From: a virus
DNA: 64,000 nt
Strand: one strand, 5' to 3'
IMG/VR virus record: IMGVR_UViG_3300031227_000028
Span: 1-64,000 of that record
The notes under the pieces: generated by a model
Database searches by the model: none
The model's input: the letters and a program-made list of their open reading frames with translations, nothing else
What the model was told of the DNA's origin: nothing
Program-made: the position numbers and the translations under genes
Shown here: positions 1 to 64,000 of the stretch, in pieces
Numbering within the stretch: the stretch's first letter is position 1
Layout of the letters: each line of letters starts with the position of its first letter

Positions 1-2258
1 CCTAAACTAGAAGCAATTGGTTCTGTTATATCTGCATATAATAAATTTGCTTCAGTTGTTGTTGAATAATCAGATTTATCAGCAGACCAATTTCCTAAAG
101 AATCTACTTTTGAATCTAATGCATAACCTAATTGTAATTCTGTATATTCTGATGAAGTTAAATGATAATATTCTGCTGAATCTCCTCCTTGTAATCCTCC
201 TAAACTATTATGAGTTGTTACAGGTGAAGCAGTAGTTGCAAATGCAGTCCAAGCTGAACCGTCACACCAAAGAAGTTCTACAGCTGATGTATCATAATAC
301 CAAGCTCCAGCATAATTTGCAGAACATATTTCTGGACCACCATTACTGCCTTGAAGCTTCATCATATCAGATTGTAAAAGCATAAGAGTTTCTGAACCGC
401 CGATTGTAACTAAATTTTCAATAGGTTCTGTTTGAACTCGATTTCTTGTTCTCTTCACTGCAATATAATAAACACTTGTTGTATTAGCAAAAGGTGTTCC
501 ATCAAATTCTGTATTACATGTTCCTCTATCAGTTGGATTAATAAAATTAATTGTTCCACTTATTTGCATTCCATTTGTTGTGTCTGTAACACTCGGTAAA
601 ATAGTATAAGTTCCGACATTATTACAATAATAATATTCTAATTTAAGATTCTTATTAGAACTAATAGCTAAAGAAAATCCCATAGTTGTAAAATTAACTG
701 GTGCACCAACATAAACATACTCATTATCATTAACAAACATTGTTGCTCCTGCTCCAGCAGTATTAAAATTAGTTGTTTCATCAACACTTTCAACATAAGC
801 ATTAGTTAGTGTGTCTGTACTTCCTTGATGAATTATATGTGTTGGATTTCCAGATATGTGTATAACGTCAGCATCATTACCACCGTCAGGACCAAGTAAA
901 GATATATGAATAAAATGTAAATCGCTATTTGTGAATCCTGATGAATCTCCTTCTATTGCTAAAGCTTGTGAAGTTATACCATCAACACCTGTACTAGAAT
1001 ACATATATATATTTTGTCCAATTACACCATCATAATTTTTACTATCCACATCAATTGTTAAAGCTTGATGTTGGTCTGCTCCTGCAGTATCATCAATATA
1101 TACTCCTGTGAATCCTGTACCATTTTTAATTTTTATTTTATATTTACTTTGTTCATCATTTCCAACATAGTATTCATAAAATCCACCACTTTGAGAAATC
1201 ATATTAATTCCAGTATTAATAACCCAAGTAACACCACTAAAATCATCATCCCAACTAGGATTGTGTTCTAATGCTATACAAGAAGAATTAATAAATGTAT
1301 TCACATCACCTCTACCTTCATTATAAATACTGCTTTCATCACTTATTAATAACCACTGAGAATTGTTATCATCTACAAAATTATTAGATGTATAATCACA
1401 AAAGATATTTGTTGTATCATTAAATTCTCCATTACTTCCTTGATATAATTTGTTTCGGTCTCCAAGAACAATGTAAGAACCGTGGTCTGAACTATGTGAC
1501 CTTAAACCTTCATCAGAATAAATAAGTCCAATAGCTTCAATATCATCAGTCACTCCAAAGTCAGCACCTGTAGTAGCTGTATTACAATCAAGATGCAAAA
1601 AACCCCAATCACTACAAATATTATTTTGAGAGCTATTTAATAATGTATTATTCTGATTTACTACTAAAAAACTTCTTGCAATAAAACTTGCTTGATTACT
1701 CCCACCATCTTGAATCATAAATTGTGGTGTTCCTCTTGTATCGCTTATTACTTGAAATAAACTATTAGAATCAGTACCTGTGCTATCTGCTCCATTAGTA
1801 TAAAGACTTCCTGTAAAATTTCCTGTGGTATATTTATCTATATATCCGCCATTAATTTCTCCAAGTAAAGTTATATTACCTGTTGCATAAAGATTTCCAG
1901 TAATATTAACATTATCATAATAAGTAGCTGTACCACTTACATTAGTCCAAATACCACCTGAGATACCAGTTAATAAAGAACCATCACCAATAAAATAATC
2001 TCCACTAACATTTCCATTATATGTAGCAACTCCACTTACATTAGTCCAAATACCAGCTTTAATAATAGATGTATTTAATCTAAGATAACCATTATCATCA
2101 TATAATTCACCATTAGATTCATTTATCCACCAAGCAAAATCATAACTAGTAGTATATGGATTATATTGAACTAATCTAGGAATATTTGCAGCTGAAACTA
2201 ATGTAATTAATAATAAAAACATTACTATAAAAATTGATAATATTCTTTTTTTTACCAT
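1..2258 (-). CDS. Secreted fibre/adhesin-like surface protein (3' part beyond window)
   Basis: An open frame of at least 752 codons runs off the left edge. It starts at 2258, just after the stop of the upstream gene. The N-terminus is a classic signal peptide: MVKKR, then a run of Ile/Leu/Val/Phe, ending LVSAA. The mature part is rich in Asn, Ser, Thr and Gly, with many N-glycosylation-type sites (NVS, NIT, NTS). It carries a GDGSLLTGI-type motif and paired IWTNVSG repeats seen in tail fibres and archaeal surface adhesins. The C-terminal end seen here has TEANLLYAD-like fibre text. It probably makes a virion fibre or a protein displayed on the infected cell. A signal peptide on a fibre is odd for a tailed virus and argues for surface display. 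The function is inferred from composition and motif only. Confidence 0.7.
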   Translation of the reverse strand, partial: MVKKRILSIFIVMFLLLITLVSAANIPRLVQYNPYTTSYDFAWWINESNGELYDDNGYLRLNTSIIKAGIWTNVSGVATYNGNVSGDYFIGDGSLLTGISGGIWTNVSGTATYYDNVNITGNLYATGNITLLGEINGGYIDKYTTGNFTGSLYTNGADSTGTDSNSLFQVISDTRGTPQFMIQDGGSNQASFIARSFLVVNQNNTLLNSSQNNICSDWGFLHLDCNTATTGADFGVTDDIEAIGLIYSDEGLRSHSSDHGSYIVLGDRNKLYQGSNGEFNDTTNIFCDYTSNNFVDDNNSQWLLISDESSIYNEGRGDVNTFINSSCIALEHNPSWDDDFSGVTWVINTGINMISQSGGFYEYYVGNDEQSKYKIKIKNGTGFTGVYIDDTAGADQHQALTIDVDSKNYDGVIGQNIYMYSSTGVDGITSQALAIEGDSSGFTNSDLHFIHISLLGPDGGNDADVIHISGNPTHIIHQGSTDTLTNAYVESVDETTNFNTAGAGATMFVNDNEYVYVGAPVNFTTMGFSLAISSNKNLKLEYYYCNNVGTYTILPSVTDTTNGMQISGTINFINPTDRGTCNTEFDGTPFANTTSVYYIAVKRTRNRVQTEPIENLVTIGGSETLMLLQSDMMKLQGSNGGPEICSANYAGAWYYDTSAVELLWCDGSAWTAFATTASPVTTHNSLGGLQGGDSAEYYHLTSSEYTELQLGYALDSKVDSLGNWSADKSDYSTTTEANLLYADITEPIASSL

Positions 2259-2259
2259 T

Positions 2260-2598
2260 TTAAAACACATTATAAAAATAATCATAAGTTAATGAAGCTC
2301 TATTACTCCAATTTGTTAAATAATCAGTACTTCCTGAAACATATCTATCTTCTTCTAATATTGGACTGATTCCAGAACTTCTTAATATATACCAACTTCC
2401 AACTGTATCATTTAATCCAAAATATCTAATATTTGGTGATGATTGGTCTCTATCAGAACTTTTAAATCTTGAAAGTGGGTCTCCAATACTGTTTCCACTA
2501 ATATCAACGTTATTAACCCAAGCTCGATTATTTTCAACTCTCATTAAAGCTGAATCACCAACAACTATACCAGTTCCATCTTTAATTTGTTCTGACAT
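2260..2598 (-). CDS. Small hypothetical structural-module protein
   Basis: This 112-residue protein is not recognised. It is hydrophilic and rich in Ser, Asp and Asn, with aromatic residues near the C-terminus (YDYFYNVF), like small tail or baseplate proteins. It overlaps the preceding gene by one base (2598) and is followed directly by the secreted fibre gene, so it belongs to the same transcript. No signal peptide or membrane segment is visible. Confidence 0.55.
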   Translation of the reverse strand: MSEQIKDGTGIVVGDSALMRVENNRAWVNNVDISGNSIGDPLSRFKSSDRDQSSPNIRYFGLNDTVGSWYILRSSGISPILEEDRYVSGSTDYLTNWSNRASLTYDYFYNVF

Positions 2599-2957
2599 TA
2601 AGATAACCTCATTTGAATTTTTATATCAGTATCTTTTTTACCTTTAATAATAATAAGTATTTTATCATTAAGTAAAATCTTTTCTCTTGAATAATTTAAT
2701 AAAGTATTATCTTCTGCTAAAGCTTCTTTTCTTGGAAATATTAATTGATGTCCAAAATAACTAATATTTTTATATATGCATGAAGTGCTTTCTTCATCTA
2801 TTATTTTATTAGGAAATAATATTATTCTCATATCAAAAGAAATAACATCATTACTATATAATTTAAATGATTCTAAAAACCCTTTAACATTATTTTTAGT
2901 AATAAAAGCTAATTCGTTTTCTTCTCCAATTTTAAAATTAAAATCTATATCTTTCAT
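2598..2957 (-). CDS. Hypothetical structural-module protein
   Basis: This is a 119-residue protein of unknown function. The frame is open further upstream, but the ATG at 2957 (MKDIDFNF) lies one base after the stop of the preceding gene and fits the tight packing of this operon. A longer version would overlap that gene by more than 100 bases. The composition is mixed alpha/beta with a basic C-terminus (IIIKGKKDTDIKIQMRLS). Its position between a zinc-ribbon protein and a tail-like protein suggests a virion or connector role, which is inference. Confidence 0.55.
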   Translation of the reverse strand: MKDIDFNFKIGEENELAFITKNNVKGFLESFKLYSNDVISFDMRIILFPNKIIDEESTSCIYKNISYFGHQLIFPRKEALAEDNTLLNYSREKILLNDKILIIIKGKKDTDIKIQMRLS

Positions 2958-2958
2958 T

Positions 2959-3288
2959 TTATAATTCAGGATGTTCAATATATACATCTTTACTTTTTTG
3001 ATAATGTGTTGATTTAATTTTTCCTTTTTTAGTATGGTCGTGTAATTTACCACCTTCATATCTTGCAATACCTGTTAATTTATTTTCTACACCTTGTATT
3101 AATTTATTAGCATGCATTCTACCAGTACTTTTTGTTGCACCGTCAATATCTTGATATGTATCAGTTAATGCAAGTTCATCTTCTTCGTCAAAAATTGGAT
3201 TTCCAGATTCACATTTATGAACATAATCTCCGCTATTAGAAGATACAGTATATGTTTGATTACATTTAGGACAAAATCTTATAACCAT
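2959..3288 (-). CDS. Zinc-ribbon hypothetical protein
   Basis: This 109-residue protein begins with a half zinc ribbon (RFCPKCNQTYTV) and has a further Cys at KCES, which together could bind one zinc ion. The rest is hydrophilic, with a basic KKGKIKSTHYQKSK stretch. It sits in the structural operon downstream of portal and terminase. The function is unknown. Confidence 0.55.
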   Translation of the reverse strand: MVIRFCPKCNQTYTVSSNSGDYVHKCESGNPIFDEEDELALTDTYQDIDGATKSTGRMHANKLIQGVENKLTGIARYEGGKLHDHTKKGKIKSTHYQKSKDVYIEHPEL

Positions 3289-3293
3289 TTTTA

Positions 3294-3464
3294 TTACTCG
3301 TTAATTTTTTGAAAAATATTATCTATTTGTTTTTGTTGTTCTTTTTTAAATGCTAAGACACATTTACCACAACAAAATTTACCATATAAACTAACTAATG
3401 GGAAAGTTTTTTCTCCACAATTTTCACAGTGTGGGTCATTTAACATTTGATTATTTATCATCAT
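3294..3464 (-). CDS. Small four-cysteine zinc-finger protein
   Basis: This is a 56-residue protein with CENCG and CCGKC pairs, probably one zinc site of the TRASH or MYM-like kind (FCCGKCVLAFKKE). The ATG at 3464 is preferred because GGAG lies about seven bases upstream; the frame is open further back into the portal gene. The C-terminus is a short charged helix. The function is unknown. It is located between the portal fusion and other small virion-module genes. Confidence 0.55.
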   Translation of the reverse strand: MMINNQMLNDPHCENCGEKTFPLVSLYGKFCCGKCVLAFKKEQQKQIDNIFQKINE

Positions 3465-3469
3465 TTTAA

Positions 3470-5491
3470 TTACTCCACAACTGGAACAGTTGAACATCTA
3501 CAATTTGGATGTGCTGGTGGTTTAGGCCCATTATGTAATTTAAAAACATCACCATTTAAACCATTACATATTGGACAAGTTCTTTCAGAAACAGGTGCTA
3601 ACCATTGATATTTTTCAATACCTTCATCTTCATAAGTAATCATTAAACCTTCATTAGCTAATCTTATAGTTTCTGTTCTAGCTATTAATATTGGTCTTTC
3701 TTTACCGCTAACTGAAAGTATTTTTTCACCATCTTCACCTAAAACTAATTCTCCGTCTTTACTTAATTTATATCTATTTTTTGGTTCAACATAATCAGTA
3801 ATATCTCCAGCAATTTGTTTTACGCTTCTTTCATTCTTAAATCCATCTTTCATAATTTCTCTAAGCGCTTCTATTTGTGGTGTTGTAAATAAACCAGCTT
3901 CCATTTGAGCTTTATTTATAGCAGCTAATGCAACAAAATCATCTTTATCTATAGCTTTTTGAATATTTTTTTTATAATCTATTAAATTAAATCCAACCCA
4001 TTCTTTTAAAGAATAATCTCTATCTTCTATATTACCACATTGAGTATCATCTTCCTCATGAACATGAATATGTTTTTCTATAGGTTTTTCAATAATAGGT
4101 TTTTCTAATTGTAATCTAACTACTGGTACTGATTCATCTTCTTCTCTTTTTCGTTCTTCTTCTGGAACTTCTAAATCAGTATCATCGAAATTAAATAATA
4201 ATGCTAATTCTTTTTCAAATTGTATTCTTAATTTAAAATTTAAAGTATCATTTTCTAATAATTTAGTTATTTGTTCTATTCTATTGTTAATTTCAACTTT
4301 ACTAGGTTGACCCCATTCAAATTCAACATGTACGTCTTGAATACCATTAGCTAAAAGAACTCTTTTAAATATATCATTTTCAATATGTTTTTCAATTTCA
4401 GCCTGGAATGATTTAACTCTAATACTAAATGCTTGAGATTGTTCATCAGCTAATCCTTCAGCTATATTACCATGTCCCATTAATACTTCTGGAATTTGTA
4501 AACTAGAAAATAAATTTTGTCTTTCATATTCAAGAGGAAAAGAAAATTTGTCTCCAATTTTACCAAAATCAACAACACTAATATCAGTAAATACATCTGT
4601 TGCCCATTCAGTCATATTTCTCATATTATACATCTTTTGACCAATAGCTGTCACAGCTCCTTCATCTGGTATAATACCATTTTTATGTTGAGCATCTGGT
4701 AACATTCCTATTTTAGCATGTATAGGAGCATTAGCTTTTCTATGCATTAAAATATTCATATCTTTTTCAAGACCTAATATTCTATCTACATTATCTAAAG
4801 TAGAACATAATATTCCTAATCCATAAAAATCATCTTCAACTTGATTAAAATTAAGAGCAGAAATTTGATATGGTTCGAATTTAGTTTTTTCAACTTTTTT
4901 TTGTCTAGAAATATTATTCATTTCACCGAAATATTGATTAAATTCTTTTACATTTCCTTTATTATCTCTAACAACAAAAACATATTTAGCATTAAGTACT
5001 TTCATTCCTTTAGGAATTTCACCGTTTTTTCCACCTATTTCTAATGGAGAAAAACCGTTTTTTAGAGCATTTTTAACCCATCTTCTAAGTAATGTATCAA
5101 AATTATTAACTCTTAAGAAATCTTCTATAATTTTTACTGATTTTTCATTATCACTTTTAACAAAGAATCCAGGTCCTACTATATAATCAACATATTTATC
5201 AACAACAGATTGAATTAATCCATGTGATTTATATAGTCCTTCGGTTATATTATAATTAAATGGATGTTGTTCACCAATTTCATCTTTAAAGATTTTGATA
5301 TCTTTATCATCAGATTTAATTATTTTTCCTTTTAAATTAAAATCTTCTATTTGTTGATTTGTTTTGAAAAAAGAAAAATTGAAATTGTCAAAATTATCAG
5401 AATTATTAGTTTTAGTGTTTTCACTAATATCTATTGGTTTATTAGTTTTTTCAAGACTAAACCTTTCCTTAATGTTATTAATGATTCCCAT
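3470..5491 (-). CDS. Portal protein fused to MuF-type capsid morphogenesis domain
   Basis: This 673-residue protein has two parts. Residues about 60-420 look like a phage portal: FNYNITEGLYKSHGLIQSVV, a VGPGF turn, a LYGLGI-like helix region and the GQPSKVEINNRIEQI helix. Portals form the dodecameric ring through which DNA is packaged. Residues about 590-673 match the MuF family, with ARTETIRLANEG, a tryptophan, the zinc-like SERTCPICNGL and the closing HPNCRC. MuF proteins act in head assembly or are injected. Portal and MuF are normally adjacent genes and are fused here. The linker holds an acidic stretch (EEERKREEDE) and HIHVHEEDD. A TATA-like promoter and a leader of about 100 bases lie upstream. 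Confidence 0.88.
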   Translation of the reverse strand: MGIINNIKERFSLEKTNKPIDISENTKTNNSDNFDNFNFSFFKTNQQIEDFNLKGKIIKSDDKDIKIFKDEIGEQHPFNYNITEGLYKSHGLIQSVVDKYVDYIVGPGFFVKSDNEKSVKIIEDFLRVNNFDTLLRRWVKNALKNGFSPLEIGGKNGEIPKGMKVLNAKYVFVVRDNKGNVKEFNQYFGEMNNISRQKKVEKTKFEPYQISALNFNQVEDDFYGLGILCSTLDNVDRILGLEKDMNILMHRKANAPIHAKIGMLPDAQHKNGIIPDEGAVTAIGQKMYNMRNMTEWATDVFTDISVVDFGKIGDKFSFPLEYERQNLFSSLQIPEVLMGHGNIAEGLADEQSQAFSIRVKSFQAEIEKHIENDIFKRVLLANGIQDVHVEFEWGQPSKVEINNRIEQITKLLENDTLNFKLRIQFEKELALLFNFDDTDLEVPEEERKREEDESVPVVRLQLEKPIIEKPIEKHIHVHEEDDTQCGNIEDRDYSLKEWVGFNLIDYKKNIQKAIDKDDFVALAAINKAQMEAGLFTTPQIEALREIMKDGFKNERSVKQIAGDITDYVEPKNRYKLSKDGELVLGEDGEKILSVSGKERPILIARTETIRLANEGLMITYEDEGIEKYQWLAPVSERTCPICNGLNGDVFKLHNGPKPPAHPNCRCSTVPVVE

Positions 5492-5627
5492 GAATGTGAA
5501 AAATTTATGAATAACTTATGAAAAAAAAGAATATGGATTAAAAGCAAAGGGGGAGGGTGCAAATTAAACCACGATATTATCTATAATAATTATATTAATT
5601 TATAAATGTTATATTAAATAATATTAT
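5492..5627 (-). promoter_or_regulatory. Promoter and leader of the portal operon
   Basis: The 136 bases between terminase and portal contain, on the minus strand, ACATTTATAAATTAAT, a good archaeal TATA element at about 5592-5612. After it comes a C-rich leader patch (CACCCTCCCCC) unlike the AT-rich surroundings. The leader has no strong purine ribosome site before the ATG at 5491. Confidence 0.5.
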
Positions 5628-7127
5628 TTAACCGAAAGCAAATTTAAAACTACCAACAGAATCTCCTTCAACGCTAAGACTCCAACAAGCTAATGCTAAT
5701 GAATCTGTATAATCATCATGATATTGTGGTCCATCAGGATGACTACATTTCCACATATTATTTCTAACTTGTTTTTGCAAATCAATAAATTGTTTAATAA
5801 ATTTTTCTTTTTTAACTGGGTCAAGATGACTTCCAAATTTAATAAATGATTTTTCAACTAAAATTTTATTTTGATAAACATTTTTCATAAGACGACTAAG
5901 ATTTTTATACATTTTATCTTTACTACTAGCACTAAAATTAACTCCTTCAACAATTGTAGATATTCCAACTTCTTTTAGTCTAAAATTTAAATTATCTACT
6001 TGTTGGTCTTGGCTGGCTGTTGAATCACAATAAATCCCTCTAACAGATTTTCTATATCTAGTATCAATTTTATCTACTAAATCCATAATTTGAGAAGCAT
6101 AATCATCTCCATTAAATTCCATCCATTCAATAATTCCGCCAGTGTCTTTATCTATAAATGTTGCTACAGTTGAATCGTGAGCTTTACCCCAATCTATTCC
6201 TATAATAACATTATAAATTTTAGTATATGTTTTCATAATTTCATAATCTTCTTCAAGTTTCATTAATTCATCAAATGTAATAAACTGCCCTCTTTCTAAA
6301 ACCCATTTTAATGCATATTGAGTTTTATATTCGTCAGTTGTCTTATCAATTCTCTTGATAACTTTTTCATAATTTAAATGAACTGGATTTTTTGTTTCTT
6401 GATATTTAATTCTTCTTTCTTCTATGGCTTCAGTATCAGGAACAATTAGTTTTCTATCTTCTGGTAATGTTTCAAGGTTATGCCATAACCTACATTTAGC
6501 ATATCCAGCCGTACCTATATAAATATTAGTAGAATTAGTGTTTGTACCCATAGGTAATATTGTTTTATCTAATTTAAAATCAGTTAAATCTTGTGCTTCT
6601 TCAAGGATAATAACATTTAAAGTTTTTGATTCAGTATTAGACGTAGGACTTGCTGAGAAACAATATACTCTTCTTACTGGTATATTAAATGTACCTTTTT
6701 CGGTTTTAGAAGATAATAAAGTGATTTCATTACCATTGAATGTATCAAAATTAAAATCATATCCTTTATTTTGACATTTTTGAAGATATTCTTTTATTCT
6801 ATTAAAATCTGTTTTAGCTTGTTCTTCTTGAGGGGCAAATATACCTATGTGAAAGAATTCATGAAAATGTAAGCCAAAATGTTTACATATCTGATAATAA
6901 TGAAGAAGAAGAAACACAGTTGTAATACATACAGTTTCAGTTTTACCACTTTGACGACAAAATTCAATAGCTGAATCTCCACCTTCATGAGTTACAACAA
7001 GTTGAATTATTTTATTAGAAACCTTTTTTTGATAACCATATAAATCTCTATCAAAGTGCATTTCTGCAAAGGTATCTCTCATTAGAAATATCTTATTCCA
7101 CTGTTCCTCAGTTACTTGATTATCCAT
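5628..7127 (-). CDS. Terminase large subunit
   Basis: This 499-residue packaging motor and nuclease cuts concatemeric DNA and pumps it into the prohead. The Walker A motif is CRQSGKT at residues 57-63. The Walker B and catalytic glutamates are in VIILEEAQD at about residue 175. The C-terminal RNase H-like nuclease has IGIDWGKAHDST, YCDSTAS and DDYTDSLALA, giving the three acidic metal ligands. The length is normal for the family. The gene is upstream of the portal, as usual in tailed viruses, with an intervening promoter. A TATA-like element (CTATATATAAATAAG) lies about 20 bases before the start, giving a very short leader. Confidence 0.93.
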   Translation of the reverse strand: MDNQVTEEQWNKIFLMRDTFAEMHFDRDLYGYQKKVSNKIIQLVVTHEGGDSAIEFCRQSGKTETVCITTVFLLLHYYQICKHFGLHFHEFFHIGIFAPQEEQAKTDFNRIKEYLQKCQNKGYDFNFDTFNGNEITLLSSKTEKGTFNIPVRRVYCFSASPTSNTESKTLNVIILEEAQDLTDFKLDKTILPMGTNTNSTNIYIGTAGYAKCRLWHNLETLPEDRKLIVPDTEAIEERRIKYQETKNPVHLNYEKVIKRIDKTTDEYKTQYALKWVLERGQFITFDELMKLEEDYEIMKTYTKIYNVIIGIDWGKAHDSTVATFIDKDTGGIIEWMEFNGDDYASQIMDLVDKIDTRYRKSVRGIYCDSTASQDQQVDNLNFRLKEVGISTIVEGVNFSASSKDKMYKNLSRLMKNVYQNKILVEKSFIKFGSHLDPVKKEKFIKQFIDLQKQVRNNMWKCSHPDGPQYHDDYTDSLALACWSLSVEGDSVGSFKFAFG

Positions 7128-7139
7128 CTATAAAGATAA

Positions 7140-7168
7140 TAAATATTAACTTATTTATATATAGTAAT
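7140..7168 (-). promoter_or_regulatory. TATA-type promoter of terminase
   Basis: On the minus strand the sequence CTATATATAAATAAG lies about 20-30 bases before the terminase ATG at 7127. The spacing would allow only a very short or absent 5' leader, which is common in archaea. Confidence 0.45.
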
Positions 7169-7170
7169 AT

Positions 7171-7380
7171 TTATTTAATAGTTTTATCTTTTTGAAGAGC
7201 TTTTTCCATAGCTATGATTCCAGCTAATAAAACTACTAAAGATTCTTTATATGGAATATTTAGTTTTGGAATCATATCAAGAAGTATAGGAATTACCGGA
7301 ATAATAACTTTCCAAAATCTTTTAATACCAGCAATAATTCTTTTCTTAATTGTATATTTTTCAATTATTTGTTTAGTCAT
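7171..7380 (-). CDS. Small membrane protein, holin-like candidate
   Basis: This 69-residue protein has a basic N-terminus (TIKKRIIAGIKRFWK), a hydrophobic segment (VIIPVIPILLDMIP) and a second one (ESLVVLLAGIIAM), and ends in lysines. Two short membrane segments with charged ends are typical of holins and also of other small viral membrane proteins. It lies between terminase and a transglutaminase-like gene, which could form a lysis pair. It shows no diagnostic sequence, so the holin role is a guess. Confidence 0.5.
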   Translation of the reverse strand: MTKQIIEKYTIKKRIIAGIKRFWKVIIPVIPILLDMIPKLNIPYKESLVVLLAGIIAMEKALQKDKTIK

Positions 7381-7525
7381 TTTTTTTTACCTTATAATTT
7401 AATATTTTAATATTCGTAGAACAATATGAACAATAAAATAAATCACATATTTTATCATACATTATTATTCCATCATAACAATATGGACACATACCTATTC
7501 TTTCTTTTAATGGTACTAAAGCCAT
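7373..7525 (-). CDS. 50-residue zinc-ribbon protein
   Basis: A short gene with ATG at 7525 and stop at 7373, overlapping the start of the membrane-protein gene by eight bases. The product has two knuckles, CPYC and CSYC, spaced about 17 residues apart, a complete zinc ribbon. No other domain is present. The function is unknown; this window holds more than ten such mini zinc proteins. Confidence 0.55.
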   Translation of the reverse strand: MALVPLKERIGMCPYCYDGIIMYDKICDLFYCSYCSTNIKILNYKVKKND

Positions 7526-7577
7526 TTTTATATTTATATTATTAACTCTTTATTTATAAATATATAATTAAATAATA

Positions 7578-8327
7578 TTATTTAATTAATATTGGATTTC
7601 TATATGCTGTATATATGTTTGCTAAAATAACAGGTTTACCATATTCAATTCTATTATTAATATCTTTTTCTCCAAAATATTCTATAGATTTTTCAACCAT
7701 AAGTCCTCTATAACTAGTATTACTTTCAACAACATAAAAATTATTATCTTTAATAGATTCCCATAATAAAGATGCATGATTAAGATTAGATGCCCAACCA
7801 TTATTTGTATTCATTGGTGTTAAATTAAGATATAATCTATCTCCATATTTTGTTAATAAATTATTAAATTCTAACTGACAAATAATAAAATAGAACATAA
7901 AAATAGCATAATCGTCACAATCACCATAAAAATTATTTTCGCATAATTTGCTTGGCTTAAACCAACCATCAACTATATCTTTTACATATCTATTTTCTTT
8001 ATATAATTTTTCATATCTATAATTTAAAGAATCTAAAATAACTATATTAGCATTATTATTATTAATCCAAGCATCATTTTCAGTTATATAATTTCTCATC
8101 CATTCATATTCTTTTTGATCTAATAATTTATCAATTACAGGTCTCCAAGAACCATTAATATAGAATGTAGTATTTTTATTTTCAAAAGGTTTTAAATTAA
8201 CTCTTTTTCTTATTAAAGAATTTATATAAGAATTTTTTATATTATTCCAATTAGGATTAATAATAAAATTATCTATTTCGTTTATTATTTTATAATTTTT
8301 AATACAATTAAGAAACATATTGGTCAC
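7578..8327 (-). CDS. Transglutaminase-like cysteine peptidase
   Basis: This 249-residue protein carries a likely papain/transglutaminase triad. The cysteine is in GDCDDYAIFMFYF at about residue 140, the histidine in NHASLLWE, and an acidic residue follows in FYVVESN. Such proteins in phages can be peptidases, cell-wall hydrolases or amidases. The location next to a holin-like membrane protein and terminase suggests a lysis or entry enzyme. No signal peptide is visible. It overlaps the upstream HTH gene by 20 bases. Confidence 0.6.
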   Translation of the reverse strand: MTNMFLNCIKNYKIINEIDNFIINPNWNNIKNSYINSLIRKRVNLKPFENKNTTFYINGSWRPVIDKLLDQKEYEWMRNYITENDAWINNNNANIVILDSLNYRYEKLYKENRYVKDIVDGWFKPSKLCENNFYGDCDDYAIFMFYFIICQLEFNNLLTKYGDRLYLNLTPMNTNNGWASNLNHASLLWESIKDNNFYVVESNTSYRGLMVEKSIEYFGEKDINNRIEYGKPVILANIYTAYRNPILIK

Positions 8328-8532
8328 ACTCCTTATATTTAAATAATTTAGTTTTATAAGATTGATTTATAATATCAAAATCAATATCATTCCATTTCTT
8401 TAATTTTGCAATGGCTCTATAAACAGCTCCTTTAGATACTTTTAATATCTCTGCAAATTCATCTATAGAAAAACATTTACTTTTATTGTTTTTTGTTAAT
8501 ATTTTTATTTCGTTTTGACACAATTTACTCAA
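8308..8532 (-). CDS. Small helix-turn-helix DNA-binding protein
   Basis: A 74-residue protein with a clear HTH (SIDEFAEILKVSKGAVYRAIAKL), residues about 22-46, followed by a short basic strand region as in MarR/TrmB-like winged helices. It is probably a transcription regulator of the lysis/packaging genes it precedes. It lies just downstream of a tRNA-like gene. Confidence 0.6.
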   Translation of the reverse strand: MSKLCQNEIKILTKNNKSKCFSIDEFAEILKVSKGAVYRAIAKLKKWNDIDFDIINQSYKTKLFKYKECDQYVS

Positions 8533-8564
8533 CCCTCCAGTTTTTACACAAACAATTTAAATAA

Positions 8565-8644
8565 TGTCGCTACCCGGAATTGAACCGAGGTATTCCTAAC
8601 CTAGGAAATTTAATAGGCTATTCTTCCAATTAAATTATAGCGGC
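8565..8644 (-). tRNA. tRNA or tRNA-like gene, anticodon unresolved
   Basis: On the minus strand GCCGCTA pairs with TAGCGAC at the ends, except for a C:A mismatch at position 2:71. A perfect TΨC arm (CTCGG-TTCAATT-CCGGG) and a D-arm with GG in the loop follow the tRNA pattern. The anticodon arm is abnormal: GCCTA/TAGGT closes a 10-base loop, and an alternative stem ATTTAAT/ATTAAAT competes. No anticodon can be read safely. It may be a decayed tRNA or a tRNA-like element. Its own promoter lies upstream at about 8730. Confidence 0.6.
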
Positions 8645-8651
8645 ATAAAAA

Positions 8652-8674
8652 CATACCAATTTTTAATTGGTATG
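8652..8674 (-). other. Perfect 10-bp hairpin upstream of the tRNA-like gene
   Basis: CATACCAATT and AATTGGTATG are perfect complements with a three-base loop. The hairpin lies in the leader between the promoter and the tRNA-like gene, eight bases before the acceptor stem. It could guide 5' processing or bind a regulator. It is not followed by a T-run in the direction of transcription. Confidence 0.5.
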
Positions 8675-8696
8675 AAAAAGAAATGATTGGATAATA

Positions 8697-8741
8697 TATA
8701 TTATAATTATAATAATATGAACTAATATATAAATGTTGTTA
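8697..8741 (-). promoter_or_regulatory. Conserved TATA promoter with AT-repeat leader
   Basis: On the minus strand AACAACATTTATATATTAG is followed by TATTATAATTATAAT. This is the same core as in the repeated promoter cassettes of this genome, but without the GGAGAT ribosome site, consistent with an RNA gene downstream. Confidence 0.6.
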
Positions 8742-8751
8742 TTTATTCATT

Positions 8752-9099
8752 TTACATACCTTTACTAATTTTATGTATATTTTCTTTAGTTAAAGGTAAA
8801 ACTTCCTCATAAAATATTTTACGTTTAATTATTTCTTGGGTTTTCTTTGTTCCTTTGATTGCTGATTCCATAGATTTAGATACATAATCAATATATAATT
8901 TTAATCCAGCATCTTTATTAATCGCAGAAACTTCCATCAATCTTTGATATTCTTTTTCTAATTCATTGTATTTTATAGATGCTTCTATAGCAATCATACC
9001 TGTTAATTCTTTAATTCCATAACTTTCCCTTTCTTCATTAGTCATTTTTTCAGCTAATGTTAATTCAACATCTAATAATATTTTATTTTTATCTATCAT
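8752..9099 (-). CDS. Hypothetical coiled-coil protein
   Basis: A 115-residue, almost wholly helical, charged protein (KYNELEKEYQRLMEV, KGTKKTQEIIKRK). The frame is open upstream, but the ATG at 9099 follows the stop of the preceding gene by one base and has a purine run (AAGGTAATAAA) before it. The function is unknown. Confidence 0.5.
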   Translation of the reverse strand: MIDKNKILLDVELTLAEKMTNEERESYGIKELTGMIAIEASIKYNELEKEYQRLMEVSAINKDAGLKLYIDYVSKSMESAIKGTKKTQEIIKRKIFYEEVLPLTKENIHKISKGM

Positions 9100-9100
9100 T

Positions 9101-9316
9101 TTATTTATTACCTTCTTTAATTTCTTCATTTCCGTAAGTAAATTTAACTTTTCCATCTAATTTTACTATTCCAGTATTTAACATATAATCAAGTTTCATT
9201 CCTTCTAATAGAGTAATTATTGAATGATTATATAATCCACTTTCTTTTATTAATTTTGAAAATCCAACTGCTGTTTTCTTTAATCTATTTTTATATTCTT
9301 CTGAATCAATTTCCAT
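9101..9316 (-). CDS. Hypothetical protein
   Basis: A 71-residue hydrophilic protein without a recognisable motif. It overlaps the upstream zinc-ribbon gene by 11 bases, so the two are probably translated together. Confidence 0.5.
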   Translation of the reverse strand: MEIDSEEYKNRLKKTAVGFSKLIKESGLYNHSIITLLEGMKLDYMLNTGIVKLDGKVKFTYGNEEIKEGNK

Positions 9317-9707
9317 TTTTAATCATCTCTTTTAATTTTAAATACCATTTATCGTTTTTAATACAAGAGTATTCATCAAATTTATCAAATATCTTTTTAG
9401 CAATTTGTTGCTCTTTAAATTCATACATATTAATAATAGAATCAATTTCTTCATCATTTAATTTTTCAAATATATTTACACCTATAAGTAATTCTCTTTT
9501 AAAATTTATCCGTTTTGAATATAATTCAACATCTTTTGTTGCTTCTTTTTCATAACGTTCCATTTCTTCATAGATTGTTTCTACTTTTTCTTTTAGTTCT
9601 TTAGGTAATGTTTTTATAGCACAATCGTTACACATTTCATTATCTCCTTCCCCAGGAAAGCAAACCATTATATCTACTTCTTTTCCACATTTTGGGCATT
9701 TAATCAT
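9306..9707 (-). CDS. Zinc-ribbon protein with helical tail
   Basis: A 133-residue protein. The N-terminus has CPKCGKE and CNDC, forming one zinc ribbon across residues 4-29. The remainder is a charged helical domain (EEMERYEKEATKDVELY). It could bind nucleic acid or protein. The function is unknown. Confidence 0.55.
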   Translation of the reverse strand: MIKCPKCGKEVDIMVCFPGEGDNEMCNDCAIKTLPKELKEKVETIYEEMERYEKEATKDVELYSKRINFKRELLIGVNIFEKLNDEEIDSIINMYEFKEQQIAKKIFDKFDEYSCIKNDKWYLKLKEMIKNGN

Positions 9708-9708
9708 T

Positions 9709-9885
9709 TTAATTCACATATTTATTAACTTTTAATTCTATTATTTTTTTCTCCCAAGATTCATCTTCTCTGGATTCTTTATCATCAATTCGTCTTTGTT
9801 CAATTGCTTTCTTTACGCATTTTAAACAAAAAACTTTATGATTAGTCATTTGTATACATTCTGGACAATATTTTAATTCTTTCAT
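9709..9885 (-). CDS. 58-residue zinc-ribbon protein
   Basis: A short gene with ATG at 9885. The knuckles CPEC and CLKC are 12 residues apart and are followed by a charged helix (KKAIEQRRIDDKESREDE). It is packed between neighbours with almost no spacing. The function is unknown. Confidence 0.55.
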   Translation of the reverse strand: MKELKYCPECIQMTNHKVFCLKCVKKAIEQRRIDDKESREDESWEKKIIELKVNKYVN

Positions 9886-9887
9886 AA

Positions 9888-10049
9888 TTAATTATCTAGA
9901 GTTATTATTGCTATCATATACTCTACTCCACAACTTACAGTGCAATCACAATTTGTAGAACTAATTTTCCAACCTTTTTCTAGATATATATTTACATTAA
10001 TATCAAACTGTTCTTTGTTTGAACCAGTAATTGTTTTTAATTTAGTCAT
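9888..10049 (-). CDS. 53-residue DUF1737-like protein
   Basis: ATG at 10049, product MTKLKTITGSNKEQFDINV and so on. The pattern 'x-F-x-x-x-V-N-x-x-x-x-x-G-W' resembles the DUF1737 family of small phage and bacterial proteins. Two cysteines (CDCTVSC) follow. The stop of the upstream gene overlaps its start. The role is unknown. Confidence 0.5.
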   Translation of the reverse strand: MTKLKTITGSNKEQFDINVNIYLEKGWKISSTNCDCTVSCGVEYMIAIITLDN

Positions 10050-10158
10050 TTTGAACCTCAAATTTTATACTATGAATTAACGATTTATCAATATTTAATG
10101 CTTCTAAATATGAACCAGCTTCTCCAATATCACCATCAACTTCTATTATTATTTTCAT
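10042..10158 (-). CDS. 38-residue hypothetical protein
   Basis: MKIIIEVDGDIGEAGSYLEA and following. It is short and acidic, with ATG at 10158 and stop at 10042 overlapping the next gene by eight bases. Typical packed phage mini-gene; function unknown. Confidence 0.45.
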   Translation of the reverse strand: MKIIIEVDGDIGEAGSYLEALNIDKSLIHSIKFEVQND

Positions 10159-10161
10159 CGT

Positions 10162-10320
10162 TCATTCGCCTTTTAATTTTTTTATTTCTTTGATATTATA
10201 TTTATGAATTATATTTTTAACTTTATTTATTATTATGTCATTAACTTTATTTTGTTCTAAACAACATTTAACTTCAATTCTGAAATTATTTATAATTTTT
10301 TTATTGTTTAATTTAGTCAT
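10162..10320 (-). CDS. 52-residue basic hypothetical protein
   Basis: The product starts MTKLNNKKIINNF, is rich in Lys, Asn and Ile, and ends KKLKGE. It shares the MTKL start with the gene at 9888-10049. The function is unknown. Confidence 0.45.
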   Translation of the reverse strand: MTKLNNKKIINNFRIEVKCCLEQNKVNDIIINKVKNIIHKYNIKEIKKLKGE

Positions 10321-10433
10321 TTTGAAAGCTCCTCTAACAGTTTTTTATTCTTTTTTAAAAATTTTCTAAACCAAGACATTAATGGTAAACTTATTTCTTC
10401 TAAATTACCTTCCTTATTTTCATAATATACCAT
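10317..10433 (-). CDS. 38-residue hypothetical protein
   Basis: ATG at 10433; the product begins MVYYENKEGNLEEI and ends FLKKNKKLLEELSK. The stop overlaps the next ATG (ATGA). A good GAGG ribosome site for the next gene lies inside its 3' end. Function unknown. Confidence 0.45.
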   Translation of the reverse strand: MVYYENKEGNLEEISLPLMSWFRKFLKKNKKLLEELSK

Positions 10434-10435
10434 TA

Positions 10436-10657
10436 TTATCTATCTCTTATCATTCTATCTTCAAAACCGTTTAAATCCCATATCCATTGAACCCATTCAG
10501 GTTGATTATTAACAAACTCATTAATTTCATCATGTGTCATTTTCCTATATAATGGCGCTGAAATTCTGTTTGAAGATGTTTTAATTATACTTTTTAAATT
10601 ATTTTCTCTTTTTTTTAAAATAGATGAAAAAGATTTTGTTTTTATTAAATTTTTCAT
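10436..10657 (-). CDS. Hypothetical protein
   Basis: A 73-residue protein with a basic N-terminal half (KTKSFSSILKKRENN) and a tryptophan-rich C-terminal part (NNQPEWVQWIWDLNGFEDR). It is not recognised. Confidence 0.5.
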   Translation of the reverse strand: MKNLIKTKSFSSILKKRENNLKSIIKTSSNRISAPLYRKMTHDEINEFVNNQPEWVQWIWDLNGFEDRMIRDR

Positions 10658-10658
10658 C

Positions 10659-10883
10659 TTATTTACCTTTATAATGTTCTTTACAATTCCAGACCTTATT
10701 TCTTAAATCAGCATGTTCTCCACCTTCAGCTGTGAAATTTCCATTATAACCTAAAAAACCTTTTATATATTTACAACAATTTTTATTATCGCAATATAAT
10801 CGTATACTTACAACAGTATTCACATACTCTTGCTCAGGCCATTTATATGAATTTCTTTCTTTTAATGTACTTTCGTATTCCAT
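10659..10883 (-). CDS. Hypothetical cysteine-containing protein
   Basis: A 74-residue protein with YCDNKNCCKYIKG and a later VWNCKEHYKGK. The Cys and His residues suggest a small zinc-binding fold. It is the last gene before the noncoding RNA-like region at 10.9-11.8 kb. Confidence 0.5.
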   Translation of the reverse strand: MEYESTLKERNSYKWPEQEYVNTVVSIRLYCDNKNCCKYIKGFLGYNGNFTAEGGEHADLRNKVWNCKEHYKGK

Positions 10884-10997
10884 TTTTATTTCTTTATTTT
10901 ATACGCACACATTATCCTCTTCCTTTCGGATTGTAGGCGTTGCACGATTTTAGATAATATTAAACATATCTTGACGCCTCGTTAAATTAATAATAGC
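10884..10997 (-). other. Noncoding stretch with hairpin downstream of the intron-containing tRNA
   Basis: No gene is seen here. AGGCGT (10935-10940) can pair with ACGCCT (10974-10979), and a GGAAGAGGATAA patch follows in the minus direction. The base composition is richer in G and C than the surroundings. It may be the 3' part of a structured transcript that includes the tRNA. Confidence 0.35.
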
Positions 10998-11133
10998 AGC
11001 ACCTAACCGGATTCAAACCGATGTCTCTTTTAAAACAACTTTATTTCATTATTCTAGTTTCACAAAATAAAGCAACATACTAGTAATATTATTTACGTTT
11101 ACAAAGCGCTTTATCGGGCTAAGCTATAGGTGC
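10998..11133 (-). tRNA. Intron-containing tRNA candidate, anticodon unresolved
   Basis: On the minus strand GCACCTA pairs perfectly with TAGGTGC. The D-arm is GCTT/AAGC and the TΨC arm is ATCGG-TTTGAAT-CCGGT. The locus is 135 nt plus discriminator, about 60 nt too long, so an archaeal-type intron in the anticodon region is likely. GCTTT can pair with AAAGT downstream, leaving GTTTT-AAAA-GAGAC as a long variable arm, which would make a Leu or Ser type. The anticodon cannot be fixed by eye. Confidence 0.6.
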
Positions 11134-11344
11134 ATAAATGCAACTTATTTCTCCATACAAGTTGCCAACACTTTCTTTAGCATAAAATAGTTTTTAATAG
11201 CAGTCTTGATTTCCTTCCACCATCACATGTAAAGTACTAGCTTTAAACCATAAGGAAACTAGCTCTTCCTCTCCCGTTACTGATGATTAGTCAGCACTAA
11301 GAGCGGCGATTACTTAACCTCTCAATAAATTGAGTATAAATTGT
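11134..11344 (-). ncRNA. Candidate structured noncoding RNA, part 2
   Basis: No plausible gene is present in these 211 bases, yet G+C is clearly higher than in the rest of the window, with patches such as CGCCGCTCTTAGTGCTGAC and ACGGGAGAGGAAGAGC. Several complementary short stretches are visible (for example CTGA/TCAG). The position directly before the intron-bearing tRNA recalls large phage RNAs (GOLLD, ROOL) found beside tRNA genes. I cannot match a known consensus. Confidence 0.4.
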
Positions 11345-11458
11345 TTACATTCCTGCAAACTTTGATAGGACTAATCCCATTAACAATCCGATAGACCAAG
11401 CAATTACTATAACTGCTGCAACCATTGGATGTCCAAAAAATTCTTGTTTTTGTTCCAT
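11345..11458 (-). CDS. 37-residue single-pass membrane protein
   Basis: ATG at 11458 and stop at 11345. The product begins MEQKQEFFGHPM, continues with one hydrophobic helix (VAAVIVIAWSIGLLMGLVL) and ends SKFAGM. Codon use is AT-rich and gene-like, unlike the flanking GC-richer noncoding DNA. It is either a tiny membrane protein nested in an RNA locus or a separate gene. The function is unknown. Confidence 0.5.
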   Translation of the reverse strand: MEQKQEFFGHPMVAAVIVIAWSIGLLMGLVLSKFAGM

Positions 11459-11846
11459 TTTGAATGTATGATAGTCTACCAACCAGATTTTTCTTTTTAT
11501 ATGTTTCTTGTATTCCGCTTTTCTGCGCCATCAACAAGCTACCCGTACATATTTGAGGTCCAAGTAATTCTCCCGCTGTCTCCTTCGGACGATGCCTTCT
11601 TTTTAACGCGGAAAGGTATGAGTATAAAAACCTGGCGCTATGAAATGAATTAAAAAACATAGGGCCAGGAAAAAGAGGTGATAATAAAACTCTTATATGT
11701 AATTTCGGTTGGTTGGGGTAAATTACATATAAGAGCGATTGATTGAAGTGAACATAAATATATATTTTTAAATATATATTCTTTATTTATTATAATTATA
11801 ATTATTTTACTTATTTATATAGTTTTAGATGTTCTATCATATAATA
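11459..11846 (-). ncRNA. Candidate structured noncoding RNA, part 1, with promoter
   Basis: In 388 bases no convincing gene is found. On the minus strand a TATA element (ACTATATAAATAAG, about 11806-11825) and an AT-repeat leader are followed by a strong hairpin (11690-11735) and then about 230 bases of relatively GC-rich sequence with patches such as GTCCGAAGGAGACAGCGGG and GATGGCGCAGAAAAGCGG. An open frame over part of it has codon use unlike any neighbour and is rejected. It may be one transcript with the segments and tRNA downstream. Confidence 0.4.
11690..11735 (-). other. 16-bp perfect inverted repeat (hairpin)
   Basis: CTCTTATATGTAATTT at 11690-11705 is perfectly complementary to 11720-11735, with a 14-base loop (GT/AC-rich). 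It lies near the predicted 5' end of the noncoding transcript. It could be a 5' stabilising hairpin, a protein-binding site or a terminator for either direction. Confidence 0.65.
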
Positions 11847-12152
11847 CTAATTATATTTAAATTCTTTTATAAACGAATCAATATTTTCTTTAACTTCATT
11901 TAATTGTTTATTAATTGAAATCATTTCTTTACAAGCAATACAAATACCTGATTTATTTTTATCACAAATTGGTGCTCCGCACTTAGAACATTTTTTATTT
12001 AAGTTATTAAATCTCTTAGTATATTTAACACTATTATTTTTATTTAATTTATCAAATAATTTTTTAAAATGTTTAATAAATGTAATATTTATATTAATAA
12101 TTCTAAATGAATTAACCATTTTTCTACTATAAAATTCGTTACATGTAGGCAT
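11847..12152 (-). CDS. Zinc-ribbon protein
   Basis: A 101-residue protein with KCSKCGAPICDKNKSGICIACK, a four-cysteine ribbon in residues about 53-75. The N-terminal half is basic and hydrophobic, and the C-terminal part is helical. The start at 12152 follows the upstream stop by one base. The function is unknown. Confidence 0.5.
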   Translation of the reverse strand: MPTCNEFYSRKMVNSFRIININITFIKHFKKLFDKLNKNNSVKYTKRFNNLNKKCSKCGAPICDKNKSGICIACKEMISINKQLNEVKENIDSFIKEFKYN

Positions 12153-12153
12153 T

Positions 12154-12432
12154 TTATTTTCTCCTCTCTATATTTTTATTACAACATATACTTTTAGCAG
12201 GTCCATTTAAATTTAATTCTCTATAAATTTCCTCACTACAATTTTCATATTCATAAACATTTTTATTAAAATTAAAAAATTTAACAATATCTTTTTGTTT
12301 TATTAAATTAGTAATAGCTTTTGATACTGTTGAACACCCATAATTAAAATGTTTTGGATATATTTCTTTTATTTCTTTTGGAGTTAATCTTCCATATCTT
12401 CTTATTATATATAATACTTCTCTAGCTCCCAT
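12154..12432 (-). CDS. Winged-helix DNA-binding protein
   Basis: A 92-residue protein. Residues 1-50 form a winged helix (AREVLYIIRRYGRLTPKEIK, then CSTVSKAITNLIKQ as recognition helix). It is a likely archaeal-type transcription regulator. The C-terminal tail has two cysteines. Confidence 0.6.
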   Translation of the reverse strand: MGAREVLYIIRRYGRLTPKEIKEIYPKHFNYGCSTVSKAITNLIKQKDIVKFFNFNKNVYEYENCSEEIYRELNLNGPAKSICCNKNIERRK

Positions 12433-12446
12433 TTTGATATATATAA

Positions 12447-12746
12447 TTATGGTTTATTTATATTATTATGTTTATTTTTTAATTCTAACCATAATATAAA
12501 CAAGCCATTTGTAATAAAATGTGCTAAATGTGGTAATTTACTTTCAGAATCTAACCATTCACCTTGCATATATGCACTCCAATGCCTAATTGCCGCTGAT
12601 TTATACCTATTTATTTCAACTAACTTCCAATTGCCCTCTTGATATAAATCTGCACCATAAGTAAAAACATCTACAACTAAATCTAAAGCGTTCCATGGCA
12701 TTAAATGCCATCTTCTCTTTCCTTTATCGTGTTTAATTCCTTTCAT
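12447..12746 (-). CDS. dATP/dGTP diphosphohydrolase-like (DUF5664) protein
   Basis: A 99-residue protein with the hallmark order of the DUF5664 family: GIKHDKGKRRWHLMPWNALD, then FTYGADLYQEGNW, RHWSAYMQGEW and LPHLAHFITN. The acidic and His residues are those of MazG-like all-alpha pyrophosphohydrolases. It probably hydrolyses a dNTP to dNMP, tuning the nucleotide pool during viral replication. The length is normal for the family. The exact substrate is not readable from sequence. Confidence 0.7.
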   Translation of the reverse strand: MKGIKHDKGKRRWHLMPWNALDLVVDVFTYGADLYQEGNWKLVEINRYKSAAIRHWSAYMQGEWLDSESKLPHLAHFITNGLFILWLELKNKHNNINKP

Positions 12747-12747
12747 C

Positions 12748-12987
12748 TTAATTTTTTTTATAATAATCGTCTTCTGGTTTCTTAAATGATTTATCTAAAT
12801 GTTCAAACGCTTCTAAACCTTTTTTATATAAATCGTTCCATTCTCCTCTTGTAAAATTCCACTGTTGAGCAACCATTGATAAATATATTTGGTCTGGTTT
12901 ATCTTCATATAAATGAAATAACATACAACTACGTGGACGAAATATCTTTTTAAGTCTTCCTCGTACTTTTTTATATTGTGGTATCAT
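12748..12987 (-). CDS. Hypothetical protein
   Basis: A 79-residue protein, basic at the N-terminus (KKVRGRLKKIFRPRS), with a Trp-containing helix (QQWNFTRGEWNDLYKKG). It directly precedes the pyrophosphohydrolase gene. Not recognised. Confidence 0.5.
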   Translation of the reverse strand: MIPQYKKVRGRLKKIFRPRSCMLFHLYEDKPDQIYLSMVAQQWNFTRGEWNDLYKKGLEAFEHLDKSFKKPEDDYYKKN

Positions 12988-12988
12988 T

Positions 12989-13153
12989 TCATCTCCTGCT
13001 TATTTTTCTTTTGTATCCACATTTAAGACAAACTAAATATTTTCTATCTTCTAAATTTGAACTACCAAATAATAAATTATTTACCCATTCTTCATCTTCA
13101 ACAATCACAAACTTATGATTACATAATATTCTTTTTATTAATTCAAAAACCAA
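12989..13153 (-). CDS. 54-residue zinc-binding protein (TTG start)
   Basis: The C-terminal half has CNHK and CLKCGYKRK, a plausible zinc knuckle. No ATG fits: upstream ATGs overlap the preceding gene by up to 100 bases, while a TTG at 13153 has GAGGG about six bases before it and overlaps the preceding gene by only 11 bases. The function is unknown. Confidence 0.45.
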   Translation of the reverse strand: MVFELIKRILCNHKFVIVEDEEWVNNLLFGSSNLEDRKYLVCLKCGYKRKISRR

Positions 13154-13364
13154 TTTTTTCCCTCTTAATTTTTTTATATGATAATAAACCATCAGATGTT
13201 TTATATGGTTGTACAATATAATTTTCTTTATCAATTTGATATTCATAATGTAATTCTTCTAATTGTAAAATAACATTATGATACATTTTTATACCTTCTG
13301 TTATTTCTTCTATAAAATCTAATTCACTAATTTCTACACGTTCTTCTAAGTCTTCTTCAGTCAT
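13143..13364 (-). CDS. Hypothetical acidic protein
   Basis: A 73-residue protein, acidic at the N-terminus (MTEEDLEERVEISELDF) and basic at the C-terminus (KKIKREKIGF). The ATG overlaps the stop of the upstream gene. Not recognised. Confidence 0.5.
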   Translation of the reverse strand: MTEEDLEERVEISELDFIEEITEGIKMYHNVILQLEELHYEYQIDKENYIVQPYKTSDGLLSYKKIKREKIGF

Positions 13365-13513
13365 TTTATTACTTCCATATCATCTAAATTAACTTCTATT
13401 TGTTTAAAATCTTGATTAGTAATTAATAAATTATCCTGATAACGTTGTATTATTAAAATAATATCTCCTATTTTAATATTTACTGATTCCATATTATCTA
13501 ATTCTAATTTCAT
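13361..13513 (-). CDS. 50-residue hypothetical protein
   Basis: ATG at 13513; product MKLELDNMESVNIKIGDIIL and following, likely an all-beta mini domain. It overlaps both neighbours by four bases (ATGA type). Function unknown. Confidence 0.5.
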   Translation of the reverse strand: MKLELDNMESVNIKIGDIILIIQRYQDNLLITNQDFKQIEVNLDDMEVIK

Positions 13514-13833
13514 AGTATTATCTTCTCATAAACTACTGGGTCACTATAAGCATAAAACGTATCAATTCTATTGTATTTATATTGCAGATAATTATCTCCT
13601 CTCCATAGTTGATTCTCTGCTTTCTTTCTAGCGTGATTTGTATCATTTGACTTATATTCAAAAATAAGTAATCTATTACCTAGCTCAACCATTATGTCTG
13701 GTTCAACATAAATATCTGGTCCATGATAATATGATGTTTCTGTTCTTATATTCTTGTAAGGAGTTGTAGAGTTCGTTAGTCTTTCAACTATTGAACAAAT
13801 TCCTTTTTCGTGTGTACCTATTTTTTTTTTCAT
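13510..13833 (-). CDS. PD-(D/E)XK-type nuclease candidate
   Basis: A 107-residue protein with the nuclease signature: a leading Glu in SIVERL, EPDIMVELGNRLLIFEYKS (D, then E-x-K) and a QLWRG helix. This matches small Holliday-junction resolvase (Hjc)-like or restriction-like folds. It could process DNA ends or junctions. It lies among small early genes rather than in the replication block. The activity is predicted from the motif only. Confidence 0.55.
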   Translation of the reverse strand: MKKKIGTHEKGICSIVERLTNSTTPYKNIRTETSYYHGPDIYVEPDIMVELGNRLLIFEYKSNDTNHARKKAENQLWRGDNYLQYKYNRIDTFYAYSDPVVYEKIIL

Positions 13834-13997
13834 TTAAACGTTCCAGCAAAAAACATTAATAACAACATGATAATTGAAGAAATTAAACTAGTAAAAAAAC
13901 TATGTTTTTTTTCTTTTTTAATTTGGCCATCTAAAACTATCATCATGCCTAATGATATTAAATGTATTGCTATTATTATATAACCTGCCCAATTCAT
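13830..13997 (-). CDS. 55-residue two-pass membrane protein
   Basis: ATG at 13997. Two hydrophobic helices (WAGYIIIAIHLISLGMMIV and LISSIIMLLLMFFAG) flank a basic loop (KKEKKHS). The stop overlaps the next ATG. It could be a holin-like or regulatory membrane protein. Confidence 0.5.
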   Translation of the reverse strand: MNWAGYIIIAIHLISLGMMIVLDGQIKKEKKHSFFTSLISSIIMLLLMFFAGTFK

Positions 13998-13998
13998 T

Positions 13999-14268
13999 TT
14001 AATCTATCTCTAATTTATCATTACTAATATATGGTTCATGATCTTTATATTCATACATTTTATACAAAGCTTCATCTATTGATATAGACTGTTTATTTTG
14101 AAATGTTTTTTCCATATAATCTTTCTTTAATAAACCATAATTATCATTGCCTTGTTTGTAATATAAATCTCCTTTTACATCAGCAAAAAAATTTTTTTCA
14201 TATCCATATTGTGTGAATTTATCTACTATTAAAGTTTTATCTCCTACTATTATTTCTAGTTTCTTCAT
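13999..14268 (-). CDS. Hypothetical protein
   Basis: An 89-residue protein (MKKLEIIVGDKTLIVDKF). The ATG at 14268 is chosen because GGAG lies eight bases upstream; an in-frame ATG two codons earlier is too close to it. Not recognised. Confidence 0.5.
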   Translation of the reverse strand: MKKLEIIVGDKTLIVDKFTQYGYEKNFFADVKGDLYYKQGNDNYGLLKKDYMEKTFQNKQSISIDEALYKMYEYKDHEPYISNDKLEID

Positions 14269-14280
14269 ATTCATATCTCC

Positions 14281-14751
14281 TTAAAATTCATATTTTAATC
14301 CTATTTCTGTTATACTTTTAGCATTAGCTATTCCTGTAAATTGTTCACTAGTAAAAATTCTATCTTCTATAAAAGCTCCTTGAAAATATTGTTCTTCAGC
14401 TTTAACTGGATGAGTACAATTATGAAAAGCATATAAAGTAAAATTAGATAATTTTAATTCAGCAAATATATCATATCCTTGACTAAATGGGTCAAAATAT
14501 ATGTTATTTTTTGGTAATTCCATATATGTTCTAGCAGCTCCTCCAATCTCTAAAGAAACATTATTATATAATTTTTGTTCTAAACTAAAACCAACTTCTA
14601 ATTTTGATATATTTTCTTTATAATCAAATATTTGGCCATATGATGGAACAAATGCAAAATCAGCATGACCGTGTGGTACTGGTTTAGGTAATGTACTACA
14701 TGAACTAATTAAAGCTACTAATCCAATAACTAATGGTTTTATTATTTTCAT
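14281..14751 (-). CDS. Predicted lipoprotein with beta-barrel-like body
   Basis: A 156-residue protein. The N-terminus MKIIKPLVIGLVALISSCST is a lipoprotein signal with a lipobox cysteine at about residue 18. The body alternates polar and nonpolar residues (KLEVGFSLEQKLYNNVSLEI, AELKLSNFTLYAFHN) as in small beta-barrels. It is probably exported and lipid-anchored on the infected cell surface, possibly blocking superinfection. A barrel-like lipoprotein is unexpected in an archaeal virus, because most archaea lack an outer membrane. Confidence 0.6.
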   Translation of the reverse strand: MKIIKPLVIGLVALISSCSTLPKPVPHGHADFAFVPSYGQIFDYKENISKLEVGFSLEQKLYNNVSLEIGGAARTYMELPKNNIYFDPFSQGYDIFAELKLSNFTLYAFHNCTHPVKAEEQYFQGAFIEDRIFTSEQFTGIANAKSITEIGLKYEF

Positions 14752-14752
14752 T

Positions 14753-15070
14753 TTATTCCTTCCAATTTTCTATAATATTAATTACTTTTAAAAGTTTATC
14801 ATCAGAAAGACATTGAAAATTAAATTCGCTAATTTTTCTTAAATTATTTCTTCTTCTAAGATATTGTTTATCTTCAATTGTGGTAGGACTTATAGATGAA
14901 GATGCCCAAGAACCTTCTCCTAAAATTAGACCAGTTCTTCTATTCCATCTAATATTACCTAAAGTAACTATTAATGTTTGAGTAGTTCTAATAATTATAG
15001 TAATAGATTGTATATTACCATATCTTCTTACTGTTACCTGTTGTCCGATTTGTAATTCTTTTAGTTCCAT
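14753..15070 (-). CDS. Hypothetical beta-rich phage protein
   Basis: A 105-residue protein starting MELKELQIGQQVTVRRYGNI, an all-beta SH3-like pattern. The ATG at 15070 lies one base after the upstream stop, while a longer start would overlap. A C-terminal helix ends NIIENWKE. Not recognised further. Confidence 0.5.
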   Translation of the reverse strand: MELKELQIGQQVTVRRYGNIQSITIIIRTTQTLIVTLGNIRWNRRTGLILGEGSWASSSISPTTIEDKQYLRRRNNLRKISEFNFQCLSDDKLLKVINIIENWKE

Positions 15071-15071
15071 T

Positions 15072-15308
15072 TTAGTTACATAATATATCTTCATCTATAC
15101 ATATATCACAAATTTCACATTGTAATTTATTATTTTTATCAGTTGATATTTTCCTAACAAAGTTAAACCCAATATTAGTACCACATAAGCATTTATATTT
15201 AGTAGGGAATTCATGTTCACATTCATCACAAACATATTTTGGTAATCTTTCACCATCAAATGTTTCTAAAACAAAGTTTTTACTTCCGCAATATGGACAA
15301 TTTTTCAT
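15072..15308 (-). CDS. Double zinc-ribbon protein
   Basis: A 78-residue protein with CPYCG/CDECEHEF as one ribbon and CLCG/CEIC as a second. Probably a nucleic-acid or protein adaptor. Function unknown. Confidence 0.55.
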   Translation of the reverse strand: MKNCPYCGSKNFVLETFDGERLPKYVCDECEHEFPTKYKCLCGTNIGFNFVRKISTDKNNKLQCEICDICIDEDILCN

Positions 15309-15309
15309 T

Positions 15310-15444
15310 TTATACCACCAATCCTAAAGCTTTCATTGCTTTAAAATGTGTCAAACCTTTAGCTCTAACACCTTGATATTGAACAAGTTGGTGAAAAGTA
15401 AGTTTATTTCTTTGATTTTGTTGTTTAATTGCAATTTTATTCAT
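15310..15444 (-). CDS. 44-residue basic protein behind a cassette promoter
   Basis: MNKIAIKQQNQRNKL and following, ending AMKALGLVV. The second ATG (15444) is preferred, since GGAG lies nine bases upstream; the first ATG touches it. It is preceded by a full copy of the repeated promoter-leader cassette. Its C-terminus resembles those of other cassette genes (QGLVL, QGLEL). Confidence 0.5.
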   Translation of the reverse strand: MNKIAIKQQNQRNKLTFHQLVQYQGVRAKGLTHFKAMKALGLVV

Positions 15445-15453
15445 TTTTTCCAT

Positions 15454-15522
15454 CTCCAATCAATTATTATTAATCACTAATTATAATTATAATAAACCAG
15501 TACTAATATATAAATGTATTGT
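15454..15522 (-). promoter_or_regulatory. Repeated promoter-leader cassette, copy 1
   Basis: On the minus strand: AATACATTTATATATTAGTA (TATA element), CTGGTTTATTATAATTATAA, AGTGATTAATAA and GATTGGAGATG. The same order recurs before several small genes. The TATA element and GGAGAT ribosome site make it a complete archaeal-type expression unit. Confidence 0.75.
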
Positions 15523-15529
15523 TTTTCAT

Positions 15530-15748
15530 TTATATACTAATACTATCATCTTCTTCATCAATTCTCTTTAACAAACCAAAAATACTCTCAAATTTTCGTC
15601 CTAAATTCTTTTTAGAACCAACTATTCCTGCATGCTTTCCACCACATTTTAATGAACAAAATCTAGGTATTCCACCAACATTATTTTTTCCATATGATGG
15701 TTTTCGTCTAAATACTTCTCCACATTCTTCGCATATATATTTTGCCAT
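15530..15748 (-). CDS. Zinc-finger protein
   Basis: A 72-residue protein with CEECGEVF and CSLKCGGKH forming one zinc site, flanked by basic residues (RRKPSYGKN, KKNLGRKF). Acidic tail. Probably nucleic-acid-binding; function unknown. Confidence 0.55.
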   Translation of the reverse strand: MAKYICEECGEVFRRKPSYGKNNVGGIPRFCSLKCGGKHAGIVGSKKNLGRKFESIFGLLKRIDEEDDSISI

Positions 15749-15752
15749 TATT

Positions 15753-15953
15753 TCACCTTGGTCTCTTTATTCTTGCACAAAAATACCATGAACTATATCT
15801 ACAATGTTTACATGTTACTTTATCTAAATTATGCGTAGTATATTTAGGATTCTTTACGCTACAATAACTTTTACCATTAGGCGCTAGGAAATGAACTTTA
15901 AATCCATTCTTTTTCTTTTCCATAGTTAGTTCTTGTTCTATTATTGATTGCAT
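15753..15953 (-). CDS. Zinc-binding basic protein
   Basis: A 66-residue protein with CKHCRYSSWYFC near the basic C-terminus. The start at 15953 has AGAGG six bases upstream. Function unknown. Confidence 0.5.
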   Translation of the reverse strand: MQSIIEQELTMEKKKNGFKVHFLAPNGKSYCSVKNPKYTTHNLDKVTCKHCRYSSWYFCARIKRPR

Positions 15954-15955
15954 AT

Positions 15956-16276
15956 TTACCTCTTCTTAATTATGTCTACCACAGTCATAGCTTCTTGTTT
16001 ATCTTTCTTTAACTTAATTAAATTTGTAAGGGCTGAAACTTTTCTAACTCCATCCTCTAATGTTTTTTGAATCTTATATGCAAAACGTTGAGTTAATGTC
16101 ATATCCTGAGCATGTAAAACATCATGACATTTCTGACATAAAGGTATTTCAACGTTCTTAACTGGATTCATACATTTAGGGATACAATGGTGATTAGTAA
16201 TATTTGTTGTGTTTTCACAACACCAACAAACGCCCTCATTTACTTTAATTCCATTATCTCTTATTTGCACGTTCAT
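15956..16276 (-). CDS. HNH endonuclease
   Basis: A 106-residue protein with CWCC, NHHCIPKCM and CQKCHDVLHAQ, which together give the two zinc pairs and the H-N-H catalytic core. Small HNH proteins nick or cut DNA and often assist packaging or act as homing enzymes. It stands in a small-gene operon, not next to terminase, so a free-standing or homing role is as likely as packaging. Confidence 0.75.
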   Translation of the reverse strand: MNVQIRDNGIKVNEGVCWCCENTTNITNHHCIPKCMNPVKNVEIPLCQKCHDVLHAQDMTLTQRFAYKIQKTLEDGVRKVSALTNLIKLKKDKQEAMTVVDIIKKR

Positions 16277-16278
16277 TT

Positions 16279-16566
16279 TTAAACATCTTCACAATCTTCG
16301 ACGTCTTCATCGTATTCATCAGCGTATTCATCGTCTTCTTCATCGTCTTCTTTCATTTCATTAATAATTTCTTCAGAATATTCATCATAATCTTCAGTTT
16401 TAATCATAAGACCTTCATTCACCATAAATTTACTCATTACTTTAAGCATATCTTCAGCTTTACTTAATTCACGTTCTGAAATTTGTACTCTACTTGATAA
16501 TGTTAAGATACAATCTTGTAAATCTCTCATTGTGTTTTCAAATTTGCAATAGCTCATATTTCCCAT
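16279..16566 (-). CDS. Acidic coiled-coil phage protein (MSYCKFENT type)
   Basis: A 95-residue protein. The start MGNMSYCKFENTMRDLQDC recalls a small protein family common in phages. A helical middle is followed by a very acidic tail (long runs of Asp and Glu) that could mimic DNA or bind a basic partner. It is expressed from a cassette promoter. Function unknown. Confidence 0.55.
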   Translation of the reverse strand: MGNMSYCKFENTMRDLQDCILTLSSRVQISERELSKAEDMLKVMSKFMVNEGLMIKTEDYDEYSEEIINEMKEDDEEDDEYADEYDEDVEDCEDV

Positions 16567-16576
16567 TTTTTTTCAT

Positions 16577-16643
16577 CTCCAATCATTAATCACTAATTAT
16601 AATTATAATTATAATAAACCAGTACTAATATATAAATATATTG
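16577..16643 (-). promoter_or_regulatory. Repeated promoter-leader cassette, copy 2
   Basis: The same elements as the other cassettes, with TATA core at 16623-16642 and GGAGATG at the 3' end. This copy is the left arm of a long inverted repeat. Confidence 0.75.
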
Positions 16644-16673
16644 TTTATTTATTTATATATTAGTACTGGTTTA
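16615..16673. repeat. 24-bp perfect inverted repeat made of two opposing TATA elements
   Basis: 16615-16638 is the exact reverse complement of 16650-16673. Each arm contains the cassette promoter core (ATTTATATATTAGTACTGG). The left arm serves the gene ending at 16279. The right arm points the opposite way, antisense to the gene at 16671-16808. As RNA it would also form a stable hairpin over the 3' end of that gene. Confidence 0.75.
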
Positions 16674-16808
16674 TTTTCCTACTCTCCATAAAATTTTATT
16701 TAATGGTTTACTACAACTAATACCAGATAAAAAAAAATTAATAAAAACAAATTCAATATAATAATTAAACAATTTCATTGTAAATCCTTTAATTTGATTT
16801 CGTTTCAT
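16671..16808 (-). CDS. 45-residue hydrophobic protein
   Basis: ATG at 16808; product MKRNQIKGFTMKLFNYYIEF and following, with a possible membrane segment (YIEFVFINFFLSGISC). The stop lies in the inverted repeat. Weak support: short and with no family. Confidence 0.35.
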   Translation of the reverse strand: MKRNQIKGFTMKLFNYYIEFVFINFFLSGISCSKPLNKILWRVGK

Positions 16809-17048
16809 TTATAACACCAATCCTTGAGCTAAATGTTTTAAGAAATGATTAACATCACCATTCATAAAATCTATTTTCATAATTGTTTTAGCTATTTGAT
16901 TTTGTTCTTTAATTGATGCAATCATAATATGTTCAATTACAACATCATTTGAAATTAAATTTATTCCGCTTGGACCTTCAATTTCGTAATTTTGAGTTTC
17001 TAATTGTTTTTCACTAAAAAAAGTTTTTAAATATTTTTTTGCATTCAT
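16809..17048 (-). CDS. Hypothetical protein
   Basis: A 79-residue protein with a mixed fold, ending FLKHLAQGLVL, similar to the ends of other cassette-associated proteins. It follows the next gene directly. Not recognised. Confidence 0.5.
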   Translation of the reverse strand: MNAKKYLKTFFSEKQLETQNYEIEGPSGINLISNDVVIEHIMIASIKEQNQIAKTIMKIDFMNGDVNHFLKHLAQGLVL

Positions 17049-17050
17049 TT

Positions 17051-17254
17051 TTATTCCTCTATGATAATTTCAATACTTGATGCATCTGCAATTTCTTCAA
17101 CATCTCTTATAGTAGCTTTATTTGGGTTATCTTCCATATCTTCATATTCATCAACTATTAAATTATATAATTTAATTTCATTTATTTTATCATATATAGT
17201 AGGTTGTGTAATTAATTTCCAAAGTTTTTTATATTTAATAATTTTTTCATCCAT
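17051..17254 (-). CDS. Cassette-driven acidic protein
   Basis: A 67-residue protein, MDEKIIKYKKLWKLI and following, ending in IIIEE. The ATG at 17254 is chosen because the cassette GGAG lies nine bases upstream and other cassette genes also start MDEK. Not recognised. Confidence 0.5.
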   Translation of the reverse strand: MDEKIIKYKKLWKLITQPTIYDKINEIKLYNLIVDEYEDMEDNPNKATIRDVEEIADASSIEIIIEE

Positions 17255-17263
17255 TTTTTCCAT

Positions 17264-17332
17264 CTCCAATCATTAATCATTAATCACTAATTATAATTAT
17301 AATAAACCAGTACTAATATATAAATGTATTGT
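17264..17332 (-). promoter_or_regulatory. Repeated promoter-leader cassette, copy 3
   Basis: TATA core at 17311-17330, AT-repeat leader, duplicated TTAATCAT and GGAGATG, as in the other copies. Confidence 0.75.
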
Positions 17333-17536
17333 TTATTGCCTTACTATTTGTATTAACATTTTTGAATTTTCGTTATTAACTTCAACTAAATCTATACATT
17401 CTAAATGATATGGTTTAGCTTCCATAATTCTATCTTCTTGTGTGCCATGAATTCCTACTAAAACACATTCTTTATTTTCATTAGTGCCACAAATTGGGCA
17501 TATTGATTCTTTTGGAAATTCTTTAAACGTTCTCAT
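17333..17536 (-). CDS. Zinc-binding protein
   Basis: A 67-residue protein with CPICGTNENKEC and a later HLEC, a plausible zinc ribbon (three Cys and His). Function unknown. Confidence 0.5.
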   Translation of the reverse strand: MRTFKEFPKESICPICGTNENKECVLVGIHGTQEDRIMEAKPYHLECIDLVEVNNENSKMLIQIVRQ

Positions 17537-17745
17537 TTTAATGCCTCAAATATATCATCTTTAGCAATTAATCCCATCATCATTTTTCTATCTTGTTGAT
17601 ATAATATTTCAATTGCTGCTCTTGTTTGAACTTTTTGAAATTCAACGCCACGTCTAAAAACTTCTTTTAAAGCTAGATTTTCTGAATCCCAATTTGAGCA
17701 ATCGCTGACTGCTTCGCTCATTTCCTTTTCATATTCTTTATTCAT
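17533..17745 (-). CDS. Hypothetical helical protein
   Basis: A 70-residue protein (MNKEYEKEMSEAVSDC). The ATG at 17745 is used; two codons earlier a TTG is in frame. The C-terminal half is helical (RAAIEILYQQDRKMMMG). Not recognised. Confidence 0.45.
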   Translation of the reverse strand: MNKEYEKEMSEAVSDCSNWDSENLALKEVFRRGVEFQKVQTRAAIEILYQQDRKMMMGLIAKDDIFEALK

Positions 17746-17751
17746 TTTCAA

Positions 17752-17835
17752 TTACCATTCTTCTAATAATTCTTCTTCTAATATATCTAAATCTATATCT
17801 TCATATAAAATATATTCATAAACATAACTTTCCAT
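17752..17835 (-). CDS. 27-residue acidic mini-protein
   Basis: MESYVYEYILYEDIDLDILE and seven more residues. It fits exactly between two genes with no gap. Support is only position and composition. Confidence 0.35.
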   Translation of the reverse strand: MESYVYEYILYEDIDLDILEEELLEEW

Positions 17836-18054
17836 TTATACACCTGCTAATTGAAATTGTTTTTCACTAATTTGTTTTGATATTTTTGTTGTATTATAAA
17901 TATTAAATGCAATCGCTATTGCAAATATCCATGCAATCATAAATGTTAATAATATCCATGCCATTAAAAAAAAGATTTTAGCAAAATACATTTTATGTAA
18001 ATATCTTAATTCATCTTCTAATAATTTTTTTTGTCCTTTAGTTAATTTTGTCAT
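17836..18054 (-). CDS. Two-pass membrane protein
   Basis: A 72-residue protein. A basic amphipathic N-terminus is followed by two hydrophobic helices (IFFLMAWILLTFMIAWIFAI and AIAFNIY). The ATG at 18054 (MTKLTKGQ) has the upstream stop two bases before it. Function unknown. Confidence 0.5.
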   Translation of the reverse strand: MTKLTKGQKKLLEDELRYLHKMYFAKIFFLMAWILLTFMIAWIFAIAIAFNIYNTTKISKQISEKQFQLAGV

Positions 18055-18056
18055 TT

Positions 18057-18296
18057 TTACATACACCTTATGTGAATACCTTGTTCAACTTCGCTTGGTC
18101 CAAGCTCTTCACCACAAACAGAGCATACAGGTTCTAACAAACTAATATCTAATCTATTATATATTTGTTCTCCTTTATATGCATAATTACCCAAAATAAC
18201 ATAAATAAAATCATTAGTCACCTTTGTGACCATTCCTTTATTTTCGTTTTCATCGATGACTAAATCACCGACTTTAAAGTCGGCTTCATTATTCAT
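18057..18296 (-). CDS. SH3-like plus zinc-site protein
   Basis: A 79-residue protein. FKVGDLVIDENENKGMVTKV resembles a KOW/CarD-type barrel, and CSVCGEELGP with a later HIRC could bind zinc. A role in binding RNA polymerase or nucleic acid is speculative. Confidence 0.5.
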   Translation of the reverse strand: MNNEADFKVGDLVIDENENKGMVTKVTNDFIYVILGNYAYKGEQIYNRLDISLLEPVCSVCGEELGPSEVEQGIHIRCM

Positions 18297-18442
18297 TTTA
18301 AAATTCCAAGTTCTAATCCTTGGAAATACATTGATTCTAAATCAGCTTTAGAACTTTTATTCCATGATGCTTTACTTCTTAATACATTAACTGAACTTAA
18401 TTTTTGAATTAATTCTTTTTTATTTAATTTTTTTTCATCCAT
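18293..18442 (-). CDS. 49-residue cassette-driven protein
   Basis: MDEKKLNKKELIQKLSSVNV and following, ending YFQGLELGILK. The start at 18442 follows a cassette leader. Basic, helical, function unknown. Confidence 0.5.
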   Translation of the reverse strand: MDEKKLNKKELIQKLSSVNVLRSKASWNKSSKADLESMYFQGLELGILK

Positions 18443-18451
18443 TTTTTTCAT

Positions 18452-18512
18452 CTCCAATTATTAATCACTAATTATAATTATAATAAACCATTATTAATAT
18501 ATAAATGTATTG
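18452..18512 (-). promoter_or_regulatory. Repeated promoter-leader cassette, copy 4
   Basis: TATA core at 18491-18510, AT leader and GGAGATG, differing slightly from the other copies (AATAATGG for AGTACTGG). Confidence 0.72.
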
Positions 18513-18554
18513 TTTTTACATTTATATATTAATAAAGGCAAAGCGTTTAACCGC

Positions 18555-18728
18555 TCAGTCTTCATTGTTATCAACAATTCCATAATTTACAAAATTTGTA
18601 AAGCTTTCTTCTTGCTCTTCATTTAAGAATAAACTCTCTGAATCTATAGTAGCTTGTTTTGTTGCTGCTTCATCACTAAAACCATTCATTCTTAAATTAT
18701 AATATATACTCCCTTTGCTTGTATCCAT
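18555..18728 (-). CDS. 57-residue hypothetical protein
   Basis: ATG at 18728; MDTSKGSIYYNLRMNGFSDE and following, acidic C-terminus. GAGG lies just upstream of the start. Not recognised. Confidence 0.5.
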   Translation of the reverse strand: MDTSKGSIYYNLRMNGFSDEAATKQATIDSESLFLNEEQEESFTNFVNYGIVDNNED

Positions 18729-18730
18729 TT

Positions 18731-18922
18731 TTATTCCTCCATAATAATTTTTATTGTAAAAGGTAATACTAATTTACTTCCTCTAAGGATTTCTGTATGT
18801 TCAAAAACACAAACTTGAATTTCTGGAACGTTATATTTTTCTGCATATTTTTCTACAATTGATTGTTTATTGTGATATCCACATTCTTTATAAATTTTTA
18901 ATGTTTTTATTTTTTCATCCAT
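18731..18922 (-). CDS. Cassette-driven protein
   Basis: A 63-residue protein (MDEKIKTLKIYKECGYHNK). The helix region KQSIVEKYAEKYNVP looks like part of an HTH. The start at 18922 is chosen by the cassette spacing. Function unknown. Confidence 0.5.
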   Translation of the reverse strand: MDEKIKTLKIYKECGYHNKQSIVEKYAEKYNVPEIQVCVFEHTEILRGSKLVLPFTIKIIMEE

Positions 18923-18931
18923 TTTTTTCAT

Positions 18932-18992
18932 CTCTAATCGTTAATCTTTAATTATAATATAATAATACCATTACTAATATATAAATGTTATG
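18932..18992 (-). promoter_or_regulatory. Repeated promoter-leader cassette, copy 5 (diverged)
   Basis: TATA core at 18971-18990 with a shorter AT leader and AGAGATG in place of GGAGATG. Confidence 0.65.
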
Positions 18993-19017
18993 TTTATTCA
19001 TTTATATATGAAATACC

Positions 19018-19108
19018 CTGTAGGTGACTAGTGATTTAAGGGTTTATATCAGAATAATCGGTCTATTACAGTAGGTGACTGTAGGTGACTGGTGATTTAA
19101 GGGTTTAT
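19018..19108. repeat. Direct repeat with GTAGGTGACT core
   Basis: GTAGGTGACTAGTGATTTAA (about 19021) recurs as GTAGGTGACTGGTGATTTAA at about 19081, with an extra GTAGGTGACT just before the second copy. The second copy covers the stop codon of the gene ending at 19097. It could be a recombination scar, a terminator-associated repeat or a protein-binding array. Confidence 0.7.
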
Positions 19109-19822
19109 TTCAATAATATCGTCAGAATTAGGTTCAATTTGGTCTGATTCTTCAGAATCCTGACCAAACATCTTTTTAAGTATAATAGAGGCTGTGTCTT
19201 CAGCTATATTAGCATTTAAATTCATATTTACATTAGTATTTCTAGTTTTGGTACCATGTAACTGCTTATGCACGTCTAATTTAAGCTTCTCAATCTGCAT
19301 CATATGTTTAGGATTATCGCATAATTTCTCAATTTTTTCTAAGTTTGTATATATTTGACCTGCTCCAAGCTCAGAATCCGTCATAAATTCAACAAATTTA
19401 TCGATTTTCTTATCAGATACTCCAGAATTTTTCATTCCTAATACCTTTTGGGAGATTCTTGCTTTTAAAGAGTTCATTGAGCCTGTTCTCTTGCCTATTC
19501 TATCAGGTCCTGCCCTCCCTGCCTTCTTTATATAAACTTCAAATGATGCTCTGCTATTCTGAAACCATTTTGTTAAATCTCTTGGTCCTTGAAAATATCT
19601 AACTTCTTCTGTTACTTGATTGACTTCACCTTGAAAATTTTTTCCTTCTTTTTTATAAACGACTATTTTTTCGCCTAATTCATTATTATAAGAAGAAATA
19701 TATTCATGTTCCCATTTAAATACATTAGAAGGCGGTGTTATTACTTTAGTTAAATCGACTTTCCCAATATTTTCACATATCTCAGCCTCTTTTAGCTCAT
19801 CTTTTAAAATTTTCTTATACAT
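19097..19822 (-). CDS. Hypothetical DNA-binding protein, possible small terminase
   Basis: A 241-residue protein. The middle has basic helical segments (GKRTGSMNSLKARISQKVLG, GVSDKKIDKFVEFMTDSELG). A HGTKTRNTNVNMNLNAN stretch recalls the turn before the C-terminal strands of small terminases. The C-terminus is acidic. The overall order (HTH-like, oligomerisation helix, acidic tail) would fit a small terminase, but the gene is 12 kb from the large subunit. Other DNA-binding roles are equally possible. Confidence 0.45.
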   Translation of the reverse strand: MYKKILKDELKEAEICENIGKVDLTKVITPPSNVFKWEHEYISSYNNELGEKIVVYKKEGKNFQGEVNQVTEEVRYFQGPRDLTKWFQNSRASFEVYIKKAGRAGPDRIGKRTGSMNSLKARISQKVLGMKNSGVSDKKIDKFVEFMTDSELGAGQIYTNLEKIEKLCDNPKHMMQIEKLKLDVHKQLHGTKTRNTNVNMNLNANIAEDTASIILKKMFGQDSEESDQIEPNSDDIIEINP

Positions 19823-19916
19823 ATTGCTACCAAACTTGCGTTATTTTAATAGATTATATCTGTAATACTAGTTAATAATTAAAAAAAAATAATTAAAAAT
19901 ACGTTAGTTATGACGT

Positions 19917-20534
19917 TTATTTAGGCATATTTGACTGTCTTAAAAGTTTCATTTCTTCATCTCTTTTAATTTCATCAAGTTTTTTTTGATAAATTGGGTT
20001 TTCATTTAAATATTTATCAGTTTGTTCTTTATTAACTTTCATATATTTAAGAAATTTCTCTTCATCTTTATAATCAATTTCCATAGCATTTCCGCAACCT
20101 CTTTGTTTACAAGTTAAATTGTAAACCCATCCATATTGAGCTTCTGTGCTAACACCATTTACAACTGCTTTTTTAGTTGCTGGCTTTCTTATAATTGCAT
20201 TATCAAATTTTCCTTGAATTAATTTACCAAAAGCAAATCTTTCACTTTCTGCATATTGAGTAAAATCTACGCTAAAAGGGTCAATTTTAATTTTATTTTT
20301 TACTTCATTATTTAATGTAAGCATGAACGATTCTGTTTTATCTGATAAATTTTTTTCAAAATCTATTTTAGCACATCTTGCACAAAATGGTTGTCTTTTT
20401 CTATTATATTCTGCTTCGTTATCAGCTTTTATTCTATTAAAAATAACTTTTGGAGACTTTTCTTTATCAAATATGTTTTTATAGTCTGCTTTTTCCTCTA
20501 AAGTCTGTTCTCTGAAAATCTTACCTTCTACCAT
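19917..20534 (-). CDS. Zinc-binding hypothetical protein
   Basis: A 205-residue protein with FCARCAK near residue 50 and CKQRGCGN near residue 142, likely one zinc site closing a central domain. Helical ends. It is co-transcribed with two genes nearest the putative origin, suggesting an early function. Not recognised. Confidence 0.5.
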   Translation of the reverse strand: MVEGKIFREQTLEEKADYKNIFDKEKSPKVIFNRIKADNEAEYNRKRQPFCARCAKIDFEKNLSDKTESFMLTLNNEVKNKIKIDPFSVDFTQYAESERFAFGKLIQGKFDNAIIRKPATKKAVVNGVSTEAQYGWVYNLTCKQRGCGNAMEIDYKDEEKFLKYMKVNKEQTDKYLNENPIYQKKLDEIKRDEEMKLLRQSNMPK

Positions 20535-20535
20535 T

Positions 20536-20862
20536 TTATTCTTTATCCTCTTCGTTAGCGTCTCTACCGCTATCTAACGCACTATCGTCAATTACTGGTT
20601 TTTCTTTTTCTTCAACACCTAATGTTAAATGTTCATTATAAATATCAAATAAATTTTTATTTTGGTCAACAATTGATTGATATTTTTTCATATTTTGTCG
20701 ATATTGTTCTATCTTATAATTATAATCAGCTTCATATCCACCACGTAAACCGTTTTCAATAACTGATGCTTGATAAGCATAATAATCCATTTCTGTTTTA
20801 CATTTATCTATTGCTTTTTGTGTTCTTCTTTTTTCATCTTCGTTTAATTCTCTTCTTACCAT
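20536..20862 (-). CDS. Coiled-coil hypothetical protein
   Basis: A 108-residue protein, a long charged helix (DEKRRTQKAIDKCKTEMDYY) with a second one (NYKIEQYRQNMKKYQSIV) and an acidic tail. Not recognised. Confidence 0.5.
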   Translation of the reverse strand: MVRRELNEDEKRRTQKAIDKCKTEMDYYAYQASVIENGLRGGYEADYNYKIEQYRQNMKKYQSIVDQNKNLFDIYNEHLTLGVEEKEKPVIDDSALDSGRDANEEDKE

Positions 20863-20996
20863 AATAAACCCTCCAATATAATTTCTATTGCTGTATCTTG
20901 ATTTAATTTTTCTCCTCTAACAATTCCCATATTGTCAATAAAATTTTTTAAATTTTCATGAGCAAAATCGCTTACAGTAACATTAAGTTTTTTCAT
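20856..20996 (-). CDS. 46-residue ribbon-helix-helix regulator
   Basis: MKKLNVTVSDFAHENLKNFI, then NQDTAIEIILEGLL. This is the strand-helix-helix pattern of CopG/Arc-like RHH proteins. It is the first gene leftward from the putative origin and overlaps the next gene by seven bases, so it may control both divergent promoters. Confidence 0.6.
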   Translation of the reverse strand: MKKLNVTVSDFAHENLKNFIDNMGIVRGEKLNQDTAIEIILEGLLW

Positions 20997-21629
20997 AAAA
21001 TAATAATTATTTTACCTATTTATAATTACTATATTATATAATATTATTTACATTAAAATTTTAATTTTGTATCTACTTTTGAAAATTTTATACTGTTTTA
21101 GTACTAATACAATACTAAAATCTTCAAAAGTATATAAAATTTCTAAAAAAACAGCGTTCTTTTATAAAAGAACACAACATTCTCGAAAAAATCGATATAT
21201 TCAAACTTTTCAAAAGTATATAATTATATATTAATAATTATAATTATAATTATAATTATTGATATTGAAAGATTATTATATATATATATTATATATATTT
21301 TATATAATTATATAAAAATATAAAAAATATATAAGTGAGTCTAATTTTCACGGTTTTGACGGTTCTTTTATAAAAGAATCGACTTTTTTTTCAGTTTGTA
21401 TATACTTCCACTGATTTTAGTATTAAATTAGTACTAATATATATACTTTTGTATATACTTTTATACCATTTTCTTTTATATAACTTTTGAATCGTAATAT
21501 TTTAGATACAATAATTATAATTATAATAATAATTATTAAAAACACGGTTTTCCTATAATTATAATTATTGTATATACTTTTATTCTCCACTTTTCAAAAG
21601 TATATAAAATGATATTTTTATATATTATC

Positions 21630-21647
21630 AAGGCATTATACCTTAAT
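21630..21647. repeat. 18-bp inverted repeat flanking the MCM gene, left copy
   Basis: AAGGCATTATACCTTAAT is the exact reverse complement of the sequence at 24284-24301 on the other side of the helicase gene. Each copy can also fold (AAGG/CCTT). It may be a regulator site or a terminator for leftward transcripts. Confidence 0.7.
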
Positions 21648-21689
21648 TAGGTAATAAATAAATATTATCATATTATTGGGTTTATATTC

Positions 21690-21720
21690 TCTATCATAAT
21701 AATATATATAAATAAGTTAA
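21690..21720 (+). promoter_or_regulatory. TATA promoter of the helicase gene
   Basis: ATATATATAAATAAG lies about 25-35 bases before the ATG at 21742. There is no purine ribosome site, so the mRNA is probably leaderless or nearly so. Confidence 0.5.
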
Positions 21721-21741
21721 TATTTTTAATAATTACACACA

Positions 21742-24288
21742 ATGGGAGATTCAATAGATTACAAAAAATTAAAACAATGTAGAAAAACTATAATAGAAAA
21801 ATATGGTAATTCTGTATCTAGTTTAATAACTACAAAACTACTTTTTTCTCTATATATTCATAACAAAGCAAATCTTAATGTAAAATTTATTTATGTAAGA
21901 AAAACATATTTTAAAAACGCTGATAAAATAATAGAAGAGAAAAAATATGAACGTTTTTATAAGCAATTTAAATCAAGAGAAAATATGTTTTTAACTGCTG
22001 AAAATGAAGATTTTCTTATTTGTAATGAAGAATTATCAGAAATTATTTTAAGTTTTTTTACAGATATTTATAATGATGAAAAAATTAAATCTAATGATAG
22101 ACATATAATTGAACAAAATGATGAAGAATCTATAATTGATAATATATATACTCTATCTGATTTTAAAAAGAAATTTAATGGCAGGAGCGATGTAATAGAA
22201 TTAGATTCAGGAATTCTTGAAAGTAATTGTTATGTTCCAAATAAAATATTACATTTTAATAATATTCATTCTCTTATTAATAATAATGAAGATTTTAAAT
22301 TTATAATGAATCCGTTGATTTCATTATCAAAATATTTTGATGCTAAAAAGACAGATAATATAATAAAATTAGAATTTAATATTATAAGAAAAGTTACAAG
22401 TTCAAATTTTTTTGGAGACCATTTAGTATCACAATATTCAATACAATGTCCTAGATGCGCTGTTAAATTTAATTTAATGCCATATCAAACGCATAAAAAT
22501 ATTAAACATTTTTGTGGTGGTGCTTATGAACCAGCTAACCAAGCGATTAAGTCTACTGCATGTAAAGCTGAAACATTAACTCCATTATTTCTATATGAAA
22601 TCGAGCTGTTAAATAATGAGAATGATGGTAGCAAAGATAAAGAAGGTAATAAAGTTTATATTTATTCATTTGAAACAAATTTAAAACCTGGTAGATATGT
22701 AGGAGATATTTTTAATACAATAGGAGATTTAGATAAAAATAAGCAAGATATGTATCTAGTATTTTTATTAGGATATAAACATTATAAACCAAAAGTATCA
22801 AATAGCTTAATAAGTAATAATGAATCTATTAATTGGTGTAAAGAAAATAAATTACCAAATGCTAGATTCCTTGATGCTTTATTTTCAGTAAGAAATTGCT
22901 ATAAGAATTATACTACTCATTTGATAAGCGATAAAGGGTTTTTATTACAATTATTTGTTACAATATCAGGATTAGGTAAACTTATTTTTAATTATGATAA
23001 ATTAGGAATATCAGTAATAGGTAATAAATCATTATCTAAAACATATATAGGTAGTATTTTTAGTATGTTATTAGATAGAGATTATCATTTCATTCAAAGT
23101 GGAGAAGATGTTTCAGGGCCAGGGTTAAAAGGTGGAATTAACAATAAAAAGTTAATAAATGGACAAAATACTAGTATCTTTGAACATGGAATCTTTACAA
23201 TAAGTGGATTAACTGTATTTGATGAAGGTGAAAACTTTTATAGAGATGATTTACTTAATAGTACATTAAAAACATTCTTGAATAGAACAATTACAATTTC
23301 AAAAATTGGAGGAAGAGAAGGAATAGAACAAAACTATACTCCTTTAATTTTTTGTAACTTCTTTAACTTCCAAAAGAATGAATATGTAAAAGAAATAGAA
23401 AATAATTATAATAGGTTTTATAATTCAGAAATTCAAAAAGGTACAGTAGAAAAAACACATGGTACAAGAAAAACTGATACATGTCAATATGTAAGACGTC
23501 AAAATCTATTTCTTCCTCTTAATTATTATAAATCTAAACTAAATAATAATCCCTTGTGTAAAGCCATTGCCCTAGTTCGTGAACGATATACTAATTCAGA
23601 AATCGATTGGCGAACTGGGGGTTCAATGGCCTCTTCTTACAGATTACTTTTTGATGTAATTTGCTGGAATACGAAGAAAAAAGTTGATAAAGATAACCAA
23701 AGAAAATCTGGTTTTAATAACAGTATTCTGCCGTTAATTAGTCAATTACCTTATGAATCGTTCCAGGAAGAGCTTAAATTACACTATAACCCTAGTAAAA
23801 TAAAGATTGATTTATATGATGAATTATATAATTCTGATGAAGTAAATCATCAATTGCAAAAGCTTAAAGAAAATATTAGTAAATTCCTTTTAGATGATGG
23901 TTTAGAATTACATAAACATTTATCGCATAACTCAGTTGAAATGGATGAGAAATTAAGTTTCATCCTATATAATGCAATTATAGTAATGCAGTTATGTGAA
24001 GATATCAATTCAGTCTCAATAAGTGAGAATATTAAAATGTGGTGTAAATTAATCTTCCTTAAATGTAAACGTGGAGTAAGTCAGAATGAATACGATTTTA
24101 AAACTCATAATTTAAAATACGATGAAGTTGATTATGACTATATTAGCCTGGAAGCTGACATTGAAGATATTGAGAAAGACGAAGAATCAGTAAGAATTGC
24201 TAAGAATATTATAGAATTAGAAGAAAAGAAAGAAATTGATGAAAGAAATGAGCAAGAAAACAATGAAGTAGAGATTACCCTTGATTAA
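21742..24288 (+). CDS. MCM-like replicative helicase
   Basis: An 848-residue protein. An N-terminal region with a zinc site (CPRC at about 235, CGG and C downstream) and a beta-rich segment corresponds to the MCM N-domain. The AAA+ core has Walker A GNKSLSKT (about residue 427; cellular MCMs read GDPGxAKS), SGPGLKGGI as the helix-2 insert region, Walker B LTVFDEGE (about 490), RTITISKIGG matching the MCM 'QQTISIAKAG' strand, and sensor 1 LIFCNFF. It should unwind DNA as a hexamer at the fork. It is divergent from known MCMs and has an acidic tail. It stands next to the putative origin. Confidence 0.8.
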   Translation: MGDSIDYKKLKQCRKTIIEKYGNSVSSLITTKLLFSLYIHNKANLNVKFIYVRKTYFKNADKIIEEKKYERFYKQFKSRENMFLTAENEDFLICNEELSEIILSFFTDIYNDEKIKSNDRHIIEQNDEESIIDNIYTLSDFKKKFNGRSDVIELDSGILESNCYVPNKILHFNNIHSLINNNEDFKFIMNPLISLSKYFDAKKTDNIIKLEFNIIRKVTSSNFFGDHLVSQYSIQCPRCAVKFNLMPYQTHKNIKHFCGGAYEPANQAIKSTACKAETLTPLFLYEIELLNNENDGSKDKEGNKVYIYSFETNLKPGRYVGDIFNTIGDLDKNKQDMYLVFLLGYKHYKPKVSNSLISNNESINWCKENKLPNARFLDALFSVRNCYKNYTTHLISDKGFLLQLFVTISGLGKLIFNYDKLGISVIGNKSLSKTYIGSIFSMLLDRDYHFIQSGEDVSGPGLKGGINNKKLINGQNTSIFEHGIFTISGLTVFDEGENFYRDDLLNSTLKTFLNRTITISKIGGREGIEQNYTPLIFCNFFNFQKNEYVKEIENNYNRFYNSEIQKGTVEKTHGTRKTDTCQYVRRQNLFLPLNYYKSKLNNNPLCKAIALVRERYTNSEIDWRTGGSMASSYRLLFDVICWNTKKKVDKDNQRKSGFNNSILPLISQLPYESFQEELKLHYNPSKIKIDLYDELYNSDEVNHQLQKLKENISKFLLDDGLELHKHLSHNSVEMDEKLSFILYNAIIVMQLCEDINSVSISENIKMWCKLIFLKCKRGVSQNEYDFKTHNLKYDEVDYDYISLEADIEDIEKDEESVRIAKNIIELEEKKEIDERNEQENNEVEITLD

Positions 24289-24301
24289 GGTATAATGCCT
24301 T
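24284..24301. terminator. Right copy of MCM-flanking inverted repeat, terminator-like
   Basis: ATTAAGGTATAATGCCTT contains the MCM stop codon and folds as TTAAGG/CCTTAA. A very similar palindrome ends the gene at 44237. Confidence 0.55.
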
Positions 24302-24324
24302 AATTCTCATATTTGCTTTATAAA

Positions 24325-24410
24325 GGTATATACTCTATCACCTAAAGGTATATAAAGAAAACCAGCGTAATTATAATTATAATTAGTGATTAATAATTAA
24401 TGATTGGAGA
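24325..24410 (+). promoter_or_regulatory. Cassette promoter, long (class B) form, diverged
   Basis: TATACTCTATCACCTAAAGG and TATATAAAG are followed by the AT-repeat leader, AGTGATTAATAAT and GATTGGAGAT. It shares CTCTATCA-CTAAA with the copies at 41.7 and 49.9 kb. Confidence 0.65.
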
Positions 24411-24417
24411 TAAAAAA

Positions 24418-24711
24418 ATGGAATTCGATAAAAACCTAAATTGCACAACAACATTAAAAGAATGTAACAGAGAAAAATTAGATTCAATTGTGTATGTAAA
24501 AGAAAGCATTTCAAAAGTTAAAAGTGATTTAAAACTTAATATTGCAGATTTAAAAGCTCAAATAGTAGAATTAAATAAAATAGCAGATGAAGATATTATT
24601 GATTTAAAAGTAGATATTGAAAAATTAAAAATACCTATGACTGAAGATGAATATAACAAAACAATAAAAGAACATATAATAATAATAAAAGAAATGCAGA
24701 TGAGGTACTAA
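24418..24711 (+). CDS. Coiled-coil protein
   Basis: A 97-residue protein (MEFDKNLNCTTTLKECNREK) with long heptad-like helices (LKAQIVELNKIADEDIID). The start is placed after the cassette GGAGAT. Function unknown. Confidence 0.5.
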   Translation: MEFDKNLNCTTTLKECNREKLDSIVYVKESISKVKSDLKLNIADLKAQIVELNKIADEDIIDLKVDIEKLKIPMTEDEYNKTIKEHIIIIKEMQMRY

Positions 24712-24713
24712 AA

Positions 24714-24959
24714 ATGTTTATGAAAATATATGGAAATACATATAACAAAGTAAAACAGTTAAAACGTGAGATAGAAGTTTTAGAAGGTACTTATAAAGAA
24801 TATAATGAAGCTTTAAAATCATGTGATATTACTGAAGCTAACTATAAAGGTATTAAAGCTACTTTCAATAATAGTTTAGAAAATTTTAGAAAACAAATTA
24901 ATGCAAAGCAAAAAGAAATCAATTATGAATTAAGTAATAGAGTTGTGAATACAAAATGA
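24714..24959 (+). CDS. Coiled-coil protein
   Basis: An 81-residue, mostly helical protein (KVKQLKREIEVLEGTYKEYN). It resembles the preceding protein in composition and may pair with it. Function unknown. Confidence 0.5.
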   Translation: MFMKIYGNTYNKVKQLKREIEVLEGTYKEYNEALKSCDITEANYKGIKATFNNSLENFRKQINAKQKEINYELSNRVVNTK

Positions 24960-25198
24960 AAAAAGCTGAAAATCATTTAGAAGTTTGTGAATATAACTGT
25001 AAATTTAATTTAAATAATGAATGTGTTTATGGTTTAAGAAATTTAGGTTGTTATTTAGATAAGAAAAAAGAAGAAGATATGAAATTAACAACGTTTTTAG
25101 CTTGCGTAGAATTTGGATTTAAAGGACATGAAGCAGGTCATAATTTACAAAAAATTTTAGAAGATTTTATTGCTATTTATAAAAATCAAGAGGAATAA
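24956..25198 (+). CDS. Cysteine-rich small protein
   Basis: An 80-residue protein. CEYNCKFNLNNEC and a later Cys form a possible zinc or disulfide cluster, followed by a helical tail. The ATG overlaps the previous stop. Function unknown. Confidence 0.5.
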   Translation: MKKAENHLEVCEYNCKFNLNNECVYGLRNLGCYLDKKKEEDMKLTTFLACVEFGFKGHEAGHNLQKILEDFIAIYKNQEE

Positions 25199-25200
25199 AA

Positions 25201-25272
25201 ATGTGTATGTATATGAATGATAGTTGTTATGATTGTCCAAATAAAGATGAATGTGAGGAATTTGAAGAATGA
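25201..25272 (+). CDS. 23-residue cysteine-rich peptide
   Basis: MCMYMNDSCYDCPNKDECEE plus three residues. The spacing C-x2-C-x5-C resembles the cluster in the preceding protein. The stop overlaps the next ATG. Support: tight packing and cysteine pattern. Confidence 0.4.
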   Translation: MCMYMNDSCYDCPNKDECEEFEE

Positions 25273-25469
25273 AAAGATTTCCAGTATCAATTGAAAATGG
25301 TAAAATTATATCAATTGTAGGTAGCATTGATTTAGAAGAACCTTATGCATCAAAATTTAAAAACATTGAGCTTAGTCTTGATGTAGAATATCTTAAAATA
25401 ACAGAAAACGGAGAGGAAAGGAAAAAATTAATTACAGCTAAATTAGTTCCAATAAAAAAATGGAAATAA
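25269..25469 (+). CDS. Hypothetical protein
   Basis: A 66-residue, beta-rich protein (MKRFPVSIENGKIISIVGSI). Overlaps both neighbours. Not recognised. Confidence 0.5.
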   Translation: MKRFPVSIENGKIISIVGSIDLEEPYASKFKNIELSLDVEYLKITENGEERKKLITAKLVPIKKWK

Positions 25470-25741
25470 ATCCTCAAAGATTTACATGGGAAACAGCAGG
25501 TCTTAGAACTGGTTATCATATTTACGATTTTATAAAAAGAGATGATAATGAAGAATTTGTTAGGGTGAATAAAGACAAATATAAATTAATTGGAACTTGT
25601 GATGGTGTATTATTATCAGTTAGACCTAGAACTAATGAATTTGCAGCACTGTTTGATATTTTAGACGAAGATGAATTAGAAGATAAAGTATGGATTCATT
25701 TTCCTAATACATTTAAAAAATTATTCGAGGAAACAAAATGA
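25460..25741 (+). CDS. Hypothetical protein
   Basis: A 93-residue protein (MEINPQRFTWETAGLRTGYH), acidic, without known motif. Overlaps both neighbours. Confidence 0.5.
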   Translation: MEINPQRFTWETAGLRTGYHIYDFIKRDDNEEFVRVNKDKYKLIGTCDGVLLSVRPRTNEFAALFDILDEDELEDKVWIHFPNTFKKLFEETK

Positions 25742-25941
25742 CGAAATATAATTGTGGTTGTGAAAGTGAAGGAATCATTCTTGTGAGTAAACATGATTTT
25801 GAAATATCAAAAATAAAGAAGTGGTCCGATAGTGTAGGAGTTGCAGGAACTAGAGAATTATGTCTATATTGTTGGTGTGAAAAACATAATATTAAGTTAC
25901 ATTCTAGTTGTAAAATGTTAAAGGGAAAATGGGTGAAATAA
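25738..25941 (+). CDS. Zinc-binding protein
   Basis: A 67-residue protein with NCGCES and LCLYCWCEKH, likely zinc-binding. Followed by a short basic tail. Function unknown. Confidence 0.5.
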   Translation: MTKYNCGCESEGIILVSKHDFEISKIKKWSDSVGVAGTRELCLYCWCEKHNIKLHSSCKMLKGKWVK

Positions 25942-26340
25942 ATGGCAGCAATGGATAAAATATATGGAAATAAAAAACAATACAATCAATTAATGAAATT
26001 TTATGAAGATAATTTTGATGATTACAAAAGTTTTACAGGATTGGATTATATTAGAAAATATGATTATACACCTAAAGAACTTAAAACTTATAAGAAAGAT
26101 GATGAATTACCAATAGTTAATCAAGAAGTTATTGCTGATACTTGGTTGATATTAAGATGTAATTTTGATTGGGTAATTGACCAATTAAAAGATATGTATA
26201 ATTGTGATGATTATTTTAAAATAGATATGATAGAAAATTTAAAAAATAATGTTCAAAACGATTTTTGTCAATCATTAATAGAACATAAAAAAGCTGAAAG
26301 AGAAATGTATAGAATCAATAAATTATGTGAAAAAGAATAA
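25942..26340 (+). CDS. Hypothetical helical protein
   Basis: A 132-residue protein (MAAMDKIYGNKKQYNQLMKF), predicted helical and charged. It directly precedes the glycosyltransferase-methyltransferase fusion. Not recognised. Confidence 0.5.
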   Translation: MAAMDKIYGNKKQYNQLMKFYEDNFDDYKSFTGLDYIRKYDYTPKELKTYKKDDELPIVNQEVIADTWLILRCNFDWVIDQLKDMYNCDDYFKIDMIENLKNNVQNDFCQSLIEHKKAEREMYRINKLCEKE

Positions 26341-26351
26341 GGAAATAAAGA

Positions 26352-27620
26352 ATGAAAATAATAGCAACAATAATGGGACAAAATTGCGAAAAAACATTAT
26401 CATTATGTTTAAAATCAGTTAAAGATTTCGATGGAATAGTTTATTTAGATGGTGGTAGTACTGATGATAGTAAATTAATAGCATTAGATTATGATTTAAC
26501 AATAATTAATAATAAATTTGATAAAAGTAATCCAAATATGATAAGTATTCAAAGAAATTATTATCTTAATTATCTTAAAAAAACATATAAAGAAGAATTA
26601 GAAGACGTTTTTATTTTAGTTCTTGATGCAGATGAATTTGTTTCAGAAGGAGCTTATGAAATATTAAAAAATGATATAAAAAAATTAAAAAGCTATACTG
26701 AAGATGGTCAAGGTTTAATGTCAAATATCATAAGTCCAAAAATGCGACATCTTATATATAATTTATCTTATGAAGATGCAACTAGAGAAACACATTTTGC
26801 ACCTAATAGATTATTTAACTTAAAATTTGCTGATAAATATCCAAAAGGAGAACATGGGATTCTTAATAATTCTGGTACTAGTTATAAATATAGTGGAATT
26901 ACTATATGGCATTTAGGTTATTTAGGAGGACCATGGGGAATTAAAAAAAGATATGACCAACAAATACTTAGAAACACTGGTCACGCAAAACAATATTTAA
27001 AAGATTGGAATAAAGCTCATTTATTAGGACATTATCCAATTAAAAAAGTTAATGTTTTAGATTTACCAAAAATATTATTAGAAAATTTTAGTCTTGATAA
27101 AGACGAAATATATTTTGAAGGTAGAGGAATTGAAAGCAAACATTTTATTGATGCTATAGATTGGAAAGAATTTTTTAAATGTAAAACAGCATATGAAATT
27201 GGTTGCGGAAGAGGTCCAAGAGTTTATGCATTAAATAATATTGGTGTTAAAACTTATGGTTGTGATATTAATAAATGGGCTTGTGAGCATAAATTTCATG
27301 ATAATATTGAACAAATGGATATTACTAAAATAAATTCTTGGAAAAATAAATATGATTTAATAATTGCATATGATGTATTGGAACATATTGAAGAAAACGA
27401 TTTATGGAGAGTAATTGATTATATGAAGTTTGGAACAAGAAAATATATTTTAATATCTGTACCAGTAATTGGTGACCTAAATTTAGAAGCTGACCCTACT
27501 CATAAAATTAAACAAACAAAAGATTGGTGGATTAAAAAGTTTACAGATAGAGGATTTAAATTAATTGAAACACCACAACATTTTTTATATAGAAATCAAT
27601 TAATGATATTTGAGGTTTAA
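26352..27620 (+). CDS. Glycosyltransferase (GT-A) fused to SAM methyltransferase
   Basis: A 422-residue two-domain protein. Residues 1 to about 240 are a GT2-like GT-A fold: start KIIATIMGQN, DGGSTDDS at about 35 and the metal-binding LDADEF at about 92. Residues about 275-422 are a class I SAM methyltransferase: YEIGCGRGPRV (motif I), YGCDIN and LIIAYDVLEHIEE. It would build and methylate a glycan, or modify a sugar on DNA or protein. It lies far from the other glycosyltransferase block (53.6-57.7 kb). The acceptor is unknown. Confidence 0.75.
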   Translation: MKIIATIMGQNCEKTLSLCLKSVKDFDGIVYLDGGSTDDSKLIALDYDLTIINNKFDKSNPNMISIQRNYYLNYLKKTYKEELEDVFILVLDADEFVSEGAYEILKNDIKKLKSYTEDGQGLMSNIISPKMRHLIYNLSYEDATRETHFAPNRLFNLKFADKYPKGEHGILNNSGTSYKYSGITIWHLGYLGGPWGIKKRYDQQILRNTGHAKQYLKDWNKAHLLGHYPIKKVNVLDLPKILLENFSLDKDEIYFEGRGIESKHFIDAIDWKEFFKCKTAYEIGCGRGPRVYALNNIGVKTYGCDINKWACEHKFHDNIEQMDITKINSWKNKYDLIIAYDVLEHIEENDLWRVIDYMKFGTRKYILISVPVIGDLNLEADPTHKIKQTKDWWIKKFTDRGFKLIETPQHFLYRNQLMIFEV

Positions 27621-27621
27621 A

Positions 27622-27930
27622 ATGAGCGAAGAAAAATATGTATGCGGAAAGCCAATGAATGTTTGTAATGCTGATGGCATTAGCTCTGTAATGAATTATA
27701 GACTTAGAACAGAAAAACAAGAAAATTATAAAGATATCCTTGGAACTAGTTATTATAAAAAGGAAGATGTTAATAATAATTGTATAAGAAACAAAAAATT
27801 ATTAGAAGCGATACAAAAAATTAGAGATGATATACATAAATCTCATGGAGATAATTGTTATCGTGAAGATATGAATTATGTTGGTGCTGATGCTTTAGAC
27901 GCATTAGAAGAAGAATTAGGTTTAAAATGA
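27622..27930 (+). CDS. Hypothetical protein
   Basis: A 102-residue protein (MSEEKYVCGKPMNVCNADGI) with three N-terminal cysteines. The start is placed at 27622 after GAGG. Not recognised. Confidence 0.5.
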   Translation: MSEEKYVCGKPMNVCNADGISSVMNYRLRTEKQENYKDILGTSYYKKEDVNNNCIRNKKLLEAIQKIRDDIHKSHGDNCYREDMNYVGADALDALEEELGLK

Positions 27931-28238
27931 TTAAAATAAGTTTAGATTTACAAAAAGATTATGACGAAAAAGGTCAGGTTAAAGGATGGATTGATATGGC
28001 ATCGATTAATTTTTATGAAAAAGATGATAATCAAGCAAAAAGTATAGATGATGATGGTAGCGAATTTATTATATTAGATACTCCTTGTCTTTCTTTTGAA
28101 AAATTTGATAGAAAAATGTCAGAAATATCAGGAGAACCAGTTAATGAATATTTTTATAGTATTAAACTTAATATGATAGATGTACCTATGGTTGAAGAAT
28201 TTTTTAAAAAATTTGGTGTTGTAATAAATGACGAATGA
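27927..28238 (+). CDS. Hypothetical acidic protein
   Basis: A 103-residue, acidic alpha/beta protein. The ATG overlaps the previous stop. Not recognised. Confidence 0.5.
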   Translation: MIKISLDLQKDYDEKGQVKGWIDMASINFYEKDDNQAKSIDDDGSEFIILDTPCLSFEKFDRKMSEISGEPVNEYFYSIKLNMIDVPMVEEFFKKFGVVINDE

Positions 28239-28396
28239 AATTTTAAAAAGATTAACACATATAGTTTTTTTGGCGTGATGGTAAATTAACTTGTGAGCAA
28301 GAAGTTGAAAAATTATTACACGAATTAGGCCATATAATAAGTAAAGACAAAAAAGTTTTAGAGGAAATAGAAAATGATAAAAGAAAAAATAAATAA
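28228..28396 (+). pseudogene. Small gene with apparent +1 frameshift at a T7 run
   Basis: ATG at 28228 (MTNEILKRLTHIVF) meets a stop at 28276 right after seven T residues (28265-28271). In the +1 frame a good continuation follows immediately: FWRDGKLTCEQEVEKLLHEL, ending about 28396 inside the next gene's start. Together they make a protein of about 55 residues. This can be a programmed slip, a broken gene or a homopolymer sequencing error. Confidence 0.45.
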
Positions 28397-28700
28397 AACA
28401 TTAGCACTAATTATTTTTATTAGTTTTATTGCACTTGGATTAGTATCTGGAGCAATATTTTTAATAATAAATGATAATAAACAAAAGGTTTTAAATAACG
28501 AAACAAAATTATATAATGTAACTGAAGTTAATAGTTATTTAGATCAAGCATTTGAAATAGGTTATAAACAATCTGAATCAAATATACAACAAGTTATAAA
28601 TAAATCTTTATATGATGGTTATATAGAATTTAATATTAATAATCAAACAATAACATATATTCATCCATTATTATGTGATAGAATAAATATAACAGAATAA
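28374..28700 (+). CDS. Membrane-anchored protein
   Basis: A 108-residue protein. A basic start (MIKEKINKT), one hydrophobic helix (LALIIFISFIALGLVSGAIF) and an Asn-rich outside domain with several N-x-T/S sites. Likely a type II membrane or secreted protein. Function unknown. Confidence 0.5.
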   Translation: MIKEKINKTLALIIFISFIALGLVSGAIFLIINDNKQKVLNNETKLYNVTEVNSYLDQAFEIGYKQSESNIQQVINKSLYDGYIEFNINNQTITYIHPLLCDRINITE

Positions 28701-28702
28701 AA

Positions 28703-29968
28703 ATGATAGATAAGATGAGAACATTTTTTGAGGAAATTGTAACATTTAATGACTTTATAGAAGTTAGGATAATGGATAATAGAACAAAGAAAATGTTTTC
28801 AAATTATGTTTCAGATTATAATGAATTATTAAAAACGTTAGATATATATAAATCGGATAAATTTAATATTTATTACGGTATTAATACAAGAAAAGTTAGA
28901 GGACGTAAAGATATTGATGTTGAATTAAGAAATTTGTTTTATTTTGATGTTGAACATGGTCAAGTTAAACCGCCTTTAACTAATGAAAATTATAAGAAAA
29001 AATTAATAACTACTATTAGAGAAATTACAATTTATTTAAGAAAAGTATATGATATTAAACCATGTGCAATTGTAAAAAGTGGGAGAGGGTATCATTTATA
29101 TTATAAATTTATACCTTTTAATGCAGCAGATTATAAAAAACAATTTGTTGCTTGGTTTAAACAAATACAAAATGAAATAGAAATTATTCAATCATGTAAA
29201 GATATTAAAATAACAGACTCAGTTTTTAATGTTTCAAGAATTGCAAGTTGTCCTTATACTAAACATACTAAATATTTAGAAAAACCATTAAGAGAAATTT
29301 TAATTATTGATACTAAAAAAATAAACGATTTAATTCCTTTAATAAAAAAATTTAAAGTTCATCATATTATAAAATCAAAACAAACAAACATCAAGAAAAA
29401 AGGAAATAAATATACTAAAGATACTATTTTTAAATCACCAGAATTCTTACTCATTGCTAATTATGATAATCTACCAGAAGGCAATATAAATAATCATTTA
29501 ATTTTGGCCTTAAAATTGTTAATGAAAGAAAATAATCTAACTAATTTCGAAGATATGACGTTAGCATTAAACGATTTAGGCTATGAAAATAAGATAATGG
29601 ATTGGACAGAATTAGATGAAGATTATGAATATAGTAATAGATTATTAATAAATTGGTGTTGTAAAAATTATGATTGGTGTGTTGATAATAAATATAAATT
29701 ACCATATAAATATATGAATAGGAAAAAATGTGATATTAAAAAAGAAAGCAAAAATGTTAAATTTCCTGATAAAGAATTAAAAACTTTTAAACAAGTTGAG
29801 CAATATGTTAAAGCGTTTAATAAAATACATATGGAAGAACGTGATGAAGATGTTGTGATTTATTATGATTGTCTTAAAAATAAAATTAAAAATAATATAA
29901 TTAAGCCCAAATTATGGGATTTTATTATAATAAATAAATTATTAGAACAAATATTATTATTAAAATAG
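28703..29968 (+). CDS. Archaeo-eukaryotic-type (AEP) DNA primase
   Basis: A 421-residue protein. Three AEP motifs appear in order: FYFDVEHG at about residue 79 (acidic metal ligands), KSGRGYHLYYKF at about 125 (the G-x-H nucleotide site) and DSVFNVSRIASCPYTKH at about 172. The C-terminal half, with a WCCKNYDWC segment, may be the helical or accessory domain. It should synthesise RNA or DNA primers. It sits between helicase and clamp genes in the replication block. Confidence 0.72.
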   Translation: MIDKMRTFFEEIVTFNDFIEVRIMDNRTKKMFSNYVSDYNELLKTLDIYKSDKFNIYYGINTRKVRGRKDIDVELRNLFYFDVEHGQVKPPLTNENYKKKLITTIREITIYLRKVYDIKPCAIVKSGRGYHLYYKFIPFNAADYKKQFVAWFKQIQNEIEIIQSCKDIKITDSVFNVSRIASCPYTKHTKYLEKPLREILIIDTKKINDLIPLIKKFKVHHIIKSKQTNIKKKGNKYTKDTIFKSPEFLLIANYDNLPEGNINNHLILALKLLMKENNLTNFEDMTLALNDLGYENKIMDWTELDEDYEYSNRLLINWCCKNYDWCVDNKYKLPYKYMNRKKCDIKKESKNVKFPDKELKTFKQVEQYVKAFNKIHMEERDEDVVIYYDCLKNKIKNNIIKPKLWDFIIINKLLEQILLLK

Positions 29969-29975
29969 ACAAAAA

Positions 29976-30020
29976 ACAAAACATATATATATAACTTAAT
30001 ATTATTAATAATATTAGAGG
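29976..30020 (+). promoter_or_regulatory. TATA promoter
   Basis: ACAAAACATATATATATAAC, then AATATTATTAATAATATTAGAGG before the next ATG. It matches the ACAAAACATTTATATA core used elsewhere. Confidence 0.55.
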
Positions 30021-30025
30021 TTAAA

Positions 30026-30217
30026 ATGACTTTAGAATATGGAACAAAAGATGATAATGAATATATACAAACTATTATTCATATAAGAGTAGCTAATAAG
30101 AAATTCTTAAAAGCAATGGCAGGTATAAATGGTATTTCAATGAAAGAACAATTAGATAATACATTAACAGAACAGAGAAAAATATTTGATAAACAAGTAA
30201 AACAATTCAAAAATTAA
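30026..30217 (+). CDS. Ribbon-helix-helix-like small protein
   Basis: A 63-residue protein. QTIIHIRVANKKFLKAMAGI followed by SMKEQLDNTL fits a strand-helix-helix regulator. It precedes a gene with a structured leader and may regulate it. Confidence 0.45.
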   Translation: MTLEYGTKDDNEYIQTIIHIRVANKKFLKAMAGINGISMKEQLDNTLTEQRKIFDKQVKQFKN

Positions 30218-30297
30218 TAATCCTAATGATAGTATTCTATCAAGGATAGTGGATTACCACAATCAAACAGCTGTAAAAGCAAACGAGGAAAATAAAA
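30218..30297 (+). promoter_or_regulatory. Structured leader with two hairpins
   Basis: TGATAG/CTATCA (30227-30242) and GTGG/CCAC (30249-30260) form hairpins. They are followed by AATCAAACAG, an A-rich stretch and ACGAGG before the ATG at 30298. The order hairpin-AATCAAAYAG-A-rich-ACG-GAG also occurs in the leader of the queuosine-precursor transporter at 35.4 kb, suggesting a shared RNA regulatory element. Confidence 0.45.
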
Positions 30298-30930
30298 ATG
30301 GAAGAAGAAAAAAATTTATTTGATGAAATGACTAATATACCTGAACAAAAACCAAATACAAACAACGATGTATCTGTAGCAGATGCTGTTCAAGAATTAG
30401 AAAAAGAAGAGGTAGTGGTTGATTCTGTTTTTGATTATAATAAATTACCAAGCACTACAGGTTCTTCATATAATAGAGTTAATTTAGATAATGAAGAAGT
30501 TGTAATTAGTAAAGCAGAAATTAAATTACCACATCCTAATTCTGATTGGGTTGAAGGAAGAACTAATAAAAACATACACTATAAAGGATATCAATTTATT
30601 GTAAGTTATGATACTGAAAACGATGACCACGAAAATTATAGCGGTATGAGAGGATTCCAAAAAACAAACGGTAGTTTAGGTGAACCAACAATTTATACAA
30701 AAAAATTAAGCACACAAGCTAGTAAATTATTTGGTAAATTTAAAGAATATATTATAAGAACTGTTAAAGTTGAAGAAAAAGAAATGACTTCTGATATTTT
30801 TGAAGCTTCTTATGGTTTAAAACAATTTATGGCTTTCTTAAATAGTAAACCAAAAGCTTTACTTAGAGTAATAGAAGTAGATTATGATGGTAAAATTACT
30901 GAGAAAAACATGATAAGTAAATTTCTTTAA
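30298..30930 (+). CDS. Hypothetical replication-block protein, possible ssDNA-binding
   Basis: A 210-residue protein with an acidic N-terminal arm (QELEKEEVVVDSVFD) and a beta-rich middle (NIHYKGYQFIVSYDTENDDH). Its position between primase and nuclease-helicase, with its own leader and terminator, suggests high expression and a ssDNA-binding role. No OB-fold signature is certain. Confidence 0.5.
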   Translation: MEEEKNLFDEMTNIPEQKPNTNNDVSVADAVQELEKEEVVVDSVFDYNKLPSTTGSSYNRVNLDNEEVVISKAEIKLPHPNSDWVEGRTNKNIHYKGYQFIVSYDTENDDHENYSGMRGFQKTNGSLGEPTIYTKKLSTQASKLFGKFKEYIIRTVKVEEKEMTSDIFEASYGLKQFMAFLNSKPKALLRVIEVDYDGKITEKNMISKFL

Positions 30931-30955
30931 ACCTTTATAGGTTTATTTTTTTTAT
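30929..30955 (+). terminator. Hairpin and T-run terminator
   Basis: AAACCT-TTAT-AGGTTT followed by ATTTTTTTTATTTTT directly at the stop codon of the preceding gene. Confidence 0.6.
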
Positions 30956-30994
30956 TTTTATTAGAAACAACTATACAAAATAGAAGGTAAATAT

Positions 30995-33127
30995 ATGAAA
31001 TTTAACTTAAGCCCTAGCAGTATGAACGTGTATTTTGAATCACAGTTAATGTACTATTTTCAAAAAGTAATTAAAGCACAACTAAGCGATTGGGTGCCAC
31101 AATGTTATGGTGCATTAGGAAATTGCTTACATTCAACTTTAGAAGAAGTTGATAAACTAAATAAAGACCAATTAGAAAGTCTATTCTGGGAGAAATACTA
31201 TGGTTCAGCAGCTGCTAAATCAGTTGGAATTAGAGGAACATATCCTGACCCATATAAATATTCTGAAGCAGTAAGATATGGTAAAGAAATATTTGAATTA
31301 AAATATGATATAATATCTTGTGAAGAAATAATTACTATTCCTATTTATGTTAATAATGAGCATACTATTTATTTAAAAGGTATTATTGATGTTCAAGCAA
31401 AATTAAAAAAAGATGGAAGTTATGTAATCGTTGACCATAAATCAAGTACTAGTATAGATAAAGGAGATAATTTCAAACGTCAAGGGTTATTTTATTCAAT
31501 GTTAATTTATAGAGTAAAAGGAATTCTACCAACGCAAGTTATTTTTGAATATGAAAAAATTAAAAAAACTAAATCATTTTCGTTTACAATTAAAGAATTA
31601 GATGATTTTTATGATTTATGTATTTCTACTATTAATGATATAATAGGTAAAGGAACAGATATAAGACAGTTTGAAATTGGTGAAATTAATAGTATTTTTA
31701 ATGGTCATAAAACTTTATGTGAACAAGTAAAAGAAAGTAGAAAAAATAAATTAAATTTTGGTATAGCTATATATGGTAATACATCAATACTTGTAGGAGA
31801 TATAACTGATATTTTAAAAAATAAATTAGATAAATTAATGTCATATGAAAAAGAGAATGCAGAATTTATAAAACAAAATAGTGATTGGGATGGGATAGTT
31901 CATTTATATAATAAATATAAAAATACATTTCCTACAGGATATATTCCTTTAGTTAAAAAAATATTAAAACATTATTCTGAATATATGAAAAAAGATTATA
32001 GATTAGAAATGAAAGATATGAGAAAACAAACTAAAAAAATTACATATTGTGAAAAACTAGAAGGTATTAAATTTAGAAGTTATCAAGAAGAATCTAGTAT
32101 TGCATTCTTTAAAGCCCAATATGGAATTATTAAATTAAAAACAGGGTTAGGAAAAACAATAGCTGCTGGTGAAATAATTAGAAAAGCTGGTTTAGTTACT
32201 TTATGGGTTATTGATAGAAAATTATTAGTTGAACAAACAGCTAAAACTTATCAAGAATTATTTAATGAAGAAATAGGAACTATTACTGAAGGTAAAATTG
32301 ATATTAAAAATATTACAATTTGTACTTATCAAACGTTAAATAGAAGATTTAAAGAATTAGCTGAATATTTAAAAACAGTTGGATTTTTAGTTGTAGATGA
32401 ATGTCATAAAGCTAGTGCAATGAGTATAAAAAATATTGCTGAACGATGTACAAATACTAAATATAGATTAGGACTTTCAGCTACTCCTGATTTGAAAAAT
32501 GAATGGCCTGAAGTAAAAGGTATATTAGGAGATATATGTTATCAATTAGATAAAGATGACCCACGTAATAAAGAATTTTTAGCTGAAGCTGATATAAATT
32601 TTATATCATTAGATGATAGAAAGTTTGCTGATAGTGGTGATTATCGAGAATCATATAATAGTTATATTGTTCATAATGATATAAGAAATAATTGTATAAA
32701 AAAATTAGTTGATAAACATAAAAACGAAAATATATTAATTGTTACAAAATTAATTGAACATGCAAAAATATTAAGTAAATTACTTAATTGTGCAATTATA
32801 ATTGGTGAAACATCTACAGAAGAAAGAAATAGAATTACTGAAGAATATGCAAAAGAAAAACCTTTTATTTGTGTAGGTAGTGTTCAAATAATTTCTGAAG
32901 GTTGGGATGTACCAACATTATCTGTTTTAATTCAAGCCAGTGCAATGTCAAGTAATATTAAAACAATACAAGGATTAGGTCGTCCTTTAAGAAAGAATAA
33001 CAATAAAGATAAAGCAATATATTATGATTTTTTAGATAAATATAATAAATACACAAATGATGCATCAAAAAATAGAATAAAAGCTCTTAAATATGAAGGA
33101 AATATATTAAAAGTAATAAATGGATAA
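30995..33127 (+). CDS. Cas4/RecB-like nuclease fused to SF2 helicase
   Basis: A 710-residue protein. Residues 1 to about 250 are a RecB/Cas4-type PD-(D/E)XK nuclease: an early LSPSSMNVY segment, GIIDV at about 130, VDHKSS at about 147 and RQGLFYSML. Residues about 360-710 are a superfamily 2 helicase of the XPB/UvsW kind: Walker A TGLGKT (about 384), VVDECHKA (about 466), LGLSATPDL, and motif VI IQGLGRPLRKNN (about 657). No iron-sulfur cysteine set is obvious. It may act in recombination-dependent replication, repair or end processing. The fusion makes a one-chain helicase-nuclease. Confidence 0.8.
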   Translation: MKFNLSPSSMNVYFESQLMYYFQKVIKAQLSDWVPQCYGALGNCLHSTLEEVDKLNKDQLESLFWEKYYGSAAAKSVGIRGTYPDPYKYSEAVRYGKEIFELKYDIISCEEIITIPIYVNNEHTIYLKGIIDVQAKLKKDGSYVIVDHKSSTSIDKGDNFKRQGLFYSMLIYRVKGILPTQVIFEYEKIKKTKSFSFTIKELDDFYDLCISTINDIIGKGTDIRQFEIGEINSIFNGHKTLCEQVKESRKNKLNFGIAIYGNTSILVGDITDILKNKLDKLMSYEKENAEFIKQNSDWDGIVHLYNKYKNTFPTGYIPLVKKILKHYSEYMKKDYRLEMKDMRKQTKKITYCEKLEGIKFRSYQEESSIAFFKAQYGIIKLKTGLGKTIAAGEIIRKAGLVTLWVIDRKLLVEQTAKTYQELFNEEIGTITEGKIDIKNITICTYQTLNRRFKELAEYLKTVGFLVVDECHKASAMSIKNIAERCTNTKYRLGLSATPDLKNEWPEVKGILGDICYQLDKDDPRNKEFLAEADINFISLDDRKFADSGDYRESYNSYIVHNDIRNNCIKKLVDKHKNENILIVTKLIEHAKILSKLLNCAIIIGETSTEERNRITEEYAKEKPFICVGSVQIISEGWDVPTLSVLIQASAMSSNIKTIQGLGRPLRKNNNKDKAIYYDFLDKYNKYTNDASKNRIKALKYEGNILKVING

Positions 33128-33165
33128 ACAAAACATTTATATATTAGTTATGATTATTTATTATT
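33124..33165 (+). promoter_or_regulatory. TATA promoter of the clamp gene
   Basis: ACAAAACATTTATATATTAG, the genome's core promoter, followed by an AT-rich leader and GAGG before the ATG at 33203. Confidence 0.6.
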
Positions 33166-33202
33166 TATTATGATTAAAAAAATTTATATGAGGTAAATAA
33201 AA

Positions 33203-33907
33203 ATGAAAATAAAAAAACAAATTATTAGAGATTTTTTAAAAGAAAGTGCATTATCTGGTGATAGTTCACTTACTGAAGTAAAATTAGATTTCAATGAACA
33301 AGCAATGTGCTTAACTGCAATAACTGGTGGTAATGCTGTAATGGTAAAAGCTCAATTAATTTCTGGTGCATTTGAAGAATATGAAGCAATTGGAAAAATT
33401 GGAATAATTAATTATTCTGAATTGACAAAAATTATTGATGCATTAAATGATAATATTGAAATTAATAAAGAAGGAAATTTATTAGTATTTAAAGGTGGGC
33501 GAAAAATTGAAGTACCATTAGCTGATGAATCATTAATTAAAGATATTTCAAAAATTCCTAGTTTAGAATATGATTATACATTTGCTTTGAATAAATCAGT
33601 ATTTGACGCTATTAATAAAAATATTGTATTCTCAATGAATAAAAATGATAGTAAAACTATTCAATTTACTGGTGAAAATAAAATATTAAATATTAAATAT
33701 GGTACTAAATATAAATTTGAAGATAGTATTGCAGTTAATGAAATTAATGCTAATAAAATTGATGTTAAATTTGGAGAGCCTTTATTAAATGCTATTACAA
33801 ATTTAAGTGGTGATTTAACAGTTCAAATGAAAAGCGAATTTCCAATAACTATTATGAAAAAAACTGAAATGTATGCAATTAAGATTATTGTAGCACCAAA
33901 AGTTTAA
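33203..33907 (+). CDS. PCNA-like sliding clamp
   Basis: A 234-residue protein with the two-domain beta-alpha-beta pattern of PCNA and T4 gp45 clamps: an N-terminal IRDFLKESALSG helix, DFNEQAMCLTAITGGNAVMV, an interdomain linker near residue 110-120 and a C-terminal strand ending MYAIKIIVAPKV. It should ring DNA as a trimer and hold the polymerase. It is followed by a loader gene. Several proteins in the window end in peptides that could bind it. Confidence 0.8.
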   Translation: MKIKKQIIRDFLKESALSGDSSLTEVKLDFNEQAMCLTAITGGNAVMVKAQLISGAFEEYEAIGKIGIINYSELTKIIDALNDNIEINKEGNLLVFKGGRKIEVPLADESLIKDISKIPSLEYDYTFALNKSVFDAINKNIVFSMNKNDSKTIQFTGENKILNIKYGTKYKFEDSIAVNEINANKIDVKFGEPLLNAITNLSGDLTVQMKSEFPITIMKKTEMYAIKIIVAPKV

Positions 33908-33955
33908 ATTTTTATTTTATTTTATTTTATTAAATTATTAAGAGGGAGAAACAAA

Positions 33956-34882
33956 ATGAATATTGACGATTTAAAAAACATTGCATGGATGATTAAATAT
34001 AGACCAAAAACATTAGATAATGTTGTTGGAAAAGAAGCTAAACTATTGAAAAAATATGTTGATAGTAATAATTTACAACATTTTTTACTATCTTCTAGAA
34101 CACCAGGTACAGGAAAAACAACTTGTGCAAAAGCTATTATTAATGATACTGGAGCAGATTACATTGAAATAAATAGTAGTGATGAAAGAGGAATAGATGT
34201 TATTAGAGATAAAATTAAATTATTTGTTAGTACGATGAGTTCTAAACCTGGTTTAAAAAAAATTGTATTTTTAGATGAAATGGATTCTATGACTAAAACA
34301 GCTCAAGATGCACTTCGTAATATGATGGAGAAATTTATGACTAATGCTATCTTTATTCTAACTTGTAATTATATTGAAAAGGTTATTGAACCAATCAAAA
34401 ATCGTTGTGAAGTTATAGTTTTTGATAGTCCTGATAAAGCAGAGATTAGAAAATATTTATTGAATATCATAGATGCTGAAAGCGTTAAATATACTAGTGA
34501 TGGATTAAATAAATTAATTGATATGAATTATCCAAGTATAAGAGAATCTGTTAATACTTTACAAAAGTTTAAAACTATGGATATTGAATTGAATCCTATT
34601 AATTTAAAAAAAAATAATGAGAAATTTGATATTTTATGGACAGATATTAAAAGTGGTAAGGTTTTAAATGTTAGAAAAGAAATCTGTGAAAATAATTATA
34701 ACCCTGAATTATTATTAAAACATTTTTGGGCAAAAACATATACAGATGAAAAATTAACTATAAAACAAAAAATTAAATTAGTATCTGTATTAGCAGATGT
34801 TGATTATAAAATGAGTATTGGTGCATCAAAAAATATTCAAATAGATAATATGTTATTTAAAATAGTAGGTGCTTTAATATAA
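33956..34882 (+). CDS. Clamp loader ATPase (RFC small subunit / gp44-like)
   Basis: A 308-residue AAA+ protein. It opens with WMIKYRPKTLDNVVG, the RFC-box start, then Walker A TPGTGKTT (about residue 52), INSSDERG, Walker B IVFLDEMDS (about 105) and an arginine-finger motif IKNRCEV (usually SRC). Length and the TPGTGKT variant are close to T4 gp44. It should load the clamp with the next gene product. Confidence 0.88.
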   Translation: MNIDDLKNIAWMIKYRPKTLDNVVGKEAKLLKKYVDSNNLQHFLLSSRTPGTGKTTCAKAIINDTGADYIEINSSDERGIDVIRDKIKLFVSTMSSKPGLKKIVFLDEMDSMTKTAQDALRNMMEKFMTNAIFILTCNYIEKVIEPIKNRCEVIVFDSPDKAEIRKYLLNIIDAESVKYTSDGLNKLIDMNYPSIRESVNTLQKFKTMDIELNPINLKKNNEKFDILWTDIKSGKVLNVRKEICENNYNPELLLKHFWAKTYTDEKLTIKQKIKLVSVLADVDYKMSIGASKNIQIDNMLFKIVGALI

Positions 34883-34887
34883 TTAAA

Positions 34888-35382
34888 ATGGATTTATTCA
34901 AAACTTTAAATAAAATATATACTGCAAGAGATACTGATTGGGTTAAAGATATTGATAGTAATGTGTCAAATGTACCTATTAATATTATTTTATCATATAA
35001 TATTAAACTTAGTAATGTAGTAGCTTTTTTAGATAAATATACATTTAGATTAGATGTTAAGAATTTTTGTATATTAGCTTGGGCAATTATACACCCTAAA
35101 TATAATTCAATGCCTTTTAGTAAAAAAATAAAAGCTAATGAAAAAGAAAATAATAAATATCAATTTTTATTAGATAAAATACAAACTAGAATGGAAATAT
35201 CAAACAATGATTGGGTTGATTCTAAGAATTATTATATTGAAGACATTGAAAGAAGAATAACAGATTATTTAACTTTATTTGGTTGTACTAAAAAAGAATG
35301 GAAATCAATTGGAATTGATTTTGAAGAATCAAAAAAAATTAATATTGTAGATATAAAAAAAGGATTAGATAAATGGTTTTAA
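34888..35382 (+). CDS. Putative clamp-loader accessory subunit (gp62-like position)
   Basis: A 164-residue helical protein directly after the loader ATPase, the place of the T4 gp62-type subunit. Sequence similarity to gp62 is not visible. The last residues, KKGLDKWF, match the end of the DNA polymerase here and look like a PCNA-binding peptide. This supports a clamp-linked role. Confidence 0.5.
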   Translation: MDLFKTLNKIYTARDTDWVKDIDSNVSNVPINIILSYNIKLSNVVAFLDKYTFRLDVKNFCILAWAIIHPKYNSMPFSKKIKANEKENNKYQFLLDKIQTRMEISNNDWVDSKNYYIEDIERRITDYLTLFGCTKKEWKSIGIDFEESKKINIVDIKKGLDKWF

Positions 35383-35385
35383 TTA

Positions 35386-35483
35386 ACAAAACATTTATAT
35401 ATTATATATGTAATAAATAATTATATTGATAGGAGACTGTTACTCCTAATCAAATAGAACAAAAAAAATACGGAGATATAAAA
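35386..35483 (+). promoter_or_regulatory. Promoter and pseudoknot-like leader of the transporter gene
   Basis: AACAAAACATTTATATATTA is the TATA core. The leader holds AGGAG-ACTGTTA-CTCCT (35431-35447), then AATCAAATAGAAC, an A-run and ACGGAG before the ATG. Loop CTGT (35437-35440) could pair with ACGG (35470-35473), which overlaps the ribosome site. This H-type layout recalls preQ1 class I riboswitches. It is suggestive only. Confidence 0.45.
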
Positions 35484-36134
35484 ATGATAAATGAAATAAT
35501 AATAACTTACAAATTTTTTGGTAAGAGAGGCTTATTTGTATTCACAGGTATAGCAATAATCTTAGCAAATATACAAGTTTTGAAAACAGTACAATTATTT
35601 GGAATGGTTGCAACATTAGGTAATGTTATATATGGATGTTCTTTTTTGATAACAGATATATTATCTGAAAATCATGGGAAGAAAGATGCTAAGACAGCTG
35701 TTATAATAGGATTGTCTGCAGCAATAATATCAACTGTTATAATGTATATATGTACTTTATTCGTTCCACATTCAAGTGATTTCGCTAGTGGGGCTTTATC
35801 AACAATTTTTAGTGTTATGCCAAGAATAATGATTGCATCTTTAATAGCATATACAATATCTAACTTTAATGATGTACATATATTCCATAAAATAAAAGCT
35901 AAAACAGGAGATAAACATCTTTGGATTAGAAATATTGGTTCAACATTTTCAAGTCAATTATTAGATACAGTAATTTTTAGTGTAATAGCTTTCTGGGGAA
36001 TGTTTAGTAGAGATATATTTATTCAAATAATGTTAACTACATATATTATGAAAATTGTAACAGCAGCTTTAGATACACCTTTCCTTTATCTTGCTAAATG
36101 GATGAAGAAAAATGGTCATGTGAGTGAGGAATAA
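35484..36134 (+). CDS. yhhQ: Queuosine precursor transporter (YhhQ/VUT family)
   Basis: A 216-residue integral membrane protein with about six hydrophobic helices. The family signature TDILSENHGKKDAKTAV follows helix 2, and a conserved SQLLDTVIFSVIAFWG lies in the second half. Family members import preQ0 or preQ1. It is immediately followed by two TGT-like genes that would use such a base, so this virus appears to bring its own uptake system for 7-deazaguanine precursors. No de novo synthesis genes are in the window. Confidence 0.85.
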   Translation: MINEIIITYKFFGKRGLFVFTGIAIILANIQVLKTVQLFGMVATLGNVIYGCSFLITDILSENHGKKDAKTAVIIGLSAAIISTVIMYICTLFVPHSSDFASGALSTIFSVMPRIMIASLIAYTISNFNDVHIFHKIKAKTGDKHLWIRNIGSTFSSQLLDTVIFSVIAFWGMFSRDIFIQIMLTTYIMKIVTAALDTPFLYLAKWMKKNGHVSEE

Positions 36135-36135
36135 A

Positions 36136-37287
36136 ATGGATAGAAATTTTTTTGAAGAGAATAAATTAGTATATTTGCCAGCAACCCTTCCATCTGCTGA
36201 GTTATGTATAAATAATGATGAACCAACTGCAAAACAACCTCACTTTTGGAATAAAGAAACATCAATATGGTACTATCCAAATTTATTAATTAGTGCATAT
36301 CATGCAGATAAAATTGAAGATATTAGAAAATTAATGGGAATAGATAAAGATGTAAAAATTCTTTATGATAGTGGAGGTTACCAAATGGTAACCTTAGGAG
36401 GAAATATTAATCCTAAAGATTTAATAGAATTACAATTAAAAAATTCTAATGCTGGCCTTATATTAGATAATCCTCCTTTTAAAATAGGATTAGGAAATTC
36501 ACAGTTTGGTGAATCAATGAATGAAGATGAAATATCAATATGTCTTAATAAAACAAAAGAGAATGCTAAAATTGCAATGGCTAATAATATAGGACCAAAT
36601 AAAATTAGATTATATGGTGTAGTGCAAGGAGAATCATGGGAACAAATTAATAGATGGTATGATTCAATGCATGAATTAGAAGAAGAATATGGAAAATTTG
36701 ATGCCTGGGCAATGTCACCAAAACCATCAACAATAGCATTATATGGAATTTTATTATTAGAAAGAAAAATTAAAACCCCAATACATTTTTTACAGGCTAC
36801 AAGTAGAGAAGCAATATCCACTACCGCATATATTAGAAAATTATCAAAAAATTTGATAACTATTGATAGTTCAAATTTTTCATCTGGTACAAGATATGGA
36901 AGAATAATAAATTATGAGCATTTAGGTATATTTGATATAGGCGAAGGAAAAAGAGAAAAAAATAAAAAAGGTTGGTTTTGTGATTGTCCTATTTGTAGAG
37001 AAAGAAAAATTGATATTGAAAATTTATCAACAACAGATTTAAAATATATAAATATTCATAATTTATATCAAATAGTTAAAATTGTAAAAGTTGCAGATTG
37101 GTTAGTTGATTATAGTGAAGTAATGTTTTTTAATTGGATTAAGAAATTTAAATCATCATGCACTGGTGCAATTAAAATGTTACAATTTTATGATAAATAT
37201 GGATTAGAAAGAACTAAATTAAATTACTCAGATATATTCACAGCAAATGATAATATAGTAAATCAAAAAGGTTTATTTGATTTTTAA
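36136..37287 (+). CDS. DpdA/TGT-like 7-deazaguanine transglycosylase, paralog 1
   Basis: A 383-residue protein of the tRNA-guanine transglycosylase superfamily, viral DpdA type. It has DSGGYQ at residues 78-83, RLYGVVQGESWE, FDAWAMSPKPS, TIDSSNFSSG, and a zinc site CDCPIC with a later HNLYQ. DpdA enzymes swap guanine in DNA for a 7-deazaguanine base, protecting viral DNA from restriction. The start at 36136 has GAGG upstream. The C-terminus NQKGLFDF resembles a clamp-binding (PIP) peptide. A tRNA substrate cannot be excluded. Confidence 0.78.
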   Translation: MDRNFFEENKLVYLPATLPSAELCINNDEPTAKQPHFWNKETSIWYYPNLLISAYHADKIEDIRKLMGIDKDVKILYDSGGYQMVTLGGNINPKDLIELQLKNSNAGLILDNPPFKIGLGNSQFGESMNEDEISICLNKTKENAKIAMANNIGPNKIRLYGVVQGESWEQINRWYDSMHELEEEYGKFDAWAMSPKPSTIALYGILLLERKIKTPIHFLQATSREAISTTAYIRKLSKNLITIDSSNFSSGTRYGRIINYEHLGIFDIGEGKREKNKKGWFCDCPICRERKIDIENLSTTDLKYINIHNLYQIVKIVKVADWLVDYSEVMFFNWIKKFKSSCTGAIKMLQFYDKYGLERTKLNYSDIFTANDNIVNQKGLFDF

Positions 37288-37312
37288 ATTATATAGATTA
37301 GGAGAAAATAAA

Positions 37313-38458
37313 ATGAAAAGAACATTTTTTGAAAATAATAAATTAGTTTTTATCCCTGCAATTTTACCTAATAAAGATCTTTTTGGTAAAGAAACAGATA
37401 AATATTCTTTTTTTTCTGATAAGTCTTTATATTTTTATCCTAATGTTTTAATTAGTGCATATCACGGGAAACATTTAGATATTAGGAAAGAATTAGAATG
37501 TAATGATAATGTTATGATTTTAGGTGATTCAGGTGGATTTCAAGCAGTAACTTTAGGTGGCGATATAAACGCTAAAGAAGTTATTAAATGGCAAATGAAT
37601 AATTGTAATGCTGGTTTAATACTTGATAAGCCTCCATATAAATTTGGTGGAACAGCGCAATTTGCAGGTACACCATCTAAAGAATTTTTTAATGAATGTT
37701 TAGAAAAAACAAAACAAAATGCTTTAATAGCTCTTGAACATAATAAAGGCGAAAAGAAAATTAGATTATATGGAGTAATTCAAGGCGAAACATGGGAACA
37801 AATGAAACAATGGTATGAAACAATATCATCAATTCAAACAAATGAGAAAAAATTTGATGCATGGGCATTATCACCAAAACCATCAAATGATGTTTTTAAA
37901 ATTGCAATGCTTGGTATTTTATGTTTAGAAAAAAAAATAGATACACCATTGCATATACTTCAAATTTCAAATCGTCCTGGAATAATAGTTGCTGCTTTAA
38001 TAAGATTTTGTATTCAACAAACAGTAACTATAGATAGTTCTTCTCCTTCAAAAGCATCACGTTTTGGGGAAATATATAATCCATATACATTTTTAGCAGA
38101 AATTAAAACCGGGCAAAGAAGACCAAAAGAAAAAATGAATGGATGGATGTGTGATTGCCCAATATGTCAAGCAACTAATATATCTTTTAATGATGTTGAA
38201 AATAAAAATTATGAAAATATTTTGGATTTACATAATTTATATCAAATAGTGCGTTTTGTAAAATATATGGATTGGGTAGTACAAGATAAAGAAATATTAA
38301 TGAAAATGGTAAAAACTGTTTCAATTAATGCTTATAATGCAATTGAAATGATTTATTATTATAAAGAATATGGATTAGAAAGAACTAAATTAAAATATCC
38401 AAATGTATTTGAATCAAATAATGATGCATCAAATCAAAAAGGATTATTTGAATTTTAA
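37313..38458 (+). CDS. DpdA/TGT-like 7-deazaguanine transglycosylase, paralog 2
   Basis: A 381-residue paralog of the preceding gene and clearly a tandem duplicate: MKRTFFENNKLVFIPA against MDRNFFEENKLVYLPA. It has GDSGGFQ, RLYGVIQGETWEQ, FDAWALSPKPS, TIDSSSPSKASRFG, zinc site CDCPIC and HNLYQ. Both copies keep all visible motifs, so both may be active, possibly on different sequence contexts or bases or as a heterodimer. The C-terminus NQKGLFEF again looks like a clamp-binding peptide. Confidence 0.78.
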   Translation: MKRTFFENNKLVFIPAILPNKDLFGKETDKYSFFSDKSLYFYPNVLISAYHGKHLDIRKELECNDNVMILGDSGGFQAVTLGGDINAKEVIKWQMNNCNAGLILDKPPYKFGGTAQFAGTPSKEFFNECLEKTKQNALIALEHNKGEKKIRLYGVIQGETWEQMKQWYETISSIQTNEKKFDAWALSPKPSNDVFKIAMLGILCLEKKIDTPLHILQISNRPGIIVAALIRFCIQQTVTIDSSSPSKASRFGEIYNPYTFLAEIKTGQRRPKEKMNGWMCDCPICQATNISFNDVENKNYENILDLHNLYQIVRFVKYMDWVVQDKEILMKMVKTVSINAYNAIEMIYYYKEYGLERTKLKYPNVFESNNDASNQKGLFEF

Positions 38459-38467
38459 GGTAATAAA

Positions 38468-38941
38468 ATGGCTGTGAAACAAGAAACATATGATAAATGG
38501 ATAGCTAAATATGGTCCAAATGCAAGAATTGGTTTAGATATTATAGGTAAATGTAATTTATATCCTAAAGAATTAGGGAGAATATTTTTACCTACAATAA
38601 CAGAGGCAATTAAAAAAAATAATTGTTATATAATTGATGATAGGAATTGGGTATTTTTTAATTATAATAAAAAATTAAATAAAATGAAACTTCAATATAT
38701 ATTATCAATGGACCATAAAGGAACTATTTTATTAAAACATCTTGAATCAATTTGTGCAGAAAGACATATTCCTATAATTTATTTAACTGTTGTTGCAGGA
38801 ATGCCAGCAGTTGATTGGTATTATAAAAAAGGTTTTATAAAAGTTAAAGAAAGACATTCAAGGAAGGGAACTTTATTGTTTGATGTTGAGAAGAAGTTTT
38901 TTAAAATAGGTTTAGAGAAATGGTATAAAAATGAAATATAA
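38468..38941 (+). CDS. GNAT-like acetyltransferase
   Basis: A 157-residue protein. The order of segments fits the GNAT fold: KLQYILSMDHKGTILLKHLE (strand 4 and helix 3), IPIIYLTVVAGMPAVDWYYKKGF (strand 5 and helix 4). It follows the two TGT-like genes with nine bases between and overlaps the polymerase gene, so it may further decorate the modified base or modify a protein. Near the C-terminus KIGLEKWY resembles the GLDKWF clamp peptide of its neighbours. Confidence 0.55.
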   Translation: MAVKQETYDKWIAKYGPNARIGLDIIGKCNLYPKELGRIFLPTITEAIKKNNCYIIDDRNWVFFNYNKKLNKMKLQYILSMDHKGTILLKHLESICAERHIPIIYLTVVAGMPAVDWYYKKGFIKVKERHSRKGTLLFDVEKKFFKIGLEKWYKNEI

Positions 38942-41048
38942 ATCGCAAATAGACAAAATGATTAGTAATTGTTTGGTATATGATATAGAAACAAGCGCTA
39001 GTTATCCTGATGGTAAACCAATAAACATTAAAACAGATTTTAAAAATTATATTAAATATGCAATAGTTAAATGGGTAGGTTTTTATTCTTATAAATATAA
39101 TAAATATTATGAATATAATGCTATTATACAACTTGATGAAATTGACCAAATGTTTAAAGACCATAGACATATTATTGGTATAAATAATATAGAATTTGAT
39201 ACTCCTATTTGTATGAATAATAATATTATAAAACAATATCAACATAAACAAATAGATTTACAGGTTATTCTTGGAAATAATTTATTACAAGGGCATAAAA
39301 ATAGAGCAACATTTATGGGTGTAAATTTAAAAAAAATTATTATTAATGATAAAGAATATGGACCTAATACTTTAATGAGTTTAGCTTATCATTTTAATTT
39401 ACCAGTATTAAAAGGAGATATAGATTATAATATATTTTTTAAAAATCATTGGGATGAAAAAGAAACTAAAAATATTATTAAATATTTACATGGTGATATA
39501 GAAGTAACTAAATTATTATTTGATAAAGTAATTAATTTCTGGACTATATTTACAGATTGGTTATATATTGAAGATGTAGAAAAATGGGCTTGGTTAAAAA
39601 GTAGTATTGCCAGTTTAACTTATCTTGCAGCATGTAAAGTTAAAAATGTTTTACCAACATATGGAAGTATAGGAGAAACTGAAGATATGGGTGGAAGAGC
39701 AGTAATGCCTATTAAAGATGAAATATATAATGTTCATTATTTAGATGAAGCATCTAAATATCCACATATATTTGCTCAGTTTAATTTATTTAGTGAAGTA
39801 GATATATCAAGTTATACTAATGAACAAATTGAAAAAGCAATTGCAAATAATATAATATGGCATGGCAATGATAAATTTAAAGTTAAAGGATATTATTATA
39901 TAAAAGAACAATCTATATTAGCTAAAGATGTATTAAATAAATTAAAAACAAGAATAGCTGTTAAGAAAATACTTAAAAAAGATAAAAATGGTAAATATAT
40001 TAATATTGATGAACATAATTATATGAAAATAGAAATTGACCCATTGTTAAAAGATTTTATATTTGATAAACAATTATCTGATTATATTATAAATTCATTA
40101 AATGGATTACAATATGCTATTAAAATCTTTTTAAATTCATTATATGGTGCAGTTAGAAGTGGAATATTTGAACAAATACATACTCCTAATGCTGGATATG
40201 ATTGTTGTTGGATTGGTCAACAAATTCATGAAAAAGTTGAAAAAGAATTTAAAGACCGTGGATATGACACAGTAGGTGGATTTACAGATTCCTGGTTTAT
40301 AGAAAAAAAAGAAGGAGATACTAGAGAATTAATGATTAAATATTGTAAAACTATAATGAACAAATTAAAAGAATCATTTATTTTTCCTGCAGATACACAT
40401 ATAATTGATTATGAATGTTTTATGGATTATTTATTATATAATAAAGATAAGAAAAATGAATATAAAAAAAATAATTATTGTTTCATATCTAATGGTAAAG
40501 TTAAAGTTGTAGGATTTCCTATAAAAAAAAGTAATTCATCTAAACTAGGAAATATAATACTTAATAAATATATTATTCTAGAAGGATTAAAAAGAAATAA
40601 TTTAAAATTTAAAAAGAAATATTTTGATAATATAATTGCAGAAGAATTAAAAAATGATATTACTTTATCTGCTGTTGTTTTTAAATGTAATCCATCAATA
40701 ACTTATAAAAAAATAAATCAATTACAAGCACAAGTAAGTCGAGCATATTTTGATGGTTTAGGTGGAGAAATAGCTATAATTAAAAATAAAAAATTTGGTA
40801 AAGTAGGAAAAACAAATAAATATTGTACTATAAAAGAAGCAATAGAAAATAATATACAAGTTGAAGATTTAGATTTAACTAAATTATTTAATGAACTTAA
40901 TCCATTTATTAGAAAAGAAAAAGATATGGATTTATTTAGTTTTGTTGGTGGTGATGATAATTTATTTGATGAAAAAGTTGATGAAAAAGTTGATGAAAAA
41001 GTTGATGAAAAAGTTGAAACAAAAACGGGGCTAGATAAATGGTTTTGA
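38931..41048 (+). CDS. Family B DNA polymerase
   Basis: A 705-residue polymerase. The 3'-5' exonuclease has YDIET (residues 17-21), INNIEFD and YLHGDIEVTK. Polymerase motif A is YLDEASKYP (about 270), motif B KIFLNSLYG (about 398) and motif C GGFTDSW (about 449). Motif C normally reads Y-x-D-T-D-S; here the first Asp is Phe, while the second catalytic Asp stays. The chain is short for the family. Residues before the end hold four DEKV repeats (40968-41015) as a flexible tether, then KTGLDKWF, a PIP-like peptide. It overlaps the GNAT gene by 11 bases. Confidence 0.87.
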   Translation: MKYKSQIDKMISNCLVYDIETSASYPDGKPINIKTDFKNYIKYAIVKWVGFYSYKYNKYYEYNAIIQLDEIDQMFKDHRHIIGINNIEFDTPICMNNNIIKQYQHKQIDLQVILGNNLLQGHKNRATFMGVNLKKIIINDKEYGPNTLMSLAYHFNLPVLKGDIDYNIFFKNHWDEKETKNIIKYLHGDIEVTKLLFDKVINFWTIFTDWLYIEDVEKWAWLKSSIASLTYLAACKVKNVLPTYGSIGETEDMGGRAVMPIKDEIYNVHYLDEASKYPHIFAQFNLFSEVDISSYTNEQIEKAIANNIIWHGNDKFKVKGYYYIKEQSILAKDVLNKLKTRIAVKKILKKDKNGKYINIDEHNYMKIEIDPLLKDFIFDKQLSDYIINSLNGLQYAIKIFLNSLYGAVRSGIFEQIHTPNAGYDCCWIGQQIHEKVEKEFKDRGYDTVGGFTDSWFIEKKEGDTRELMIKYCKTIMNKLKESFIFPADTHIIDYECFMDYLLYNKDKKNEYKKNNYCFISNGKVKVVGFPIKKSNSSKLGNIILNKYIILEGLKRNNLKFKKKYFDNIIAEELKNDITLSAVVFKCNPSITYKKINQLQAQVSRAYFDGLGGEIAIIKNKKFGKVGKTNKYCTIKEAIENNIQVEDLDLTKLFNELNPFIRKEKDMDLFSFVGGDDNLFDEKVDEKVDEKVDEKVETKTGLDKWF

Positions 41049-41179
41049 ATTATTGTAGAAGATGTGGAAGAAAACTTAATAGCGATAAAGATTATGGGCC
41101 AGTATGTTTAAAAAAAGTTATATTTGAAAGAAGTTTAAATAAAGATTTACTTGTTGATTTTGAGGTTGAAGATGTTTGA
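41039..41179 (+). CDS. 46-residue DUF6011-like zinc protein
   Basis: MVLNYCRRCGRKLNSDKDYG, then GPVCLKK. The pattern C-x2-C-G-R-x-L and a later G-x-x-C matches the small DUF6011 zinc proteins of phages. It overlaps both polymerase and resolvase genes by eight to ten bases. Confidence 0.55.
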   Translation: MVLNYCRRCGRKLNSDKDYGPVCLKKVIFERSLNKDLLVDFEVEDV

Positions 41180-41678
41180 AGATTTAGAAGAACCAAAAAT
41201 AAAAGCTATTAAGAAAAAACGTAAGAAACAAATATTAGAAGGATTATTTTCTCAATCTATAAAAAAATATCCTAATTTATTAGGACATAAATTACATAAT
41301 AACCCTTTAGCCCATCAAACTACTCATGCTGATTTTGAAGTATTAAATAAAAATGGTAATATTTATTTTGTTGAAGCAAAAGAATCTAAATTAAATGATA
41401 AAGGATATGGTTCATTTGCATTTAAAAGATTAACTCAAAGAAATTCTTTAATTTTTTATTCTAATTTTTCTAATTATACTTTTAGTTTTATACTGTTATT
41501 CTTTCGTTCTAACACTATGGAAAAATCAAGGTGTTTTGCTATACCTATAGAAAAATGGTGCGAATTTGAGCAAGTAATAGGCAAGAAATCAGCTAATATA
41601 CACGATATAAATGAAAATTTTGCTGATTATATATTAGAATACAGTAATAAACAGTTTAATCTAATGTTCTTATGTTAA
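41172..41678 (+). CDS. RecU-like Holliday junction resolvase candidate
   Basis: A 168-residue protein. HADFEVL, then IYFVEAKESKLND gives D...E-x-K of a PD-(D/E)XK nuclease. The following FAFKRLTQRNSLIFYSNF, SFILLFF and AIPIEKW match the layout of RecU (helix with Gln, hydrophobic strand, phosphate-contact strand). It would resolve four-way junctions before packaging. The gene closes the polymerase operon. Confidence 0.65.
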   Translation: MFEDLEEPKIKAIKKKRKKQILEGLFSQSIKKYPNLLGHKLHNNPLAHQTTHADFEVLNKNGNIYFVEAKESKLNDKGYGSFAFKRLTQRNSLIFYSNFSNYTFSFILLFFRSNTMEKSRCFAIPIEKWCEFEQVIGKKSANIHDINENFADYILEYSNKQFNLMFLC

Positions 41679-41679
41679 T

Positions 41680-41767
41680 ATTCTATTATATGCTCTATTA
41701 TCTAAACCTTTATATATGAATACTGGTTTATTATAATTATAATTATAATTATTAAAATGATTGGAGA
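41680..41767 (+). promoter_or_regulatory. Cassette promoter, class B copy
   Basis: ATTATATGCTCTATTATCTA, AACCTTTATATATGAATACT, the AT-repeat leader, then ATGATTGGAGATAT. It is nearly identical over about 75 bases to 49876-49955. Confidence 0.75.
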
Positions 41768-41774
41768 TATAAAA

Positions 41775-41984
41775 ATGGATGAAAAAAAAATTATTGAAGG
41801 AATTAAATTTGAATTAAATTTAAAAAATAATGAATTTGAAGCACGTTATGTTGGAACAATTACAAGATATAATATAACAGAAAAAAATAATTTTAATTCT
41901 TTTATAGATGAACATTTAATTCTTGAAGCATCAAAAAATATGGCTAAAAAATTATATATAAAATTATATAAAAAGGTAGAATAA
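41775..41984 (+). CDS. Cassette-driven small protein
   Basis: A 69-residue protein starting MDEKKIIEGIKFEL, shared start style with other cassette genes. Basic C-terminus. Function unknown. Confidence 0.5.
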   Translation: MDEKKIIEGIKFELNLKNNEFEARYVGTITRYNITEKNNFNSFIDEHLILEASKNMAKKLYIKLYKKVE

Positions 41985-41985
41985 A

Positions 41986-42309
41986 ATGAATAAAAAAACA
42001 GCAATTGCACAAGATTTAATTTTTTCAGGAGTATATAATACATTTGCAGAAGATACTAAAGCTAAAAAAAAAGATTTTAAAGGTTATAGAAATGTTATGG
42101 TTAATCATGAAAGTGGTTATAGTTTATATGTTGAAAAACAATATTTTATTGACCAAGAAATTAAAGATTTAAAAAATAGAGTAAGTAGATATGAACAAAG
42201 AGCAATTGATTTAGTTAATAAATATGAAACAGATAGAAAAATTATGTTAGAAAAAAATCAAAATGATAAAAATAGAATATTAGAATTACAATCAGGAGAT
42301 AAAAAATGA
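41986..42309 (+). CDS. Coiled-coil protein
   Basis: A 107-residue protein with a helical C-terminal half (DLKNRVSRYEQRAIDLVNKY). Not recognised. Confidence 0.5.
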   Translation: MNKKTAIAQDLIFSGVYNTFAEDTKAKKKDFKGYRNVMVNHESGYSLYVEKQYFIDQEIKDLKNRVSRYEQRAIDLVNKYETDRKIMLEKNQNDKNRILELQSGDKK

Positions 42310-42548
42310 GTGAAAAAAAAATTTCGAAAATAATAGATATTGATAATCAAATAATGAATAAATATGATTTATGTTCAGGTGTAGATATGCTTAAACATAA
42401 AGATGAATTTATTAAAGCATTAAAAAATGCTAATATAGAAAATATTACACAAAAAGATTATAATAAATTAGAAGATATGAATTATCATACACCTTTAGAA
42501 ATAATTATTGAAGCAGGAATGTTTAAACAAAATAATCAGGTAAATTAA
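42306..42548 (+). CDS. Hypothetical protein
   Basis: An 80-residue charged protein that immediately precedes ligase and overlaps the previous gene by four bases. Not recognised. Confidence 0.5.
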   Translation: MSEKKISKIIDIDNQIMNKYDLCSGVDMLKHKDEFIKALKNANIENITQKDYNKLEDMNYHTPLEIIIEAGMFKQNNQVN

Positions 42549-42549
42549 A

Positions 42550-43497
42550 ATGAATGGAAAAAAATATAAACCATATTTAATAACAAACGATACTCCAAAT
42601 TTAGATATATTAGATTATTCTTTATATTATAAATCTAAAAAGAGAGATGGTATTAGAGTAAATTTTAATAAAGGAGAAATGCTTTCAAGGTCTCTTAAAC
42701 AAATTCAAAATAAACAATTACAAGAACAATTTCAAAATTTAAAAGATTTCTCAAAAAAATATAATGCAATTATTGATGCTGAATTATATAGTCATAGTTC
42801 AACGTTTCAACATATAACTTCATTAGTAATGACTCAAAATTATAATGATAAAAATTCTATTAAAAAACATGGAAAAGTTTTAGAAATTCCAATTGATTTT
42901 AAAGCATATATTTTTGATATAATTTTTGATGATAATTATGAAGAAAAATTTGAAAATAGATATTTAAATATGTTAAATTTATCAGAAATTGAAAATCAAA
43001 ATAATTTTAAAGTTGTTAAACAATTAGGATGTTTAGATAAAAAAGATGTTATAACATTTTATGAAGATAATTTAAAAAATGATTATGAAGGTGTAGTTTT
43101 AAAAAGAAAAGATATGCCATATAAATGTGGAAGAAGTACTTTAAAGACTGGTGATGCATTAAAATTAAAACCATATAAAAGATTTGATGCAATAATAAAA
43201 GGAGTTACTGAAAGAATGGAAAATACTTCTGAATCGTTTAAAAATGAATTAGGTAATTCTACTAAATCTAGAAAAAACGAAGATATGATTCCAACTGGAA
43301 TTGCAGCTGCATTTATAGTTGATTATGAAGGAAAAGAAATGAAAGTATCTTTAACTGGAGATATGGCTTATAGAAAAAATATCTTTGAAAATAAAGAAGA
43401 TATGATAGGTAAATGGATAGAATTTGAAGGAATGGAAGTTGGTTCTAAAAATGTTCCAAGACATCCATCATTTATTAGATTTAGAGATGCAAAATAA
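42550..43497 (+). CDS. ATP-dependent DNA ligase
   Basis: A 315-residue ligase. The nucleotidyltransferase motifs are KKRDGIRV (motif I; Lys becomes adenylated), IIDAELY (III), AYIFDIIF (IIIa), YEGVVLKR (IV) and ALKLKPYKRFDA (V). An OB-fold domain with SLTGDMAYR and FEGMEVG follows. The size is that of minimal T7-type viral ligases. It seals lagging-strand nicks. Confidence 0.87.
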   Translation: MNGKKYKPYLITNDTPNLDILDYSLYYKSKKRDGIRVNFNKGEMLSRSLKQIQNKQLQEQFQNLKDFSKKYNAIIDAELYSHSSTFQHITSLVMTQNYNDKNSIKKHGKVLEIPIDFKAYIFDIIFDDNYEEKFENRYLNMLNLSEIENQNNFKVVKQLGCLDKKDVITFYEDNLKNDYEGVVLKRKDMPYKCGRSTLKTGDALKLKPYKRFDAIIKGVTERMENTSESFKNELGNSTKSRKNEDMIPTGIAAAFIVDYEGKEMKVSLTGDMAYRKNIFENKEDMIGKWIEFEGMEVGSKNVPRHPSFIRFRDAK

Positions 43498-43519
43498 TAA
43501 TATAAATAATAATAGTATA

Positions 43520-43577
43520 TATAAATAGTAATGTAATTATTATAATTATAATAATTATTTAATAGGAGGTAGTAACA
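43520..43577 (+). promoter_or_regulatory. TATA promoter and strong ribosome site
   Basis: AGTATATATAAATAGTAATG, then TTATTATAATTATAATAATT and TAGGAGGTAGTAAC before the ATG at 43578. Confidence 0.55.
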
Positions 43578-43724
43578 ATGGTGCAATCATTAGTAACTTT
43601 TACTGAGGAAGATAGTAACTTTATTGACGAATATAAAAAAGAAAAAGATATTTCATCAAAACAAGACGCTATAATTGATATGGTAAAAAGAATTAAAAAA
43701 ATCGAAGAAGAAAACAAACAATAA
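43578..43724 (+). CDS. 48-residue ribbon-helix-helix-like protein
   Basis: MVQSLVTFTEEDSNFIDEYK, then SSKQDAIIDMVKRIKK. Strand-helix-helix as in CopG-type regulators. A strong ribosome site (AGGAGG) suggests high expression. Confidence 0.55.
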   Translation: MVQSLVTFTEEDSNFIDEYKKEKDISSKQDAIIDMVKRIKKIEEENKQ

Positions 43725-43747
43725 ATAACACTATGGAGGGTGTAAAA

Positions 43748-44047
43748 ATGACTATAATTATTGAAGAAGAAGAAGGAATTGATGCAAAAATATTTCAAGG
43801 TAATGCATTTAAATTTAAAATTAAACAAGATAAAATTGATGATTTTAAAGGAAACTATGATGTATTTGCTGATGAAAAATGGAATAAATATAAAATAAAA
43901 ATAGCAGATTTAATTCAAAAAAGAATGACAAAATTTGTTAAAGAAATTGTTGCTGGGGGAACTTGGGAAGAAGATTTTAAATCTATTTTTAGCGGGCTAA
44001 TTGATTTAATTGAAGGAACACAAGGAGAAGCTAAAGTTTTTGAATAA
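43748..44047 (+). CDS. Hypothetical protein
   Basis: A 99-residue protein (MTIIIEEEEGIDAKIFQGNA). The start is placed at 43748, with GGAGG about nine bases upstream. Not recognised. Confidence 0.5.
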   Translation: MTIIIEEEEGIDAKIFQGNAFKFKIKQDKIDDFKGNYDVFADEKWNKYKIKIADLIQKRMTKFVKEIVAGGTWEEDFKSIFSGLIDLIEGTQGEAKVFE

Positions 44048-44048
44048 A

Positions 44049-44237
44049 ATGGAAACAGCAAAATCATATAAAAAGTTACTTGAGCCTATACAATATAGTG
44101 ATGATAGAAAAAAAGCAATGATAGAACTTGGTTATGATATTGATGAATTGCAAAAAGAATTTAAATTAAAATACGGTGAACAAGAAAAAAATTTAGATTC
44201 ATTAAACATGCTTAATTCTATTTTAAATAAAGATTAA
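44049..44237 (+). CDS. Hypothetical helical protein
   Basis: A 62-residue protein (METAKSYKKLLEPIQYSDDR). It follows the previous stop by one base, and its own stop lies in a terminator palindrome. Confidence 0.45.
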   Translation: METAKSYKKLLEPIQYSDDRKKAMIELGYDIDELQKEFKLKYGEQEKNLDSLNMLNSILNKD

Positions 44238-44262
44238 GGTATAATACCTTAATTATTTTTTA
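44233..44262 (+). terminator. Palindromic terminator
   Basis: ATTAAGGTAT-A-ATACCTTAAT followed by TATTTTTTATTTT. It contains the stop codon and resembles the palindromes flanking the helicase gene. Confidence 0.65.
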
Positions 44263-44295
44263 TTTTCTATTTCTTTATAAATAATTAACGCTCAA

Positions 44296-44366
44296 AAACA
44301 ATACATTTATATATTAGTACTGGTTTATTATAATTATAATTATAATTAAATGATTGATTGGAGATG
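44296..44366 (+). promoter_or_regulatory. Repeated promoter-leader cassette, plus-strand copy
   Basis: ACAATACATTTATATATTAG, TACTGGTTTATTATAATTAT, then TGATTGATTGGAGATGA. It is the same cassette as on the minus strand at 15-19 kb. Confidence 0.75.
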
Positions 44367-44372
44367 AACGAA

Positions 44373-44549
44373 ATGGATGAAGAAAAAAATTATGAAAGGT
44401 CAAAAGATAACAAACGGTATAAATATTCAGAAACTGATAAAGATAACACAAGTTATTATTATCAAGCAACTTCATCAAAAAATAATGAAGATGGAAAATA
44501 TACAGGACATTATAATTCATGTAGTAAAGAAGATTATTATGAATTATAA
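44373..44549 (+). CDS. Very hydrophilic small protein
   Basis: A 58-residue protein (MDEEKNYERSKDNKRYKYSE) rich in Tyr, Lys, Asp and Asn, likely disordered. The start is set by the cassette spacing. Function unknown. Confidence 0.45.
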   Translation: MDEEKNYERSKDNKRYKYSETDKDNTSYYYQATSSKNNEDGKYTGHYNSCSKEDYYEL

Positions 44550-44583
44550 ATAATTATAACTAATGATTTGGAGATGAAAAAAA

Positions 44584-44946
44584 ATGGATGAAATTATGAA
44601 ATCAAAATTAGAAATTTTAATTAAACAAATTAAAAATAAACAAATATCTATTGTTTATAAAAAAAACGATATTAAAAATATTAAAGAAATAATTGAAGCA
44701 GAAAGTTTAAATTTAAAAGTTATTATACAAAGTGAATTAGATGAAAAAAATAAAAAGAAATTTTCAAATGAAGATTCTAGAAGATTAGAATTTATTCAAA
44801 GAAGTATTAAAGATATAAGTTTATGTAAAAAAAATCATAGAACATTTGAAATGGAAACTAATTGTAGAGCAATGGAAATTGATTTAGAATATGATAAAAA
44901 CGAATTAAGAATGTATGAAATTTTATCAAGGTTAGGTGTAATATAA
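44584..44946 (+). CDS. Coiled-coil protein
   Basis: A 120-residue helical, lysine-rich protein (MDEIMKSKLEILIKQIKNKQ). A second GGAGATGA ribosome site lies upstream without a new TATA element. Function unknown. Confidence 0.5.
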   Translation: MDEIMKSKLEILIKQIKNKQISIVYKKNDIKNIKEIIEAESLNLKVIIQSELDEKNKKKFSNEDSRRLEFIQRSIKDISLCKKNHRTFEMETNCRAMEIDLEYDKNELRMYEILSRLGVI

Positions 44947-44948
44947 TA

Positions 44949-45311
44949 ATGGTTGATAAAAAATTAATGAATAAAAAACTTAAAGATTTAACTATAAAAG
45001 AAGTTGAAGAATATTTAAAAAATAAAGAAAATTATAATTTTGATGTATCATATAAAAATATAACAGACGATTGTAAATTTACACCTTTTTGTAGCGGTGG
45101 TTCAAATGACCCTAAATATGGTTGTAATAAAATATATTATGATTTAGCAATTCATTATAAAAAAAGACTTATTTTTAGATTAGATATTAATAGTTTTAAA
45201 AATAAATCAACATATCCTAAAGATAATGTTCTTATATCAGAAGGAATAGAATATCAATTTCATTGGTTAGATAATGGAAAATTTATGATAGTTAAAAAAT
45301 ATTCAAAATAG
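44949..45311 (+). CDS. Hypothetical protein
   Basis: A 120-residue protein with CKFTPFCSGGSNDPKYGC in the middle, possibly a metal or disulfide site. Not recognised. Confidence 0.5.
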   Translation: MVDKKLMNKKLKDLTIKEVEEYLKNKENYNFDVSYKNITDDCKFTPFCSGGSNDPKYGCNKIYYDLAIHYKKRLIFRLDINSFKNKSTYPKDNVLISEGIEYQFHWLDNGKFMIVKKYSK

Positions 45312-45324
45312 AGGTTAAATAATA

Positions 45325-45450
45325 ATGGTAGACATAGTAATTTATCACAAAAGTGATTTAGACAGGATTGGTTCAGCAGCAGCAGGATTTGACATGTCAA
45401 TACCAGACTTTTATCTTAATTTTTTAATAAGGAATATAGTAGAGGAGTAA
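45325..45450 (+). CDS. 41-residue hypothetical protein
   Basis: MVDIVIYHKSDLDRIGSAAA and following. It has GAGG upstream. Short but well placed; function unknown. Confidence 0.45.
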   Translation: MVDIVIYHKSDLDRIGSAAAGFDMSIPDFYLNFLIRNIVEE

Positions 45451-45452
45451 AA

Positions 45453-45749
45453 ATGGAAGCAGAAAAAATATCAATGAAAAATTTGTTATACAAAATAACA
45501 GATTTAAAAACTCTTGACGGAGTAGATTCAGTAGGAAGTTATCTTTATAATGGATACCATGTACAAATTAGTGAACATAATTTAACATGTGCAGAACGAG
45601 TTGGTAGATTATATTATAGAAGAAGAAATAATGGTTTATGTGTTAATTGTGGAAAAAAAGTTACTAGAATGAATCCTAAAACAGGAAAATTATACAGACT
45701 TTGTGAAAAGCATAGAAAACAAATTGATTTAAAAAAGAGAGTAAGATGA
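45453..45749 (+). CDS. Zinc-binding protein
   Basis: A 98-residue protein. CVNCGKKVTRMNPKTGKLY, then LCEKHRKQ provides three Cys and one His. The C-terminus is strongly basic. A nucleic-acid-binding role is likely. Confidence 0.55.
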   Translation: MEAEKISMKNLLYKITDLKTLDGVDSVGSYLYNGYHVQISEHNLTCAERVGRLYYRRRNNGLCVNCGKKVTRMNPKTGKLYRLCEKHRKQIDLKKRVR

Positions 45750-46210
45750 AAACTATAGAAGAATTACAAAAACGTTTAGAAGGTGCCTTTAAACATAGTA
45801 ATTTTTTTGATTCTTTACATGAAGTTAATGAAGTAAAAAAAGTTATTGGTGCAAAGGAATTAACTAAATTTTTAAAAAAGAAAATTAATATTATAAAAAA
45901 AGAAAAAAGAGAATATAATTTAAAAGTCAAAAATATTAGAATTAAATATGGTTCATTTAACGAATATATATATGAAGAAGCTTTACAATATATAACTCAT
46001 AGTTATAAAGTAGGAGAAATTGTTGTTGTTGAATATTGTGATTCATATAAAGCCCTTAAAATACATAAAATAACAAAAAAAGGTTATGATTTATGGGATG
46101 GAAATAAATTGGCCACAATAATGAAAATACCAGAATCTAGTATATTAGGTTATGGACATAATTTAAATAAAATAATTAAAGAAAATGACAAAAAGAAGGT
46201 CAAAAATTAA
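45746..46210 (+). CDS. Hypothetical protein
   Basis: A 154-residue protein with a basic helical N-terminal half and a beta-rich C-terminal part (YKVGEIVVVEYCDSYKALKI). Overlaps the previous stop. Not recognised. Confidence 0.5.
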   Translation: MKTIEELQKRLEGAFKHSNFFDSLHEVNEVKKVIGAKELTKFLKKKINIIKKEKREYNLKVKNIRIKYGSFNEYIYEEALQYITHSYKVGEIVVVEYCDSYKALKIHKITKKGYDLWDGNKLATIMKIPESSILGYGHNLNKIIKENDKKKVKN

Positions 46211-46307
46211 TTCAACTTTTTTTCTTGATATAATTGGTGAAGATAAAGTTGATAAAAAGAAATATAAAAAAACAGATAAATATAAACCCAACGATTATTT
46301 TATGTAA
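46185..46307 (+). CDS. 40-residue basic protein
   Basis: MTKRRSKINSTFFLDIIGED and following, lysine-rich. It overlaps the end of the previous gene by 26 bases. Low-complexity, function unknown. Confidence 0.4.
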   Translation: MTKRRSKINSTFFLDIIGEDKVDKKKYKKTDKYKPNDYFM

Positions 46308-46315
46308 ATAATATT

Positions 46316-46360
46316 ATTTAATACAAACATTTATATATTAGTTGTTATATTATTATGAAT
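46316..46360 (+). promoter_or_regulatory. TATA promoter of the tRNA cluster
   Basis: AATACAAACATTTATATATT followed by AGTTGTTATATTATTATG. It lies about 150 bases before the first tRNA; no gene is seen in between. Confidence 0.55.
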
Positions 46361-46496
46361 ATGTATAAGACAACAAGTTTAACCAATATGTGTATGAGTA
46401 ATTTATTACTTGCGTCATTTTAGTTATAACTATGTTGTTAAGCTTATTCTTTTTATTTATCTGTTTAACAACAGGTTGAAATATATTAAAATTTAT

Positions 46497-46572
46497 AGAA
46501 GTGTAGGCTAGTCAGGTCAAAGTCACGCGGCTCATGACCGTGAGAACGTTGGTTCAAATCCGACCACTTCTA
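46497..46572 (+). tRNA. tRNA-Met (CAT)
   Basis: Acceptor AGAAGTG/CACTTCT, anticodon stem CGCGG/CCGTG with loop CTCATGA, TΨC arm GTTGG-TTCAAAT-CCGAC. The A1:T72 pair and GC-rich anticodon stem raise the option of an initiator. A CAT anticodon could also be tRNA-Ile2, but a separate TAT isoleucine tRNA is present. Confidence 0.9.
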
Positions 46573-46608
46573 TTTTGTTTAAATGTACATTTAAATAAAC
46601 GTGATAAA

Positions 46609-46669
46609 AATAATTACCTACCGTTTAGAAACGAAAGGAGGAGTGATTCCCTCGTTGCAAGGAATTATT
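46609..46669 (+). ncRNA. Candidate three-way-junction RNA between tRNAs
   Basis: AATAATT (46609) pairs with AATTATT (46663), reinforced by CC/GG. Inside lie two hairpins, CGTTT-AG-AAACG and GAGG-loop-CCTC. The element is compact and noncoding. It could be a small RNA or processing signal. Confidence 0.4.
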
Positions 46670-46682
46670 GTTTATTTTTATT

Positions 46683-46753
46683 GCCGATGTAGTATAATGG
46701 TATTATACCTGGCTGTTGACCAGATGATAGGGGTTCAATTCCCTTCGTCGGCG
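46683..46753 (+). tRNA. tRNA-Asn (GTT)
   Basis: Acceptor GCCGATG/CGTCGGC, D-arm GTAT/ATAC, anticodon stem CTGG/CCAG with loop CTGTTGA, TΨC arm AGGGG-TTCAATT-CCCTT. Confidence 0.9.
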
Positions 46754-46759
46754 TTTTAT

Positions 46760-46880
46760 ACGTGTGTGGCTGATTGGTAAAAGCGCTGGACTTAGAATGA
46801 AAATTCGTCTACAAGATGTTTTTACATAAGTTATCCAGTTTCCTAAGTGGATGTTGTGTGTTCAATTCATACCACACGTA
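46760..46880 (+). tRNA. tRNA-Leu (TAG) with intron
   Basis: Acceptor ACGTGTG/CACACGT, anticodon stem CTGGA/TCCAG, loop CTTAGA-A, type II variable arm, TΨC arm GTGTG-TTCAATT-CATAC. A 36-base insertion (46797-46832) follows position 37, the canonical archaeal intron site. Splicing needs a host tRNA endonuclease. Confidence 0.88.
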
Positions 46881-46887
46881 TTTTTAT

Positions 46888-46971
46888 GCTACGATGGCTC
46901 AATATGGCACAGCAACAGATTGCTAATCTGTGAGACAATAACTCTTTTCGGTTCAAATCCGAATCGTAGCG
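46888..46971 (+). tRNA. tRNA-Ser (GCT)
   Basis: Acceptor GCTACGA/TCGTAGC, anticodon stem ACAGA/TCTGT with loop TTGCTAA, variable arm GAG/CTC, TΨC arm TTCGG-TTCAAAT-CCGAA, discriminator G. Confidence 0.92.
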
Positions 46972-47069
46972 TTGAAGGAGAAGCTAAAAATGGTCTTATT
47001 GGAAGCAAGAGGCAATGCTTGACGAAGAGAAACTTATAACTGTAGCGGGTTATACATTCATTATTTTTT

Positions 47070-47150
47070 GCTAACAAAGCGAATGGTAAGCGTGCCGTCT
47101 TGAAAACGGTTGGTCCTTGCGGCTCGTCAGTTCGAATCTGGCTGTTAGCG
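47070..47150 (+). tRNA. tRNA-Ser (TGA)
   Basis: Acceptor GCTAACA/TGTTAGC, anticodon stem GCCGT/ACGGT with loop CTTGAAA, long variable arm, TΨC arm GTCAG-TTCGAAT-CTGGC, discriminator G. Confidence 0.9.
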
Positions 47151-47179
47151 TTATTAAAATAAAAAAAATATAAATTATT

Positions 47180-47253
47180 GGGCGAATAGTTAAATCTGGT
47201 ATAACGTCCCGCTTGCAACGGGGAGGCTTCGGGTTCAAATCCCGATTTGTCCA
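47180..47253 (+). tRNA. tRNA-Ala (TGC)
   Basis: Acceptor GGGCGAA/TTTGTCC includes the G3:U70 wobble that identifies alanine tRNA. Anticodon stem TCCCG/CGGGG with loop CTTGCAA, TΨC arm TCGGG-TTCAAAT-CCCGA. Confidence 0.93.
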
Positions 47254-47262
47254 TATATTAAA

Positions 47263-47463
47263 ATGAGTTATGATAAAAATCATACAAAAGACGATTGTGA
47301 TAAATGTCTTGAAAGGGTTGGAAAAGAAAATTTAACACCTATTAAGTTTTTATATCTTGATAGGAATGATTTAATGCATCCTGATTATTATCATAACGCA
47401 ACTAAAGCACAAAAAGATTACAAATTATATTATGTTTGTAAAAATTGTTTAAAAAATTATTAA
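47263..47463 (+). CDS. Zinc-binding protein inside the tRNA cluster
   Basis: A 66-residue protein with CDKC and CKNC pairs, an HxxY-rich middle and no other motif. It sits between tRNA-Ala and tRNA-Thr with ten or fewer free bases on either side. It may aid tRNA processing, but this is only position-based. Confidence 0.55.
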   Translation: MSYDKNHTKDDCDKCLERVGKENLTPIKFLYLDRNDLMHPDYYHNATKAQKDYKLYYVCKNCLKNY

Positions 47464-47464
47464 T

Positions 47465-47538
47465 GCACGTGTGGCACAGTGGTCTACTGCGTCTGCCTTG
47501 TAAGCAGAATTACCCCAGTTCAAATCTGGGTACGTGCT
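47465..47538 (+). tRNA. tRNA-Thr (TGT)
   Basis: Acceptor GCACGTG/TACGTGC, anticodon stem TCTGC/GCAGA with loop CTTGTAA, TΨC arm CCCAG-TTCAAAT-CTGGG, discriminator T. Its first bases follow the stop of the preceding gene almost directly. Confidence 0.93.
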
Positions 47539-47544
47539 TTTTAT

Positions 47545-47616
47545 GCATCATTGGGCAAGTGGTAAGTCGTCTGTCTGCAAAACAGAAGAACCCCGGTTCA
47601 ATTCCGGGATGATGCT
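47545..47616 (+). tRNA. tRNA-Cys (GCA)
   Basis: Acceptor GCATCAT/ATGATGC, anticodon stem TCTGT/ACAGA with loop CTGCAAA, TΨC arm CCCGG-TTCAATT-CCGGG. Confidence 0.93.
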
Positions 47617-47617
47617 T

Positions 47618-47902
47618 ATGGTAAAATATAAAAAAAAATATGGGCATGAATATCCAACATTAACAGTTCCAATGAAATCACTTCAAGAAGAAAATTTATT
47701 TATTAATCCTTATTGGAATGAATGGAATACTCAAAAAGATAGTTTAAGAGTTATATGTGATAATAAAAAAATAGTTAAACAAAATAAAAATAGAATACAT
47801 AAATTTTCAGTTTGGGATATTAGAGAAAAAGGAATACAAGAAAAAAATAAAAAAAAATTAATTATAAGAAAGAAAAGAAAATTATTAAATAATATTATTT
47901 AA
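47618..47902 (+). CDS. Basic hypothetical protein inside the tRNA cluster
   Basis: A 94-residue protein (MVKYKKKYGHEYPTLTVPMK), very basic at the C-terminus (KKLIIRKKRKLL). The frame runs back through tRNA-Cys, but the ATG at 47618, one base after the tRNA, is the realistic start. Possible RNA-binding protein. Confidence 0.5.
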   Translation: MVKYKKKYGHEYPTLTVPMKSLQEENLFINPYWNEWNTQKDSLRVICDNKKIVKQNKNRIHKFSVWDIREKGIQEKNKKKLIIRKKRKLLNNII

Positions 47903-47904
47903 TA

Positions 47905-47950
47905 CAAACATTTATATATTAGATATGGTTTTATATAATTATAATAAATA
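47905..47950 (+). promoter_or_regulatory. Second TATA promoter in the tRNA cluster
   Basis: AATACAAACATTTATATATT, AGATATGGTTTTATATAATT. It divides the cluster into two transcription units. Confidence 0.55.
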
Positions 47951-48174
47951 ATCTTAATATTAATTTATTAAGAAATATTAAATAACTAGATAATTATAGG
48001 TGTTATCCCAATCATATTAAAATGAACATACAAGAATGGAGACAGGACGGGGAAAGAGGCTTTGACATAGTGTTTAAGCCTATCTATCGTTAGTCCTTCC
48101 ATGGTTCATATCAATTTCTAAATAAATAAAAAAGAACATTGGCCATGTGCCATGGAATTCTAAAAAAAATATAC
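47951..48174 (+). other. Noncoding stretch with hairpins and a possible 23-residue ORF
   Basis: GGAC and GTCC enclose GGCTT/AAGCC in 48040-48100, so a structured RNA is possible. A 23-codon frame (48022-48093, MNIQEWRQDGERGFDIVF) overlaps this hairpin and has no ribosome site. I see no other gene. Confidence 0.35.
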
Positions 48175-48245
48175 AGTCGTATAGTTTAATGGTAAAATTA
48201 TCCGTTTACACCGGATGGCTATGAGTTCAATTCTCATTGCGACTA
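48175..48245 (+). tRNA. tRNA-Val (TAC)
   Basis: Acceptor AGTCGTA/TGCGACT, anticodon stem ATCCG/CGGAT with loop TTTACAC, TΨC arm ATGAG-TTCAATT-CTCAT. Confidence 0.9.
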
Positions 48246-48259
48246 TAATAAACCTTTAT

Positions 48260-48332
48260 GCTCTAATGGTCTAGTGGACAATGACATCTGGCTTTCGACC
48301 AGAAGACCTGAGTTCAATTCTCGGTTGGGGTA
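48260..48332 (+). tRNA. tRNA-Glu (TTC)
   Basis: Acceptor GCTCTAA/TTGGGGT with several G:U pairs, anticodon stem TCTGG/CCAGA with loop CTTTCGA, TΨC arm CTGAG-TTCAATT-CTCGG. The D-arm is nearly identical to that of tRNA-Gln in this cluster. Confidence 0.88.
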
Positions 48333-48338
48333 CTTTAC

Positions 48339-48413
48339 TGGGTGGTGGTCTAGTTTGGCTAAGACTCTCGACTTGGACTCGAGAAACCGGGGGTTCAAAT
48401 CCTCCCCATCCAA
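48339..48413 (+). tRNA. tRNA-Pro (TGG)
   Basis: Acceptor TGGGTGG/CCATCCA, D-arm GTCT/AGAC, anticodon stem CTCGA/TCGAG with loop CTTGGAC, TΨC arm GGGGG-TTCAAAT-CCTCC. Confidence 0.92.
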
Positions 48414-48423
48414 TATTTATTTT

Positions 48424-48495
48424 GCCTGTGTAGTGTAATGGCTATCACATGAGACTGTCTATCTCAAAATTTGGGTTCAATTCCCAGCATGGGCG
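48424..48495 (+). tRNA. tRNA-Asp (GTC)
   Basis: Acceptor GCCTGTG/CATGGGC, anticodon stem TGAGA/TCTCA with loop CTGTCTA, TΨC arm TTGGG-TTCAATT-CCCAG, discriminator G. Confidence 0.92.
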
Positions 48496-48499
48496 TTAT

Positions 48500-48574
48500 G
48501 GAAGTATAGCTTAATCTGGTTAAAGCACCGGTCTTATATACCGTTGAATCTGGGTTCAAATCCCAGTATTTCCA
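48500..48574 (+). tRNA. tRNA-Ile (TAT)
   Basis: Acceptor GGAAGTA/TATTTCC, D-arm GCTT/AAGC, anticodon loop CTTATAT closed by four good pairs (CGGT/ACCG), TΨC arm CTGGG-TTCAAAT-CCCAG. The UAU anticodon reads AUA directly. Most archaea instead use a CAU tRNA with agmatidine. Confidence 0.9.
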
Positions 48575-48579
48575 TTTAT

Positions 48580-48652
48580 GGACGTATGGCTAAGTGGTTA
48601 AGGCAGTCGACTGATATTCGAAAGAACACCGGTTCAAATCCGGTTATGTCCA
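48580..48652 (+). tRNA. tRNA-Ile (GAT)
   Basis: Acceptor GGACGTA/TATGTCC, anticodon loop CTGATAT closed by TCGA/TCGA, TΨC arm ACCGG-TTCAAAT-CCGGT. Confidence 0.92.
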
Positions 48653-48658
48653 TTTTAT

Positions 48659-48768
48659 GCACCCATAGTCTAAACTGGAAGGGCTCTTGGCTTCGATACA
48701 ATTGTATGGCTAGTAAGACGCTTTTTTGAAGATACCAAGGTATCCGGGTTCAAATCCCGGTGGGTGCT
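48659..48768 (+). tRNA. tRNA-Arg (TCG) with intron
   Basis: Acceptor GCACCCA/TGGGTGC, anticodon stem CTTGG/CCAAG, loop start CTTCGA, TΨC arm CCGGG-TTCAAAT-CCCGG. A 37-base insertion (48697-48733) follows position 37, again the canonical archaeal intron site. Confidence 0.88.
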
Positions 48769-48773
48769 TTTAT

Positions 48774-48847
48774 GTGAATGTAGCAAAACGGTTTAATGCA
48801 CTCGACTTTTAATCGAGAGACTGAGGGTTCAAATCCCTTCATTCACA
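48774..48847 (+). tRNA. tRNA-Lys (TTT)
   Basis: Acceptor GTGAATG/CATTCAC, anticodon stem CTCGA/TCGAG with loop CTTTTAA, TΨC arm GAGGG-TTCAAAT-CCCTT. Confidence 0.93.
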
Positions 48848-48854
48848 TTTTTAT

Positions 48855-48927
48855 AGGGTAGTGGTCTAGTGGACAATGACATCTGACTTTGGATCAGAAA
48901 ACGGCAGTTCAATTCTGCCCTACCCCA
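48855..48927 (+). tRNA. tRNA-Gln (TTG)
   Basis: Acceptor AGGGTAG/CTACCCC with an A:C mismatch at 1:72, anticodon stem TCTGA/TCAGA with loop CTTTGGA, TΨC arm GGCAG-TTCAATT-CTGCC. Confidence 0.9.
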
Positions 48928-48932
48928 TAATT

Positions 48933-49004
48933 GCTTGCATAGCATAACGGTTAATGCTTCAGGTTGTGGTCCTGATAATCTGGGTTCAATTCCCAGTGTA
49001 AGCT
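48933..49004 (+). tRNA. tRNA-His (GTG)
   Basis: Acceptor GCTTGCA/TGTAAGC, D-arm GCAT/ATGC, anticodon stem TCAGG/CCTGA with loop TTGTGGT, TΨC arm CTGGG-TTCAATT-CCCAG. The extra G at position -1 is not encoded. Confidence 0.92.
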
Positions 49005-49011
49005 TTTTAAT

Positions 49012-49084
49012 GGACATATAGCATAATGGGAGTGCGCTGAGCTGAAGCCTCAGTATTGTTGGAGTTCGACTCTCCATATGTCCA
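49012..49084 (+). tRNA. tRNA-Phe (GAA)
   Basis: Acceptor GGACATA/TATGTCC, anticodon stem CTGAG/CTCAG with loop CTGAAGC, TΨC arm TGGAG-TTCGACT-CTCCA. Confidence 0.92.
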
Positions 49085-49094
49085 TCATATTAAA

Positions 49095-49601
49095 ATGGCA
49101 TACGAACTATATAAAATAAAAAAGGATAAAGAAAATTATTTTAAAGATTGGTCTAGTGATAAACTTTTAACTTTAACTGACGAAATAAAAGAAGTAGTCT
49201 ATAAAAAGTATTTAGTTAAATGTGATGTTTTTAAAAGAGATAATTATAGTTGTCAAAATATTAATTGTAAAAATTTAAATAGTCCATTAACAATGCATCA
49301 TGTTAAATTTCAAAAAAATGGTGGAGAACATAAAATAAAAAATTGTGTAACTTTATGTGAACCATGTCACGTTTTATTTCATAGAGCTAGAACAGCAATT
49401 ACTTATAAAAATAATAAATATCTTCCTATTCATATTAGAGGTAAAACTTTTATGTTAGATAGACAAGATAAAATTAACTGGAAAGAAATTAAAAGTCATA
49501 TGAGAAAACTTAGAAAAACTTTAAGAAAAGAAAGAATTTATTTAAGTTGGAAAGATATGAATTTATTAATGAAATTTTTAGAATTAAATTTTGAAGATTA
49601 G
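49095..49601 (+). CDS. HNH endonuclease inside the tRNA cluster
   Basis: A 168-residue protein. VFKRDNYSCQNINC, LTMHHVKFQKNGGEHKIKNC and LCEPCHVLFHR give the zinc pairs and the H-N-H core. The C-terminal part is basic and Trp-containing. The start at 49095 avoids overlapping tRNA-Phe. An HNH gene between tRNA genes suggests a selfish or homing element that may have helped gather tRNAs, or a nicking enzyme. Confidence 0.78.
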   Translation: MAYELYKIKKDKENYFKDWSSDKLLTLTDEIKEVVYKKYLVKCDVFKRDNYSCQNINCKNLNSPLTMHHVKFQKNGGEHKIKNCVTLCEPCHVLFHRARTAITYKNNKYLPIHIRGKTFMLDRQDKINWKEIKSHMRKLRKTLRKERIYLSWKDMNLLMKFLELNFED

Positions 49602-49606
49602 TTTAT

Positions 49607-49681
49607 GTATCTGTAGTGTAGTTTGGTCTATCATCTGGGACTTCCAATTCTGGGACGTGGGTTCGAATCCCACCGGGTACA
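49607..49681 (+). tRNA. tRNA-Gly (TCC)
   Basis: Acceptor GTATCTG/CGGGTAC, anticodon loop CTTCCAA closed by a wobble-rich stem (TGGGA/TTCTG), TΨC arm GTGGG-TTCGAAT-CCCAC. Confidence 0.87.
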
Positions 49682-49688
49682 TTTTTAA

Positions 49689-49759
49689 CCGCTCGAGATA
49701 TTTGGTAATCATACGAGGCTGTAACCCTTGTTCTATCGGTTCAATTCCGGTCGGGTGGA
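49689..49759 (+). tRNA. tRNA-Tyr (GTA)
   Basis: Acceptor CCGCTCG/CGGGTGG carries C1:G72, the archaeal/eukaryotic tyrosine identity pair (bacteria use G1:C72). Anticodon stem CGAGG/CCTTG with loop CTGTAAC, short variable loop, TΨC arm ATCGG-TTCAATT-CCGGT. Confidence 0.92.
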
Positions 49760-49767
49760 TTTTTAAT

Positions 49768-49840
49768 GGGCTGTTGGTGAAATCTGGTATCATATTTGGC
49801 TCCAGACCAAATGTTATGGGTTCAAATCCCATGCAACCCA
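49768..49840 (+). tRNA. tRNA-Trp (CCA)
   Basis: Acceptor GGGCTGT/GCAACCC with a C:A mismatch at 4:69, anticodon stem TTTGG/CCAAA with loop CTCCAGA, TΨC arm ATGGG-TTCAAAT-CCCAT. Confidence 0.92.
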
Positions 49841-49875
49841 TATATAAAAGCTTTATAAAGGCTTTATAAACCCTT

Positions 49876-49955
49876 TTTCTATTATATACTCTATCATCTA
49901 AACCTTTATATATGTATACTGCTTTATTATAATTATAATTATAATTGATTGGAGA
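49876..49955 (+). promoter_or_regulatory. Cassette promoter, class B copy
   Basis: TTCTATTATATACTCTATCA, TCTAAACCTTTATATATGTA, the AT-repeat leader and GATTGGAGATGA. Nearly identical to 41680-41767. AAGCTTTATAAAGGCTTTAT just upstream may end the tRNA transcript. Confidence 0.75.
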
Positions 49956-49962
49956 TGACAAA

Positions 49963-50571
49963 ATGAATACATATGAAAAAAAAATTATGAATGAAATTGA
50001 AGGAGATTATGAATCAAATTTTATTTTAATTCCATTAGGACAATGTGAATTTTGTGGTCATAAATCAAAGATGGGTTATGAAGTAGTTCATAAAATTACT
50101 AAAAAAGTTTTAAAAGTTGGAACAACTTGTGTTTATACTTTAGTTAATCTTAACAAACAACAAAAAAGAATTTTAGATAATATTATTAAAAAACAAAAAC
50201 ACGATTTAAAATATGCTAGTATAAAAAAATACTTAGAAGCTAAACATAAAGATGAATTAATTACATCAAATCAAAGTTACAATAGACAACATCATTGTCA
50301 TGACGAAATTATAAATGAAACTGAAGAATGGGTATTTTACAAAGTTGTTGATGATGAAACAAAAGAAGTATATGCAAATACTCAAAGTACAAAAGAAAAA
50401 TATTATTCAGTTAATTATATTGTTGATTATTCATATCATTCAGTACAAACACAAAAAAATGTTGTAAGTCAAATATTAAATAAAATCAACAACACCCAAT
50501 CAAATATAAATAACTATTGGTTTGAAACATATAAAGAATTAACATCAGTAGATTTAAAAAATTTAAAATGA
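49963..50571 (+). CDS. Zinc-site protein
   Basis: A 202-residue protein. CEFCGHKSKMGYEVVHK followed by LKVGTTC forms one zinc-binding N-terminal domain, as seen in small phage regulators. The rest is helical, with a QHHCHDE segment. The start at 49963 is set by the cassette. Function unknown. Confidence 0.5.
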   Translation: MNTYEKKIMNEIEGDYESNFILIPLGQCEFCGHKSKMGYEVVHKITKKVLKVGTTCVYTLVNLNKQQKRILDNIIKKQKHDLKYASIKKYLEAKHKDELITSNQSYNRQHHCHDEIINETEEWVFYKVVDDETKEVYANTQSTKEKYYSVNYIVDYSYHSVQTQKNVVSQILNKINNTQSNINNYWFETYKELTSVDLKNLK

Positions 50572-50581
50572 GGCGATATAA

Positions 50582-50725
50582 ATGGATAAAAAAACAATTA
50601 TAAATGGATTAAATTCATGGGAAACAAATAAGGTTTATGTATTTGATGGATTAAAATATAAAGAAGTTAAAATGATTACAAAAGGAATGGGGAAAGGTAT
50701 TATATTACATATAAATATAAATTAA
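50582..50725 (+). CDS. 47-residue hypothetical protein
   Basis: MDKKTIINGLNSWETNKVYV and following, likely all-beta. GAGG lies upstream. Not recognised. Confidence 0.45.
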   Translation: MDKKTIINGLNSWETNKVYVFDGLKYKEVKMITKGMGKGIILHININ

Positions 50726-50739
50726 AATAGATGATTTAA

Positions 50740-50871
50740 ATGTTAATAACAGCAATAAATAAATATAATAAAACTATTATATTAGAATATGATAGCGTTA
50801 AACAAGCTATTAGTAATAATTATCAAGCATATGAAAATAAAACATTGACTAATTTTAAACAATTGAGGTGA
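50740..50871 (+). CDS. 43-residue hypothetical protein
   Basis: MLITAINKYNKTIILEYDSV and following. Its 3' end (TTGAGGTGA) supplies the ribosome site of the next gene. Not recognised. Confidence 0.4.
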   Translation: MLITAINKYNKTIILEYDSVKQAISNNYQAYENKTLTNFKQLR

Positions 50872-50879
50872 ATTAAAAA

Positions 50880-51044
50880 ATGGTTAGCAAAATAAAACAA
50901 TTAATAAAAAAATACGATAATGAGATGGATTATATTCGTAACTTAACATATGAACGCATAAAATCATCAACAAAAGCAGCTAAACTATATGGGAAATCAT
51001 ACCCATCAGTTTTAAAAGCTAAATACCCTATATTTTTACTATAA
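50880..51044 (+). CDS. 54-residue basic protein with HTH-like helix
   Basis: MVSKIKQLIKKYDNEMDYIR, then TKAAKLYGKSYPSVLKAKYP, which looks like a short HTH. Probable DNA-binding mini-protein. Confidence 0.45.
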   Translation: MVSKIKQLIKKYDNEMDYIRNLTYERIKSSTKAAKLYGKSYPSVLKAKYPIFLL

Positions 51045-51048
51045 GAAA

Positions 51049-51711
51049 ATGGATAAATCAATAAAATTACTAAAAGAACATTGTATATTTACTAATCCAG
51101 AAGATTGTTATGTATTATTTGCGATTGCACGTAGGAAAAACAACCTATACTTAACGAATAGTCAAGAGGTGGTGTTTAGACAAGTGATAAAAAATAATGA
51201 AAATATCGAGCGTAAATACAATAAATTAATATCTCAATGTAATGATTATCAATATACTGATGGAAAAACAGATATAAAAAGAAAATTAAATTTTTATGTT
51301 TATGTTTCAGTAAATTCACGAAATGCATTAAAAGCTTATATTGAACTTCAAAAAAGATTTAATCAATATGTATTTGAGCTATTAAAAAATAATGATAATT
51401 ATCATTTATTTAAACGTCTTGATTCAATATGGTTATCTGATTTAATGAAGCCAAATTGTAAAAGTAGTAAAAGATTTTTATTAGATATTGATACTAAAGA
51501 ACAAGAAAAAATAGATAAGATAAGTGGGTTATTAGATAAAGTTACTTTAACAATTAAATGTTATAAGAATGAAACTAAAAATGGATTTCATTATATTATG
51601 GACCCATTTGACAAACAAAAATTTCATAATCTATTAACTGAAAATAATTTAAAAGATATTTGTGAAGTAAAAACAGATGGATTATTTTTTGTAGAGAATT
51701 TAGGTGAATAA
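51049..51711 (+). CDS. Possible AEP-like protein
   Basis: A 220-residue protein. KRFLLDIDT at about residue 146 and TKNGFHYIMDPF at about 185 resemble the D-x-D and G-x-H motifs of primase-like (AEP) folds, but a third motif is not clear. It could be a nucleotidyltransferase. It immediately precedes the CCA-adding enzyme. Confidence 0.4.
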   Translation: MDKSIKLLKEHCIFTNPEDCYVLFAIARRKNNLYLTNSQEVVFRQVIKNNENIERKYNKLISQCNDYQYTDGKTDIKRKLNFYVYVSVNSRNALKAYIELQKRFNQYVFELLKNNDNYHLFKRLDSIWLSDLMKPNCKSSKRFLLDIDTKEQEKIDKISGLLDKVTLTIKCYKNETKNGFHYIMDPFDKQKFHNLLTENNLKDICEVKTDGLFFVENLGE

Positions 51712-51714
51712 AAA

Positions 51715-53076
51715 ATGAGAGAAAAGATAAAAATTCCAGATAATGTAACAAATATTATGTCTCACCTTATAGCTCATGGTTATGATGCATATATTATTGG
51801 TGGGGCAATAAGAGATTACTTTCTTGGAATAATTCCTCACGATTGGGATTTATTTACAAATTGTCCTGACTTAGTTAATGAGTTTCCAGAAGGAAATGTA
51901 ATTGGTGGAGAAGAAAGACAAGCAAAGATTTTAACTGTGATAGTGGACGGAATAGAAGTATCACAATATCGAGCAAATGGTGAACGAACAGAAGTAGGAA
52001 ATGATTTGGAAACTCATTTATCTACTTGTGATTATAATATCAATGCAATGGCATGTGATATAAATGGAAACATCATAGATTTACATGGTGGAATATTTGA
52101 TTTAAAACATTGGACATTTGAATTTGTTGGTGATGGAAACCAAAGAATAAAAGAAGACCCTCTACGAATATTAAGAGGTATAAGACTTATTCTGAAGAAC
52201 CGATTACATCCAAGCCTGGAAACAGAAACAATTTTAGAAGAGAATGGTATTAAGTTATATGAGTTACCAAAAGAAAGAATCCGAGAAGAATTTCTTAAAC
52301 TTTTAAAATATGAAAAATGTTTTGATATATTAAAAGAATTTGAATTGTTAAAATATATCATTCCAGATATTGAAAAGTCATATAACATGAACGGTGGCGA
52401 TTATCATGATGAAACTGTTTTTGAACACATGAATTATTCATTTAAAGAAGCTTGTAAGATAACTGATAATGTATTTTTTAGATTAGCTGCAGGACTTCAT
52501 GATTTTGGTAAGATTTCTGCTATATCAAGAACAGTATTAATTGACCCTAGAACTATGAGAGCTATAGAAGATTCAAAGACACATTTCTATGAGCATGAAA
52601 GAATTGGTGCAGAAAAAATTGAAGAATGGATGAGAGAATATAAATTTGCTGAAAAGGAAATTAAATATGTTGTTACTTTAGTGCGAACTCATATGTGGGC
52701 TTGGACTGAAACAATTTCAAAACGGTCTTATATCAAACATTTCAAGAAATTTGAAGATGCAGATATTGATATTATGGATTTTGTTACTATGACTTATTGC
52801 GACAATCAAGGTAATATGAAAAACTCTAGAATTAAATTTGCTGATTGGGTAAGAGATAGTCCAATTCATAAAAAATATTATGAGTTAAAACATACTAATG
52901 AACCATTTTCAGTTAAAGATTTAGCAGTTGGCGGTAAAGATTTAATTCAATTAGGATTTAAACCTGGACCAGAAATGGGAAAACTTTTAAAAAAACTTTT
53001 TGAAAAAGTAATGATATGTGAAATTAAAAATGATAAACGTGAATTAATTACATTTTTAAAAGAATTTAAGGAATGA
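51715..53076 (+). CDS. cca: CCA-adding tRNA nucleotidyltransferase (class II, with HD domain)
   Basis: A 453-residue enzyme that adds or repairs the 3' CCA of tRNAs. Head domain: GGAIRDYFLG at about 28, HDWDLFT with the two catalytic Asp, TCDYNINAMA and EDPLRILRGIRLI. An HD domain follows (FRLAAGLHDFGK, EHERIGAEKIEEW). This is the class II (bacterial/eukaryotic) form; cellular archaea normally have class I. None of the viral tRNA genes encodes CCA, so the enzyme fits the cluster. Confidence 0.88.
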   Translation: MREKIKIPDNVTNIMSHLIAHGYDAYIIGGAIRDYFLGIIPHDWDLFTNCPDLVNEFPEGNVIGGEERQAKILTVIVDGIEVSQYRANGERTEVGNDLETHLSTCDYNINAMACDINGNIIDLHGGIFDLKHWTFEFVGDGNQRIKEDPLRILRGIRLILKNRLHPSLETETILEENGIKLYELPKERIREEFLKLLKYEKCFDILKEFELLKYIIPDIEKSYNMNGGDYHDETVFEHMNYSFKEACKITDNVFFRLAAGLHDFGKISAISRTVLIDPRTMRAIEDSKTHFYEHERIGAEKIEEWMREYKFAEKEIKYVVTLVRTHMWAWTETISKRSYIKHFKKFEDADIDIMDFVTMTYCDNQGNMKNSRIKFADWVRDSPIHKKYYELKHTNEPFSVKDLAVGGKDLIQLGFKPGPEMGKLLKKLFEKVMICEIKNDKRELITFLKEFKE

Positions 53077-53081
53077 GAAAA

Positions 53082-53369
53082 ATGACTATGCCTATAAATA
53101 TAATGAATTGTAAATTAATCACTATTTATAAATTATTAGAAACTATAAATAATCAAAGTGGTAAATATAAAGTAACTAACATAAATATAATATCTAAAAG
53201 ATCTAAAATAACATATGCTCATACTTTTGATATGTTAAAATTATTGATAAAAACTAAATTAATTGAGAAAAAAACTATACAACATGGAATATATCAATAT
53301 AATTTAACTAAATCAGGATATAAAACATTAATTGCAATATCGTTTATAAATAGTAGTATATATAAATAA
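53082..53369 (+). CDS. Winged-helix protein
   Basis: A 95-residue protein. TIYKLLETINNQSGKYKVTN, then THTFD-like recognition region and LIKTKLIEKKTIQHGIYQY give a winged helix of the archaeal type. The start at 53082 has AAGGA nine bases upstream. Confidence 0.55.
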   Translation: MTMPINIMNCKLITIYKLLETINNQSGKYKVTNINIISKRSKITYAHTFDMLKLLIKTKLIEKKTIQHGIYQYNLTKSGYKTLIAISFINSSIYK

Positions 53370-53392
53370 GTTTATATAATATTATTTATAAA
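53345..53392 (+). promoter_or_regulatory. TATA promoter
   Basis: GTAGTATATATAAATAAG, then TTTATATAATATTATTTATA just before the ATG at 53393. A very short leader is implied. Confidence 0.45.
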
Positions 53393-53620
53393 ATGGGTAA
53401 AGCTCCTTCAATTTATAGAAAAATAAGAAAGTCAACAACTAATTCTCCTTTTGGTGATACATTTGCAATTACCATACCAAGAGATATTGCTGATGAATTC
53501 TCAGGTACATATTTTAAAATTCATAAAAATAATAATACTATTTTCTTAGAATCTGGATGTAGACTTCCAAATAAAAATAGTAAAAGAGATGTAAATAAAT
53601 ATTTTTATGTGAGGATATAA
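53393..53620 (+). CDS. AbrB/SpoVT-like DNA-binding protein
   Basis: A 75-residue protein. GDTFAITIPRDIADEF, then YFKIHKNNNTIFLESG fits the swapped-hairpin AbrB fold. It begins the glycosyltransferase block and may regulate it. Confidence 0.6.
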   Translation: MGKAPSIYRKIRKSTTNSPFGDTFAITIPRDIADEFSGTYFKIHKNNNTIFLESGCRLPNKNSKRDVNKYFYVRI

Positions 53621-54835
53621 ATGGTAGATAAAAAAATAAAAATATTATGGTTAAGTGATAGTCCACTTACTAGTACAGGATATGGAACTATGACTTTAAA
53701 TATTTTAAATGGTATGACAGAAAAAGGAATTGAGTGTCATTGTATATGTCACAATCAACCTGGACAAACTTTAAAGCCTGGAATTAAATTTATGGATGAT
53801 ACAGAAATTAAATTTCATTTACATGGTGCAGGTGTAGAAAGATATTCTAAAGATAAAGTTAAATATTTATTACAAGAATTAAAACCAGATTATTTTGTAA
53901 CATTATTAGATACATTTATGATTACAGAAGCTGGGTTTTTAGGAATGAATTTCAGTCCTGCTAAAAGTATATTTTATTTTCCTTCAGATGGAGAAGACCA
54001 ATTACCTTTATCTTGCGAGAAATTATTTACTTCTGGGACATACCAGTATCCTATTGCAATGGCAAAATTCGGTCAGCAACAAGTTAAGAAAGCCCATAAC
54101 ATTGATGCATTATATATACCTCATGCAGTTAAACATAAACTATTTAGACCATATAATGATAAAGAAAAAGTAAAAAATAGATTAAAATGGAGTAATAAAT
54201 TAGGTGTAGATTTATCTAAAAAACAAATTATAGGAACTGTTGCTAGAAATCAAGGTAGAAAAATGATGGATAGAATGATTCCAATAATGAAATTAATTGC
54301 AGCTAAAAATGAAAATGCTGTAATGTTAATGCATACAGACCCATTTGATAGAGCAGGTTATTTTGATATGATGTATGAAATTAAAAAACATAACCTAGAA
54401 AATAAATTTATTTTTACAGGTCTTAATTTTTTGAATCCATATACATATACAGAACTTTCTGAAATTTATAATTTAATGGATATATTCTTATTGACAACAA
54501 CTGGAGAAGGATTTGGTGTTCCAATAATAGAAGCTATGTCTTGTAAAGTACCTTGTGTTGTAACTGATTATACAACAACAAAAGAATTAGTTTTAGACCA
54601 TAATTCTGGATTAGGTATTATAGTAAGTGCGGAAATTATGGGAACATGGAATGTAAAACGTGGTGTCTGTGATATTGAAGATGGAGCTAATAAATGTCTA
54701 TTCCTTTTATCAAATGATAAATTAAGAACAAATATGGGAGAGAATGGCCGTAAAGCTGTTTTAAAATATTATACTTGGGATAAGGTATTGAAAGATTGGT
54801 ATAAATTATTCAATAAATTAAAAGGTGATTATTAA
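53621..54835 (+). CDS. GT4-family glycosyltransferase 1
   Basis: A 404-residue GT-B enzyme. N-terminal ILWLSDSPLTSTGYGTM, linker IPHAVKHKLFRPY, C-terminal IIGTVARNQGRK, then TGEGFGVPIIEAMSC (the E-x7-E donor site) at about 295. It transfers a sugar from a nucleotide sugar. The acceptor is unknown: virion protein, host surface glycan or hypermodified DNA base. Confidence 0.82.
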   Translation: MVDKKIKILWLSDSPLTSTGYGTMTLNILNGMTEKGIECHCICHNQPGQTLKPGIKFMDDTEIKFHLHGAGVERYSKDKVKYLLQELKPDYFVTLLDTFMITEAGFLGMNFSPAKSIFYFPSDGEDQLPLSCEKLFTSGTYQYPIAMAKFGQQQVKKAHNIDALYIPHAVKHKLFRPYNDKEKVKNRLKWSNKLGVDLSKKQIIGTVARNQGRKMMDRMIPIMKLIAAKNENAVMLMHTDPFDRAGYFDMMYEIKKHNLENKFIFTGLNFLNPYTYTELSEIYNLMDIFLLTTTGEGFGVPIIEAMSCKVPCVVTDYTTTKELVLDHNSGLGIIVSAEIMGTWNVKRGVCDIEDGANKCLFLLSNDKLRTNMGENGRKAVLKYYTWDKVLKDWYKLFNKLKGDY

Positions 54836-55086
54836 TGATATCATATAATATAAAAGATAAAAATGAAATTAATAAATTAATAAAAGATATGAAAGCATTT
54901 ATAAAAAATATACGTGTTTTTGTTTCTGATTTTCAAGAACAAACAAAATCAAATAATGTATTAGAATTTTTAACATGGCTTGAAAATAAAACAGAAAAAA
55001 GAATTTATGATAAAAAAGTCGAATTAGAACAGAAATTAATACATAATCATAAAATAAAAAATAAAGAGATGACTAATAATGATTAA
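54835..55086 (+). CDS. Hypothetical helical protein
   Basis: An 83-residue helical, charged protein between two sugar-modifying genes, overlapping both. Not recognised. Confidence 0.5.
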   Translation: MISYNIKDKNEINKLIKDMKAFIKNIRVFVSDFQEQTKSNNVLEFLTWLENKTEKRIYDKKVELEQKLIHNHKIKNKEMTNND

Positions 55087-55576
55087 TCATAGACAAAATG
55101 TATTATCTGAAATTGATAAATTTATTGCTGATAATGATATTAATAATTTAAGATGTTTAGAATTAGGTTCTGGTAATGCAAGCGATTTTAAAGATAAATT
55201 TGAACAATATAATATTAAAGAATGGTTAATGACAGATAAAAATGATAATATATTTATGGAAAATTTACCATATGAAGATGATTCATTTGATTTAATTTTT
55301 AGTTGTCATGCGTTTGAACATTGTGAAAATCCCTTAAAAGCATTAAGAGAAATGAAAAGAGTATCCAAAAAATGGGTAATAATTATAACACCATTTCATT
55401 GTAAACATCAAATTTTAAATGCGGATTTTGACCATATTTTTTGTTTAACTGAAATACAAATGAAAAGATTATTTAGATATACTGGAATAATAGAAGATAA
55501 AATTTATGTTCAAGATATAATGGGAGCTAAAGAACAAGATTATAATTTAATTAGTATTGGTAAAGGTGATTATTAA
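55079..55576 (+). CDS. Class I SAM-dependent methyltransferase
   Basis: A 165-residue protein. CLELGSGNASDF is motif I, then WLMTDKN, DSFDLIFSCHAFEH (motif IV) and ALREMKRVSKKW. It probably methylates a sugar or small molecule, as in other glycan clusters. It is co-transcribed with the glycosyltransferases. Confidence 0.75.
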   Translation: MINHRQNVLSEIDKFIADNDINNLRCLELGSGNASDFKDKFEQYNIKEWLMTDKNDNIFMENLPYEDDSFDLIFSCHAFEHCENPLKALREMKRVSKKWVIIITPFHCKHQILNADFDHIFCLTEIQMKRLFRYTGIIEDKIYVQDIMGAKEQDYNLISIGKGDY

Positions 55577-55779
55577 TGCCAGCTAAAATATTAAAATCTA
55601 CAGAAACACCAATTGATTATATAATTAAATGTCAAAGAGAAGGAGTTAAACATTGTCTTTCTTTTGAAGAATTTAAAGATTATATAGAATTTGATTGTTC
55701 TTTAAAAGTTAGTTTTCCAAAAATATTAGAAGAAGTTTATAATAAATTTAAAGATGAATATTATAAAATAGAGGTTTAA
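55576..55779 (+). CDS. Hypothetical protein
   Basis: A 67-residue protein (MPAKILKSTETPIDYIIKCQ). Directly between methyltransferase and GT2 gene. Not recognised. Confidence 0.5.
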   Translation: MPAKILKSTETPIDYIIKCQREGVKHCLSFEEFKDYIEFDCSLKVSFPKILEEVYNKFKDEYYKIEV

Positions 55780-55780
55780 A

Positions 55781-56632
55781 ATGAATAATAGAATAACTAT
55801 ACATATTGCTTGTAAAGATAGACCAAGTGAATTAGCTTTATTATTACAAAGTCTTAGAACACAATCTTTAGAAAACTGGGATTTATTAATAGTAGATGAT
55901 GCTTCTCAAATACCTCTTGGACAAAATGAAGTTTTAATGAAATTAATTAATAGAGTTAAATTAGAAAAACATAAATGTAAATTTATAAGAAATGATGTTT
56001 CTCTTGGTGTGTGTCAAGCTAGAAATATTTGTATTGAAAATGATAAATTTAATAATATGTATACTGCAAGACTTGATGACGATAGTATATTAGAACCATT
56101 TTGTTTAGAGAAATTATATTTAGGTATAGTAAAATTAAATTATGATTTAATTGGTGGAACAATTCCTATTTGTCATTCACCTTATTTTGAACGACAAAAT
56201 AAATATTTAAAAGGTTTTATTAACGAACATAAATTTAATAAGAAAGGCGATTTAATATTTAATGCAGATGAATGTGCTTATACATATACTAAAAATGATT
56301 ATTTACCTACACATCAATTTAGAACATATTGTGTTTATAAATCTAAATTAAATAAAATAAAATATCCAAAAAATCTTTCTAAAATAGGATTCAGAGAAGA
56401 AGGTTTTTTTAGTATGAAAGCAATTTTAAAAGGATATAAATTAGGGATATGTACTGGAGCAATAGCTAATCATATACAATCAACTTCTGGTGGTTGTCGT
56501 GACCCTGAATATCCAAAATTTGTTCAATCAGATGATAAAATATTTAGAGATTGGTTAAAAAACAAATTTGAAAAACATGGTGATTTTCTAAAAGAATATA
56601 AGAAAAAATATACTAAACAGGTGAAAAAATGA
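55781..56632 (+). CDS. GT2-family glycosyltransferase
   Basis: A 283-residue GT-A enzyme. It starts TIHIACKDRPSEL, with LLIVDDAS at about 38, the metal-binding RLDDDS at about 95 and later GFREEGFF. The acceptor is unknown. Overlaps the next gene by four bases. Confidence 0.8.
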   Translation: MNNRITIHIACKDRPSELALLLQSLRTQSLENWDLLIVDDASQIPLGQNEVLMKLINRVKLEKHKCKFIRNDVSLGVCQARNICIENDKFNNMYTARLDDDSILEPFCLEKLYLGIVKLNYDLIGGTIPICHSPYFERQNKYLKGFINEHKFNKKGDLIFNADECAYTYTKNDYLPTHQFRTYCVYKSKLNKIKYPKNLSKIGFREEGFFSMKAILKGYKLGICTGAIANHIQSTSGGCRDPEYPKFVQSDDKIFRDWLKNKFEKHGDFLKEYKKKYTKQVKK

Positions 56633-57723
56633 AGTTAACAATTGAAGGACCAATGTTTGATACTAGTGGTTATGCAAATCATGTAAGATATTTTTCTAAT
56701 ACTTTATATGATGTTAATAAAGATATTAAAATAGAAACAACTTTAGTTTCAGGTTGGGAACATATGTGTAATAGTCAAGAATTAGAAATGATTAAAAAAC
56801 CATATGATGAAGATAGCACTTTAATATTTATTGGACAACCACCAAGTTGGCCATTTGCTATTGCAAAGAATCCTAAACATTTTATTGGATATTTAGTTTG
56901 TGAAGGAGATAAAGTTCCTAATTTTTGGTTAAAACATATTTTTGATGAACGAGTTGACCAAATATGGGTACCTAGTAAACATGTAAAAAATGCTATTATA
57001 AATTCATGTTCAAATCCTAGTGATTTAGAATATCTAAATAATAAAATAAAAATAGTTCCTCATGGAGTTAATTTAGAATTATTTCAACCAAGAGATAAAG
57101 ATAATAAAATTTATACATTTATTTGTAATAAAGGTTGGTCAAAAGGAATACATGATAGAGGAGGAGTGCAATTTTTAGTTAAAGCATTTACAGAAGAATT
57201 TACTAGTAAAGAAAATGTTAGATTAAAAATTAAATTAAATACAGCATATCATTATCAAGGTTGGAATATTGATGAAGAGTTTAAAAAACTTAAATTAAAT
57301 AAAAAAATTAATAAACCTAAAGTTGAATTAGCTATTGGTAATATGACGCAAGATGAATTAGTTGAATTCTATAATAGTGGTGATGTATTTGTTTGTCCTA
57401 CAATGGGAGAAGGATTTGGTTTAACTTATGCTGAAGCAATGTCTTGTCAAGTGCCTTGTATTGCAACTAATTTTGGTGGTCAAAAAGATTTTATAAACAC
57501 TAAAAATGGTTGGTTATTAGATTGTAAACTTATAGATTCATATGAAGAAGAAGGAGTTAAATGGGCTTTACCAGATGTTGAACATCTTAAAAAATTAATG
57601 AGAGCTTGTTTTAAATATAAGAAGAAAGCAATTGAAAAAGGTGAACAAGCATATAAAGATATTTCTAAATATAGCTGGCGTAATTCTGTAAAAAAAGGAA
57701 TGAAGTTCCTAAAGGAACTTTAA
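56629..57723 (+). CDS. GT4-family glycosyltransferase 2
   Basis: A 364-residue GT-B enzyme. KIVPHGVNLELFQPRD is the linker, CNKGWSKGIHDRGG begins the second domain, and MGEGFGLTYAEAMSC at about 258 is the donor site. It ends the block with a stop codon inside a terminator hairpin shared with the convergent gene. Confidence 0.82.
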   Translation: MKLTIEGPMFDTSGYANHVRYFSNTLYDVNKDIKIETTLVSGWEHMCNSQELEMIKKPYDEDSTLIFIGQPPSWPFAIAKNPKHFIGYLVCEGDKVPNFWLKHIFDERVDQIWVPSKHVKNAIINSCSNPSDLEYLNNKIKIVPHGVNLELFQPRDKDNKIYTFICNKGWSKGIHDRGGVQFLVKAFTEEFTSKENVRLKIKLNTAYHYQGWNIDEEFKKLKLNKKINKPKVELAIGNMTQDELVEFYNSGDVFVCPTMGEGFGLTYAEAMSCQVPCIATNFGGQKDFINTKNGWLLDCKLIDSYEEEGVKWALPDVEHLKKLMRACFKYKKKAIEKGEQAYKDISKYSWRNSVKKGMKFLKEL

Positions 57724-57729
57724 ATTATT
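57703..57729. terminator. Shared terminator between convergent genes
   Basis: AAGTTCC-TAAA-GGAACTT, followed on the plus strand by TAAATTATTTTTTTT. It encodes the last codons of both the plus-strand glycosyltransferase and the minus-strand phosphoesterase, whose coding regions overlap by 15 bases. Confidence 0.7.
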
Positions 57730-59109
57730 TTTTTTATATTCCCCATTTATAATATTAACTAATTGAACTTGTCCTGTATCCCATAAAAATGCATTAGTAT
57801 TAGTCCATCCACTTGGGTTATTCTTCATATAAAATACTTTTAATGGCAAACTAGTTCCTACTGTATATGTATTTCTTAATATACCAGCATTGTGAACGTG
57901 TCCAGTAATACTTTTACCAAAATCAGTTTCTTTAGTTTTTAATGAACCTCTTCCATATCCAGGACCAGTGTTTCCATGATTAGCTAATTGAATTCCATGT
58001 AATTTATAATCTTGGTCCATTTTTAAAAAATTAACATTTTCAGGTAATCCACCGTGAGTTTTAATACCAATTTCTAATGGATTTTCTCCGTTTGCATAAG
58101 CTGATGCTAATTCAAAAGCTGTTCTAGCATTCATTGGGTCTTTAATAAATCTTCCTTCATCTAAATATCTTTCTAAAAATCCAGGGCTATGATTTGAATA
58201 TATTACATTAACTTCTCTTCCTTCCATAGCATTTGCAAGTAACCAAAGTTCTTTATTACAATCTCTTAATTCTTTATCTAAAGAAAGATTACCTTTATCT
58301 GCTCCTTCTCTTATCATTTGATATATTAATTCTTTTTGCATGTGATGAGAAATACTATGTCCATTAAAAAAATCATGTAAAAATAATCTATCTGGTTTAT
58401 ATTCTTTTATCATATCAAAATTAGCTTTACGTACTTTTTTATCTGTATAACCATTATGATAATCTCCTAATATTAAAGCATCTAAATTAGCTTGTTGTGG
58501 TTGAGAATTTGAGCTAAATTTAATACCTAAGTCAACAAAAGTACCATTGACCATTGAATGAATATTACGATGATGATACTTACTATTGTTAACAATATCT
58601 ACAACCCAAGCACCATATACATGGTCTCTTAGTGCAATATTTCCTAATCTTCTTCTTTCTGCACTGGTATCTTTATGTGTTGCATAATTAGGTTCTGTAA
58701 TTGCTCCTGGTGTAATTAATGCTCTTGGCATTTTAACATTACTATGTGAAATATATTTAAGTCTTTGTTTAGGACTTGCAAATATTTTACTTGTTTCTCT
58801 TTGACTAAATCTAGCTAATCCAACTAATGGGTCTATTTGATATGGTCTAATATTAAATTGATCTATTTCAATATTATCATTAAGTTTTAATTTACCATAT
58901 TCTATATGATAATCTTTTAAAGAATCATCAATGTTTTCTATATTCCAATCTTGTCTTGCACTTTCTCCTATTGTGGGTAAGATAATTAATTCATCGGCGA
59001 ATTCATCTACATAATTTTCTAATGATTTTAAAAAATTTTTATTAGGTTTTGCAAATGCTTGAGCTGTTGTTACTACATAAGTTTTTGTTTCATGCTTAAT
59101 TTTAACCAC
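57709..59109 (-). CDS. Calcineurin-like metallophosphoesterase (T5 A1-like)
   Basis: A 466-residue protein. The order of segments matches phage DNA-transfer protein A1-like enzymes: LARFSQRETSKIFASPKQRL, PRALITPGAITEPNY, DHVYGAWVV and GTFVDLG, then the metal site LGDYHNG, HDFFNGHS, YSNHSPGF and GHVHNAG. In T5 the A1 protein is needed for DNA entry and host DNA breakdown. Here it may degrade host DNA or act as a nuclease or phosphatase early in infection. It is encoded within the tail block. Confidence 0.75.
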   Translation of the reverse strand: MVKIKHETKTYVVTTAQAFAKPNKNFLKSLENYVDEFADELIILPTIGESARQDWNIENIDDSLKDYHIEYGKLKLNDNIEIDQFNIRPYQIDPLVGLARFSQRETSKIFASPKQRLKYISHSNVKMPRALITPGAITEPNYATHKDTSAERRRLGNIALRDHVYGAWVVDIVNNSKYHHRNIHSMVNGTFVDLGIKFSSNSQPQQANLDALILGDYHNGYTDKKVRKANFDMIKEYKPDRLFLHDFFNGHSISHHMQKELIYQMIREGADKGNLSLDKELRDCNKELWLLANAMEGREVNVIYSNHSPGFLERYLDEGRFIKDPMNARTAFELASAYANGENPLEIGIKTHGGLPENVNFLKMDQDYKLHGIQLANHGNTGPGYGRGSLKTKETDFGKSITGHVHNAGILRNTYTVGTSLPLKVFYMKNNPSGWTNTNAFLWDTGQVQLVNIINGEYKKNNLKFL

Positions 59110-59118
59110 TCCTTTATT

Positions 59119-59487
59119 TTATTTAAATTGCCATGTTATTTGTAATTGTAATTCTGCTGTTCCATTAAAAGTTTCTGGATTACTTAAACTATCATAACTC
59201 CATAAATCTCCTGTTCCTAATCCTGATGCAGTTCTTCCACCAAATTCTCTTAATGTTGTACCGCTCATTTGAGATACAGTATAATCATAAGTATATTCAA
59301 TTTCATTTGGTGTTGTAGTTATTACAGAACTATATCCTGATGAAGCTGTACCATTAACTAAACCTGACCTAGTTGAAACAACTGTTCCAGAACCATCACC
59401 TATTTCTGCATAACCAGGATATAATCTACTCCCTGTTGGACTTATACTTAATGCAAGTCCTGATTTCATTATTTCTGTTGATACCAT
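59119..59487 (-). CDS. Tail or baseplate structural protein
   Basis: A 122-residue, Ser/Gly/Thr-rich, all-beta protein (ISPTGSRLYPGYAEIGDGSG). It resembles the small fibre-attachment or decoration proteins that lie beside long tail proteins. The assignment rests on composition and position. Confidence 0.5.
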   Translation of the reverse strand: MVSTEIMKSGLALSISPTGSRLYPGYAEIGDGSGTVVSTRSGLVNGTASSGYSSVITTTPNEIEYTYDYTVSQMSGTTLREFGGRTASGLGTGDLWSYDSLSNPETFNGTAELQLQITWQFK

Positions 59488-59494
59488 TTTATTC

Positions 59495-61696
59495 TCATGT
59501 ATTAAAATCTGTTGTTATATAAGCTTGAAATGCTGGAGTACCTATTGGAAATTTAGGTGTTATTTTTAATTTAACATTAAATCCAGCTAATTTATTTCCT
59601 GAACCGTCTTCACCGTTCTCTATTATAGTTCCACAAGATTGTGGAGTATCTAATATAGTTGTATGATAAAATTTATTATTAAAAGGTATACTAGCATCAT
59701 TAGTATTTGATATTGGTATTATTCCATAATCAATACTACCTGCTGGAATATCGTTACTAATATAATTTATTCCTGAATAATTAGTTAAATATGTACTATC
59801 CCAAGTAAGAGCAATATTATCTTCATTAATATGTGCTGAAATTGTTGCCGGTGCAAAACTAGTATAAGCTGATGTATCATAATATGACCCAGTAACTGAA
59901 CCTAACATATATTCATAATATCTATATGTTGCTCCTTCTCTTGTTGATGCTTTTAATCTAGTAATAGCTTCACCTGTTTCTGAATTGTATATTAATCCTG
60001 GAGCACCTACACTAACTGTTGTTAAAATATCTGTTAAAATATCATCTTCTAATTTAGTATAATTATCGTTTTCTAAATCCCATTCTGTAATAATTATATG
60101 TGAAGAATCAGTTGTACTACCGCTACTTCTAAAACCTGCTACAGCACCTATTTTTGGATTTCTAAAATTTATATATTGACTAACTGATGCATAATGGTCA
60201 ACCGAACTTGCAGTTGTTCCAATACCAGTTTGACTATCTGATGTTAAATTTCCATTTACAAATCTTAATATTGTATCTTGCCCTTGGTCAAATACATCAT
60301 CTTCCACAGAAAAACCAATATAATATAATATTTTACTATTATTATAATAAAATTTTCCTAAAGACATAGTATAATCAAGTGAACTCATACTATCTCCTGA
60401 ATAAAGAGTTGGACTAAAAGTATCTCTAGCAGCTACAAGAGTAGTTCCAGCATCTGATATATATAAATCTCCAATTCTACATTCTAATGCTATTGCTCCA
60501 TTATCATCAGTATAACCATGTGTTATAATATTTTGAGATACAAAAGTAGTACCAATCATTGCAGCTTGAGCTGGTAGTATATTAGTTATTGTTGTATAAT
60601 ATTCATCTCTAATATCACCTGATGAAACTGAACCTGGTACAGTTTCTAATTCATCAACTGCATGAGTATGTTCCCATTGAATAACTCCTGAACTATTATA
60701 TTTATAAGTAAAATAATCTCCATACCAAATTAATGAATCTGGGTCACCACTGAGAGAAATAAATGCTGCATGCCATTCTCTAAGTAAATTTGTACTTACA
60801 TAAACATTATAACTACTATCAAACGCTATAGATTGATATGTTCTTAATATACCTCCACTAGGTGTAGCATGTGAACCTCCAAATCTATCGTTAAAACTTG
60901 TTGCTGTAGGAACTGTTCCACTTGGCATAGTATAATCTATAGGTACATTTACAAGTTGTGATTTTAATTGTATATCAATAATAGCTGCTCTATAAGTTCC
61001 TTGACTATCTAAATATAATGTTTTAAGATATCTTCCTTTTGTAACTGGACTTAAAAAATCAGTTTCAGAAGTTGTAAAATCCATAACTAAATATGAACCA
61101 TTATATTTAGTTAATATAGTATCCCATTCAACTTTATTAGGAATATCTTCTGTCCAAGTTATTGTTGGAGATATATTCTCCCAACCGCTTGGTAAAGTTA
61201 CAGTACCAGCTAATATATCATCAACTAAATAATAAGCAAATGAATAATATTTATTTAATATTTCATTTAATTGATTAATAGCATTTGTTAAATCGTTCCA
61301 ATTATCAAGTGTTGGATAATCTGTATCAACACTTAAAGTTGGTAAAGTAAAACTATCAACAGTTGAATCATCAAAAAATTTATATAATACATTTGTTAAT
61401 ACTTCTTGAGCATTTAATAAATCAATTCTTAACGCTGGAACTTTTATTACTAAAGCATCCATATCAGTTTTAATAGCGTTCCATCTAGCAACATTAAGAT
61501 AATCTCCGTCTTGATAATCATAACTAGCTGTTGCAGTATATGAAGTAGACGTTTGAACCCAACCACCTGTACCGGTGTCTAAAGTAGCTATCATAGTAAC
61601 TATAGCGTTATGTATTTTAGTTGAATTCTCCACTGATTCTTGAATTTCACTAATCATTGAAGGAAAACATCTTTCTGATAATATACGTTCTTTCAT
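59495..61696 (-). CDS. Large tail fibre or baseplate protein
   Basis: A 733-residue protein. It is Thr/Ser/Tyr/Asp-rich and beta-structured. The N-terminal part is helical (MISEIQESVENSTKIHNAIV) with two WN-x-L repeats (YLNVARWNAIKTDMDAL and YPTLDNWNDLTNAINQL), typical of fibre trimerisation stalks. No signal peptide is present, unlike the next protein. Probably a virion component that contacts the host. Confidence 0.6.
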   Translation of the reverse strand: MKERILSERCFPSMISEIQESVENSTKIHNAIVTMIATLDTGTGGWVQTSTSYTATASYDYQDGDYLNVARWNAIKTDMDALVIKVPALRIDLLNAQEVLTNVLYKFFDDSTVDSFTLPTLSVDTDYPTLDNWNDLTNAINQLNEILNKYYSFAYYLVDDILAGTVTLPSGWENISPTITWTEDIPNKVEWDTILTKYNGSYLVMDFTTSETDFLSPVTKGRYLKTLYLDSQGTYRAAIIDIQLKSQLVNVPIDYTMPSGTVPTATSFNDRFGGSHATPSGGILRTYQSIAFDSSYNVYVSTNLLREWHAAFISLSGDPDSLIWYGDYFTYKYNSSGVIQWEHTHAVDELETVPGSVSSGDIRDEYYTTITNILPAQAAMIGTTFVSQNIITHGYTDDNGAIALECRIGDLYISDAGTTLVAARDTFSPTLYSGDSMSSLDYTMSLGKFYYNNSKILYYIGFSVEDDVFDQGQDTILRFVNGNLTSDSQTGIGTTASSVDHYASVSQYINFRNPKIGAVAGFRSSGSTTDSSHIIITEWDLENDNYTKLEDDILTDILTTVSVGAPGLIYNSETGEAITRLKASTREGATYRYYEYMLGSVTGSYYDTSAYTSFAPATISAHINEDNIALTWDSTYLTNYSGINYISNDIPAGSIDYGIIPISNTNDASIPFNNKFYHTTILDTPQSCGTIIENGEDGSGNKLAGFNVKLKITPKFPIGTPAFQAYITTDFNT

Positions 61697-61698
61697 TT

Positions 61699-62022
61699 TT
61701 AAGTTCCTGAATAAGATATTTCTGTTCTAGTTATTTTAGCATTATTACCTATAAATCTATAATAAATTCCACTTGTTGATGCATCTGAAAATTTATTAGA
61801 TACACCTCTATCAAAACTATATATAGCTAAAGTGTTTCCGCTATAAAAATTTGGTATTCTAGGTTGATAACTATTTTCATTATCACCGTTACTTGAAATT
61901 TGATATTGAATATTATTTAAATTTTCTCCATCAATAGTAAACCAAACTGTATTATATGAATCAATAGCATTTTTTGCTATTTGTTTTCCTTTTAATATTT
62001 TAGGTAGTAATGGTATTGGCAT
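61699..62022 (-). CDS. Small virion-module protein
   Basis: A 107-residue protein with a basic start (LLPKILKGKQIAKNAI) and a beta-rich remainder. Lies between two large tail or surface genes. Not recognised. Confidence 0.5.
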   Translation of the reverse strand: MPIPLLPKILKGKQIAKNAIDSYNTVWFTIDGENLNNIQYQISSNGDNENSYQPRIPNFYSGNTLAIYSFDRGVSNKFSDASTSGIYYRFIGNNAKITRTEISYSGT

Positions 62023-62023
62023 C

Positions 62024-63865
62024 TTAAACTATACGAACCTCTCTAGTTATATTATGAGCTTCTGGACCATATCCTAAGCTTGCAGTAACATTAAATAATC
62101 CTTTTATAGAACCATTTATTTGCCAAAAATATGTTAACCTTGTTGAAAATGGAAATTCAGCTATGTCCCAAGGATTAGCTGTTGGGTCAGATTCTGTAGC
62201 AGGAGAATTAACAAGTATTACATCATCAAAAGTAAAACTATATGTACTATTTGATATTTCCCATAATATATTATAATTATAATAATCATCAAACCCAGTA
62301 TTATTAAACTCTACCCATACAAACCAGTCAGTTGTTTCATTTCCTATTGATGTTGGTAATGGATAATTATTTGAATATACCCATCCTATTGCTGTTGTAT
62401 TAGTGGTATTATATACATTTAATCCTGTTTCTGATACTGTACTACCATTAGCAGTTATATTTAAAAAATGTGTACTATATGTAGTTGAAACATTCATTGG
62501 TTTCCAAGTAAAATCATATAAACCAGTTGTTCCTATTGAAACATTTTCTGTTGTATTAATTAATCCTAAATGTGCTATTGTATTTGTATCTAATTGGTTA
62601 AATTCAAAATCTTTACTAAATACACCATCACTAGTAATATTAACTTGAAAATTCATTGTCTTATATAAAAAATATTCCGCTAATCCTGCTGTGGTATTAG
62701 CCATTATAATATCATTAAGAGTTATTCCTGTTATTTCATCTTCAAATATAATTGAAAAATCTTCTGATTCATTTGCATCTAAATAATCTAACCAACTACA
62801 AATACTAGTATATCCTGGTGATATTGTTAATGTTATATTAGTATCAACATCCATTCTTGATGAACTATCTGAATTACAAGTATTACCCATCCATAAAGAA
62901 TAAGCACTTTCTGATGATAAACTAATATTATCTATTAAAGGTATAGATAAATTATTAGTTCTACTTAATGTAAAAATATATGTAAAATTTTTTAATTTAA
63001 TTGAACTTAAATCAATTAATCCTGTTGAGTCAGTACCTTCTATTATATTACCTGACATATTTTCGTATGAATATGATAAAGTATAATTTGTATGAACATT
63101 ATCTATCCCACTTGTATCATATGTAAATTGATAAGCAGTAATATAAGTTGATGGACTTATTGAATTTGTATATGTTCCTTGTAAAGCTGAACCAACAGCA
63201 AATCCATCAAAATGTAAAGCATTGAAAGTTAATGTATTATCACTACATACAATATCTGTACAAATAGAAGGGTCATTACAATCACCAGTTAAAACATTGG
63301 ATGCTACTATTTCTGAATTATATACTAAATCATTATAAGTTGATTGGAATGTATCAGAATAATATATATTATAATCATCGCAAGATATATTTCGTACAAT
63401 TATGGTTGCTGATTTATTTAAATTATTAGCATAAATATTACTACTATTAACTGCTATAAAATTTTCTCCCGATATTACATCTTCTGTAAAAGTTATATCA
63501 GTAATATCAACTACATTATTCCACTTTGTTTTTATTGATGACGAGTCAATAGTAAAATCAACAACACTTGTTTTTTCTAAATCAGATAAAGCTGAAACAT
63601 TAGTACTATCTCCATAATCATAAAAAGGTGCAGAACAATCTTCTGTCCATTCTTGTGAAACAATCCAATCAGAACAAACACTACTACCAACACAAAGATA
63701 ACCTAAAGGTGGTTCTGGAAAATAAGTAGTATATCCATCTGTTGTACATACTGAAGGACAAAAATTTTTTGTACATCCACTATTACCACCAAGTCCAAAA
63801 ACATTAATACTCAACAAAACCCCAACCAGTAAAAATATAAACATTAATCTTATTTTATTTTTCAT
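62024..63865 (-). CDS. Secreted Asn-rich surface protein
   Basis: A 613-residue protein with a signal peptide (MKNKIRLMFIFLLVGVLLSI, cleavage near NVFG). The mature N-terminus is cysteine-rich (CTKNFCPSVCTTDGYTTY), followed by long beta-rich parts with many N-x-S/T sites. It looks like archaeal surface glycoproteins. It could be a displayed receptor-binding or S-layer-like protein. Its start overlaps the stop of the preceding gene (ATGA). Confidence 0.65.
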   Translation of the reverse strand: MKNKIRLMFIFLLVGVLLSINVFGLGGNSGCTKNFCPSVCTTDGYTTYFPEPPLGYLCVGSSVCSDWIVSQEWTEDCSAPFYDYGDSTNVSALSDLEKTSVVDFTIDSSSIKTKWNNVVDITDITFTEDVISGENFIAVNSSNIYANNLNKSATIIVRNISCDDYNIYYSDTFQSTYNDLVYNSEIVASNVLTGDCNDPSICTDIVCSDNTLTFNALHFDGFAVGSALQGTYTNSISPSTYITAYQFTYDTSGIDNVHTNYTLSYSYENMSGNIIEGTDSTGLIDLSSIKLKNFTYIFTLSRTNNLSIPLIDNISLSSESAYSLWMGNTCNSDSSSRMDVDTNITLTISPGYTSICSWLDYLDANESEDFSIIFEDEITGITLNDIIMANTTAGLAEYFLYKTMNFQVNITSDGVFSKDFEFNQLDTNTIAHLGLINTTENVSIGTTGLYDFTWKPMNVSTTYSTHFLNITANGSTVSETGLNVYNTTNTTAIGWVYSNNYPLPTSIGNETTDWFVWVEFNNTGFDDYYNYNILWEISNSTYSFTFDDVILVNSPATESDPTANPWDIAEFPFSTRLTYFWQINGSIKGLFNVTASLGYGPEAHNITREVRIV

Positions 63866-64000
63866 TCTAACCCAATCTCCCCATCAATGTATGTAACATT
63901 AACAGCTGTTCCTGCACCATCATCATTAGTTGTAATATAATGAGCAGATATATTTGTTGATATTGTTGTATTAATATAATAGTTTGAAGTTATATTCCAT
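63862..64000 (-). CDS. Surface or fibre protein, C-terminal end only
   Basis: The last 45 codons of a minus-strand gene that begins beyond the right edge. The visible part (NITSNYYINTTISTNISA and following, ending YIDGEIGLE) has several N-glycosylation-type sites, like the neighbouring secreted proteins. The stop overlaps the next ATG. Confidence 0.6.
   Translation of the reverse strand, partial: WNITSNYYINTTISTNISAHYITTNDDGAGTAVNVTYIDGEIGLE

Follow-up and report, generated by a model that had tools for sequence, protein, structure and literature searches.

Large noncoding RNAs of the GOLLD and ROOL types have been found in bacteria and in bacterial viruses, and we know of no established function for them. 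ROOL (Rfam RF03087) is a large phage noncoding RNA that often lies near tRNA islands, and GOLLD is likewise found near tRNA islands in phages and in some cases carries tRNAs in a linker (PMC12286853). HGTV-1, a tRNA-rich haloarchaeal virus, encodes 36 tRNAs and a CCA-adding enzyme (PMC8651126).

Here we compare with these systems a largely noncoding locus of ~0.9 kb on the minus strand (10884-11846) of an AT-rich, tailed virus with archaeal-type genes. The window, by which we mean the whole stretch of DNA analyzed, comprises bases 1-64000 of an 82,856-base IMG/VR virus record. Like GOLLD (Rfam RF02032), the locus would give a long noncoding viral RNA, and a tRNA-family match lies inside the unit itself, the tRNA array of the virus being 35 kb away; unlike GOLLD, it yields no covariance-model match, belongs to an archaeal-type virus and folds no better than shuffled sequence. 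No structure shared with ROOL was seen at the locus. GOLLD and ROOL are a fitting comparison to start from, but the locus does not qualify as a member of GOLLD. The virus resembles HGTV-1 and archaeal intron-containing tRNA genes in being archaeal-type, in its many tRNAs, of which some carry an intron close to position 37, and in its CCA-adding enzyme; the element at the locus differs from archaeal intron-containing tRNAs in that removal of one intron does not restore it, and in its placement within a long, apparently promoter-led noncoding unit. The best explanation, to which we give about an even chance, is that the locus is a separate promoter-led, mostly noncoding minus-strand unit with a tRNA-like element, which would be processed as a tRNA-punctuated transcript.

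Virus and host type

The window encodes a portal/Mu-F protein of the tailed-virus kind and a terminase whose best likeness is to Streptomyces phages, with a weak likeness to halovirus HGTV-1. Genes for an archaeal-type sliding clamp (PCNA), an RFC small subunit and an ATP-dependent DNA ligase are also present, as are a CCA-adding enzyme (51715-53076) and an array of 22 tRNAs at 46.4-49.9 kb, two of which (46760-46880 and 48659-48768) can be read as having an intron just 3' of the anticodon. Taken together, PCNA, RFC and the TATA promoters described below suggest that the host is an archaeon.

Composition and coding content of the locus

The locus comprises the following features:

11789..11822 (-), predicted core promoter: TATA box CTATATAAATAAGT at 11822-11809 and palindrome ATTATAATTATAAT at 11802-11789
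11690..11735 (-), perfect 16-bp hairpin with a 14-nt loop, ACCCCAACCAACCG, then TTTTATT; folding z = -10
11631..11669 (-), second GC-rich hairpin, CCTGGCCCTATG/CATAGCGCCAGG, then TTTTT; folding z = -6.3
11459..11630 (-), noncoding 5' segment, rich in G and C with a peak of 51% G+C
11345..11458 (-), ORF37, 37 codons with one hydrophobic stretch; codon score 0.225
11135..11344 (-), middle segment, GC-rich and noncoding, in which several modest hairpins are predicted; folding z = -0.9
10998..11133 (-), tRNA-like element; tRNA-family match of 39.2 bits (gathering score 29)
10897..10997 (-), 3' noncoding segment with predicted pairing to 11629-11610, which stops shortly before gene 10659-10883 begins

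An earlier note on this DNA had described ~750 minus-strand bases as rich in G and C, and this is borne out: 10897-11655 has 35.3% G+C, whereas the window averages 25.3%, which places it among the top 2.2% of segments of that length (z = 2.65). At this size, only the tRNA array and the first kilobase of the window are GC-rich as well. Its description of these bases as noncoding agrees with codon statistics for most of the segment, but ORF37 is coding-like and the last 100 bases at the 3' end may serve the following gene (10659-10883) as its leader; the start codon of that gene lies 14 nt beyond the end of the unit.

ORF37 corresponds to the 37-residue membrane ORF proposed previously, and its hydrophobic stretch is likely a membrane helix. 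Its score of 0.225 bits per codon can be set against a median of 0.38 and a 5th percentile of 0.016 for 37-codon pieces of long ORFs, and a 95th percentile of 0.163 for spurious frames; judged on this score, ORF37 is probably translated. No Shine-Dalgarno sequence was seen ahead of it, it has no family match, and a search for relatives carrying its peptide motif FGHPMVA found none. Two other frames were rejected as genes: the overlapping 112-aa frame ORF112, which covers 11459..11630, has a codon score of -0.45 and is not coding-like, and plus-strand ORF74 is ruled out by codon statistics. The 5' segment carries GGAGACAGCGGGAGAA, a motif that also occurs in the promoter-led noncoding segment 48000-48130(+) of the same virus, with the qualification that the motif count is post hoc, the pattern having been derived from those two sites themselves; sequence similarity between 11620-11540(-) and 48000-48130(+) is only weak.

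A recurrent viral core promoter

The virus repeats a core promoter, ACATTTATATATTAGTACTGGTTTATTATAATTATAATTA, mostly 5' of genes with a Shine-Dalgarno sequence. The palindrome ATTATAATTATAAT occurs at 19 sites against ~0.05 expected (38 matches when both strands are counted, with 0.1 expected), and at most of these sites a TATA box lies ~22 nt upstream. Copies of the 40-nt core promoter with ATTATAATTATAAT are located at 15517, 16639, 17327, 18508 and 18988 on the minus strand and at 33133, 41706, 44303, 47908 and 49902 on the plus strand, and by its sequence this recurrent element is a virus-specific, archaeal-type promoter family.

At the locus, the palindrome lies 21 nt after the start of the TATA-like box, as compared with 22 nt in canonical copies, and transcription is predicted to start at ~11795. 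Because the TATA half is divergent from the consensus and a rigid 40-nt matrix scores the site low (1.0 bit), the call of a promoter here rests on the palindrome and its spacing. A TATA promoter had been claimed before; one is indeed predicted, but it is probably not the ATATATA run beside the hairpin, and rather the box at 11822-11809 with its palindrome. The same promoter type precedes an irregular tRNA, 8565-8644(-), and the noncoding segment 48000-48130(+), and in neither case does a Shine-Dalgarno sequence follow.

The irregular tRNA (38.2 bits; promoter 8736-8697) lies outside the array and has a non-standard anticodon arm, and a 10-bp hairpin, CATACCAATTAAAAATTGGTATG, is directly upstream of it. 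Within the array, GC-rich noncoding segments occur between tRNAs on the plus strand at 46596-46676, 46980-47062 and 48000-48130, none with an Rfam match; the last sits ahead of tRNA-Val and has the viral promoter at 47908.

The tRNA-like element

The locus had been thought to run into an intron-containing tRNA. The tRNA-family match upholds the tRNA part of this claim, but a standard anticodon arm cannot be restored by removing any single intron. The match was obtained only with permissive filters and was missed in other searches. In the Infernal alignment the acceptor, D and T arms of 10998..11133 are intact and the interval between the D and T arms is 85 nt, so that ~85 nt with a 12-bp hairpin stand where the anticodon arm belongs. 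This hairpin is significant by itself (z = -4.7); the whole insert is not.

When introns of up to 200 nt were allowed, ARAGORN did not find a tRNA at 10998..11133, and at the same settings it found the intron-bearing Leu tRNA of the array as a control. Single-intron removals were enumerated for a 5-bp/7-nt anticodon arm with U33, a purine at 37 and a short or long variable region; there was no solution with position 26 kept, and with position 26 dropped the only solutions had implausible anticodons, such as AAA or GAA, and odd loops. An ordinary archaeal (bulge-helix-bulge) intron at the canonical 37/38 position likewise had no single-intron solution in this enumeration. Since no such solution exists and ARAGORN was negative, the sequence should be read as a tRNA-like element, or as a tRNA whose introns are unusual, and not as an ordinary intron-bearing tRNA. 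A19/U56 is read in place of the usual G19/C56, which suggests that the elbow of the tRNA is preserved. The acceptor, D and T arms are what RNase P, tRNase Z and the CCA enzyme recognize. A tRNA-like gene without an anticodon arm would be a candidate processing signal or decoy.

Hairpins downstream of the predicted start

The 16-bp hairpin described previously is confirmed as perfect, and the hairpin at 11631..11669 resembles an intrinsic terminator. Both lie, with their TTTT and TTTTT runs, 60-170 nt downstream of the predicted start. This placement would suit a long 5' leader of a minus-strand operon, in which the promoter is followed by two attenuator-like hairpins with T runs and by readthrough to ORF37, the tRNA-like element and the genes from 10883 to 8308. 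The unit could be such a leader because it runs into the downstream genes, all on the same strand, with no strong T-tract terminator between the tRNA-like element and the nearby start codon. However, the other genes with this promoter have short leaders, under ~50 nt and with a Shine-Dalgarno sequence, and 500 nt of GC-rich noncoding sequence plus a tRNA-like element would be unusual there. We regard a long leader as unlikely.

Folding and known RNA families

The locus had also been proposed to encode a single large, ornate RNA. Such a GOLLD/ROOL-like RNA would be held together by a closing helix, 11629-11610 x 10897-10917, and another long one, 11568-11555 x 11309-11321, so that the ORF and the tRNA lie in loops at the periphery. 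In the ensemble of 11740-10884, these two helices do appear at high probability: both reach a pair probability of ~0.9 or above over most of their length, the closing helix ~0.95 for most of 11629-11616 x 10897-10910. The GC richness of the locus, and the tRNA-carrying linkers and tRNA-island setting of GOLLD (PMC12286853), also speak for this structure. Against it, 24 of 60 shuffles contain as many long-range high-probability pairs, tests of the closing helix and of an end-to-end duplex are not significant (p ~0.1), and the 5', middle and 3' domains fold equally to shuffled sequence outside the hairpins and the tRNA. The long-range helices were accordingly rejected as proof of a large fold: they are present, but do not reach significance in the comparison with shuffled sequence. 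As a whole, the unit shows a slight excess of stability over shuffles (z = -1.8 to -2.7), for which the hairpins and the tRNA may largely account. Given that shuffles match both the long-range pairing and the domain folding, thermodynamics neither favors nor rules against a large structure.

Searches of Rfam, at gathering thresholds and in permissive mode up to E = 10, returned only tRNA at the locus besides chance hits, in keeping with the earlier statement that no known consensus could be matched. Checks for GOLLD and RNase P had been suggested in the earlier note, and both came back negative: the GOLLD covariance model had no match to the locus up to E = 10, including in a direct search, and archaeal RNase P RNA (RF00373) had none in the record, as compared with matches in 13 of 14 control genomes. 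ROOL gave no match in cmscan to E = 10, nor in a direct search whose controls contained no positive. We judge the single large ornate RNA to be quite improbable.

Distant relatives of the virus

A search of the locus DNA against phages found no homolog, nor did one with the motif GGAGACAGN{0,2}CGGGRRAA. Neighbor and hallmark proteins searched singly, and terminase and HNH alignments, turned up distantly related viruses, but nothing homologous to the locus. One record, G001 (IMGVR 3300035698_012866), is 100% identical to window positions 39095-59598 over ~20 kb and represents the same virus; it stops short of the locus. Terminase alignments revealed related contigs at 45-49% identity, including the distant relative G002 (terminase 47% identical). 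In two other related contigs, L014 and L123, the upstream regions hold genes, plus one ordinary tRNA in L123.

The contig of G002 (L096) has a tRNA array with intron-bearing tRNAs, and within it noncoding segments at 4048-4152, 4255-4556, 7432-7532, 7580-7662 and 8088-8200, some of them promoter-led. A 45-nt promoter repeat (4201-4245 and 8041-8085, 93% identical) precedes GC-rich noncoding segments. Segment 4255-4556 encloses a complete tRNA-Glu whose flanks could pair as GAATTGAAC/GTTCAATTC, with a duplex across the whole flanks not being significant. These units are like the locus in being GC-rich, noncoding and placed among tRNAs, some behind a repeated TATA promoter of their own. They differ in that two of them, 4048-4152 and 4255-4556 (in its 5' part), have folds significantly more stable than those of shuffled sequence (z -3.9 and -3.6), whereas the segments in the window do not. 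No G002 segment has an Rfam match, and none shows convincing sequence similarity to the window locus; as far as the sequences go, the parallel is one of arrangement, not homology.

That the locus is degenerate or recently acquired functionless DNA, a tRNA pseudogene with flanks of different composition, would fit the lack of locus relatives in these searches, the irregular anticodon arm, the random-like folding and a G+C content unlike that of the genome, but is made quite improbable by the viral promoter element at the right spacing, by acceptor, D and T arms that are intact and in which A19-U56 apparently replaces G19-C56, by the coding-like ORF37 and by similar noncoding units elsewhere in this virus and in a related one.

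A proposed tRNA-punctuated transcription unit

The GC enrichment, hairpins, tRNA-family match, promoter element and missing standard anticodon arm are sequence-based observations. A separate promoter-led unit is favored because the palindrome is so strongly over-represented (19 sites against ~0.05) and has the right TATA spacing at the locus, because two more noncoding units, 8565-8644(-) and 48000-48130(+), share the promoter without a Shine-Dalgarno sequence, because the locus is GC-enriched in a 25% G+C genome with noncoding codon statistics outside ORF37, and because distant relative G002 has promoter-led GC-rich noncoding units, one of them around tRNA-Glu. tRNA-type processing is favored by the family match, the intact acceptor, D and T arms and the virus-encoded CCA-adding enzyme. 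The separate-unit reading is weakened by the failure of these searches to find a homolog, hence by a lack of conservation, by folding outside the hairpins and tRNA that equals that of shuffles, and by a TATA box that matches less well than in other copies. The claim of a noncoding RNA locus in an archaeal virus thus survives as a probable separate promoter-led unit, consistent with PCNA, RFC, the TATA promoters and the G002 parallel; the single ornate fold is not supported.

For this separate unit we infer transcription, processing and a function of the released RNA's own. A core promoter element belonging to the virus itself would start transcription at ~11795, and the transcript would contain two strong hairpins, GC-rich and mostly noncoding RNA with a small membrane-protein ORF in its middle, and then the tRNA-like element. 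Host RNase P and tRNase Z would cut this element out, and the virus's own enzyme (51715-53076) might add CCA to it; cleavage would free a noncoding RNA of ~650 nt on the upstream side and leave the next gene with a short leader. Should promoter-led noncoding RNA units next to or around tRNAs prove to be an independent feature of tailed viruses with archaeal-type replication genes, the connection of viral tRNA arrays with large noncoding RNAs would become a general question. It is very unlikely, in our estimate, that the locus represents a new class, namely a large viral noncoding RNA of archaeal-type tailed viruses built around a tRNA-like domain with a structured insert for the anticodon arm, possibly an archaeal analogue of GOLLD/ROOL.

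Other observations

Three further features of these viruses were noted. On the plus strand at 35484-38458, a queuosine-precursor transporter gene is followed by two tRNA-guanine-transglycosylase-like genes, which suggests 7-deazaguanine modification of DNA or tRNA. The minus-strand gene 14281-14751 encodes a predicted lipoprotein with a lipobox-like LISSC and no NCBIfam family match; by eye it is like an outer-membrane barrel, which is odd for an archaeal virus. In three relatives the terminase gene is split by ~0.75 to 1.1 kb (L101 1546-4038, L114 1265-3448 and L123 2140-4647), in L101 and L123 near residue 196 of the window protein, possibly by an intron or inserted element.

Follow-up and report, generated by a model that had tools for sequence, protein, structure and literature searches.

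In some T4-like phages and some viruses that have a PCNA-like clamp, a clamp-type C-terminal peptide was shared by DpdA-like enzymes, predicted to exchange guanine for a modified base, and the DNA polymerase of the same virus, which suggests that viral DNA is disguised while it is being copied. These tails probably tether the DpdA-like enzymes to the resident sliding clamp, so that bases would be replaced behind the polymerase. The observations comprised the tails themselves, how well they are kept among relatives, their resemblance to the tails of polymerases, folds predicted for the clamp and the TGT-like enzymes, and a low-confidence, flexible tail in the structural model; from these we infer clamp binding, coupling to the fork, the identity of the base made and DNA as the substrate.

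Clamp, loader and DpdA-like genes of the window

The window, the whole stretch of DNA analysed, was 64,000 nt long (IMG/VR virus record IMGVR_UViG_3300031227_000028, positions 1 to 64,000). The following features were assigned:

33203..33907 (+): PCNA-type sliding clamp, virus-encoded, 234 aa (AlphaFold model, Foldseek, profile search)
33956..34882 (+): AAA+ small subunit of the clamp loader, RFC/gp44 type (PF00004, E 2.1e-20; phrog_168 clamp loader, E 4.1e-66)
34888..35382 (+): gp62-like protein, putatively the second subunit of the clamp loader; clamp-type peptide KKGLDKWF at the C-terminus (likeness to counterparts)
35484..36134 (+): queuosine-precursor transporter, no clamp tail (PF02592, E 5.8e-50; TIGR00697, E 1.2e-61)
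36136..37287 (+): DpdA-like base-exchange enzyme 1 (TGT1, TGT fold), C-terminal clamp-type peptide NQKGLFDF (model, conserved sites)
37313..38458 (+): DpdA-like base-exchange enzyme 2 (TGT2), C-terminal clamp-type peptide NQKGLFEF (TIGR00449, E 2.8e-10, under the curated cut-off)
38468..38941 (+): GNAT-like protein with a weak candidate for a clamp peptide, KIGLEKWY, degenerate and followed by four further residues (PF13673, E 2.1e-4, under the cut-off)
38931..41048 (+): DNA polymerase, family-B-like but diverged; a VDEK-repeat linker leads to its C-terminal clamp-type peptide, KTGLDKWF (motifs by eye, relatives, alignment, repeat)

The PCNA-like clamp that an earlier note had placed at 33203 was borne out. 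Its AlphaFold model (pLDDT 73.9) had yeast PCNA as best Foldseek match (7ti8_G, E 1.2e-14), and a profile built from six PCNA-like clamps matched PDB PCNAs at 1.2e-35 (a three-copy fusion) and 7.7e-24 (the best single-copy chain). The product, modelled as a single chain, is thus predicted to have the PCNA fold. No Pfam match over the cut-off was obtained (PCNA_N, E 0.08), and a PF00705 search over the window's own record gave no match and missed the clamp. The putative second loader subunit likewise had no Pfam match of its own; it was 28, 39 and 27% identical to counterparts in L007, L091 and L008, respectively, the last of which matched phrog_225 (clamp loader, E 1.4e-7). The clamp-type motif fitted three of four putative loader subunits, compared with 10 of 295 other ORFs.

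TGT1, with its start at the ATG at 36136, was 47% identical to TGT2. The best PDB match of its model in Foldseek was the DNA preQ0 insertase DpdA (7ui4, E 2.3e-7), followed by the TGT 3bll (E 2.9e-7). The last 13 residues of the model had pLDDT below 50, which would suit a flexible tail. Residues D77, D243, C281, C283, C286 and H307 were invariant across an eight-row alignment of DpdA-like proteins, and the zinc-site residues (CxCxxC...H) together with D77 and D243, which we take to be the two TGT active-site aspartates, aligned to archaeosine TGT (1iq8, E 3.7e-12). Loci of relatives lay beside QueD-, QueE- and FolE-like genes, as read by eye and as annotated in ACP17 and nt-1. A predicted TGT fold, the aspartates and zinc site, and a predicted supply of 7-deazaguanine precursor are features that the window enzymes share with DpdA; their substrate is presumably DNA rather than tRNA.

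Assignment of the pair to DpdA2 (nt-1 type) was rejected: a long-form DpdA profile (copy 1, E 1.5e-16; copy 2, E 6.6e-20) scored them better than a T4-like DpdA2 profile, which gave E 1.6e-7 for copy 1 and did not have copy 2 among the matches listed. In the tree the pair grouped with L103 and L117. According to the available text of PMC6884629, DpdA2 is without a histidine that is conserved in 9g-type DpdA.

Polymerase and GNAT-like protein

No Pfam polymerase match was found for the polymerase at 38931-41048, and tblastn against the phage collection gave no match; its family-B-like motifs were read by eye. A relative in L004 matched annotated phage DNA polymerases at E values down to 2e-7. 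The (V)DEKV linker before the tail was a 12-bp tandem repeat of 4.3 copies (40966-41017). Against the PIP box Qxxhxxaa (Q at 1, L/I/M at 4, aromatics at 7-8; consensus from the available text of PMC3012046), the KxGLDKWF of polymerase and loader fitted with K in place of Q, and the QKGLFDF of the TGT had Q1 and L4 but stopped at position 7.

All five tail strings listed in the earlier note were present (KKGLDKWF, KTGLDKWF after the (V)DEKV repeat, KIGLEKWY, NQKGLFDF and NQKGLFEF). Its reading of them as five clamp-type tails in one operon was convincing for four, those of the loader subunit, the polymerase and both DpdAs, which stood above chance. The fifth was weak: the tail of the GNAT-like protein, with its four trailing residues, failed the motif pattern, and the L103 orthologue (43% identical) ended KIGLEQYEI, without the W-Y pair. 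It was rejected as a conserved motif, since only half was kept in that one orthologue.

Tails in viruses with a PCNA-like clamp

Relatives were collected by catalytic domain, not by tail. In scans of the viral contig collection, neither TGT1 nor the loader small subunit returned a relative when used as a single query; alignment searches succeeded. The tail motif, a regular expression of the Q/K-x-x-[LIV]-F type, fitted 8 of 10 short DpdA-like proteins (seven viruses) versus 10 of 295 other ORFs; the Fisher p of 1.1e-9 is only indicative, because the expression was written after the tails had been seen and the rows are related. Shuffled tails fitted in a mean of 0.43 of the 10. The earlier note had made its proposal depend on conservation among homologues, and tails were mostly kept there, at about 20-47% identity.

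Both the DpdA and the adjoining polymerase were tailed in six viruses (the window, L002, L006, L091, L103 and L117); three of these polymerase tails (L091, L103 and L117) were read by eye and lay outside the stricter pattern. The DpdA-like protein of L092 had no C-terminal tail, with a degenerate DQKALVEE internally, and the polymerase of L094 had none. The DpdA-like tail of L113 was ambiguous. Among the matches listed, 0 of 71 long-form viral DpdAs carried the tail motif, and at four long-form loci with a profile-found polymerase the DpdA was without a matching tail.

The tails could bind the clamp of the host and not that of the virus. The QxxLF form resembles the bacterial beta-clamp motif, and the records of L006, L020, L092, L093, L103 and L117, which may be fragments or drafts, yielded no clamp at E 0.01; the L020 virus, in whose record no PCNA-like clamp was found, has a PolA-type polymerase. 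However, a PCNA-like clamp gene accompanied a tailed DpdA and a tailed polymerase in the records of the window, L002 and L091 (clamp in two pieces), and both a clamp and its loader are annotated in ACP17. We consider a host partner distinctly unlikely and the resident viral clamp the probable one.

Tails in T4-like phages

The DpdA2 tail was a near-copy of the gp43 tail of the same phage in 4 of 10 T4-like phages read, all four of them cultured:

ACP17: DpdA2 TTLDELFE; gp43 PSLDDLFE
X1: DpdA2 QSLEELFG; gp43 SSLESLFG
Ps15: DpdA2 NSLDDLFG; gp43 SSLEDLFGW
BUCT-ZZ01: DpdA2 ASLDSFFD; gp43 STLDDFFS

Only three to four ORFs per stretch read carried the gp43-type motif (shuffles gave 0.04-0.07), namely gp43, DpdA2 and a gp26-type baseplate protein, with a glycosyltransferase-like protein also in BUCT-ZZ01. 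The DpdA2 tail was absent in the other six phages: pf16 and the vibriophages nt-1, KVP40, F86, K566 and 1.081.O. Permutation of 11 tailed pairs from both clamp types, which took in only pairs whose DpdA has a tail, gave p 0.00015 for the match between DpdA and polymerase tails. Within the PCNA type alone the match was not significant (permutation p 0.12), and the four T4-type pairs gave p 0.04, the lowest value attainable with four pairs.

Some results are of the sort that chance, or a fold-related C-terminal strand, would produce. A looser motif (S1) occurred in 37 of 295 ORFs; some background matches were C-termini conserved in an unrelated protein (window 26352, L002 15846, L102 14854); the gp26-type protein, for which a role at the clamp is not evident, has a similar peptide at its C-terminus; and the GNAT tail was half conserved. 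Yet the stricter S2 motif was enriched, with shuffles far below the observed count, the TGT1 tail, having low model confidence, is probably outside the folded domain, and the tail resembles that of the phage's own polymerase in four T4-like phages. Such an origin is highly unlikely.

Tails on other modification enzymes

Clamp-type tails were also found on an ArcS-like protein (nt-1), the glycosyltransferase-like protein of BUCT-ZZ01, and a DNA methyltransferase of L004 whose gene lies directly upstream of the polymerase gene. A methyltransferase-like gene adjoining the polymerase in L102 had no tail. A neighbour in 1.081.O ending TGLLAFFG was rejected as an ArcS relative, with no similarity to the nt-1 protein. 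Naming the P-loop-like protein of L008 a 5-hmU DNA kinase was an unsupported guess prompted by a nearby ADDT gene (PF18724); its Pfam match was weak (NTPase_1, E 4.8e-4, under the cut-off), PHROGs gave phrog_800 terminase small subunit (E 7.5e-9), and NCBIfam gave no name. A single origin of the tail was rejected, as the tree needs at least four gains or losses on supported branches; L002, NCTB, L113 and Ps15 lie on long branches of unsure placement.

Proposed mechanism and known systems

The replication block would supply its own PCNA-type clamp, loader, polymerase and two DpdA-like enzymes, the latter exchanging guanine in DNA for a 7-deazaguanine precursor imported by the transporter at 35484. 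Flexible C-terminal peptides of the polymerase, the loader subunit and both DpdAs would dock in the client pocket of the clamp; the DpdAs would therefore ride the ring trailing the polymerase, and bases of the newly made duplex would be replaced before it becomes visible to nucleases. Such a tail is probably a movable module fitted to whichever clamp is resident, with PCNA-type peptides alongside a PCNA-like clamp and gp45-type peptides in some T4-like phages.

Mammalian DNMT1, which has a PIP box, binds PCNA and modifies DNA at the fork, is a cellular parallel, but it serves maintenance methylation and not viral base replacement. The earlier note knew of no clamp-tethered DpdA, and none was found described in open-licence PMC literature as judged by titles and abstract starts; nor does the word clamp occur in the available main text of PMC6884629. 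Clamp-bound modification as such has a precedent: T4 alpha-glucosyltransferase binds the phage's gp45 clamp (Sommer 2004, as cited; confirmed in the available text of PMC13216743). Like the binding predicted here, this joins a phage DNA-modification enzyme to the phage's own sliding clamp; unlike DpdA, which replaces the base, the T4 enzyme glucosylates hmC already in DNA. DpdA and DpdA2 (available text of PMC6884629; PDB 7ui4) resemble the window enzymes as TGT-fold proteins whose genes accompany those for preQ0 synthesis or transport, and the long-form viral DpdAs differ in being tail-less (71 of 71 among those listed). A structure has been solved of gp45 with the C-terminal peptide of RB69 gp43 bound, and the PIP boxes of T4 RNase H and RB69/T4 gp43 dock in a pocket on the outer surface of the clamp; these belong to replication and not modification enzymes, and the box is C-terminal in gp43 and N-terminal in RNase H (available text of PMC3012046).

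The tails might bind the clamp for another purpose, be it storage, inhibition, loading at nicks, late transcription or packaging. The T4 clamp also activates late transcription (available text of PMC2988020), and clamp contact was not the main determinant of the share of T4 DNA glucosylated by alpha-glucosyltransferase (available text of PMC13216743). The tailed enzymes are, however, predicted to act on DNA, and the similar tail in L004 is on a methyltransferase encoded next to the polymerase; another purpose appears unlikely. Tethering for base replacement is the reading we favour.

More tentatively, the sliding clamp may serve T4-like phages, and viruses whose clamp is PCNA-like, as a general DNA-modification platform. 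It is possible that modification enzymes of unrelated kinds (DpdA, ArcS-like, methyltransferase, glycosyltransferase-like and perhaps a P-loop protein from a thymine-hypermodification cluster) have repeatedly gained a clamp peptide like that of the resident polymerase, and that the extent of genome replacement is set by which pathway enzyme has the tail. For nt-1, about 0.11% dPreQ0 is reported; as a single case, this trace modification together with the tail-less DpdA2 of nt-1 would fit the platform reading. Some phages have a large share of their guanine replaced, as much as 27% of dG in the case of phage 9g (available text of PMC6884629).

The tails make possible a tail-based search for undiscovered DNA-modification enzymes in viral genomes. 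For the timing of phage guanine replacement relative to replication, the clamp tail would offer a direct, testable answer.

Window gene block and models

The window took bases 1–64,000 of a record of 82,856 bases in all. Its gene block comprised:

33203, plus strand: clamp, start of the block
33956, plus strand: loader small subunit
34888, plus strand: putative second loader subunit
35484, plus strand: queuosine-precursor transporter (TIGR00697)
36136 and 37313, plus strand: two TGT-like enzymes (TGT1 and TGT2; short, DpdA-like)
38468–38941, plus strand: GNAT-like gene, between DpdA and polymerase
38931–41048, plus strand: polymerase, end of the block

An earlier note had proposed that proteins of this operon share clamp-binding C-termini, and the strings that it quoted were found exactly in the window sequence. 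For the 33203 product, which it took as a PCNA-like clamp, the model (mean pLDDT 73.9) matched yeast PCNA (E 1.2e-14), and a profile built from six such clamps matched PDB PCNAs; Pfam did not recognize the window clamp at its own cut-off. The best PDB match of the TGT model (eight-row alignment; mean pLDDT 77.9) was 7ui4, DNA preQ0 insertase DpdA, and the last 13 residues had pLDDT <50, as for a flexible tail. A GNAT-like gene adjoined DpdA in the related locus L103 too; at a guess, the window protein might acylate the inserted base. The window also contained 20 tRNA genes arrayed in 3.3 kb (46496–49841), covering 18 amino acids, without Arg or Leu.

C-terminal tails in related viruses

Relatives were gathered via polymerase and TGT scans plus a search of the records thus reached, with tails absent from the search patterns printed; one scan kept the best 80 of 248 matches, and the relatives are those among the matches listed. 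These domain-based scans led to diverged viruses. The L001 contig, with a polymerase identical to the window's and the same TGT2 and polymerase tails, is not independent evidence. Three relatives came from genome collections, one each in a Pacearchaeota, a Bacilli and a Gammaproteobacteria bin.

Tails in the window and related loci (L-handles)
Short DpdA-like proteins: window NQKGLFDF and NQKGLFEF; L002 TKQTSLF; L006 TKQKTLF; L020 SKKTLF; L091 TKQVGIFNF; L103 KQNSLFDF; L117 YQQSVFDF
Polymerases: L002 QKGLW; L006 QLGLW; L004 QKELW; L102 QKALW; L103 SLDDWGL; L117 SLNQWFK; L091 NIFDFQNGK; L007 QPNLFDWN; L008 KTKKWF; L092 QMDLLAWTNC; L093 QKELLKWTNI; L104 QKQLKMWSE
Loader subunits: L007 KKGLDMWF; L091 QHGLDKWGM; L008 KKQTWW

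The L092 DpdA-like protein had no tail at its end, that of L113 was not clear-cut, and the L094 polymerase was untailed. The tailed DpdA of L020 (L020:8992-10194) lay in a record (G007) with a PolA-type polymerase, in which no PCNA-like clamp was found; its tail may serve the host clamp. Separately, QueE-like proteins and a polymerase (L002:2597-4009, L103:435-2213, L007:8977-12122) appeared by eye to be intein-interrupted, judging from their additional length and, for the polymerase, a pair of ORFs that overlap.

Tail frequency and phylogeny

A stricter C-terminal pattern, [QK]..[LIMV]([FW]|..[FWY]).{0,3}$, written after the tails had been seen, matched 8/10 short DpdAs, 9/14 polymerases and 3/4 loader subunits, and 10/295 other ORFs from 14 loci. 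This background omitted L005 (a near-copy of L004) and loci L094, L104 and L113, and is conservative because the methyltransferase of L004 and the GNAT protein of L103 are counted among its ten matches. A looser pattern matched 9/10 DpdAs versus 37/295 other ORFs; shuffling the last 14 residues of the short DpdAs gave a mean of 0.43 matches of 10. None of the 71 closed long-form DpdAs among the matches listed, the best 80 of 248, fitted the stricter pattern; these proteins were at least 480 aa long, and 57 of them were distinct.

In a DpdA tree of 32 rows with the last 15 residues removed, the window pair grouped with L103 and L117, apart from nt-1-type DpdA2 and the long forms. Tailed and untailed DpdAs were intermixed, and supported branches forced at least four gains or losses; from this interleaving, tails were probably gained or lost repeatedly, some rows lying on long branches.

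Tails in T4-like phages

In a tblastn search with the BUCT-ZZ01 DpdA2 protein, 70 phage records matched; one of these was nt-1, the source of the protein by which DpdA2 is defined (PMC6884629). Ten were examined, representing all six host genera listed, and four had a DpdA2 tail (shuffled mean 0.005).

DpdA2 and gp43 (polymerase) tails
BUCT-ZZ01: ASLDSFFD; STLDDFFS
ACP17: TTLDELFE; PSLDDLFE
X1: QSLEELFG; SSLESLFG
Ps15: NSLDDLFG; SSLEDLFGW
pf16: no DpdA2 tail; VSLEDFFS
Vibriophages nt-1, KVP40, F86, K566, 1.081.O: no DpdA2 tail; TLESFFG

The motif L[DE].[LF]F.{0,2}$ was scanned in ACP17 (150,000 of 156,281 bases), Ps15 (160,000 of 161,350), X1 (200,000 of 200,058) and the whole of BUCT-ZZ01, with a shuffling expectation of 0.04–0.07 per genome. 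Matches were gp43, DpdA2 and a gp26-type protein in ACP17 (3/1268 all-frame ORFs, 2/201 picked), Ps15 (3/249) and X1 (3/303), joined by a glycosyltransferase-like protein in BUCT-ZZ01 (4/241 picked ORFs). The gp26-type label comes from the annotation of ACP17 and, for the BUCT-ZZ01 copy, from PF12322 (E 6.1e-56); the Ps15 and X1 proteins were judged similar by eye. This T4 baseplate-type protein (BUCT-ZZ01 locus, L165:7844-8554) and its look-alikes ended GL[DE]xFF, resembling a clamp peptide. Near DpdA2 in Vibrio phage 1.081.O, a protein (L138:1-585) ended TGLLAFFG; no relation to the nt-1 ArcS-like protein was found.

Permuting DpdA against polymerase tails over the 11 pairs with a tailed DpdA and a known polymerase gave p 0.00015. 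For the seven PCNA-type pairs (window counted twice) p was 0.12; the four T4-type pairs gave 0.04, which is the smallest value possible with that number of pairs. The match thus lies mostly between the two clamp types.

Tails on other modification enzymes

In L004/L005 an N6/N4 DNA methyltransferase (PF01555, E 4e-12) directly upstream of the polymerase ended KQKRLF; a methyltransferase-like gene (by eye) adjoining the L102 polymerase was untailed. L008 encoded an amino acid:DNA transferase (PF18724, E 2.2e-21) and a P-loop-like protein ending KQGWF (weak NTPase_1 match; terminase small subunit by PHROGs name). Four of its 26 picked ORFs ended W[FW] (loader subunit, polymerase, P-loop-like protein and one other), compared with 3/294 ORFs ending [WF][FW] in 13 other loci, namely one polymerase and two loader subunits. 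A 164-aa protein adjoining the L008 loader subunit (L008:3758-4252) ended SDGKWF.

Among 402 picked nt-1 ORFs, a looser pattern matched gp43, a minus-strand ORF and VPFG_00169 (NSLANFF), which resembles archaeosine synthase ArcS (PF17884, E 3.3e-11; NF040592, E 2e-7, well below the cut-off for that family). An ArcS homologue is encoded by nt-1 (PMC6884629). On sequence grounds, the enzyme that bears the tail in nt-1 is not DpdA2 but another member of its pathway.

On inspection by eye, a glycosyltransferase-like gene and a QueD-like gene, the latter of 110–120 aa, seemed to be recurrent neighbours of DpdA in viruses that are not related (L002:5963-7870; L020:4318-4677 and 7935-8999; L091:4370-6312; L132:3083-4495). 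Only the L002 copies were scanned: one had a weak PF00534 match (E 0.0026), the other no Pfam match. The modified base may carry further decoration.

Proposed mechanism and precedents

By analogy, DpdAs are proposed to travel with the clamp and to swap bases in newly made duplex. The RB69 gp43 C-terminal peptide docks in a mainly hydrophobic gp45 pocket in a solved structure, with the clamp following behind the polymerase (PMC3012046). As a precedent for such tethering, T4 alpha-GT is a modification enzyme that binds its phage clamp: gp45 co-purifies with alpha-GT, not with beta-GT. The same study nevertheless attributes the T4 alpha-glucosylation share mainly to expression, not to clamp contact (PMC13216743). 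In nt-1, only about 0.11% dPreQ0 and 0.02% dG+ of Gs were reported (PMC6884629); low modification with an untailed DpdA2 is a single suggestive point in line with a role for the tail.

Among the open-licence PMC papers that literature searches listed, no title or abstract opening described a clamp-tethered DpdA. The clamp-bound DNA modifier is already known as a concept; the class of enzyme, its place next to a virus-encoded PCNA-like clamp and the repeated occurrence of matching tails appear to be new.
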